A stretch of 34,728 nt of DNA from Bacillota bacterium (GTDB lineage: Bacteria; Bacillota; Dethiobacteria; Dethiobacterales; Dethiobacteraceae). The translations under genes and the position numbers were made by a program. Below are positions 1 through 34,728 of this stretch, piece by piece. Below the pieces are notes generated by a model. The model was not told the DNA's origin. It was given only the letters and a program-made list of their open reading frames with translations, and searched no databases. Location of the stretch: the NCBI GenBank assembly GCA_012800795.1, contig JAAZIQ010000072.1, positions 1-34,728 of the forward strand, in the 5' to 3' direction. Position 1 is the first letter of the stretch. The number at the start of each line of letters is the position of its first letter.

Positions 1-1
1 A

Positions 2-220
2 CACAGCGCCTGTGTCATAGGTTTGATCCCGGCGGAATTGGAAGACCGCATCACCATGGTGGGTAATGCTGCCGGAGCCGGTGCCAAACTGGCCTTATTA
101 TCAAGCAGTGAATATGAAAGAGCAGCCAGAGCGGCAAGAAATGTTGAATTTATTGAGTTGGGTTCAGACCCGGCCTTTACTTCCACTTTTGCCAGAACAA
201 TGATGTTCCCGAAGAAGTAA
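2..220 (+). CDS. C-terminal end of a corrinoid activation (RACE-type ASKHA) protein, partial
   Basis: The reading frame is open from the first bases of the window, so this is only the last 72 codons of a gene that begins outside it. The visible residues, including GLIPAEL, VGNAAGAGAKLALLS and a final FARTMMFP, match what I know of the C-terminal ASKHA (DUF4445) domain of reductive activators of corrinoid proteins (RamA/RACE type). These proteins use ATP to return an oxidised Co(II) corrinoid to the active Co(I) state during methyl transfer. The N-terminal ferredoxin and linker domains cannot be seen. The TTG at base 23 is inside the gene, not its start. The window also holds a corrinoid protein and a methyltransferase at 14216-15982, which suits such an activator, though they lie 14 kb away. 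The family call is fairly firm; the substrate system is unknown. Confidence 0.75.
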   Translation, partial: HSACVIGLIPAELEDRITMVGNAAGAGAKLALLSSSEYERAARAARNVEFIELGSDPAFTSTFARTMMFPKK

Positions 221-225
221 AAAAA

Positions 226-274
226 GGGGAGTATCGCAAACTTAATCAGCTTGTCGATACTCCTTTTGCTTTTG
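226..274. terminator. Bidirectional intrinsic terminator
   Basis: A perfect 9-bp stem (GGAGTATCG at 228-236 with CGATACTCC at 255-263) is followed by TTTTGCTTTT on the plus strand. On the minus strand it is followed by CCCCTTTTTT. It can therefore end both the corrinoid activator gene and the converging DUF421/DUF4363 pair. Confidence 0.85.
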
Positions 275-293
275 TTAAATAAGACATATTAAA

Positions 294-674
294 TTAGTTT
301 TCCAGCTGCTGCCAAGAAAACCGCAGTAATTGAACTTCTGCCAAAGACAGTCCCTTTTCTTTTCCTCTAAGATAGCCTTCTAAAGTATTTAATGTCCTGG
401 TAAAATCCTTAATATTTTCTTCTGTGGTACTAATTTGAATTAGCGGTACCAGCTTGTTCCAGTTTTGCTGCAGTTTTTCCTCTTCCTGCAGTGCTTCCCC
501 CCATGCTTCTTCGATAATTAAATTTTCAATGTTATCAATAGCAGCCGGTATTTGTTTGCCTGCCGGCAGGTAACTTTTAATAAAACCGAAGCTGTTTAGA
601 ATTACTAAAAAAATTACTATGACCGCAGCAGGAAGAAAATAAAATAAAACTTTTAAAACAATATCCTTTTTCAT
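294..674 (-). CDS. DUF4363-like membrane-anchored protein
   Basis: This 126-residue protein has one hydrophobic segment near its N-terminus (about residues 8-29) followed by a charged, probably helical domain rich in Glu, Leu and Gln. That pattern, and its place directly behind a DUF421 gene, fits the DUF4363 family, which often accompanies DUF421 proteins in Firmicutes. The function is not known. The soluble part would face outside the membrane. A GGAGG site eight bases before the ATG supports the start. The gene follows its partner by 14 bases and both probably share one transcript that ends at the terminator at 226-274. Confidence 0.65.
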   Translation of the reverse strand: MKKDIVLKVLFYFLPAAVIVIFLVILNSFGFIKSYLPAGKQIPAAIDNIENLIIEEAWGEALQEEEKLQQNWNKLVPLIQISTTEENIKDFTRTLNTLEGYLRGKEKGLSLAEVQLLRFSWQQLEN

Positions 675-688
675 GCTGTAAGCCTCCG

Positions 689-1417
689 TTAATTCGGCCC
701 CTCATAATCACTAGTATCAATAATTTTTATCCCTTCATCTTTATATAAATCTAAATAAAGTCGTCCGCTGGTATCTATGGCGCCATAAGCCACTTGATCC
801 AAACTGACGCCGCGGCTTTTTAATTCTTCTAAGAGCCATTCCTCATCTTTTTCGATCTGCTGCAAATTTTGTTTAATTATTTGCCCCTCACTGATCAGCT
901 CAATAGATAAACCCTGGTACTGGGTATTAATGTTTAAATCTTTAGGGGTGAGCGGCTGTACTTGAGACTTTTTTAAAACAGAAAGTGATCCATCCGTTTC
1001 CAATACGGCAAATTCTACATCAGATAAACTAAACACATCTTTTTCCCTTAACTGTTCAATGAGATCATCAAAACTATAGCGGGCCAGAGCTAAACGATCC
1101 TCCATAATTTTGCCATTTTGAATTAAAATAATGGGTTCGCCGGTAATAAGCTTCGCTAACTTTCTGTTTTTCATGGCTACAACCTCCAAAAGAAAAACCA
1201 AAACAACCCAAGTTATCAGCCCTACATATTCAGCTAAAGCGCGGTTGGCCAGGTTAGTACTCATGGAGGCAGCAATGGAACCCACCGTAATTCCCAATAC
1301 ATATTCAAAAAAATTAAGCTGACTGATTTGTTTTTTGCCTAAAGCCCTGGTTAGAATCAACAGACTAAAGGCAGCCATGATTGAACGAATTATCACCAAA
1401 AAATAATCCGGCAACAT
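689..1417 (-). CDS. DUF421 / YetF-type membrane protein
   Basis: The protein has about three hydrophobic helices in its first 85 residues (starting MLPDYFLVIIRSIMAAF), followed by a cytoplasmic YetF/DUF421 domain of alternating strands and helices. Recognisable family elements are LTRALGKKQISQLNFFEYVLGITVGSIA (given here as three blocks: LTRALGKKQ, QLNFFEYV, GITVGSIA) and a second repeat near GVSLDQVAYGAIDTSGRLY. The family is widespread in spore-forming Firmicutes; its role is poorly defined. I prefer the ATG at 1417, eight bases after GAGGTGA, over the GTG at 1429 that overlaps that site. It is the first gene of a two-gene unit with the DUF4363 protein. Confidence 0.8.
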   Translation of the reverse strand: MLPDYFLVIIRSIMAAFSLLILTRALGKKQISQLNFFEYVLGITVGSIAASMSTNLANRALAEYVGLITWVVLVFLLEVVAMKNRKLAKLITGEPIILIQNGKIMEDRLALARYSFDDLIEQLREKDVFSLSDVEFAVLETDGSLSVLKKSQVQPLTPKDLNINTQYQGLSIELISEGQIIKQNLQQIEKDEEWLLEELKSRGVSLDQVAYGAIDTSGRLYLDLYKDEGIKIIDTSDYEGPN

Positions 1418-1472
1418 CCCGCCCCTCACCTCGAAAATTTAGTTCAGGATAATTAGAATTCATTCCTTCTCT

Positions 1473-1502
1473 AGTATGTGCCCATTGAGGCATCTTTATC
1501 AA
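1473..1502 (-). promoter_or_regulatory. Candidate sigma-A promoter for the DUF421 unit
   Basis: On the minus strand TTGATA (1497-1502) and CATACT (1473-1478) are separated by 18 bases and lie about 55 bases before the DUF421 start. The -10 matches only four of six consensus bases, so this is tentative. Confidence 0.4.
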
Positions 1503-1573
1503 CGCTGTGCTTATGAGCCCCTCTTTTTTGGAGAAACTAACTATTAATTAAAACATGAAAAGTAGGAGATAAA

Positions 1574-3667
1574 ATGACCAATAACAAAACAGCCAACAGA
1601 CTAAGATATGAAAAATCTCCCTATCTGCTACAGCATGCTTATAATCCGGTAGATTGGTACGCTTGGGGTGATGAAGCCTTCGCCAAAGCCCAAAAGGAAG
1701 ACAAGCCTATTTTTCTTTCAATCGGCTATTCCACCTGTCATTGGTGCCATGTCATGGAACGGGAATCCTTTGCAGACCAGGAAGTAGCCGACGTCCTTAA
1801 TCGTATTTTTGTCTGTATTAAAGTGGATCGTGAAGAAAGGCCGGATGTGGACAATTTTTATATGAATGTCTGTCAAGCCATGACCGGCAGTGGCGGCTGG
1901 CCCCTAACCATTTTCATGCTGCCGGATAAACGCCCGTTTTTTGCCGGCACATATTTCCCCAAACAAACAAAATATGGACGCATGGGACTGTTAGAATTGG
2001 CCCGGCGCATAGAAGAGTTATGGCAAACAAGAAGAGCAGATTTAATGCAGACGGCGCAGCTATTAATGGATGATTTACATGCCACCTCAAGTGTAGCTCC
2101 GGGGGAGCTGCCGGGCGAAGAAGTGCTGCATAAGGCCTTTCAGCAATTGGCAGAACGCTTTGATTCAGAATATGGCGGTTTCCATCCCGCACCTAAATTC
2201 CCTACTCCCCACAATTTAACTTTTCTTTTACGATATTGGAAAAGAACGGGCAATGGCAAAGCTCTGTTTATGGTGGAAAAAACATTAACAGCCATGCGAA
2301 ATGGCGGTATTTTTGATCAAGTTGGCTTTGGCTTCCATCGTTATTCTACTGACCCCCACTGGCTGCTGCCCCATTTTGAAAAGATGCTTTATGATCAGGC
2401 TTTACTTGCCATTGCTTACCTGGAAACTTATCAAGCCACCCACAATGAACTGTATGCCGATGCTGCTCATGAAATCTTTACTTATGTCTTGCGTGATATG
2501 ACTTCACCTGAGGGCGGCTTCTATTCAGCTGAAGATGCTGACAGTGAAGGTAAAGAGGGTAAATTTTATGTTTGGTCAGCAGAAGAAATTGAGCGGGTTC
2601 TCGGTAAAAAGGATGCTGCTTTGTTTTGCAAAGTTTATAATATCTCCGCCGAAGGCAATTTTGTAGAAGAAACCACCCATTTAAAAACCGGTTTAAACAT
2701 TCCCTACCGTACTAAAACACTGACTGAGTTTGCTGCAGAAAACAAAAAAAATCCGGCGGAATTAACGCAGGCTCTGGAAATAATGCGGCAAAAACTTTTT
2801 GCTGCCCGTAAAAAACGTATACATCCTTATAAAGATGATAAAATTCTGACGGATTGGAACGGTCTGATGATTGCAGCCCTGTCCATGGGAGGCCGTATTC
2901 TGCAAGTTTCCCGCTATACAGAAGCAGCAAGCATGGCTGCAAACTTTATTTTACAAAAACTGAAACACAATAATCGTCTTCTAAAACGCTACCGTCACGG
3001 CGAGGCAGCACTGCCTGCCCATTTAGATGATTATGCTTTTTTCTGCTGGGGCCTTTTGGAGCTTTATGAAAGCACTTTTATTCCTGCTTATTTATCAGAA
3101 GCACTGGCTTTAAATCAAATCATGCTTGAACATTTCTGGGACCGAGAAAACGGCGCTTTTTTCTTTACTGCCGAAGATGTAAAAGATGCACCGGTACGGC
3201 AGCGCGAATTGTATGACGGAGCCCTTCCCTCCGGCAATTCGGTCGCCGCGATGAACAATTTACGTTTAGCACGTCTAACCGGTAATGAAGAGTTAACCAA
3301 GATTGCCCAAAAGATTGCACAGGCCTTTGCCGCTGAGATAAAAAAAATACCGCAGGCATATACTATGATACTTTCCGCCTTAGATTTTATACTTGGTCCC
3401 ACAATAGAACTGGTAATTGCCGGCAAGCCGCAGGCTGCCGACACGCAAGCAATGCTAAAAAAAATCCACACTTCCTTCATTCCCAATAAAGTAGTTTTAC
3501 TCCATCCTGGCGGCAAAGAAGGCAGGGCCATAGAAAGCATAGCTCCCTTTACCAGGGAACAAAAAGCTCTCAATAATAAAGCCACCGCCTATATTTGCAA
3601 AAATTTTGCCTGCCAAGCTCCCATAACAGATGCCAATTCTCTCTTAAAAGCTCTAACCGAAATCTAA
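1574..3667 (+). CDS. yyaL: YyaL-type thioredoxin-domain protein (DUF255 / SSP411 family)
   Basis: This 697-residue protein has the family's usual length and architecture. An N-terminal thioredoxin-like DUF255 domain (residues about 1-165) carries [19 protein letters not shown], the C55-H-W-C58-H active-site motif and the [11 protein letters not shown] block. The remainder resembles the six-hairpin glycosidase-like (alpha/alpha)6 barrel of N-acylglucosamine epimerases, with elements such as [13 protein letters not shown] and [18 protein letters not shown]. The biochemical role of this conserved family (human SPATA20, Bacillus YyaL) is not settled; a redox activity is suggested only by the CxxC motif. 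TAGGAG stands six bases before the ATG. The gene is alone on the plus strand between the divergent DUF421 pair and the convergent gat operon. Confidence 0.9.
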
Positions 3668-3668
3668 C

Positions 3669-3697
3669 AAAAAACGGATGCCGTAGCATCCGTTTTA
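3669..3697. terminator. Bidirectional intrinsic terminator between yyaL and gatB
   Basis: An 11-bp perfect stem (AAAACGGATGC at 3671-3681 and its complement at 3686-3696) with a CGTA loop lies between the convergent genes. It is flanked by A-runs and T-runs, so it can stop transcription in both directions. Its right arm overlaps the stop codon of gatB. Confidence 0.88.
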
Positions 3698-5122
3698 TAA
3701 CTTTTTCCGTAAAAGTTTATTTACTAAGGCCGGGTTAGCCTTGCCTTTAGTCAATTTCATGACCTGTCCTACCAGGAAACCCAGGGCTTTTTCTTTACCG
3801 CTTCGATAGTCTTCCACAGATTTGGGGTTGTTGGCTATAACCTCATCAACAATGGTAGTTAAGGCATCTTCATCCGTTATTTGCTCTAAGCCTTTCTCTT
3901 TAACAATTTCCGCTGGCATTTTCCCGCTATTAAACATTTCTTCCAAAACAGTTTTAGCAATTTTACCGCTAATGATGCCGTCATCCTGCAGTTTAAGCAG
4001 TTCCACCAAATGTTTCGGTGTTAGTTTTGTTTCGCTTATTTCCAATTCCTTTGCATTAAGATACCTAGCTATGTCCCCCATTAACCAATTGGCCACCGCT
4101 TTGGCATCACTATACTCGGCCACTGTGGCCTCGAAAAAGTCGGCCATTGCTTTAGAGGCCGTAATCACACCGGCATCATAAGCCGGTAAATCCCACTCTG
4201 AGACATACCGTTCTTGGCGGGAGTCGGGCATTTCAGGCAAAGTCTGCCGAATTTCCTCTACCCACGCAGGATCCACCACTACCGGTACCAAATCGGGGTC
4301 AGGAAAGTAGCGGTAGTCTTCGGCTTCTTCTTTGGAGCGCATAGCAAAAGTTTTGCCCTGGCTTTCATCCCAGCGACGCGTTTCCTGCACCACCTGGCCG
4401 CCTGAATTCAGAATTTCCGTATGCCGTGCCACTTCATAAGCCAATCCGCGCTCCACGGCTTTAAATGAGTTCATATTTTTTATTTCTGTGCGTGTGCCAA
4501 ATTCACTACTGCCAAATGGTCTAATGGAGATATTGGCATCACAACGCAAACTTCCTTCCTCCATTTTCACATCGGAAACACCGGTATACTGAATAATACT
4601 TTTGAGCTTTTCCAAATAGGCTTTAGCTTCAGCCGGAGAGCGTAAATCAGGCTCAGATACTATTTCTATTAAAGGAACCCCGGCGCGATTGTAATCTGCC
4701 AAAGAATGATCGCCAAATTCAGCATGTATTAATTTACCAGCATCTTCTTCCAAGTGCACACGCGTAATGCCAATTTTTTTCTTTACACCATCCACTTCAA
4801 TTTCCAAATAACCATTTACCGCAAGTGGTAAGTCATGTTGTGAGATCTGATAAGCCTTGGGTAAATCAGGATAGAAATAATTTTTACGGTCAAATTTGGA
4901 AAACCGCGGTATTTCACAATTTAAAGCCAAAGCCGCTTTAATGGCATACTCGACTGCAAGTTTATTTAAAACAGGCAGCGCCCCCGGCATCCCCAAGCAG
5001 ACAGGACAAACATGGGTATTGGGGTCTTGACCAAACTCCGTGGGGCAGCTGCAGAATATTTTTGTTTTTGTGGCTAATTCCACATGCACCTCTAAACCGA
5101 TTACTGTTTCATATTTACTCAT
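3695..5122 (-). CDS. gatB: Asp-tRNA(Asn)/Glu-tRNA(Gln) amidotransferase subunit B
   Basis: GatB is the kinase and tRNA-binding subunit of the cytoplasmic GatCAB complex. It phosphorylates the glutamate or aspartate on misacylated tRNA, and ammonia from GatA then completes the amide. The 475-residue length is normal. The start reads [16 protein letters not shown], followed by the cysteine cluster FCSCP...[13 protein letters not shown] that binds zinc in the family, the DFNRAG-like block [13 protein letters not shown], and the C-terminal YqeY-like domain ending in [20 protein letters not shown]. The start overlaps the end of gatA by eight bases, which implies translational coupling. Organisms with GatCAB generally lack one or both of glutaminyl- and asparaginyl-tRNA synthetase. 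Confidence 0.98.
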
Positions 5123-6590
5123 CCACAGTGCCCCCTTTAGCTCTTAAAGCAGGTTTTCTCTTCGGCAAACCACTATTTTGTTCATAAGCGTATGCTACGC
5201 GCAAAATTGTCCCTTCTGCGAAAGGTTTGCCTATGAGCTGCAGTCCCACAGGCAGGCCGTCCACAAAGCCGCAGGGGACGGAAATTGCCGGCAGACCGGC
5301 CAGATTTGTCGGAACAGTACAAATATCATTCAAGTACATTGACACCAAATCTTTAACCGCACCTTGTTTAAAAGCAGGAGCAAGCGTTGTAGGTGTAAGG
5401 ATAATATCATATTTGGCAAAAGCCTTTTCAAAATCTTCTCTAATAAGGGTGCGCACTTTTTGCGCTTTTACATAATAGGCTTCATAATTTTCGGCGCTAA
5501 GGGCATATGTGCCCAAAATAATACGACGCTTAACTTCAGGACCAAAACCTGCACCACGAGTATTCTCGTAAAGTTCCTGCAGGCTATCTGCTTCTGCCTG
5601 GAAGCCATACTGTACACCGTCAAAACGGGCTAAATTACTGGAAGCTTCTGCAGGAGCAATGACGTAGTAGGCAGGAATACCAAATTCCGAATGGGGTAAA
5701 GATATCTCTTCTGCCACCGCTCCCAATGATTCCAGCACTGCAATGGCTTTATGTATATTAGCCTTAACTTCTGCATTAATTCCTTCCACAAAATATTCTT
5801 TGGGAATAGCTATTTTTAAACCTTTAACGTTACCATCTAAAAAATTGATATAATCAGGGGTTGCTTGATTAACAGAAGTACTGTCGCGCGGATCATGTTT
5901 GGCTATAACATTCATCACTAAAGCACAGTCACGCACATCCTTGGTAAAGATACCAATCTGATCAAGGGAAGAAGCAAAAGGAATAAGACCGTAGCGGGAA
6001 ATGCGCCCATAAGTGGGTTTAAGGCCAACTACTCCGCAAAAAGCCGCCGGTTGGCGAACAGAACCTGCCGTATCAGAACCAAGGGCAAAAAATACTTCAT
6101 CAGCCGCCACCGCAGCAGCAGAACCACCACTGGAGCCACCGGGAACACTCTCCAAATCCCAGGGGTTGCAAGTGGTAAAAAAGGCAGAGTTTTCTGTGGA
6201 AGATCCCATGGCAAACTCATCCATATTTGTTTTGCCCAGTAAGATGCTTCCTGCTTCATCTAGTAATTCCGCAACTGTGGCATCATAAGGCGGAATAAAA
6301 TTATTTAACAATTTCGATGAACAAGTAGTTCTGACTCCTTTAGTACAAATATTATCTTTCAGCGCCATGGGAACACCGGCTAGCGGGCCAACTTCCTCAC
6401 CGTTAAGCCGTTTGGCGTCGATCTGTGCTGCTTTGCTCAAAGCGGCGTCCCTCGTCTGGGTAACAAAAGCTTTGACCGCATCTTCTACTTCATCTATGCG
6501 CGCCAATGCTGCCTCAGTTACTTCCCGAGCACTGACTTCCTTTTTGGCCAACTTGTCCACAATTTCTGCCAAAGTTAACTGTGTAAGCAT
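5115..6590 (-). CDS. gatA: Asp-tRNA(Asn)/Glu-tRNA(Gln) amidotransferase subunit A
   Basis: GatA is the glutaminase of GatCAB, releasing ammonia from glutamine and channelling it to GatB. The 491-residue protein has the full amidase-signature region. The catalytic lysine lies in [13 protein letters not shown], and the Ser-cis-Ser part is visible in [16 protein letters not shown] and [15 protein letters not shown]. Further family blocks include [13 protein letters not shown] and the C-terminal [23 protein letters not shown] site precedes the ATG by seven bases. It lies 12 bases after gatC and overlaps gatB, so the three subunits are made together. Confidence 0.98.
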
Positions 6591-6602
6591 TTATATTCCT
6601 CC

Positions 6603-6899
6603 TTACTCGATGACACGCGGTACGCGAAACATCCCGTCTTCTGTTTCCGGCGCATTAGCCAGCGCCTCTTCACGTGGCAGACATTGATGCGTTTCATCCT
6701 CACGGAAGACATTCTGCTGCGATAAAATGTGTGCTGTCGGCAAAATATCCTTTGTGTCAATATGATCAAGCTTTTTTATATATGAAAGAACCACACTTAA
6801 TTCCTCGGCATATTGCTCTGCTTCTGCTTCACTTAATTTCAGCATTGCCAGGCCGGCTATACGGGCCACATCTTTTTTGTCAATTTTCATCTTAAACAT
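6603..6899 (-). CDS. gatC: Asp-tRNA(Asn)/Glu-tRNA(Gln) amidotransferase subunit C
   Basis: GatC is the small strap subunit that holds GatA and GatB together. At 98 residues it has the normal length, with the recognisable start KIDKKDVARIAGLAMLKLSE and the conserved C-terminal pattern around LREDETHQCLPREEALANAPE (here FREDE and REEALANAPETEDGMFRVPRV). Two ATGs are possible: 6899, with AAGGA six bases before it, and 6890, giving MKIDKK. I kept the longer. It is the first gene of gatCAB and has its own promoter just upstream. Confidence 0.95.
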   Translation of the reverse strand: MFKMKIDKKDVARIAGLAMLKLSEAEAEQYAEELSVVLSYIKKLDHIDTKDILPTAHILSQQNVFREDETHQCLPREEALANAPETEDGMFRVPRVIE

Positions 6900-6940
6900 C
6901 CCCCATCCTTACTAAATCCTTGGCAAAAGGTCACGGGCAA

Positions 6941-6969
6941 ATTATACCATATCCGCTACTGCTAAACAA
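6941..6969 (-). promoter_or_regulatory. Sigma-A promoter for gatCAB
   Basis: On the minus strand TTGTTT (6964-6969) and a perfect TATAAT (6941-6946) are exactly 17 bases apart, about 40 bases before gatC. The rest of the gap to ligA (6970-7109) is AT-rich. It holds a weak 7-bp inverted repeat (GCTAAAA at 7073-7079 with TTTTAGC at 7098-7104) after the ligA stop, which lacks a clear U-tract. Confidence 0.75.
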
Positions 6970-7109
6970 CTTCTGCTCCTTGTCTTTTATTTTTTATTTT
7001 TTTTAATTTTAGCAACCGGCAAATTTCCTATCAAATTTACAGTATGGTGAGTAGAAGCAAAATTAATACTGCGCTAAAATTAACATAGTTGTGATGGTTT
7101 TAGCTGCTC

Positions 7110-11244
<4,135 letters not shown>

Positions 11245-11315
11245 CACTGCCTCCTAATCTTATATGCTACGCTTGCTGCAGCAGCGAAAAGCTAAAAGCA
11301 ACTTATAAACAGTAG

Positions 11316-11340
11316 AAAAAGCAGTTCTCTACTGCTTTTC
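11316..11340 (-). terminator. Intrinsic terminator after yerC
   Basis: AAAAGCAGT (11317-11325) and ACTGCTTTT (11331-11339) form a 9-bp stem with a five-base loop just after the yerC stop. On the minus strand the right arm runs into TTTTT then TCTACTG, so the U-tract is short. It would separate yerC from pcrA. Confidence 0.6.
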
Positions 11341-11362
11341 TCTTTCAACAAGCAATATATTG

Positions 11363-11668
11363 TTATTCACCGGCATCTTTCTCACGCAAACGCTCCAATA
11401 CCAGCCTATAACCGCCCGCTCCATACTGCAAATAGCGTTTGATGCGGCTAATGGTAGCTGTACTTGCTCCCGTTTCCGTCTCAATTTGCTGGTATGTCAT
11501 GCCGTCATACAACATTTTTGCCACCTGTAAACGCTGTGCCAGCGCTTTGATTTCACCAATAGTGCAAATATCCTCAAAAAAACGATAACATTCTTCTTCT
11601 GTTTCCAACAATAAAATTGCCTCAAAAAGCAAATCTATAGTTTCATCTTTAAATTTAGGGTCGGCCAC
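11363..11668 (-). CDS. yerC: YerC/YecD-type TrpR-family regulator
   Basis: This 101-residue protein belongs to the TrpR-like YerC/YecD family. A helical N-terminus is followed by a helix-turn-helix visible in MTYQQIETETGASTATISRIKRYLQYG, split here as MTYQQIETETGAS and TATISRIKRYLQYG. Its target is not known; the family lacks evidence for tryptophan sensing. The GTG start is seven bases after GGAGG, and no better start lies nearby. Its position next to pcrA and ligA matches the yerC-pcrB-pcrA-ligA order known in Bacillus, here without pcrB. Confidence 0.88.
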   Translation of the reverse strand: MADPKFKDETIDLLFEAILLLETEEECYRFFEDICTIGEIKALAQRLQVAKMLYDGMTYQQIETETGASTATISRIKRYLQYGAGGYRLVLERLREKDAGE

Positions 11669-11814
11669 AATCCCACCTCCAAAGCTCGTCAGTTTTTATT
11701 TCGTGAAAAAGTACAATATTTCCTTCCTTGCCACTTAAATCTTACCATAATCTCTTCAAAACACAGGAGATTTTTGGTAGGATAAAATATAAAACTTTAA
11801 TTAAGAGAGTGATA

Positions 11815-12600
11815 ATGATGATTTGTAAACTTACCGCCAAAAACAATGAACAAGTGATGGAATACTTACAGTTAAAGCCGTCTTTTTCTTTATTTCTTGT
11901 GGCTGACATTGAGAAATATGGCTACGAAAGCGATGTCTTTACTGTCTGGGGAGCATTCGAGCAAAGAGAGCTGCAGTATGTTTTTGGCAAGTATTATAAT
12001 ACCCTCATTATCTACAGCAATATTGATGAACTGCCTGTAAAAGAAATCTGTAATTATCTAAATAGCCATGGAATCAACTACAATACTTTAATTGGGCGCA
12101 GGGTTTTGGCAGAACAATTTCTACAGCAAGTCAGCTTTAGCAAAGTTTACCGCAATTTCTTTTGTGAATTAAGGCCGGAAAATTTCACACCACGAATTAA
12201 TCAGCAGCTGACAGTAACCAAGGCCCAATTAAGTCAAACTACCGACATCCTAAAGCTGTTATCTTCAATCGAAGAATTCTCCCGTCTGGATTTCCATCAA
12301 GATGCTCTCAAAGCTCATATTAAAGACGGCGGAGTTTATTTAATCATGGAACAGGGGGAAATAGCATCTCTGGCAATGTGCTCGGCTAACACAAGAAAGC
12401 TGGCAAATATCGGCGGCGTTTGCACCGCCAAGCCCTACCGAAAACAAGGGTACGCATCGACGGTAGTCTCAACAATTTCCCAAGACTATTTACGACAAGG
12501 CCTAATATGCTGCTTAGGTTATAATAATCCGGCAGCGGGATCAATCTATAAAAAAATTGGCTATCAGGAAGTGGGGCAAGTTATTATTGCCAGAAAATAA
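11815..12600 (+). CDS. GNAT-family N-acetyltransferase
   Basis: This 261-residue protein ends in a GNAT acyl-CoA domain (residues about 150-261). Its binding motif is visible in NIGGVCTAKPYRKQGYAS (the R-x-x-G-Y/A loop), followed by the helix and the strand CLGYNNPAAGSIYKKIGYQEVG that closes the fold. The first 140 residues are less conserved and probably form a second, degenerate GNAT-like or substrate domain, as in other two-part FR47-like enzymes. The substrate cannot be named. I start at the ATG at 11815 (MMICKL), preceded by AAGAGAGTG; an upstream TTG at 11728 is in frame but has no ribosome binding site and adds unrelated residues. The gene is divergent from yerC and followed by a MATE pump on the same strand. 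Confidence 0.82.
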   Translation: MMICKLTAKNNEQVMEYLQLKPSFSLFLVADIEKYGYESDVFTVWGAFEQRELQYVFGKYYNTLIIYSNIDELPVKEICNYLNSHGINYNTLIGRRVLAEQFLQQVSFSKVYRNFFCELRPENFTPRINQQLTVTKAQLSQTTDILKLLSSIEEFSRLDFHQDALKAHIKDGGVYLIMEQGEIASLAMCSANTRKLANIGGVCTAKPYRKQGYASTVVSTISQDYLRQGLICCLGYNNPAAGSIYKKIGYQEVGQVIIARK

Positions 12601-12678
12601 GATGGGCTAAATCTATGCAAATATAGTATACTTATTAAGTCTTTCTCATAATTATAATGAATGATAAGTTTTTTGAAG

Positions 12679-12695
12679 TGATAAACATTTTATCA
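12679..12695 (+). promoter_or_regulatory. Operator-like palindrome before the MATE gene
   Basis: TGATAAA and TTTATCA form a perfect 7-bp inverted repeat around a CAT centre, directly before the ribosome binding site AAGGAAGGA. A TATAAT at 12653-12658 lies just upstream but I find no good -35. The palindrome could be a repressor site or a small hairpin; nothing shows which. Confidence 0.35.
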
Positions 12696-12712
12696 AAGGA
12701 AGGATTTTTTCT

Positions 12713-14098
12713 ATGAGCAATGATCGTATATATATTTTAGAAAAGATGCCCATACAAAAAGCTATTATTAAACTAGCTGTTCCTACCATGCTCGGCATGA
12801 TAATTCAAGCACTTTATAATTTAGCCGATACTTTTTTTATTGGTAAGCTTAATGACCCTAATGCCGTGGCAGCCATAACCATATCTTTTCCCGTTTTTAT
12901 GGTAATAAATGCCTTGGGCAGTTTATTTTCAGTGGGTGGAGCCTCCTATATTTCTCGGGCATTAGGCAGAAAAGATTTGGAAAATGCGAGTAAAGCTGCC
13001 TCTATTGCCTTCTTCTTTGCAATTGCTTCAGGTGTACTAATGGCAACACTGGCACTGCTAAATTTAGAAAAATTATTGATTTATACCGGTGCCAAAAACG
13101 AAACTTTAATGCTTGCCAAAAGTTATCTAGTGTATATTATAGTATTTACGCCTTTTATGCTGCTGCATGTATCTTTAAGTGGCACTTTACGTTCCGAAGG
13201 AGCCTCCAAAGAAGCCACCATTGGCATGGTGGCAGGAACAATCGTTAATATTCTTCTTGACCCTATTTTTATTCTTGTATTTAAGATGGGTGTACAAGGT
13301 GCAGCCATTGCTACAGTGATCGGCAATTTAGCAGGACTTTTATATTATGCAGTATATTTTCTTAAAAAAAGAAGCAGCATCACTATTTCAGTAAGAAATT
13401 TTTCTTTTGATCAGGAAATTATTTTAGAAATTGCAAAAATCGGTCTACCTGTAGCACTAAACCAGGTGCTAACAAGTTTCGTTTCAGCATATGCAAATTC
13501 CGTCGCCGCCTCCTACGGCGAAAAAGTAATTGCCAGTATGGGTATTGTCATGCGCTCCAGCTCCATAGCCTTTATGTTAATCTTTGGTTTATCAATGGGC
13601 TACCAGCCAATTGCCGGCTTTTGTTACGGTGGTAAACTTTATAAACGCCTAATGAAGGGCTTTAAAACAACTATTATTTCTGGAAGCATTTTATCCTTAT
13701 TTTTTGCAGTCAGCTTTTTTGCTTTTGCTCCGCTAATCATAAAGGCTTTCATTAATAATGCTGAAGTAATTATGCTTGGCACACGTATCATGCGTGCCTT
13801 TACTCTGCCCATGCCGCTGATGTCTTTACAGATGACCATCATGGCTTCCTTCCAGGCCATGGGTAAGGGCCTGCAATCCATGATTATTTCTTTAGGCCGC
13901 CAAGGTTTATTTTTCCTGCCGACATTAATTATTTTAAATAAACTGTTTCAATTGAATGGTTTTATTTATGCACAGCCTGCAGCAGATTTTTTCACTACTT
14001 TTTTATCGCTGGTTCTATTTTCATTCGTCTGGAAAGATCTTAGACAGCAATCTGTAGCCGAGGCAAAATATCAACTACAAGCTAGCAGGATTAACTAA
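12713..14098 (+). CDS. MATE family efflux transporter
   Basis: The 461-residue protein has about twelve hydrophobic helices in two similar halves, the normal size for a MATE pump. Family landmarks include KAIIKLAVPTMLGMIIQALYNLADTFFIG (the first helix, here cut to PTMLGMIIQALYNLADTFFI), the GGASYISRALGRKD loop after helix 2 and GLSMGYQPIAGFCYGG in the second half. Such pumps export cationic drugs, dyes or metabolites using a sodium or proton gradient; the substrate cannot be told from sequence. AAGGAAGGA lies eight bases before the ATG. It is about 110 bases after the acetyltransferase gene and could be transcribed with it or from its own promoter. A strong terminator follows. Confidence 0.92.
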   Translation: MSNDRIYILEKMPIQKAIIKLAVPTMLGMIIQALYNLADTFFIGKLNDPNAVAAITISFPVFMVINALGSLFSVGGASYISRALGRKDLENASKAASIAFFFAIASGVLMATLALLNLEKLLIYTGAKNETLMLAKSYLVYIIVFTPFMLLHVSLSGTLRSEGASKEATIGMVAGTIVNILLDPIFILVFKMGVQGAAIATVIGNLAGLLYYAVYFLKKRSSITISVRNFSFDQEIILEIAKIGLPVALNQVLTSFVSAYANSVAASYGEKVIASMGIVMRSSSIAFMLIFGLSMGYQPIAGFCYGGKLYKRLMKGFKTTIISGSILSLFFAVSFFAFAPLIIKAFINNAEVIMLGTRIMRAFTLPMPLMSLQMTIMASFQAMGKGLQSMIISLGRQGLFFLPTLIILNKLFQLNGFIYAQPAADFFTTFLSLVLFSFVWKDLRQQSVAEAKYQLQASRIN

Positions 14099-14136
14099 CT
14101 TCACTTACCATTTGCCGCCCCAAATTTTTTGCAAGT

Positions 14137-14181
14137 AAAGTGGAATGCACTGCGAACCATGCATTCCACTTTCTTTTTTTT
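14137..14181 (+). terminator. Intrinsic terminator of the MATE gene
   Basis: A perfect 13-bp stem (AAAGTGGAATGCA at 14137-14149 with its complement at 14160-14172) is followed by C and a run of eight T on the plus strand. On the minus strand the sequence after the stem is not U-rich, so it would be weaker for the converging methyltransferase operon. Confidence 0.88.
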
Positions 14182-14215
14182 ATAGTTTATGCCGCTGTTA
14201 CTTTTCAGAAGAGCT

Positions 14216-15325
14216 TTAACCTTCCACAGCAGCCGCGATGACAGCTTTAATATTCTCAAGCGGGGTACGCGGGGGCACAGAACATCCTGAAGACATAATA
14301 AATCCTTTACCCTCGAATAATTCAACCAATTTGCGAGCATAATTATAGTTTTCCTCCGGTGTGCCCAATTCTAATAAAGCAGGAGGGACATCCCCGGTAA
14401 TACACATGTGATCACCTAATACTTCTTTAATCTTAACTATGTCGGTTAAGCTGTCCGGATCAAAGACACAAGAGGCTTTGGGCAAATCAAGAAAATACGG
14501 TAAATTTTCATCCCATTTTGCATCCATATGGAACCAAACTTTAGCACCTGCGTCAATAATGGCCATTGATGTCTTTTTAATATAGGGCCAAACAAATTTT
14601 TCAAATCTTTTCAGAGAAAGAAACTGGCAACCGCCACGGGCATTACCTGAAAAAATTCCTAAAGGTTTTTTCTCGCGAACAATAGTCTGGATAGAAGCAA
14701 CATATTCTTCCGCTATTACATCTAAGGCGGCAGTAACTTTATCCGGCATGCGATATAAATCTCTCATAAATTTTGCTAAAGACCGAGCAGCACTTAAAAT
14801 TTCAAAAGGCATAATAAATTGTGCACCATTAATTATCACACGCCCTAATTCTTCCCTAATTCTCTTCTGCATTTTCTCTATGTACTCCAGATCCGGCTGC
14901 AGCTCTTCCTCGGTATAACCGAGCCGGGCCAGTAGTTCTTTGCTAAACACACTCCAGCCTTTATTAATAATCGTATCGTAATCTTCCTCTGTCATCATAC
15001 CAAGCTCATCATACTGCCAAAGCGCATCTGCAGGTAATTCAATGCCCGGCAGCTTGGTCTTGGAAAACCACATGGCTCCACGGGCTCGCATGTTTGTTGT
15101 AATCCCTGGCGCAGTATCAATCTCCGGCAACATGGCAAAGGAACGAAAAACTGCCTCATCAGCCCATTGTGGGCGTAGAACATAATCGGATAAGGTAGCT
15201 TCAGGTTCGGAATAATAGATGAAATTTGGTCCAGATAACTGAATAGGAACACGATCTGGCTTCCCAAGATCCATTGCGGTTTTAAGACGTTGTAAGCGCT
15301 GATTATATAACTCTTCTACCGTCAT
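14216..15325 (-). CDS. Uroporphyrinogen decarboxylase-family corrinoid methyltransferase
   Basis: This 369-residue protein has the TIM-barrel fold of the UroD/MtaA/MtbA family, whose methyl-transfer members move methyl groups between a substrate or coenzyme and a corrinoid protein. I see the family blocks GDHMCITGDVPPALLELGTPEEN and SSGCSVPPRTPLENIKAV (given as GDHMCITGDVPPALLELGTP and SSGCSVPPRTPLENI). The metal-ligand positions read H266-x-D268 and C348, where MtaA and MtbA have H-x-C and C, so it belongs to a variant subgroup. The gene next to it encodes the corrinoid partner, which argues against true uroporphyrinogen decarboxylase. AGGAGG precedes the ATG. The methyl donor is unknown; a methoxylated or methylated small molecule brought in by the neighbouring symporters is likely. 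Confidence 0.85.
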   Translation of the reverse strand: MTVEELYNQRLQRLKTAMDLGKPDRVPIQLSGPNFIYYSEPEATLSDYVLRPQWADEAVFRSFAMLPEIDTAPGITTNMRARGAMWFSKTKLPGIELPADALWQYDELGMMTEEDYDTIINKGWSVFSKELLARLGYTEEELQPDLEYIEKMQKRIREELGRVIINGAQFIMPFEILSAARSLAKFMRDLYRMPDKVTAALDVIAEEYVASIQTIVREKKPLGIFSGNARGGCQFLSLKRFEKFVWPYIKKTSMAIIDAGAKVWFHMDAKWDENLPYFLDLPKASCVFDPDSLTDIVKIKEVLGDHMCITGDVPPALLELGTPEENYNYARKLVELFEGKGFIMSSGCSVPPRTPLENIKAVIAAAVEG

Positions 15326-15358
15326 TTTCTTTCCTCCTATTCTTTTTAATTTTTCTTT

Positions 15359-15982
15359 TTATGCAGTGACTACAAACCACTTATTACAAAATTCTACTGC
15401 ATCATTAGCACTGCCGAACGCATCTGCCCCCACATACTGACAAACTTCTGCAGTTACGGGAGCCCCGCCAATCATTACTTTCACATCCAATTCTGCCGCC
15501 TTCAGTGCATCTACACACTCTTTCATTGGTGGAAAAGCTACAGTTAACAGTCCGGAGATACCCACAACGGGGGCACCGCTCTCTTTAACAGCTTCCACAA
15601 AACGTTCTACAGGCACATCGACACCTAAATCTATGACCTCATAACCAGCACTACGTAACATAGCAATCACGATATCTTTACCAATATCATGAATATCACC
15701 AATAATTGTCCCAATAACTACTTTGCCTTTGGTAGCTGCCCCCGCTCCTTCAGTGAAGTAGGGTGTAATTAATTCACTGGCTTGGCGAAAGACTTCTCCG
15801 GACATCACTAAATCAGAAAGATAATACTCGCCTTTTTCAAACCTTTCTCCGACTATTGTCATCCCCTTTTGACAAGCTTCAAAAATAGCATGGGGATCCT
15901 CCCCTGCAGTCAATCTTTCTTCAATCTGCTGCAGCAACTGTTCTTCCTCAAGCTCTGCCATTAATGTAATCAGCTCTTCCAT
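15359..15982 (-). CDS. Methyltransferase corrinoid protein (MtaC/MtbC type)
   Basis: This 207-residue protein carries the methyl group on its cobalt between two methyltransferases. The N-terminal helical cap domain (about 1-85) is followed by the B12-binding Rossmann domain. The lower-ligand motif is complete: D96-x-H98-x-x-G101 in GDIHDIGKD, then S143 in GISGLLT and the glycine pair in IGGAPVT. An upstream ATG at 16021 is in frame, but I start at 15982 (MEELITLMAE), seven bases after GGGAGG, which gives the family's normal length. It lies 33 bases before the methyltransferase gene and 67 after the first symporter, in one operon. An activator such as the partial protein at the left edge would be needed to keep it reduced. 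Confidence 0.93.
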   Translation of the reverse strand: MEELITLMAELEEEQLLQQIEERLTAGEDPHAIFEACQKGMTIVGERFEKGEYYLSDLVMSGEVFRQASELITPYFTEGAGAATKGKVVIGTIIGDIHDIGKDIVIAMLRSAGYEVIDLGVDVPVERFVEAVKESGAPVVGISGLLTVAFPPMKECVDALKAAELDVKVMIGGAPVTAEVCQYVGADAFGSANDAVEFCNKWFVVTA

Positions 15983-16049
15983 TAGATCTACCTCCCATTT
16001 TATTTTTCTCACTATTAGCAAGCGGCAAATCTAACCGCACACTAAAGAG

Positions 16050-17435
16050 CTAATTTGCCATACTTTTTCTGCGAGTTTCCAAATCGGCCATAATTTGCGG
16101 CATTTGTGCGTCTAATTTCCGGAGCAGAAACAAGATTGTCAGGCATCCTAAAGAGGGAATGGCATGACAGAGCGTAAAAATGTAAGTAATCATGTTAAGA
16201 GCCTGTGCTGTTTGTGCCGCAGCACCGCCTACATAGCCAGCACGCGCAAGTAAAAATGCTACAATCATGCCACCTAACCCTGAACCAATTTTTCCACCCA
16301 TGCTGGACCCGCTAAATATTAAACCTTCTGTCCTACGCCCTGTCTTCCATTCACCATATTCCACAACATCACACAAGAAAGCATTACCTGTACCCAATAA
16401 AAGAGCCGGGGCAGCTCCACGGAATACAGCTGAAAACATCAAAGTCGGCACACTGGTAACAAATAAAGGCAAAAGATTACCAATCATCTGTGTAGCCATG
16501 GCAAAAAAGCTGGCATTAATCTTACCTACTTTTGGCACAATAGGTGTGGCAACAATCAATGTTATTAACATGGAAATAAAAATTGTAGACTGGAAAGGCC
16601 CCATTAGAGTGGGATCCTTCATAATCCAAGTCATGTAGTACATGTTGATGGACATAAAAGCGGGATACAAGTATGAAAAGATCTGGAAGATTGTGACCAA
16701 TATCCACCACTTATTACTAAGAAATAATTTTATGGCATCTTTCAAGGTAACTTTTTCTTTCTTCCCTTGAGATGGCTCTACTCTCTCCCTAGTACCAAGG
16801 AATGTAATTAGGAACATGCCCATGGCCACCAGTGAGATGATGCTGAAAAATCGGAAATACCCAACCTTTCCCCCGCCCAAAGCTTCAATAGCCGGCAATA
16901 CAATCATATTACCGAGAACTGTGGCACCCGTACCGAACATTTGCCCCATCATACTCAGGGTAAGCCGCTTTTCCTGGTCATCTGTAATCAGTGATACTAA
17001 TGAGCGCAAAGGTATAGTCATCGCCGTCAGGATAAAAAAGGCCACCATGTTATACGTAATAAAGGCATAGGCAATTTTGCCGGCAGGACTAAAGTTGGGC
17101 ACATAATATAACATCGACATTGAAATGGCTCCCGGTAGCGCCATCCACAGCAACCAGGGCCGTGCTTTGCCGTATTTATTTTCAGTCCTATCAACCCAGA
17201 AACCAATCATAATATCTGTAATTCCATCCAATAAACGTGATGAAGCAATAATTGTTGCTATGGCTGTGAGCGGTATAATTGCTATATCGCTCCAGAAATA
17301 TGACAGATAGGTACCGAACCCCAAGCTAATAAAACTGTTGGCACCATAGCCTAATGCATACGTAACCATTTCCGCCATACCAAGAGCTTTTACTTCTTTT
17401 TGCAGCAATGGGCTCGTTTCTTTCATAAGTAACAT
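16050..17435 (-). CDS. GPH-family (MelB-like) symporter 1
   Basis: The protein has about 461 residues and twelve hydrophobic helices. The cation-site region of glycoside-pentoside-hexuronide:cation symporters is visible as RLLDGITDIMIGFWVDRTEN followed by YGKARPWLLW, and GEWKTGRRTEGL in the second half matches the family's conserved loop. It would import a substrate with sodium or protons. Being in an operon with a corrinoid protein and methyltransferase, it more likely brings in a methylated or methoxylated compound than a sugar; this is inference. Two ATGs are possible (17435 and 17426); GGGGG lies only three bases before the first, so the start is uncertain by three codons. A small hairpin (ACGGAA 17462-17467 with TTCCGT 17480-17485) lies between the two symporter genes. 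Confidence 0.88.
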   Translation of the reverse strand: MLLMKETSPLLQKEVKALGMAEMVTYALGYGANSFISLGFGTYLSYFWSDIAIIPLTAIATIIASSRLLDGITDIMIGFWVDRTENKYGKARPWLLWMALPGAISMSMLYYVPNFSPAGKIAYAFITYNMVAFFILTAMTIPLRSLVSLITDDQEKRLTLSMMGQMFGTGATVLGNMIVLPAIEALGGGKVGYFRFFSIISLVAMGMFLITFLGTRERVEPSQGKKEKVTLKDAIKLFLSNKWWILVTIFQIFSYLYPAFMSINMYYMTWIMKDPTLMGPFQSTIFISMLITLIVATPIVPKVGKINASFFAMATQMIGNLLPLFVTSVPTLMFSAVFRGAAPALLLGTGNAFLCDVVEYGEWKTGRRTEGLIFSGSSMGGKIGSGLGGMIVAFLLARAGYVGGAAAQTAQALNMITYIFTLCHAIPSLGCLTILFLLRKLDAQMPQIMADLETRRKSMAN

Positions 17436-17518
17436 GGTCCCCCTTTTTTATTTTTAAGCCTACGGAACCTTATGAAAAATTCCGTCAGCCACAGACCCCT
17501 GGATTTACATTAATCCCT

Positions 17519-18907
17519 TTATCCTTGTACGGCAGCTTTGCGGGCATCAATTTCCGTTTGCAATTCCAGAACTTTTTCTTTGGTTAACTTGTAGCCGAAA
17601 AACAGCAGTAAACCACTTACCAGCAGGACGCCTCCAGGAATAGCCAGGAAAGCTACAAGAATACCAATTTTCATTGTTTCAGAGGCCACAGCAGGATCTA
17701 TGGAAGCCGAAAATCCTACCAATGCCAAAACCGCTGGTACTAAAGTGCCACGGGCGATATACGAGAGCTTTAAAGCAAAAGTCATTGTTGCCATGATAAA
17801 TGCAGAGGTATCCTTGCCGGTCTTCCACTCAGAATAAACAATACAGTCAGTGTAAAGGGATACAATAGATGTATTCGTAATGCCGCCAAAGAAACGAGCA
17901 ATAATAATACAGACAAAAAATAGAGTCACATTTCTAGCAAGAAAAAAACATATTGTAAAGGCAATGCCCTGCCCGAAAACGCCAAGGGTTGCCGCCCCTT
18001 TTGTCCCCAGTTTTCTAGCTATAAAAGCAACACTGGCAGCACCCAAAGTACTCATGATGGCACCTAAGAACAGGTACAAAGGCATTAGGCTCATGTCCCT
18101 TACAATGTAGGTAAAATAGTAGGCAGCGGACGCACTCATCACAAAACCCGACATACATTTAAAGAAATCAGCAATTAGTAAGACAAGTAATGGTGGATTT
18201 CCGGCTGTGGAAAGAAGCATATCCTTAACTGTAACTCTTTCAGCCTTTATCATTGCAGTATCGGTTTCGACTTCCTCATAACCCTTTGTAAACCAAAAAG
18301 TAAACCAGGTTGTAATCACATAAAACAATGACACAATAAAAGCAACTACTGTATAGCCGGCCACTTCATTATTCAGTCTTGAAGCAAAAAAATTGATGAG
18401 AGGCAGCACAACATATGAGGAAATAATGCCGCCGGCCGCCGCCCATGTACCACGTATTGAAGCCAGCTTTGCCCTCTCATCCGGGCCGTTTGCCATAACT
18501 GTAATCAAATTAACATGAGCAAGCCAAGGGAATGTGCGGGCTGCATTTGTTAGACACAATGAAGCAGCAACGATAATAACACCTACATTTTTAGGGCCGA
18601 TACTGGTAAACATGGTTACAAAAGTTATCAAAACCAAAACCGGCATAAAAACCAACCATGAGCGGTTTCGACCCCACTTCATCGGTTTTAAACCTGTCAT
18701 AAGTCCGCCATAGACAGGCTGCATAAAAGCATCGATTACAGCGGCAACAGTTGTGGCAATCCCAATACTAACTAATGAAAATTTAGCTACATTGGTCATA
18801 AAGAAGACTAGATATTTAACTTCCATGCCACCGGTCATAATATTAAAGCCAAAATCTGAGATACCATAAAACCGTGTAATCATTTTGCTGAGCGGCTTTT
18901 TCTTCAA
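17519..18907 (-). CDS. GPH-family (MelB-like) symporter 2
   Basis: This 462-residue membrane protein has twelve predicted helices and the same family plan as its neighbour, with AVIDAFMQPVYGGLMTGLKP and WGRNRSWLVFMP in the first half and YSEWKTGKDTSAFIMATMTFALK in the second (quoted here as YSEWKTGKDTSAF). It is clearly diverged from symporter 1, so the pair may be two transporters for related compounds or an uptake and an export carrier. The start is a TTG preceded by AGGGGGAG; no ATG is close. It is the first gene of the four-gene methyl-transfer operon, divergent from the HTH regulator, with a 275-bp shared control region between them. Confidence 0.87.
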   Translation of the reverse strand: MKKKPLSKMITRFYGISDFGFNIMTGGMEVKYLVFFMTNVAKFSLVSIGIATTVAAVIDAFMQPVYGGLMTGLKPMKWGRNRSWLVFMPVLVLITFVTMFTSIGPKNVGVIIVAASLCLTNAARTFPWLAHVNLITVMANGPDERAKLASIRGTWAAAGGIISSYVVLPLINFFASRLNNEVAGYTVVAFIVSLFYVITTWFTFWFTKGYEEVETDTAMIKAERVTVKDMLLSTAGNPPLLVLLIADFFKCMSGFVMSASAAYYFTYIVRDMSLMPLYLFLGAIMSTLGAASVAFIARKLGTKGAATLGVFGQGIAFTICFFLARNVTLFFVCIIIARFFGGITNTSIVSLYTDCIVYSEWKTGKDTSAFIMATMTFALKLSYIARGTLVPAVLALVGFSASIDPAVASETMKIGILVAFLAIPGGVLLVSGLLLFFGYKLTKEKVLELQTEIDARKAAVQG

Positions 18908-18972
18908 TTCAACTCCCCCTTTCGTTGTAGCTGATCTTAATTTTAAAAAAATCGCGCCCCTATCGCAACACT

Positions 18973-19107
18973 ATTCTATCAATTGTCACTTTTCTGACGC
19001 TGACTTTTTTATGACACCCGGCTTTTAGATTAAAACTAATTTAGTATTTGTCTTCAAAAATTTGAAGCATATTTTTATTTAATACAGTATAGATATCTTG
19101 ATAGAAT
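18973..19107. promoter_or_regulatory. Operator-like repeats in the divergent control region
   Basis: The 275-bp gap 18908-19182 holds two kinds of symmetry. ATTCTATCAA (18973-18982) and its exact complement TTGATAGAAT (19098-19107) form an inverted pair about 115 bases apart. Between them lies a perfect 16-bp palindrome, CTTCAAA-AA-TTTGAAG (19052-19067). Both sit between the starts of the HTH regulator and the symporter operon and are plausible binding sites for that regulator. I see no cobalamin riboswitch and no convincing -24/-12 promoter. A TATAAT at 19139-19144 before the regulator lacks a good -35. Confidence 0.45.
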
Positions 19108-19182
19108 GTCGAAATATTTATAGTGCTTGGATGATTATTATAATTTAATTTAGATATTTAAACAGCAGCAGGGGGTATAGCT

Positions 19183-20670
19183 ATGCCGAGTGAATGTGTT
19201 ACCGGGCTTGCTTATCTGATGAAAAAATTTGGAATTACTAATCAAAAGTTAGCGGCAATTCTTCATGTCGATCCATCACTTATCAGTAAATGGCGGAATA
19301 AAAAACGTCTCCTGCGTCATAATTCTGCTCATTTAAGTAAAATAACAGACTATTTTCTAAGCCTAGACTCGCCGCATCACAGCATTATTAAAGAAATATT
19401 AGCGCAGCATTATCCCAGGATACGTTTAGATTCGCCCGAATGCCTCAAGTCTACCCTTACCAAGTGGATTGCCCATAATAGTATAAATTTTCAGCCGGAA
19501 GAAATGATGCAAGACTATCCCGGAGTTTCCTATACAGGCAAGTTTGACGTTTACCTGAACAATGCCGGAAGAAGAGCTGCCCTCCAGCGTTTTCATGATT
19601 TGCTTCTAACACTGCCACCGGGTCAAAAGATATTATATTTTACACAGGAAGATTTTACATGGCTTGTAGAATACGCTAGCTATCGTGCCTCCTGGCAGGA
19701 TAAGTTAAAAGCAATAATCGATAATGGTCACCATATTACCATTATCCATACAATGGTTCTCGATTTTAAATATCTTTTTCCTATAGATAGCGGTTGGATT
19801 CCTATCCATATGAGCGGCAGAACATCTGCTCTTTATCTGCCGAAACATATTAATACTGTACTTAGTGAAACAATGTTTATTATTAAAAACAAGGCCGCAC
19901 TTATCGGCCTCACCGGCGAAAAACAGCAAACTACTTTTCATACTATTTTTTTCTCCGATCCTCTTATTGTCCAACAGTACGAAGCTCGCTTTGAAGCACT
20001 GCTAGCAAACAGCCGGCCGCTCCTTGAAAAATATACGGCTCAACAAACAAGCGAACTGGCGCAACTTATCATTAGCGCAGAGCAACAACCAGGCAACTGC
20101 TATCTCTACTCCTCTTTCTCGCTAGAACAAATAACATCTACCCAAGTATTTCACTCAATCCTCTTGGAAAAACAAGTGAGATCTGAAGACTACGAAATGT
20201 ATTTAGCATCACAGGCAAGGCTTCAGCACCTTTTTCATAAAAATTTAGGTCAGGCATATTACCGCCATATCGTTGATTATAATGCAATTACCAAGATGCC
20301 TGCTTCAAAATTATCCCCCCGTGCGCGCTCACTGGCCATAGAATACATTACTAACCTATTATCTATGTTAGAAAAGTACCTAAACTACGAAGTCGCCCTA
20401 ATTTCAAATAACCTTATTACCAGTTTATTCAACTCCCATTTATGGGTAAAAGATAATGCAATCGCCGTTATCTCAACCCCTACCATTAACTCGCAATCCT
20501 CCTTTGCTATTACCATAACCGAACCAACTGCAGTACATTCGTTTTATCAATACTTAGATGACTTTTGGCTTTCGATTCCACGCATCCACCGTGAACGACT
20601 CTGGGTTCAAAATAAGCTTAGACTTATTTTGCAGCAACTCGAGTTTCCATCACAACAACTCTGTCGTTAA
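19183..20670 (+). CDS. Large HTH regulator of unknown family, divergent from the methyl-transfer operon
   Basis: This 495-residue protein has a helix-turn-helix of the XRE/Cro kind near its N-terminus, seen in TNQKLAAILHVDPSLISKW (residues about 19-37). The other 440 residues match nothing I can name; they contain alternating hydrophobic strands and helices and no membrane segment, which fits a cytoplasmic ligand-sensing part. Sitting head to head with the symporter and methyltransferase operon, with symmetric sites between them, it is the likely local regulator and may sense the imported methylated compound. GGGGG lies seven bases before the ATG. A terminator closes it at 20751-20795. The DNA-binding call is good; the target and ligand are inference. 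Confidence 0.72.
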   Translation: MPSECVTGLAYLMKKFGITNQKLAAILHVDPSLISKWRNKKRLLRHNSAHLSKITDYFLSLDSPHHSIIKEILAQHYPRIRLDSPECLKSTLTKWIAHNSINFQPEEMMQDYPGVSYTGKFDVYLNNAGRRAALQRFHDLLLTLPPGQKILYFTQEDFTWLVEYASYRASWQDKLKAIIDNGHHITIIHTMVLDFKYLFPIDSGWIPIHMSGRTSALYLPKHINTVLSETMFIIKNKAALIGLTGEKQQTTFHTIFFSDPLIVQQYEARFEALLANSRPLLEKYTAQQTSELAQLIISAEQQPGNCYLYSSFSLEQITSTQVFHSILLEKQVRSEDYEMYLASQARLQHLFHKNLGQAYYRHIVDYNAITKMPASKLSPRARSLAIEYITNLLSMLEKYLNYEVALISNNLITSLFNSHLWVKDNAIAVISTPTINSQSSFAITITEPTAVHSFYQYLDDFWLSIPRIHRERLWVQNKLRLILQQLEFPSQQLCR

Positions 20671-20750
20671 GAAAACATTTCTTCTCTTTTTTTTTGCCTA
20701 GAGATACTATTTTTGCATCATAAAAAATCTTTATCGCCTCTAGTAAAACA

Positions 20751-20795
20751 AAAAACCACCACTATTTGCATTGGCCGCAAAAGTGGCGGTTTTTC
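20751..20795. terminator. Bidirectional terminator between the HTH regulator and the Moco-linked operon
   Basis: AACCACCACT (20754-20763) pairs with AGTGGCGGTT (20782-20791), allowing one G-U pair, with A-runs and T-runs on both sides. It ends the plus-strand regulator and the long minus-strand operon whose last gene stops at 20809. Confidence 0.82.
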
Positions 20796-20808
20796 TATTT
20801 ATCTGCGC

Positions 20809-21540
20809 TTATTTAATTATATCAACCCTTTCAGGGATAATGTCCGGTCGCTGGCGTCGTTCTTTCATGCACTCCAATTCTTTTTTAATTTCTTTAAAAA
20901 CTGTTTCCCAGGAAAGATTTAAGCTTTTTACGATTATATCTTTAATGGCTAAAACAAACTGATATTTCCAAAAAGTAAATATCGGATCATATGTTAGAAT
21001 AAAAGCACAAAGACGCCCTAAATCCTCTTCCTTTTTACCAGTGCGGCAGTCTTCAAAATCAAAACCAAATATTTCCTGTTCAGTTACAATAAAATTACGC
21101 AAATTAACGTCATTTAAAATAATACTGTAACCATATTTTCTGTGCAAAATACCATAAAAGTCAGCAAACCATAGAGCCCACTGCTCCAAGACAGAAGTTA
21201 TTTCTTTGGAACCGGCGGGCTTTTGTGCTTTTTTTTCCTGTTCTTCAAACCATGTCAGCAGATTTTTACCTTGGATATATTCTAAAACCAAATAATTTGC
21301 ACCGGACGCAATAATTTTCGGTACCGCTAGGCCTTCATCATAAAGAGCCTGCATAATTTGGGCTTCTTTACTTAAAGAGCGGGGATGAGTATATATTTTG
21401 ATCACCCAATCCCAACTCTCCCCCTGGTATCCTGTAAAATTATAAAGAAAGACCCTGTTTTTTTTACTATAAAACTCTTTTTGGCAGCGCCAAGAAATAA
21501 TATTCCATTTTTCACAGAGATCCCGGCTAAACATTTGCAT
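20809..21540 (-). CDS. APH/choline-kinase-like small-molecule kinase
   Basis: This 243-residue protein has the layout of the aminoglycoside phosphotransferase and lipopolysaccharide kinase branch of the protein kinase-like fold. I see the ATP-binding lysine K48 in WVIKIY, the paired glutamate E59 in SKEAQIM, the hinge YLVLEYIQGKNL, the catalytic loop LNDVNLRNF with D144 and N149, and the metal aspartate D161 in FGFDFEDC. All key residues are kept, although the usual His or Gly before the catalytic Asp is Asn. It is the last gene of the Moco-riboswitch operon, 50 bases after moeA, with no terminator between. The substrate is unknown; a dephosphorylated pterin cofactor is an attractive guess, and an unrelated housekeeping kinase is the alternative. 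Confidence 0.68.
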   Translation of the reverse strand: MQMFSRDLCEKWNIISWRCQKEFYSKKNRVFLYNFTGYQGESWDWVIKIYTHPRSLSKEAQIMQALYDEGLAVPKIIASGANYLVLEYIQGKNLLTWFEEQEKKAQKPAGSKEITSVLEQWALWFADFYGILHRKYGYSIILNDVNLRNFIVTEQEIFGFDFEDCRTGKKEEDLGRLCAFILTYDPIFTFWKYQFVLAIKDIIVKSLNLSWETVFKEIKKELECMKERRQRPDIIPERVDIIK

Positions 21541-21564
21541 CTCGCCTTACCCTTTACTGTTGTT

Positions 21565-21613
21565 TAGCAATTTTTCCAGAAACCCTCTTTTTAAGGCAGC
21601 GTCAAAATTGCTA
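21565..21613. repeat. Inverted repeat over the moeA stop codon
   Basis: TAGCAATTTT (21565-21574) and AAAATTGCTA (21604-21613) are perfect 10-bp complements around a 29-base loop that includes the moeA stop. No U-tract follows on the minus strand, so it is not a normal terminator. It could be an RNA-stability or processing hairpin that lowers expression of the kinase. Confidence 0.4.
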
Positions 21614-22826
21614 CCGGTTCATTATTCATTATATTCTTACCTCCGGGCACTTCAATTAAACAATTGCTGTTGGCATAATTTTTTATTGAACCACAAAATT
21701 GATTCTCCAGAGGTCTCACAATTATTGTACTGCCTTCTTGTCTGTAACTGCCCCAAAAATAGCTGCAGAAGCTGGATTTATAATGGATTGGCTGTTCCAA
21801 TAATGCCTGATACCGCTGCAGGCAGCGTCTTGCACCGGCCAGACCTGCTATCAGAGGGTAGACTAAGATCAGCATCGCCACAGTTGCTCCGCCTGGATTG
21901 CCGGATAAACCAATTAGCAATTGTTTTGGCTTGACCGATACAACTACCGGAGCGCCGGGGCGAATTGCTACTTTATTAAACAATCTTTGGGCAGAAAATC
22001 TATCCATAGCCTCTTTAATTACATCATAATCCCCAGACGCGGTACCGCCGGTAGAAACAACAAGAGGTATTGCCCGCCTTTCAGCTTCCTCGTAAATCTT
22101 GATTACCTCTTCCACGCTATCAGGCACAATACCTAAATTTATCGGCACTCCACCGGCCCGCCGGATTATTTCAGATAAAACATAGATATTTGAAGCACGT
22201 AATTTTCCGGGACGCAAATGAGAATCAACTTCAATCAGTTCATTACCCGTGGAAAAAACACCTACTACAGGCTGTTTAAAAACCGGCACGGGATCAACAC
22301 CTAAGGTTGCTAAAACTCCCAAATGAGCTGCCGTTAAAATTGTCCCTGCATTGATTAATAACTCCCCGGCTGCGATATCTTCTCCTTTATAACCAACTCC
22401 TTCGCCTTTCTTGGGTGGTTGCATAATTTGTATCATCTGCTCATTACAGCTACCGGTAGTTTCAAGCACTTCTTCTTGCTTAACTACACAGTCAGCTCCC
22501 AAAGGAAGCGGCGCACCTGTAAATATTCTCGTTGCAGTATGAGGTATTAATTTATTTACCACATCAGATCCGGCGGCAACTTCATCCTTGACAGCTAATG
22601 TTACAGTTTTTTCAGCTGTTGCCCCAATGGCATCCTCTGCCGCTAATGCAAAGCCATCTACCAAAGAACGATCAAAGGCAGGAAAATTCTCTACAGCAAT
22701 AATGTCTTTAGCCAAAACTCGTCCTCCGGCATTCCATAAAGCTATTTGCTGCAGATTATTATTTTTAGGCACTAAATGTTCCAGCTGCCGTAACAAAATT
22801 TCCTGCGCATCTTTTAAGGCAATCAA
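21591..22826 (-). CDS. moeA: Molybdopterin molybdenumtransferase MoeA
   Basis: MoeA inserts molybdenum into adenylated molybdopterin to give active cofactor in the cytoplasm. At 411 residues it has normal length and all landmarks: FDRSLVDGFAL near residue 58, IFTGAPLPLGADCVV, the MoCF/MogA-like domain with VGVFSTGNELIE and VSTGGTASGDYDVI, SGNPGGATVAML at 308-319, and the C-terminal beta domain. The start is a TTG at 22826: AGGGGGTG lies seven bases before it and an in-frame stop sits three codons upstream, so no longer form exists. An ATG four bases earlier is out of frame. It follows mobB by 38 bases in the Moco-riboswitch operon. Confidence 0.96.
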   Translation of the reverse strand: MIALKDAQEILLRQLEHLVPKNNNLQQIALWNAGGRVLAKDIIAVENFPAFDRSLVDGFALAAEDAIGATAEKTVTLAVKDEVAAGSDVVNKLIPHTATRIFTGAPLPLGADCVVKQEEVLETTGSCNEQMIQIMQPPKKGEGVGYKGEDIAAGELLINAGTILTAAHLGVLATLGVDPVPVFKQPVVGVFSTGNELIEVDSHLRPGKLRASNIYVLSEIIRRAGGVPINLGIVPDSVEEVIKIYEEAERRAIPLVVSTGGTASGDYDVIKEAMDRFSAQRLFNKVAIRPGAPVVVSVKPKQLLIGLSGNPGGATVAMLILVYPLIAGLAGARRCLQRYQALLEQPIHYKSSFCSYFWGSYRQEGSTIIVRPLENQFCGSIKNYANSNCLIEVPGGKNIMNNEPVAILTLP

Positions 22827-22864
22827 CCATTTTCACCCCCTTACACAATTGTCGCCGTTTTTGC

Positions 22865-23614
22865 TTATTTCCCTTTTATTTTAACCACAATTTCTCCGTT
22901 CTCACGATAACCGTCCAATTCCTTTACCACACCGGTAACGGCATTAAAAAGAAGCTTTTGCACAAAAGGCACCATGTCAATTTCTCTTCCATCAACTGTG
23001 AGGGAAATACTTCCGTCGGAAATAACACAGTCTTCGCGCTTTGCTTTGCCCTGCAGTATTCTGGCACATAATTCCGTACAAGTATATCCGCAGGCCAAGC
23101 AGCATTCATCTGCCACATCGGGAAGCCGTTCAAATACTTTTTCCTCTATCAGATCTACCAGTTTTTCAGTCTCTGTAATGGCGTTGATTACCGGTAATCC
23201 TCGATATTCCTGCATGCTGTTGGCCAGCTTTCCCGAAATGGCAAACACCGTATCGTCCAGGCGCTCATCAACTTCCTCTGTATTATGAGCTGTAATAATT
23301 TTCGGTGCACAGGTGTCCGTAACACCTTCTAGAATTACATAATCATGGTCGTAAAACTGTAAAATTTCTTTTACTGTCAATTGATGCTGAAACAAAATAT
23401 CTGTTTCATATATTCCGCGCGCCGTTACCAACTGTGAGCCGGCCTTTTTATGCCTGTCTGTATTAGTCCCTTCAGTATCAATGGCGAATTTTTCATTATG
23501 AATTTCTTTGACCGAACCTACGGTAAAACGTCTTTTTCTTAACTCAGCAATGATATTTTCAATAGTGGTTGTTTTTCCCGACTTAGTAATGCCAAATACA
23601 GAAAAAACTTTCAT
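22865..23614 (-). CDS. mobB: Molybdopterin-guanine dinucleotide biosynthesis protein MobB with Fe-S-like tail
   Basis: MobB is a P-loop GTPase thought to supply GTP to MobA when molybdopterin is joined to GMP. The N-terminal 165 residues have the fold's Walker A motif GITKSGKTTT (8-17), VGSVKEIHN and the D-T-x-G-x-D-like TEGTNTDRHKKAGS block. Residues about 171-196 hold six cysteines in the pattern C-C-x2-C-x3-C-x3-C-x12-C (CCLACGYTCTELC and EDC), which resembles the small 4Fe-4S domain found in corrinoid and acetyl-CoA pathway proteins. A final domain ends with GVVKELDGYRENGEIVVKI. MobB of Escherichia coli lacks this tail. GGAGG precedes the ATG. No mobA is present in the window. Confidence 0.9.
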   Translation of the reverse strand: MKVFSVFGITKSGKTTTIENIIAELRKRRFTVGSVKEIHNEKFAIDTEGTNTDRHKKAGSQLVTARGIYETDILFQHQLTVKEILQFYDHDYVILEGVTDTCAPKIITAHNTEEVDERLDDTVFAISGKLANSMQEYRGLPVINAITETEKLVDLIEEKVFERLPDVADECCLACGYTCTELCARILQGKAKREDCVISDGSISLTVDGREIDMVPFVQKLLFNAVTGVVKELDGYRENGEIVVKIKGK

Positions 23615-23628
23615 TCTTTCCAGACCTC

Positions 23629-24372
23629 CTAATTAATTTTAACAGAGATCATTAACAGCAAAAGAAAAAGAACCATACCAACAGCCATGACCAAATAGTC
23701 AGCCTGACAAAAATGCAATTCTCTAAGACTCGTCCTGTGAGGAAAAGCCCGGAAAGCACGCATTTCCATAGCGACGGAAAGATCACGCGATTTCATTAAA
23801 ACACTCACTAACAGAGGCATTAATAGATAAGAATAAGTTTTTAAGCGTTTAAAAAGTGGTATTTTCTTCAAATTAACACCCCGCAGCTGCAAGGCTGTAA
23901 GTGTGTCTTTTGCTTCTTCCTGCAAAAGAGGTAGAAATCTGATGGCAATGGTGACCATAAAAGCCAATTCATAAGGGATTTTCCATTGTATTAACCCTTG
24001 AATAATATCACGGGGGTTAGCAGTTGTCATAATGGCAGCTGCAGCAATAACAATAAAAAAACGCAAAACCGTTTGGACGCCACGCAACAACCCCACATCA
24101 GTTAGAAGTTTTATTTTCACTAGCTGCAGGATTACCTGACCTTCCGCTGTGAAAATACTTTGGATCACTATTATCGCCACAAAAACAGTAATCAATCTTT
24201 GTAATTTACGGAAGATACTCGTTATATCCCCGCCAATTACCTTTACCGTCAGCAGAGTAATAAACAGCAGAAGAAGCAAAATATATACATTTTTTATAAA
24301 AACGGCCAAACTAGAAAAGATTAAAACCAAAAATAGTTTCGTACGGGGATCAAGTGCTGCAGCTTGCCACAT
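23629..24372 (-). CDS. ecfT: ECF transporter transmembrane subunit T (CbiQ/EcfT family)
   Basis: EcfT is the membrane coupling subunit that links two ATPases to a substrate-binding S protein. The protein of about 247 residues has five or so hydrophobic helices and the cytoplasmic coupling helices, visible in ALQLRGVNLKKIPLFKRL and KSRDLSVAMEMRAF, the latter matching the conserved A-M-E-x-R-x-F element that contacts the ATPase. I start at the ATG at 24372 (MWQAAALDPRTK); two in-frame TTG codons lie just before it. Its start overlaps the preceding ATPase gene by 23 bases, and mobB follows after 14. The transported ligand is decided by the S component, not by this subunit. Confidence 0.93.
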   Translation of the reverse strand: MWQAAALDPRTKLFLVLIFSSLAVFIKNVYILLLLLFITLLTVKVIGGDITSIFRKLQRLITVFVAIIVIQSIFTAEGQVILQLVKIKLLTDVGLLRGVQTVLRFFIVIAAAAIMTTANPRDIIQGLIQWKIPYELAFMVTIAIRFLPLLQEEAKDTLTALQLRGVNLKKIPLFKRLKTYSYLLMPLLVSVLMKSRDLSVAMEMRAFRAFPHRTSLRELHFCQADYLVMAVGMVLFLLLLMISVKIN

Positions 24373-25015
24373 CAACAATTTCCCCCCCTGCCACAGTAAT
24401 TATCTGCTGCGCGTGCCTTTGCACGAAGTATTGATCATGACTGATAATCACCATGCCAATTCCCTCGTCCTTTAATTTTTCAATCACAGAAGAAAGAATT
24501 CCCTTCCTTTCCCTATCCAGGCCTGTGGTTGGTTCATCAAGAATAAAAAAACGAGGCTGATTAACCATAATGGCCGCAATGGCCAAGCGTTGTTTTTCTC
24601 CACGGCTTAATTTTATCGGTGATAAATTTGCCAGCTGCTCCAATTGGAACTGTTTTAAAACAGCATCTACTTTAGTGTTAATTTCCTCTTGACTTATCCC
24701 GCGCAGCTCCAGGGCAAAAGCAATTTCGTCTCGGACGCTAGCAGCAAATATTTGCCTTTCCGGCTCTTGAAAAAGGTACCCAATTCTTGCTCCTATTTCT
24801 GCCAGTGCCACATCTTTTGTATTTAAACCATCCACCAGCACCGTACCGGCTTGCGGTTTTAAAATACCGGCCATCAGCTTGCCTAATGTTGTCTTCCCAC
24901 CGCCATTGGGCCCAACAATAAAAGTGATAAGGTTTTGCTTAATTTCTAAATTAAGGTGTTTAAATAACCATTTATCCCTTTGATAACGAAAACTGACATC
25001 TTGAAGGGAAATCAT
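24350..25015 (-). CDS. ECF transporter ATP-binding subunit (second)
   Basis: This 221-residue ABC ATPase pairs with the upstream one to power the ECF transporter. Visible motifs are Walker A GPNGGGKTT, the Q-loop LFQEPERQIF, the signature LSRGEKQRLAIA, Walker B RFFILDEPTTGLD and the H-loop VIISHDQ. The signature is LSRGE, not LSGGQ, as is common in one subunit of ECF ATPase pairs. The ATG at 25015 lies five bases after AGGTGAG and is preferred to the TTG one codon earlier. It follows the first ATPase gene by 14 bases. Confidence 0.94.
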   Translation of the reverse strand: MISLQDVSFRYQRDKWLFKHLNLEIKQNLITFIVGPNGGGKTTLGKLMAGILKPQAGTVLVDGLNTKDVALAEIGARIGYLFQEPERQIFAASVRDEIAFALELRGISQEEINTKVDAVLKQFQLEQLANLSPIKLSRGEKQRLAIAAIMVNQPRFFILDEPTTGLDRERKGILSSVIEKLKDEGIGMVIISHDQYFVQRHAQQIITVAGGEIVDVASCST

Positions 25016-25029
25016 CAATACTCACCTGC

Positions 25030-25719
25030 CTAAGACAAGCTGCCGGTAAAGGGCTCCAGTTTACCGCCCTTCAATACCAACACCCGGTCGGCAATCTGCA
25101 AATTTTCCCAATCATGTTCTATTATTACTATGGTTTTACCATCAGCACGTAAATTCAGCATCATTTCTTTGATCTTTTCCCTGCCGTCGGCATCAATTTG
25201 CGACATGGCCTCATCAAAAATTAATATTTCCGGCTGCAAACTAAGTACTGCCGCCAAGGCAATCAGCTGCCTTTGCCCCCCAGACAGCTGTTGCGGGTTG
25301 GCATATCTGAATTCTTTCATTCCGACTTTTTCCAGCACCTCATCTATTCTGCGGGCAATTTCATCTCTCGGCACACACAAATTTTCCGGACCAAAGGCAA
25401 TTTCATCTTCCACGGTAAAAGAAAAAAGCTGATGGTCAGGATTTTGAAAAACAATGCCTAGATTTGTGGCAATTTCGGGTAAGGTTAAATCCCTGGTGCT
25501 TTTCCCGTTAAGCAGCACTTCACCCTCCATCATACCTCCGTAAACATGTGGTATAATACCGCTTAAACAATAGCAGAGCGTACTCTTGCCAATGCCGCTT
25601 AAACCGACAATGGCCACTATTTCACCTTTAGCCACAGACAAGTTTAAATGACGCAATATATATATTGCGTCATTTTCATATTGAAAAGATAAATCTTTGA
25701 CAACAATCGGTAATGTCAC
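25030..25719 (-). CDS. ECF transporter ATP-binding subunit (first)
   Basis: This 229-residue ABC ATPase has Walker A GLSGIGKST (39-47), the Q-loop VFQNPDHQLF typical of ECF/cobalt-type ATPases, the signature LSGGQRQ, Walker B ILIFDEAMSQID and H-loop IIEHDW. The residue after the Walker B glutamate is Ala instead of the usual Pro, but the catalytic Glu is kept. It would form a heterodimer with the next gene product below EcfT. The ATG overlaps the stop of the preceding gene as ATGA, showing tight coupling to the exported SUOX-fold protein. Confidence 0.94.
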   Translation of the reverse strand: MTLPIVVKDLSFQYENDAIYILRHLNLSVAKGEIVAIVGLSGIGKSTLCYCLSGIIPHVYGGMMEGEVLLNGKSTRDLTLPEIATNLGIVFQNPDHQLFSFTVEDEIAFGPENLCVPRDEIARRIDEVLEKVGMKEFRYANPQQLSGGQRQLIALAAVLSLQPEILIFDEAMSQIDADGREKIKEMMLNLRADGKTIVIIEHDWENLQIADRVLVLKGGKLEPFTGSLS

Positions 25720-26222
25720 TGTAGTTCTATCTCCATTAAATATTTATTCCATCTTTGTCCAAATTGGTCCCCTCTGATTACTATCTGATAGGGACCGGAG
25801 CCCCCTTCTTCCCTGGTGCCCAAATCTTTACCGTCACGTTTATATACGATATATACATTGTCATCCAACAGAACTTCTTCCATTGATAAAGCTACTGTAT
25901 AGCCGTCCACTGCTTTAGTTATTACTTGTTTTTTATCAGCTGTCTTAATTTCCAGTTTTGCCAGCAAATCTTTTAGCTGTACACCGGTATAACTGGTATC
26001 AACGGGCGGCTTGCCGCTGCTTTTTAAGACTGCAGGAAACTCTTTTTCCGGCAGTTCTTTAATGGTGGCAAAATCAACCTCCATTTCTTTACCGTCAGCC
26101 TTAATATACAAAATAGCCTTTTCCTGACTGGCCGCTTTATCTTTCAGGCTTTCCCGGTTTAGGAATGCAGTCACTGCCACGATAATTAAAAGAACCACTA
26201 AGACAATAACAACCTTTTTCAC
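25716..26222 (-). CDS. Membrane-anchored sulfite-oxidase-fold (Oxidored_molyb-like) protein
   Basis: This 168-residue protein has an N-terminal hydrophobic segment (about 3-20) acting as signal or anchor, then one domain that resembles the molybdopterin-binding sulfite oxidase fold: YTGVQLKDLL, ITKAVDGYTVALSMEEVLLD, VYIVYKRDG and the closing FGQRWNKYLMEIEL. There is no cysteine anywhere, so the metal-ligating Cys of true sulfite oxidases is missing. It would sit outside the membrane. Overlap of four bases on each side, with the phosphodiesterase gene and the ECF ATPase gene, argues for a job in the same transport process, perhaps ligand binding. The ligand is not known. Confidence 0.75.
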   Translation of the reverse strand: MKKVVIVLVVLLIIVAVTAFLNRESLKDKAASQEKAILYIKADGKEMEVDFATIKELPEKEFPAVLKSSGKPPVDTSYTGVQLKDLLAKLEIKTADKKQVITKAVDGYTVALSMEEVLLDDNVYIVYKRDGKDLGTREEGGSGPYQIVIRGDQFGQRWNKYLMEIELQ

Positions 26223-27730
26223 TCGATTCTCCCTCCTTCGGCTATTATATAGGGAACGATTAAATCTTCATACCTAAATTCACCGTGATTGCCGGCATCT
26301 TCCGTGGAATGCATGCCATGATCCGCCAGGATTATTACCTTACCTTTCCACGCTTCAACTAAATCCCGGACATAACCGTCAACAACTTTAAGCTGCTCCA
26401 TGGTGTTTTCATGAAGGTCACCATAACTGTGGCCGGCATCATCTATACTATGAAAATGAACCATTATTAAATCATAGTTCGCATCCTTTACATATTCTAA
26501 GGCCGTGCTGTAAATTTCATCTTCATTTTTTCCATCCCCATTGAGATCGATATTAAGTACAGGCTCAATTTCCGTGTTGAGTATTTTAATGTGGCCTTCA
26601 ATAAGGGCAGATTCTTTCCCCAATTGCTTGGCCATGGCAAAAATGGAGGGAGTTTTTAAATCCATTTGATCACGGGAATAAACACCATTTTCATCAGGTG
26701 TTTTTCCTGTAATCATGGCGGCAAAACCGGCATTGGTAACGGGTTGATAAACTGAAAGCGCCTTTTCCGCCTGCGGTAAAGTGCTTAAAAATGGAATATA
26801 GCCATTTTCCTTGGCGTATTCGTACTGATGATAGCCAAAACCATCAAGGAACAGCAGCAATACTTTTTCATCTCGCTGCAGGTAGTGTAAAGTATCATGG
26901 TAAAGATCGGTTATAGAGCGCGAAGGAGGCGCAATCATAAAGCCTTTAACATTTTCAATTATTTCATTTTCACGATCCAGACTAAAATAATTAAGAAAAT
27001 TTTTATTTACCTGTAGAAAACCGGGGTCAGAAGTATAGAGCGTTTCACCTTTTGCTCCCATTACAACAAACTGCTCCGCCTCCGAAAAATCAACTAAATC
27101 ACGTAGAGGATAAAGCTGCCGCCTGGTAAAAATAGAAACACTGTTTTGGCCTCCGTCATTGGTAACGGTGGAAGTCCCTTCAAAATAGGGCATCTGTACT
27201 CCGGTCTCTTTATAAAGTTGACCGGGGGTAAAATAAGCCAAATTTTCTGTCTGGGAAATAATGTTAACGCCAAAATTTAATGGTGCATCAGGGGCAATAA
27301 TAATTATTTCCTTCAATCTTTTTACATTGCTGCTGACAGGATGTAAAAGATTAATCGCCTCCCAGCCATTTTCAGACAACAAAATGTGACAGCCATCTAA
27401 ATTTGAGCCATCTATTAAGGCGCTGAGGCCATCCTCGCCAATAAACAGTATTTCATGCTTCTCTGTGATAGGTTCTGTACTTTGTATAATACTGGCGAGG
27501 GGGATACCCCGCTTTCTTTCCCCTTTATATTCAAAATCCACACTGTCGAACTCCGCTTCGTCCAGTAGCGTAAGGGGATTTTTGATATCGCCATTAATCT
27601 GCAAAGCAGGAACATAAGAGGTAGTAGTTTTTTTTGCTGCCACTTTGAACATTGCCTCTCGTAAAAGCGCTCCCAGTATTATAGCTCCCAACAACAACAG
27701 CGCTATCTTGATAGTAGAATTTTTAGGCAT
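26219..27730 (-). CDS. Exported alkaline-phosphatase-superfamily phosphodiesterase with SUOX-like N-terminal region
   Basis: This 503-residue protein starts with a membrane segment (about 7-25). Residues about 40-150 resemble the same sulfite-oxidase-like domain as its neighbours (RKRGIPLASII, ILFIGEDGLSALI, VKRLKEIIII), and 160-270 may be a second. The C-terminal 210 residues are a type I phosphodiesterase/nucleotide pyrophosphatase domain with a complete active site: D296 in FLDGFG, nucleophile T332 in PVTNAG, D430 and H434 in SIDDAGHSYG, D470-H471 in ADHGM and H482 in NHGEF. A calcium-loop-like DLNGDGKNED lies between. The enzyme should cleave phosphate mono- or diesters outside the cell; a cofactor or nucleotide is a likely substrate but unproven. 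I start at the ATG at 27730, after AAGGGGG. It overlaps its neighbours by eight and four bases. Confidence 0.8.
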   Translation of the reverse strand: MPKNSTIKIALLLLGAIILGALLREAMFKVAAKKTTTSYVPALQINGDIKNPLTLLDEAEFDSVDFEYKGERKRGIPLASIIQSTEPITEKHEILFIGEDGLSALIDGSNLDGCHILLSENGWEAINLLHPVSSNVKRLKEIIIIAPDAPLNFGVNIISQTENLAYFTPGQLYKETGVQMPYFEGTSTVTNDGGQNSVSIFTRRQLYPLRDLVDFSEAEQFVVMGAKGETLYTSDPGFLQVNKNFLNYFSLDRENEIIENVKGFMIAPPSRSITDLYHDTLHYLQRDEKVLLLFLDGFGYHQYEYAKENGYIPFLSTLPQAEKALSVYQPVTNAGFAAMITGKTPDENGVYSRDQMDLKTPSIFAMAKQLGKESALIEGHIKILNTEIEPVLNIDLNGDGKNEDEIYSTALEYVKDANYDLIMVHFHSIDDAGHSYGDLHENTMEQLKVVDGYVRDLVEAWKGKVIILADHGMHSTEDAGNHGEFRYEDLIVPYIIAEGGRIE

Positions 27731-28298
27731 GCTTATCCCCCTTGCCAAGTATGCTGCTTAGACCGCTCTTTTTTAATTGTTTATTTAAGCTGTGGGCAAT
27801 AATTCCTCCCAGCCCCCCGGAGAGTGCCGCTGCAGATAAACTTAATAGCAAAGGAATCAAGGGCAGCCGGAAAAATACTAAATTAACCAGTGCAGTGCCG
27901 CTGATATTAGCTGCAATACCCCCGGCAAAGCAACAGCCAAGACAGCAGCCGCGGTGGCGGGAAATTAACATTACCAAATCTACTGCCAGTCCGGGCAAAA
28001 TATAAGTGAAGATATTAAAGAAGCCGTGGGTACCCATAATACCAGTGGCAGTAACCATGATGGCCTGCACCACTGCGATAAGTGTGCCTGCCCCGGTTTT
28101 TTGCACCAAAGCTACCCCCAGGACGATCCACAGCATATAAAAGCCGCCGGCAATGACCCCGCCTGGGATGAAAAGGGGGCCGGTAATAATTTGGGTTAAA
28201 GGAACAATAATGGGTTTGGTGGCGATTCCCAGGCAGGCCATTAAAGCCAGCAGTACCAAGTCAAAAAGCGAAAATTTCTTGACTAGCTTACCTAGCAT
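27723..28298 (-). CDS. ECF transporter substrate-binding S component, ligand unknown
   Basis: This 191-residue protein has about six hydrophobic helices and the size of ECF S components, which bind one vitamin-like ligand in the membrane. The first helix (FDLVLLALMACLGIATKP) is rich in small residues as expected for docking onto EcfT, and GGVIAGGFYMLW followed by a long hydrophobic stretch fits the fold. An unusual cysteine cluster, CCLGCC (118-123), precedes helix 5. I do not recognise it as RibU, ThiT, BioY, FolT, PanT or CbrT. Because the operon is led by a Moco riboswitch and also holds moeA and mobB, a pterin or molybdopterin-related ligand is my first guess. Spacing to the neighbouring lipoprotein gene is ten bases. 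Confidence 0.8.
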   Translation of the reverse strand: MLGKLVKKFSLFDLVLLALMACLGIATKPIIVPLTQIITGPLFIPGGVIAGGFYMLWIVLGVALVQKTGAGTLIAVVQAIMVTATGIMGTHGFFNIFTYILPGLAVDLVMLISRHRGCCLGCCFAGGIAANISGTALVNLVFFRLPLIPLLLSLSAAALSGGLGGIIAHSLNKQLKKSGLSSILGKGDKHA

Positions 28299-28308
28299 AT
28301 TTTACCAC

Positions 28309-28794
28309 TTACTTAACAATAATCTTTGCCAAGTTTTTAATATACATATTGCCAGATTCACCTGCCGGTACCATTTGCACAGGTCCGTCCTCTTCATCCA
28401 GCTTTTCGCCATCACGTACAAAGCCCAAAATAGTTTCTTCCCTGTTTATAATTTCTAAAGTATAATCTTTAGCATAGCCGTCAGCCGCTTCTACCGTTAC
28501 ACTTTGGTAATCTTTAGCACCTACGGCCTCCAAAACATCCTTCAAGGAAACACCCTGCCAATTTTCTTTTACTTCTGTTCCGTCTTTTTTAGTTTTTACT
28601 GCTTCCACATCTCTTTGTGTTAATTTTGCAGCATCCAAATCCGTAAAAGTAATAGGCTCATCCTTTACCCCTTCAATAGTAATAGACCACTCAGGTTCAG
28701 CCGGCGTTGTTTTTTCACCTGAACAAGCAATTAAAGCTGTACTTAATAATAATACAACCAACAATAAAGACACTCTTAAAGCTGCTTTTTTCAT
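28309..28794 (-). CDS. Lipoprotein with one sulfite-oxidase-fold domain
   Basis: The 161-residue product has a lipoprotein signal with lipobox L-I-A-C24, so it is tethered to the outer face of the cell membrane. The rest is one Oxidored_molyb-like domain: WQGVSLKDVLEAVG, VTVEAADGYAKDYTLEI, ILGFVRDGEKLDEEDGPVQMV and a final YIKNLAKIIV. The only cysteine is the lipobox one, so no metal-ligating Cys is present. A strong AGGAGG site precedes the ATG. It lies 20 bases after the two-domain lipoprotein and just before the S component. A role as extracellular binding protein is inferred from position. Confidence 0.78.
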   Translation of the reverse strand: MKKAALRVSLLLVVLLLSTALIACSGEKTTPAEPEWSITIEGVKDEPITFTDLDAAKLTQRDVEAVKTKKDGTEVKENWQGVSLKDVLEAVGAKDYQSVTVEAADGYAKDYTLEIINREETILGFVRDGEKLDEEDGPVQMVPAGESGNMYIKNLAKIIVK

Positions 28795-28814
28795 TTTTCC
28801 TCCTCCTATATACT

Positions 28815-29924
28815 TTAATTTTCTAAGGCGGTTATAGTAACCAAACCTTTAACAGTAGTATTTTTAGGCAAGCCGTCAAACATTACCGTGACCTCTCCGC
28901 TGTCTTTAATAAAAACTACTCCTTTTGCCAAATCATCTTTGCTGATTTCCACCTCATAACCATCTACGGCAGTAAAAAGATATTTCTCACTATCTGCCAT
29001 ATCAACCTCTTGGAAAATATCCGTTATCAAAATTCCCTCTGCTTCACCCTTTTGTACCGGAGTAAAGTATTTAAGCCCCTGTTCTACGGAAAGAATACCG
29101 ACATCGGCTTTCCCTACCCAAAGCAGCTCCTTAACATGCATCCCTTTGGGTAAATTGGGTGAAAGATAAGCCGGACTGGCTTCGCCGGTAATCTTAATAT
29201 AGCCCTCATTCAAAAACACTTCTGCTTTTTCATTTTTATCAAGGCCGTCACTGGATTTCAAATAAACAGTATCGTCTTCTTCCGGCAGTGGCAGTTTTTT
29301 ACACAAAACCGCTTTATCAATACTTTCGTAGTATGTATAATCATGCTCCTCCATTGAGCTAACAACACTTTCTAAAAACATTAACTTACTGACAGCTTCT
29401 GCCGTTGCTGCCTCCAAAATTTCAATTTTTACCAAGTTCCTGACCCAATACATAGAACGCTCGCCGGGGACAATGGCTCTGATAGGCTTTGTTTTTTCAT
29501 GTAAAGGTTCACCGTTTATTTCATAGGCCAAAATAATATCCCGTGCCTCCAAAACTTCTTTGGGCACTTCCATCATATATCCGTCTCCGGCTACAAAACG
29601 AATAGCAGGTAAATCTTTTTGGTTTATACCTAAATTTTCTAGCACTTCAGAAAATAAAGCACCCTTTACACTATACTCGTTTTCATTGCCGGAAGAATTG
29701 ACAGAAACCACATCTTCTTCCACCGGGTTATATTTTTCTTTCAACTTGGCAACTGTGATTTTGTGCTCTCCCAGCTCTGCTCCTGCAATCACAATTGCTT
29801 CTTCTTCCTCTCCACCGGAATTATTGTCCCCGTTCGCCGCCGGCTCTTTACTGCCGCAAGCTGCGGAAAAGAGAAGCAGCAAAACCAAGGACAATAAAAT
29901 AAATACATTTCTCATTTTCTTCAT
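28815..29924 (-). CDS. Lipoprotein with two sulfite-oxidase-fold-like domains
   Basis: This 369-residue protein begins with a hydrophobic signal ending in F-S-A-A-C23, a fair lipobox, followed by a Gly/Asn/Glu-rich linker. The first domain (about 55-175) matches the Oxidored_molyb pattern: VKGALFSEVLENLG, IRFVAGDGYMMEVPKEVL, IILAYEINGEPLHEKTKPIR and YWVRNLVKIEIL. The second half (about 235-369) ends in a similar but degenerate copy with FTAVDGYEVEISKDDLAKG and TTVKGLVTITAL. One further cysteine lies between them and does not fit the metal-ligand position. It is probably the largest binding protein of the system. Its ATG overlaps the stop of the flavoprotein gene as ATGA. Confidence 0.75.
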   Translation of the reverse strand: MKKMRNVFILLSLVLLLLFSAACGSKEPAANGDNNSGGEEEEAIVIAGAELGEHKITVAKLKEKYNPVEEDVVSVNSSGNENEYSVKGALFSEVLENLGINQKDLPAIRFVAGDGYMMEVPKEVLEARDIILAYEINGEPLHEKTKPIRAIVPGERSMYWVRNLVKIEILEAATAEAVSKLMFLESVVSSMEEHDYTYYESIDKAVLCKKLPLPEEDDTVYLKSSDGLDKNEKAEVFLNEGYIKITGEASPAYLSPNLPKGMHVKELLWVGKADVGILSVEQGLKYFTPVQKGEAEGILITDIFQEVDMADSEKYLFTAVDGYEVEISKDDLAKGVVFIKDSGEVTVMFDGLPKNTTVKGLVTITALEN

Positions 29925-30466
29925 TTAATCCCCTCCTTATAATTTCTAAAAGCATTAAAGGCGGCATTTACGCCATCCACGATGGCTTGACTGGTAATGG
30001 TAGCACCCGTTACAGCCACAATTTCATCCTTACTTTGTGCCATAACTTTCACAAGATTTAAATCTGTAGCGGTACTTTTTTCTAAAAAGCGCGCCATGAA
30101 CCAATCCTCTGCCGCATAGCCCCCATAGTTATCAGTTTCCTGATGTGACAAAATCTTTAAGTCCACTAATTTTTGCTTCTGTATATCAAGCTTAACCTGC
30201 AGCCTAATAAGACCGTTATAGCCTACCGTTTCCACAAATTGCAGCATCTGTACAGGTTCTCTTTTGCGATCGGTAATTATATACAGCTCTTTAACTTTAT
30301 CATCTTCTAAAGCTCTAACCCTTCTGGCCGCCTCTCCTTCACCAAGGTACTCTTTAACATACTGCGGTGTAGTGTCCCAGAGTTTTATCACTGCCGCTAA
30401 AGCCATAACAATAATAATGGCAGAGAAATAAATCAGCCGACGATGCTTAATTTCTATCAAGACCAC
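29921..30466 (-). CDS. Membrane-anchored FMN-binding protein (RnfG/NqrC type)
   Basis: The 181-residue product has one hydrophobic anchor (about 11-29) and an outward FMN_bind domain. The flavinylation motif is clear as VTGATITS (152-159), where the threonine would carry FMN covalently attached by an ApbE-type transferase. SHQETDNYGG (107-116) is the other conserved part of the family. Such domains pass electrons on the outer face of the membrane. No apbE gene is in the window. It is the first gene of the operon behind the Moco riboswitch. The start is uncertain: GTG at 30466 or TTG at 30460, both close to GGGGGTG; no ATG is available. Confidence 0.85.
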   Translation of the reverse strand: MVLIEIKHRRLIYFSAIIIVMALAAVIKLWDTTPQYVKEYLGEGEAARRVRALEDDKVKELYIITDRKREPVQMLQFVETVGYNGLIRLQVKLDIQKQKLVDLKILSHQETDNYGGYAAEDWFMARFLEKSTATDLNLVKVMAQSKDEIVAVTGATITSQAIVDGVNAAFNAFRNYKEGIK

Positions 30467-30494
30467 CCCCGCAGCAATACAACATCTTGCTTAT

Positions 30495-30526
30495 TAAAAA
30501 GCAATACCTCTTCCAGCGGAAGAGGT
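30495..30526 (-). terminator. Intrinsic terminator in the riboswitch leader (expression platform)
   Basis: On the minus strand ACCTCTTCC and GGAAGAGGT form a perfect 9-bp stem with a GCT loop, followed by ATTGCTTTTT. It lies between the aptamer and the first gene, about 30 bases before the start, as expected for a transcription-attenuating riboswitch. An AGGT at 30533-30536 could pair with the ACCT of the left arm and compete with the terminator. Confidence 0.82.
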
Positions 30527-30546
30527 AAAATAACCTGCAAAAATAG

Positions 30547-30647
30547 TTGTTCTCCTTTCCACTGGGAGGCTGCACCGTTTCCAATACAACCCTAACGGTC
30601 TATGCTTCATAGGCTAGCCCTTAGATGCATAGACTCGGAGCTAACAA
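30547..30647 (-). promoter_or_regulatory. Moco (molybdenum cofactor) riboswitch aptamer
   Basis: Read on the minus strand, the leader folds into a closed multi-stem element. P1 pairs TTGTT-AG-CTCC (30647-30637) with GGAG-AACAA (30555-30547). Inside are GTCTATGC/GCATAGAC (8 bp) enclosing the GGGCTAGCC segment, ACCGTT/AACGGT (6 bp), and the strongly conserved stretch GCCTCCCAGTGGAAAGGAG. These segments, with CCGAG and CCGTTAGGG, match my memory of the Moco RNA motif. The genes that follow (moeA, mobB, several molybdopterin-binding-fold proteins) support it independently. It controls the whole 20809-30466 operon. A tungsten-cofactor form of the motif cannot be excluded. Cobalamin, FMN and TPP motifs are absent. 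Confidence 0.85.
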
Positions 30648-30708
30648 AGTATTGAGTTGCGACCAAAAATAAATGATCTTAATATAGCTATCCTTTATAT
30701 CTATGTTT

Positions 30709-30737
30709 ACGATACAGTTTTACCTATTGTTTGTCAA
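30709..30737 (-). promoter_or_regulatory. Sigma-A promoter for the Moco-riboswitch operon
   Basis: A perfect TTGACA (30732-30737) lies 17 bases before TATCGT (30709-30714) on the minus strand, directly behind the stop codon of the uracil-DNA glycosylase gene. It would start a leader of about 235 bases that includes the riboswitch and its terminator. Confidence 0.7.
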
Positions 30738-30738
30738 C

Positions 30739-31323
30739 CTATAATTTATCCTTATACAAGTTCTCCCGCACGCGCCGGAAATCTTCCACCAGCAGCTCTG
30801 CTTTCACCGTACCACGTAAAACAGCAGCAGGGTGATAAGTGGGAAAGATGCGATAGCCAGGACCGTCAAACCAGCAGCCTCGTACATCTGCCAGGCGAAC
30901 TTTCGGATCAAGCAAATTATGGACAGCCACCAAACCCAAGCAGACCACTACCTGTGGCTTAATTAAAGCTAGCTGTCGCTTCAAAATTGGCAGACAGGCA
31001 GTCAGTTCTTTTTTATAGGGATTGCGGTTTTTGGGTGGACGACACTTACACGATCCGGTAATGTAAACGTCTTCCCTTTTTAGTCCCGCTTGCGCCAACA
31101 AATTTGTGAGCAGCTCTCCGGCTCGCCCCACAAAAGGTCGTCCTGTTTCATCTTCCTTTGCCCCCGGCGCCTCCCCCAGGAGAAAAATATCGGCCCGGGG
31201 GTTGCCTTCACCAAAAACAAGCTTTTGCCTGCTCTGGGCAAGGCCGCATTGTCGACAAAAGCTGCTTATGTCCTGCAATTCCTGCAGGCTGCCTGCTTCT
31301 TCTATAGCCTTTACTACATTCAT
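30739..31323 (-). CDS. Family 4 (type 4) uracil-DNA glycosylase with Fe-S cluster
   Basis: This enzyme removes uracil from DNA formed by cytosine deamination. The 194-residue protein has motif A GEAPGAKEDETGRPFVGRAG (50-69), motif B TYHPAAVLR near residue 170, and the four cysteines that hold the 4Fe-4S cluster in the family: C23 and C26 in FCRQCGL, C94 in KCRPPKNRNP and C110 in LTACLPIL. The length is typical. AAAGGGG precedes the ATG by about nine bases. It lies 57 bases after dnaE on the same strand with no terminator between, so the two repair genes may share a transcript that begins at the LexA-like promoter. Confidence 0.94.
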   Translation of the reverse strand: MNVVKAIEEAGSLQELQDISSFCRQCGLAQSRQKLVFGEGNPRADIFLLGEAPGAKEDETGRPFVGRAGELLTNLLAQAGLKREDVYITGSCKCRPPKNRNPYKKELTACLPILKRQLALIKPQVVVCLGLVAVHNLLDPKVRLADVRGCWFDGPGYRIFPTYHPAAVLRGTVKAELLVEDFRRVRENLYKDKL

Positions 31324-31380
31324 TAACTTAAGCCCCTTTATGCAAACAAAAATCTTTCTAAATGCTCTTATAAGTGCTCT

Positions 31381-34300
31381 TTATTTATTCAACACAGATG
31401 TTTTATTCTCCTGTTTTCCAGGCAGTAATGCCAGAGGTAGCGCCTGCTGCACAATCAGTGCATCACCATCCTCGGTAGTTTTACCCCTTAAAAATAAGGC
31501 CTTTTCCTTTAAACAGTACAGCAGGCGCCGGTAAGCGGCAGGATAAAAAATTGCCTCGGCAAAACCGCTTTCATCGGACAGAAAAAGCGTGAGCATTACA
31601 CCGCCCTGCTTTAGACGCCGCCGTGAACGCGCCATGACAAAAGCCGCCACCGAAACTTCCTGACCGGCAGGTAAAGTCGGCAATTCTTTTAAGGGCAAAC
31701 ACTTAACTCCTTCTAATTGTTCTTGATAAAAATGCAGTGGATGGCATAAAAGGCTAAAACCAAGAATTTCCTCATCTGCTGCCGCCACTTCTTGAGCATT
31801 AAAATCTGCAAGAGCAGGAATATCTTTTTCTTCCGGTAAATATGACCAAAAACTTAACTGCCCCGGTTGGCGGTCTGTCCACTTAAGCACATAATCCAGC
31901 ATGGCCAGAGCCTGACGCCGATTTAAACCCAGCCCCTCAAAAGCACCTACTTTAATTAAATTTACCAGCGCACTGCGGCGTAAAGTACTGCGGCCTAGGC
32001 GCTGGCAAAAATCATGCAGTGAACAATATGGCCCCTGCTCCCGAGCCCTAATAACGGCAGCTACACTACGGCTCCCCAGCTCCCGTACCACAGATAGCGC
32101 TACGCGTATAGCCTTTCCTTCCGGCAAAAATGTTGGGCCGCTGTGGTTAACATGCGGCGGCAAAAATTTAATGCCCCTTCGTCGTGCTTCATGTATATAA
32201 ACAACTGAACCGTAATAACCAAAACCCGCCGACAGCAGTGCTGCATAAAACTCTACCGGATAATGTTTTTTTAAGTATGCCGTCCAATAAGAAACAAGCG
32301 CGTAGGCAGCTGAATGAGCTTTATTAAAACCATAGCCGGCAAAACGGCAAAGATAATTAAAAACTGTTTCTGCTTCACTTTTACTGAGGCCTTTTTGCCT
32401 GGCACCGCTAATAAATTGCGGCCGAAAAATTTCTTCTACAACTGCTGAACGCTTACCCATGGCTCGCCGCAAGCAGTCTGCTTTACCCGCACTAAAACCT
32501 CCCACTTCACAGGCAATGCGCATTACCTGCTCCTGATAAAGTATCACACCATAAGTATCTTTTAAAATATCCGCCAGCAGAGGATGCAGGTAGTCTGTTT
32601 TTTCCTGTCCGCGGCGGCGGGAAACAAAAGTTTCTACCATCCCACTTTCCCATGGCCCGGGGCGGTAGAGGGAAAGTAAATGAATAAGGTCCTCTAAACA
32701 TTCCGGCCGTAAAATCTTCAATACCCGGCGCATACCAGCACTCTCAAGTTGAAAGCAGCCCAAAGAATCGCCTTGCTGTAACATCTTAAATGTCTCCGCA
32801 TCATCTAAGGGGATTTCTTCCACTGCCGGCGCATTCCCCCGGGAAACTGCCACAGACGCCAATGTATCATGAATAATGGTTAAATTGCGCGAACCAAGAA
32901 TATCAATTTTTAAAAAGCCCATGCTTTCTACATCGTCTTTGTCCCACTGCGACAAAATTTCACCGGCAGGACCATAACAGAGTGGCAGTACCCCGGTCAA
33001 ATCAGTAACACCCAAAATCACTCCACTGGCATGAGTTGAAAGATGGCGGCATAAGCCCTCCAACCGACGTGCTTTTTCTAATATTTGCTGCGCCGCCCGG
33101 TCGCGCAGATAATTTTGCTGAAACTCAGGAAATTGCCTGATTGCCGCTTCAATGCCGCCCCGCCCCGCATAATGCGGCAGTGCTTCTGCCACAGCCGTTA
33201 TTTTATTACTGCTGATATCCAGCATTTTCCCCACTTCGCGCACAGCTGCCCGTGCTCCTAAAGTGCTAAAAGTACTAACCTGTACCACCCGCCCGGCACC
33301 ATAACGCTTGCGCAAATAATCCAGCAGTTCTTCCCGCCGGCGCTGGCAAACATCTATATCGATATCGGGGAAATCAGTTCGATCTTCGCTTAAAAAGCGC
33401 TCAAAATATAAACCATGGGCCAAAGGATTCACCTGAGTAATACCTAATAAATAGGTCACTAAACTGCCGCCGGCAGATCCGCGCCCCGGACCTACCGGAA
33501 TGCCGACAGCGCGCGCATGGTTGACTAAATCGTGTACAATCAAAAAATAAGCAGCTAATCCTTTTGACAATATTACCGCCAGCTCCCGCTCCAGACGTTG
33601 TTTGGCTTTCTCTCCTACCAGCCCCCTCCCTTGCATCCCTTCACGGCAGAAACGCCGCAGGGCCGACTCTGCCGATTCGCCTCCGGGCAGCTCAACTGCC
33701 GGCAAATGCATACCTTCCCGCCGCAGGATAAAATGGCAGCGCTCCGCCACCTGCAGTGTATTGTCACACGCCTGCAGATAGTCTGCAAAACGGCGCCGCA
33801 TTACGGTCGGCGCAGACAAGTCATAAGCACCCCTCGGCAAAAAGTAGTGACAGGCTCCCGCCAGTGGCTTACCTGTACGAATGCAGTTTACCATCCTGTA
33901 GAGGGGCTCATCATCTGCATGCAGGTAATGCACATTTTGCGTAGCCAGCAGCGGCAGCTGCAGCTTTTGCGCCAGTGCAGCCAACTGCACATTTAAACGT
34001 TCTTCACCCGGCAGTCCTGCATTTTCCAAAGCCAAATAAAAATCATCGGTATAAAGCGGGCGCAGCGTCCTCAAAGTTTCTTCCACCAGCGGCAAAAAAG
34101 AATTTCCCTGCCAGGACACACCTTCGCCCCTGCTGTGAACCACAAGGATTAGGCCATTACCATAACGAACTAAAGTCGAGAGTTCTAGCTTTTTGGACGC
34201 CGGTTGTGCCAAATGATAGGAATTGACAAGACGGAGCAGATTACTCCAGCCCGTTTTATTTTTTACTAATAGTACAATGGGTAGACCAGTATTAAGCTGC

Positions 34301-34500
34301 AGTTCAACCCCCAAAATTGGCTTTATATTGTGCTGCAGGGCAAGCTCGGTAAAACGAGCGGCACCATGCAGAACACCATAATCTGTCAGGGCAACCGCCG
34401 GCATACCCAGCTCTTTTGCCCTTAAAACCAATTCTTCCAAACGGCAGGCACCATGCAGAAAACTAAACTCACTATGCACACGCAGGTGGACAAAAGACAT
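31381..34500 (-). CDS. dnaE: DNA polymerase III alpha subunit, DnaE type, probably SOS-controlled
   Basis: This 1039-residue C-family polymerase has a PHP domain (about 1-260), in which the usual TDHG reads TDYG (residues 39-42), so one metal ligand is lost. The palm contains GPGRGSAGGSL (338-348) and the catalytic aspartates D381 and D383 in PDIDID; KIDILG supplies the third. HLSTHASGVIL, GYGFNKAHSAAYA and a fingers region follow. QLSFW (881-885) looks like a clamp-binding peptide and a final OB domain begins near VSVAAFVM. There is no exonuclease domain. I start at the ATG at 34500 after GGGAGG; a longer frame to 34680 crosses the promoter. The length and the LexA-like site suggest an ImuC/DnaE2-like damage polymerase rather than the main replicase, though DnaE3 is possible. 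Confidence 0.9.
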   Translation of the reverse strand: MSFVHLRVHSEFSFLHGACRLEELVLRAKELGMPAVALTDYGVLHGAARFTELALQHNIKPILGVELQLNTGLPIVLLVKNKTGWSNLLRLVNSYHLAQPASKKLELSTLVRYGNGLILVVHSRGEGVSWQGNSFLPLVEETLRTLRPLYTDDFYLALENAGLPGEERLNVQLAALAQKLQLPLLATQNVHYLHADDEPLYRMVNCIRTGKPLAGACHYFLPRGAYDLSAPTVMRRRFADYLQACDNTLQVAERCHFILRREGMHLPAVELPGGESAESALRRFCREGMQGRGLVGEKAKQRLERELAVILSKGLAAYFLIVHDLVNHARAVGIPVGPGRGSAGGSLVTYLLGITQVNPLAHGLYFERFLSEDRTDFPDIDIDVCQRRREELLDYLRKRYGAGRVVQVSTFSTLGARAAVREVGKMLDISSNKITAVAEALPHYAGRGGIEAAIRQFPEFQQNYLRDRAAQQILEKARRLEGLCRHLSTHASGVILGVTDLTGVLPLCYGPAGEILSQWDKDDVESMGFLKIDILGSRNLTIIHDTLASVAVSRGNAPAVEEIPLDDAETFKMLQQGDSLGCFQLESAGMRRVLKILRPECLEDLIHLLSLYRPGPWESGMVETFVSRRRGQEKTDYLHPLLADILKDTYGVILYQEQVMRIACEVGGFSAGKADCLRRAMGKRSAVVEEIFRPQFISGARQKGLSKSEAETVFNYLCRFAGYGFNKAHSAAYALVSYWTAYLKKHYPVEFYAALLSAGFGYYGSVVYIHEARRRGIKFLPPHVNHSGPTFLPEGKAIRVALSVVRELGSRSVAAVIRAREQGPYCSLHDFCQRLGRSTLRRSALVNLIKVGAFEGLGLNRRQALAMLDYVLKWTDRQPGQLSFWSYLPEEKDIPALADFNAQEVAAADEEILGFSLLCHPLHFYQEQLEGVKCLPLKELPTLPAGQEVSVAAFVMARSRRRLKQGGVMLTLFLSDESGFAEAIFYPAAYRRLLYCLKEKALFLRGKTTEDGDALIVQQALPLALLPGKQENKTSVLNK

Positions 34501-34518
34501 TTTTCCTGCCTCCCAATG

Positions 34519-34532
34519 CAAACATATGTTCG
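34519..34532 (-). promoter_or_regulatory. LexA (DinR) box before dnaE
   Basis: On the minus strand CGAACATATGTTTG matches the Firmicute LexA consensus CGAACRNRYGTTYC at 13 of 14 positions. It begins eight bases after the -10 hexamer, where a bound repressor would block transcription start. It would place dnaE, and perhaps the downstream glycosylase, in the SOS response. Confidence 0.75.
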
Positions 34533-34539
34533 TATTAAT

Positions 34540-34568
34540 ATTATAACCACCTGCCACTTTTTTTACAA
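34540..34568 (-). promoter_or_regulatory. Sigma-A promoter for dnaE
   Basis: TTGTAA (34563-34568) and a perfect TATAAT (34540-34545) are 17 bases apart on the minus strand, about 40 bases before the dnaE start and directly before the LexA-like box. The remaining bases to the right edge (34569-34728) show no gene I can support. Confidence 0.8.
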
Positions 34569-34728
34569 GCCAGAGCAGACTTGAAATATTCTCCTGCTGT
34601 TTCTCCGTTAAAAACACCTCAAACACTAAAGCTGCAGAAATATGAGACATAATTAATCTGTATTTTAAAAGCATTAACAATAGTTAAACTACTCTAGATT
34701 AAGTCTATATAATGGTGTAAAAAGAAAA

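Follow-up and report, generated by a model that had tools for sequence, protein, structure and literature searches.

A conserved Moco-riboswitch operon with a YkoE-type ECF transporter, a candidate importer of a tungsten- or molybdenum-pterin cofactor

The window, the whole stretch of 34,728 nucleotides that we analyzed, contains twelve tightly packed ORFs (20809-30466) behind a Moco riboswitch, all on the minus strand, as are all of the window features described here (ORF list of the window). The first gene encodes an RnfG-like FMN-binding protein with an N-terminal hydrophobic stretch (29921..30466; PF04205, 5.4e-14; TIGR01947, 9.2e-14, under the cut-off). It is followed by the gene for a SUOX-fold lipoprotein of 369 aa, suoxA (28815..29924; PF00174, 6.4e-12), with what we take to be a lipobox, identified by eye from the general motif, and by that for a second such lipoprotein of 161 aa, suoxB (28309..28794; PF00174, 4.4e-13). 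Then come a YkoE-type ECF S component (27723..28298; PF09819, 5.7e-13), a membrane-anchored nucleotide pyrophosphatase/phosphodiesterase with an N-terminal SUOX-like domain (26219..27748; PF01663, 2.4e-18), and an anchored SUOX-fold protein of 168 aa, suoxC (25716..26222; PF00174, 1.4e-11). Two EcfA ATPases (25030..25719; PF00005, 2e-29; and 24350..25018; PF00005, 2.5e-30) precede EcfT of the CbiQ family (23629..24378; PF02361, 2e-31; TIGR02454, 1.7e-21, under the cut-off). The operon ends with a MobB-type GTPase (22865..23614; PF03205, 8.3e-18; NF011064, 2.3e-39, under the cut-off), whose C-terminal extension has a weak FeS-domain match (PF04060, 0.013, under the cut-off), MoeA (21591..22826; PF03453, 7.5e-41; also PF00994 and PF03454), which is the sole MoeA match in the window's genome (G000), and an APH/RIO/Bud32-like small-molecule kinase (20809..21540; PF01636, 5.7e-11). 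This kinase has no relative among PDB sequences at E 0.01.

The leader contains a Moco/Tuco riboswitch aptamer (30536..30652), which scores 72.5 bits (E 7.7e-16) in an RF01055 covariance search, compared to a gathering score of 36. The aptamer is of the P3-less type, because the P3 hairpin of the model is a gap in the alignment of the window leader; the P3 state of 26 other leaders was judged by eye. P3-less aptamers have been linked to the tungsten cofactor (Tuco), although this assignment is correlative (PMC2408646). A terminator-like hairpin of the expression platform (30505..30527) has a 5′ arm that could form an antiterminator with the 3′ side of the aptamer (duplex of -11.9 in the window), and was the one such site in a 400-base scan, compared to a shuffle mean of 0.2. 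Similarly, 19 of 27 leaders have a terminator no more than 90 nt past the aptamer, compared to 4.8 expected from dinucleotide shuffles; this controlled count replaces an earlier one (25/27) from a scan over a longer range without shuffles for comparison. The antiterminator pairing averaged -10.6 in 25 leaders (shuffled, -7.5), and was weak (-6.0) in L023, L025 and L027. Pairing of aptamers with the terminators of other leaders was nearly as strong as that with their own (-9.5 compared to -10.6), because the aptamer is conserved. Computation shows a riboswitch with an OFF-type leader in front of this operon; that it works as an OFF switch is inferred from sequence alone. Upstream, we noted a promoter-like hexamer pair (TTGACA-17-TATCGT; 30709..30737; 10/12 matches), but such -35/-10-like pairs occur at near chance levels in the 400-base scan (2 found, shuffle mean of 0.9), and a promoter at 30737-30709 is only plausible. 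Thus, of the layout in the original prediction, the twelve tightly packed minus-strand genes behind a riboswitch held (ORF list, Pfam, RF01055), and the leader passed the covariance search for the Moco motif, while the claim of one promoter is only plausible.

The SUOX-fold proteins fail the sulfite oxidase (PF00174) criterion of a conserved Mo-ligating cysteine: an alignment of 25 sequences has no invariant Cys, one C-terminal column being Cys in some rows, and suoxC has no cysteines at all. The nearest PDB relative of suoxB by sequence is the pterin-binding protein 7kos, albeit with a weak match (E 0.0068), and a Cys-less SUOX fold that binds pterin is known from PruR (PMC13259868). Pterin binding by the operon SUOX proteins is inferred from this weak sequence match, with no binding data. 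A giant SLH+SUOX surface protein was also observed. The exported phosphodiesterase meets the NPP/ENPP fold and motif criterion, with invariant D302 and T338 and with Xac NPP (2gsn) as its top structural match, the alignment covering about 225 columns for a model of 509 residues; the roles of these metal/Thr motif residues are general background. The SUOX fold that this enzyme had been predicted to carry was missed by Pfam and held in a profile comparison (94.5% probability, E 8.1e-8). Its likeness to nucleotide pyrophosphatases suggests, by resemblance only, cleavage of a dinucleotide rather than removal of a phosphate; the proposed sequence of dephosphorylation outside followed by a kinase inside remains an inference.

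The model of the S component (pLDDT 86) has an ECF S fold, matching YkoE (5EDL; TMq 0.72, E 3.5e-4) better than RibU or ThiT structures (E 0.14 and up), while its profile yielded only chance matches among PDB sequences. The operon also has the other parts required of an ECF complex, two ABC ATPases (PF00005 twice) and an EcfT from the CbiQ family (PF02361), although ATP-driven import by this complex is inferred, with no transport data. We found that all four mapped thiamine contacts of YkoE are replaced (Y46 to G51, W49 to Y54, E77 to V82, and Q95 to P102), with residues taken from PMC5037267 and mapped through a two-step alignment read by hand that left out Asp131. A distant S component (L059) is fused to a SUOX-fold domain (96.3%, E 1.7e-9).

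This gene set is conserved. In 34 relative loci (with an S threshold of 125 bits, chosen post hoc from gaps in the scores), the usual companions of the S gene are those for Cys-less SUOX-fold proteins, EcfA/EcfT, MobB and the kinase, and 31 loci have a SUOX protein of some kind. Where 6.2 kb or more of sequence follows S (24 loci), EcfA-type ATPases and ecfT are present in 23, mobB in 19 and the kinase in 18, with the reservation that the two ATPase queries cross-match; mobB and the kinase were not found in L030, L031, L032, L033, L036 and L045. By comparison, moeA is found in only three of the 34 loci (L013, L017 and L018) in addition to the window, and several contigs end before moeA could be seen. 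Surface flavoproteins or ApbE occur in some relative loci, and NusG_II and FAD/FMN proteins flank some. No S relative was found in the plasmids searched.

A Moco riboswitch lies upstream of S on the same strand in 26 of the 34 loci, at 20 nt to 8.3 kb, and 32 of 33 searched S-bearing genomes have a match (the L020 genome was left out of genome-level searches). In the window's genome, a second Moco riboswitch heads a second mobB, and in at least 7 genomes a riboswitch precedes a gene for a TupB-like permease. Genes for aldehyde:ferredoxin oxidoreductase (AOR), a cofactor user, are also led by Moco riboswitches in G046, G048 and G039; in G046 and G048, no clear terminator was seen at these genes. 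Therefore, riboswitch control alone does not mean acquisition, and we dropped the notion that it always marks an acquisition gene.

We found that both MoaA and MoaC are absent from 17 of the 34 S-bearing genomes, including that of the window. MoeA is absent from 13 of these 17 genomes, compared to none of the 28 others (Fisher, 3e-8), and a TupB-like permease above 140 bits is found in none of the 17, compared to 24 of the 28 others (5e-9), while all 17 keep AOR. The joint absence of MoaA and MoaC, mostly with MoeA and TupB, and the retention of AOR are thus shown by computation. The 140-bit line was chosen post hoc from score gaps, as the 320-bit cut-off of NCBIfam itself was reached in 0 of 45 genomes; weak matches among the 17 were seen in G034 (64.6 bits) and in G026, G030 and G046 (<25 bits). 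The search for oxyanion uptake consisted of the TupB model, and did not cover ModA/WtpA as such. In the window's family, MoaC is present in 3 of 8 S-bearing members, compared to each of the 11 members lacking a close S (P = 0.005), all of which also have MoaA. Across the class (62 genomes), MoaC is absent in 5 of 17 members with S, compared to 3 of 45 without it (P = 0.03); these three carry Molydop_binding enzymes. On the S tree, the losses need 6 changes, at least 3 of them forced, with L020, which is unlabelled, counted as not absent.

These counts rest on several decisions. G036 (MoaC only) and G038 (MoaA only) were excluded from the 17; G024 and G035, in which a partial MoaC occurs only at contig ends, were counted as having it; and G013, G018, G015, G001, G002, G012 and G011 are what we take, from matching numbers and lengths of contigs, to be the same genomes as G019-G025. 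MoaE (PF02391), found in only 9 of 45 genomes, was rejected as a pathway marker; it is uninformative because it is missing from most kin with MoaA and MoaC (10 of the 11 S-less ones). Sixteen of the 17 genomes lacking MoaA and MoaC are metagenome assemblies, and that of the window consists of 99 contigs and is 90.4% complete, such figures being available for class members only. MoaC is also absent from near-complete genomes (G018, 99%; G001, 97%), and the named S-bearing isolates Sporotomaculum syntrophicum and Sedimentibacter hydroxybenzoicus keep MoaA/MoaC.

We consider it likely (about 0.68), in the absence of biochemistry, that the operon encodes an ECF importer of a molybdopterin-type cofactor, chiefly in its tungsten form and probably metal-bound already; the ligand, its metal state, the direction of transport, and the enzyme and kinase steps are all inferred. 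Outside the cell, the Cys-less SUOX-fold lipoproteins and anchored proteins would capture the pyranopterin, and nucleotide-linked forms (MGD/MCD) would be trimmed to the mono-pterin by the pyrophosphatase, which is anchored in the membrane and carries a SUOX-like domain itself. From the S component, this mono-pterin would pass to EcfAAT for ATP-driven import, after which MobB and the kinase may process or deliver the cofactor, with MoeA added in some lineages. When cofactor is plentiful, the P3-less riboswitch would shut the operon off. That 13 of the 17 auxotrophs have no MoeA match favors import of a metal-bound cofactor. As a separate observation, moeA is kept in the operon of the window's lineage, which fits metal-free import and goes against this reading.

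The original prediction, that an ECF system serves to take up Moco or its pterin for reuse, is thus supported by the riboswitch, locus and genome results, including the expected co-occurrence of S with Moco riboswitches and the presence of S in genomes lacking moaA/moaC, and the operon has no sign of another vitamin pathway that would refute it. Three parts need to change. The tungsten cofactor is indicated at least as much as Moco as the ligand, based on the riboswitch type and the AOR enzymes, and the idea that MoeA and MobB finish the cofactor does not hold generally for MoeA, given its scarcity in the loci and auxotrophs. The third is the inferred dephosphorylation before the kinase step, for which the exported enzyme suggests cleavage of dinucleotide forms instead.

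We considered four other explanations. The same ECF system might import metal-free molybdopterin or a dephosphorylated form, to be rephosphorylated by the kinase and loaded with Mo or W by MoeA/MobB. The moeA genes in the operons of the window, L013, L017 and L018 and the kinase in 18 of 24 long loci fit this idea, but we think it unlikely, as most genomes lacking MoaA and MoaC have no MoeA match, yet all keep AOR, and a TupB-like permease above 140 bits is lacking in every one of them. We give much less weight to an outward-acting complex that moves cofactor or flavin to a surface redox module, where it would load exported proteins of the SUOX-fold and FMN-binding types. In its favor are the RnfG-like first gene, the ApbE, NusG_II and FAD/FMN proteins beside some relatives, the giant SLH+SUOX protein, and the riboswitch-led AOR genes of three genomes; against it are the OFF-switch design of the leader and the lack of an invariant cysteine to hold metal in the SUOX proteins, and it leaves AOR without MoaA, MoaC and MoeA unexplained.

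Import of another vitamin or pterin (thiamine, or a folate-type or monapterin-type pterin), with only incidental Moco regulation, seems similarly remote. The S component does belong to the family of the thiamine transporter YkoE, and SUOX-fold PruR proteins bind simple pterins, but the mapped thiamine contacts are lost, the neighbors are mobB/moeA and Moco riboswitches, and the system coincides with absence of MoaA/MoaC. Finally, gaps in the assemblies might account for the missing genes, and the operon might be no more than an ordinary redox or metal-homeostasis cluster under Mo/W control, as the auxotrophs are metagenome assemblies and 3 of 45 S-less class members also lack MoaC. We consider this very unlikely: MoaA, MoaC, MoeA and TupB vanish together from the same genomes, at several places on the S tree, whereas AOR and the operon remain, and the 99%- and 97%-complete genomes also lack MoaC.

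Within the preferred reading of a cofactor importer, a bolder version holds that these bacteria use the intact, metal-loaded W (or Mo) pyranopterin cofactor as a "vitamin", such that several Bacillota lineages gave up making MPT, inserting the metal and taking up tungstate, and scavenge the cofactor from neighbors through a dedicated ECF transporter and SUOX-fold capture proteins. Taken as a whole, this version could as easily be wrong as right. If true, it would provide the first Moco/Tuco transporter described in any organism, as far as the literature searched goes; we found no comparable transporter there. For C. elegans, the way in which Moco crosses membranes is stated to be unknown (PMC9793310), and another publication left unexplained 292 + 13 bacteria that have Moco-dependent enzymes and no Moco pathway (PMC6147048). 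The operon offers a concrete candidate transporter, a predicted family of capture proteins and testable auxotrophs, and suggests that the W/Mo cofactor may be traded in anaerobic communities.

The operon resembles YkoEDC, the group I ECF thiamine transporter of Bacillus subtilis (PMC5037267), in its S fold (PF09819) and in having dedicated A, T and S genes in one operon, but differs in its Moco riboswitch, in its SUOX, pyrophosphatase, MobB, MoeA and kinase partners, and in retaining none of the four thiamine contacts. PruR-type proteins (PMC13259868) are likewise small, exported SUOX folds without the Mo-ligating cysteine, but PruR signals through DcpA, whereas the operon proteins adjoin a transporter behind a Moco/Tuco riboswitch. 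TupABC, ModABC and WtpABC also supply W or Mo for the cofactor, with riboswitch-led examples in these genomes, but carry the bare oxyanion rather than a cofactor. Moco/Tuco regulons (Regulski 2008, PMC2408646) include P3-less aptamers with terminators, as here; no ECF transporter is named in the bearing sections of that paper, in which the term "ECF" itself was not looked up. In Syntrophomonas wolfei, two P3-less aptamers lie beside putative sulfite oxidase genes, the "sulfite oxidase" being treated there as an enzyme (PMC2408646).

We found that the arrangement described by the original prediction, twelve minus-strand genes behind a leader, held in the window (20809-30466, minus strand), with Pfam content comprising FMN_bind, three Oxidored_molyb proteins, ABC_cobalt/YkoE (the S component; 27723-28298, minus strand), Phosphodiest, two ABC ATPases, CbiQ, MobB, MoeA and an APH/RIO-type kinase. 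Its identification of the leader as a Moco riboswitch also held, with a covariance score far above threshold. By the features tested, the transporter is a member of the ECF transporters, although its cargo is only inferred.

A profile scan of named genomes yielded 34 loci with S identities of 53-89%. Among the 24 loci with at least 6.2 kb after S, EcfA-type ATPases and EcfT were found in 23, MobB in 19, the kinase in 18, the pyrophosphatase in 14 and moeA in three, while at least one sulfite-oxidase-fold (SUOX) protein was present in 31 of the 34 loci of all lengths; ATPases and SUOX proteins were counted per type because the ATPase queries cross-match, as do the SUOX queries. The proposed co-occurrence of S with Moco riboswitches was borne out, in that 26 of the 34 loci have a same-strand riboswitch 20 nt to 8.3 kb upstream of S. 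None was found upstream in the other eight (L014, L029, L030, L031, L032, L033, L036 and L045); the contigs of L014 and L032 end just before S, and the genomes of all but L014 have 5 to 19 riboswitch matches each. At L036, the neighbour of S is a gene (3452-8893, plus strand) for a surface protein of 1813 aa that combines a SUOX-fold domain with SLH domains, and the similarity cluster of this protein is common to 11 loci.

The original prediction had also pointed to genomes lacking moaA and moaC, and these exist. We searched 45 genomes: that of the window, 33 others bearing S and 11 family members without a close S. MoaC was absent from 18 of the 34 S-bearing genomes compared to none of the 11, as was MoaA (18/34; 0/11), and both were absent from 17 of the 34. 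The cofactor-using aldehyde:ferredoxin oxidoreductase (AOR) was retained in all 17 (42 of 45 overall). On the S tree, the absence label needs six changes, at least three of them forced by well-supported branches. In a survey of 62 genomes of the class (at least 90% complete; S counted present above 125 bits), S occurred in 17, and MoaC was absent from 5 of these compared to 3 of 45 without S (P = 0.03), although P values are overstated because genomes are not independent. Three surveyed genomes (G065, G084 and G093; 90-92% complete) lack both the S subfamily and MoaC and have Molydop_binding enzymes; assembly gaps or another salvage route might account for the missing MoaC. G065 has a distant S relative (60 bits). 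Among the 45 genomes, MoaE (PF02391) was not found in most of those that have MoaA and MoaC, which hints that their molybdopterin synthase is divergent.

We consider it very likely that a molybdopterin-type cofactor is imported, taking metal-bound and metal-free versions together. Our main reading, which we think likely (probability roughly 0.68), is that this cofactor is most likely metal-bound, although the ligand is inferred; the rival, import of metal-free molybdopterin, we regard as unlikely. MoeA was also absent from 13 of the 17 genomes lacking MoaA and MoaC and present in all the other 28. Moreover, none of these 17 had a TupB-like permease above 140 bits; such a permease was present in 14 of the remaining 17 genomes with S and in 10 of the 11 without it. 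Molydop_binding matches numbered five in the window's genome, three in G013 and four in G018, and none was found in G001 or G002 (xanthine-oxidase types were outside the search). Thus, among these five genomes, Molydop_binding enzymes are kept where MoeA is present, while G001 and G002, without MoeA, have AOR. A bolder version of the metal-bound reading, that the intact metal-loaded cofactor is a true vitamin for these bacteria, could as easily be wrong as right. We found no Moco or Tuco (tungsten form) transporter in the literature searched, which left out most subscription papers, and no pertinent report there of an ECF transporter linked to the Moco riboswitch or molybdopterin, or of a molybdopterin salvage or uptake transporter with auxotrophy. 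Moco does pass from bacteria to C. elegans by an unknown mechanism (PMC9793310).

The window aptamer lacks the P3 hairpin, as do 58 of 176 reported cases (Regulski et al., PMC2408646); 17 of 19 organisms with P3-less aptamers have tungsten-cofactor genes, possible exceptions being two P3-less RNAs adjoining 'sulphite oxidase' genes in Syntrophomonas wolfei (PMC2408646). These exceptions might be explained, we infer, if those genes encode Cys-less SUOX capture proteins. We folded 27 leaders (the window's and 26 relatives), and most have a hairpin and U-run 3' of the aptamer, with terminators within 90 nt of it in 19 of 27 (4.8 expected). In the window, the aptamer's GUGGAAAGGAG strand is complementary to the 5' arm of the terminator hairpin; the bound aptamer would leave the terminator free, and therefore the leader is predicted to be an OFF switch. 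Across 25 leaders, this pairing averaged -10.6 kcal/mol, compared to -7.5 for shuffled arms and -9.5 for cross-pairs between different leaders. An OFF switch would suit cofactor-acquiring genes. However, Moco riboswitches directly precede AOR genes in G046 (L068), G048 (L069) and G039 (L070), which speaks against a simple rule that riboswitch-led genes are acquisition genes. Of these three leaders, that of G039 contains a terminator-like hairpin; no clear terminator was found in those of G046 and G048, which are perhaps translational or ON-type switches. TupB-like permeases lie within 1.4 kb 3' of a same-strand riboswitch in at least seven genomes (G024, G025, G036, G038, G039, G044 and G051). 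Riboswitch matches numbered 31 in G033, 24 in G029, 19 in G051, 17 in G039 and 16 in G031, all exceeding the 'at least 15' of S. wolfei (PMC2408646).

The aligned SUOX proteins have no invariant cysteine, and among solved structures the closest to them in sequence is that of a pterin-binding protein (7kos; E = 0.0068). PruR proteins, in which Trp replaces the Mo-ligating Cys, also bind pterins (PMC13259868). The exported operon enzyme belongs to the nucleotide pyrophosphatase class and might cleave the nucleotide-linked forms MGD or MCD; its N-terminal SUOX-like domain (94.5%) is absent from the relatives at L034, L035 and L038. In Methylorubrum, MobB and MoeA act together to insert tungsten (PMC13197769), and we speculate that MobB may hand over the cofactor where MoeA is absent.

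The structure model of S (pLDDT 86) matches YkoE best. In a manual alignment that used the YkoE-like protein of L059 (a locus of G003) as intermediate, four thiamine contacts of YkoE are replaced by G51, Y54, V82 and P102 in the window's S, with Asp131 left unmapped. The L059 protein itself consists of a YkoE-like S domain followed by a SUOX-fold domain at the C terminus (96.3% in the profile comparison, E = 1.7e-9). Beside it in this branch (3194-4288 and 4285-5349, minus strand) are EcfT, a double EcfA of 536 aa and a phosphoesterase, the last with a tail of less certain SUOX likeness (52%, E = 1.4e-4). We conclude that at L059 the transporter and the SUOX module are physically fused, and we regard this locus as a second and distant branch of the same design. 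Since G003 keeps MoaA and MoaC, this branch is evidence of association, not of auxotrophy. Seven other genomes of the class have proteins of similar length (361-393 aa; 47-60 bits), whose tails were not examined.

The Sporotomaculum genome has 16 riboswitch matches, and the eight stretches that we inspected include 10 of them. Among the genes led by these riboswitches are those for a TupA-like binding protein (L066) and a ModA/ModB-type transporter (L065), a moeA-type gene (L062), and also genes for an iron-sulfur CCG-domain protein (L067) and a 584-aa protein whose domains were not scanned (L064). L060 and L061 each have a riboswitch-led giant surface protein whose SUOX match is borderline; at L061, a purple acid phosphatase stands between the riboswitch and the giant protein, which has a Shr-like domain. 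At L063, an ABC permease, which by eye we take to be FecCD-like, and an ATPase (3-1831, minus strand) lie 3' of a riboswitch-led SLH protein, possibly as a further Mo/W or cofactor transporter. The window's genome has a second Moco riboswitch (L058, G000:C71:1-6000; 3608-3726), leading a second, shorter MobB (2937-3491, minus strand; 246 bits to the first). Beside this MobB are what we take to be a ModE-N-like regulator (2553-2957, plus strand) and an fdhA-like gene with a Molydop_binding match, broken into several frames (365-2330, plus strand).
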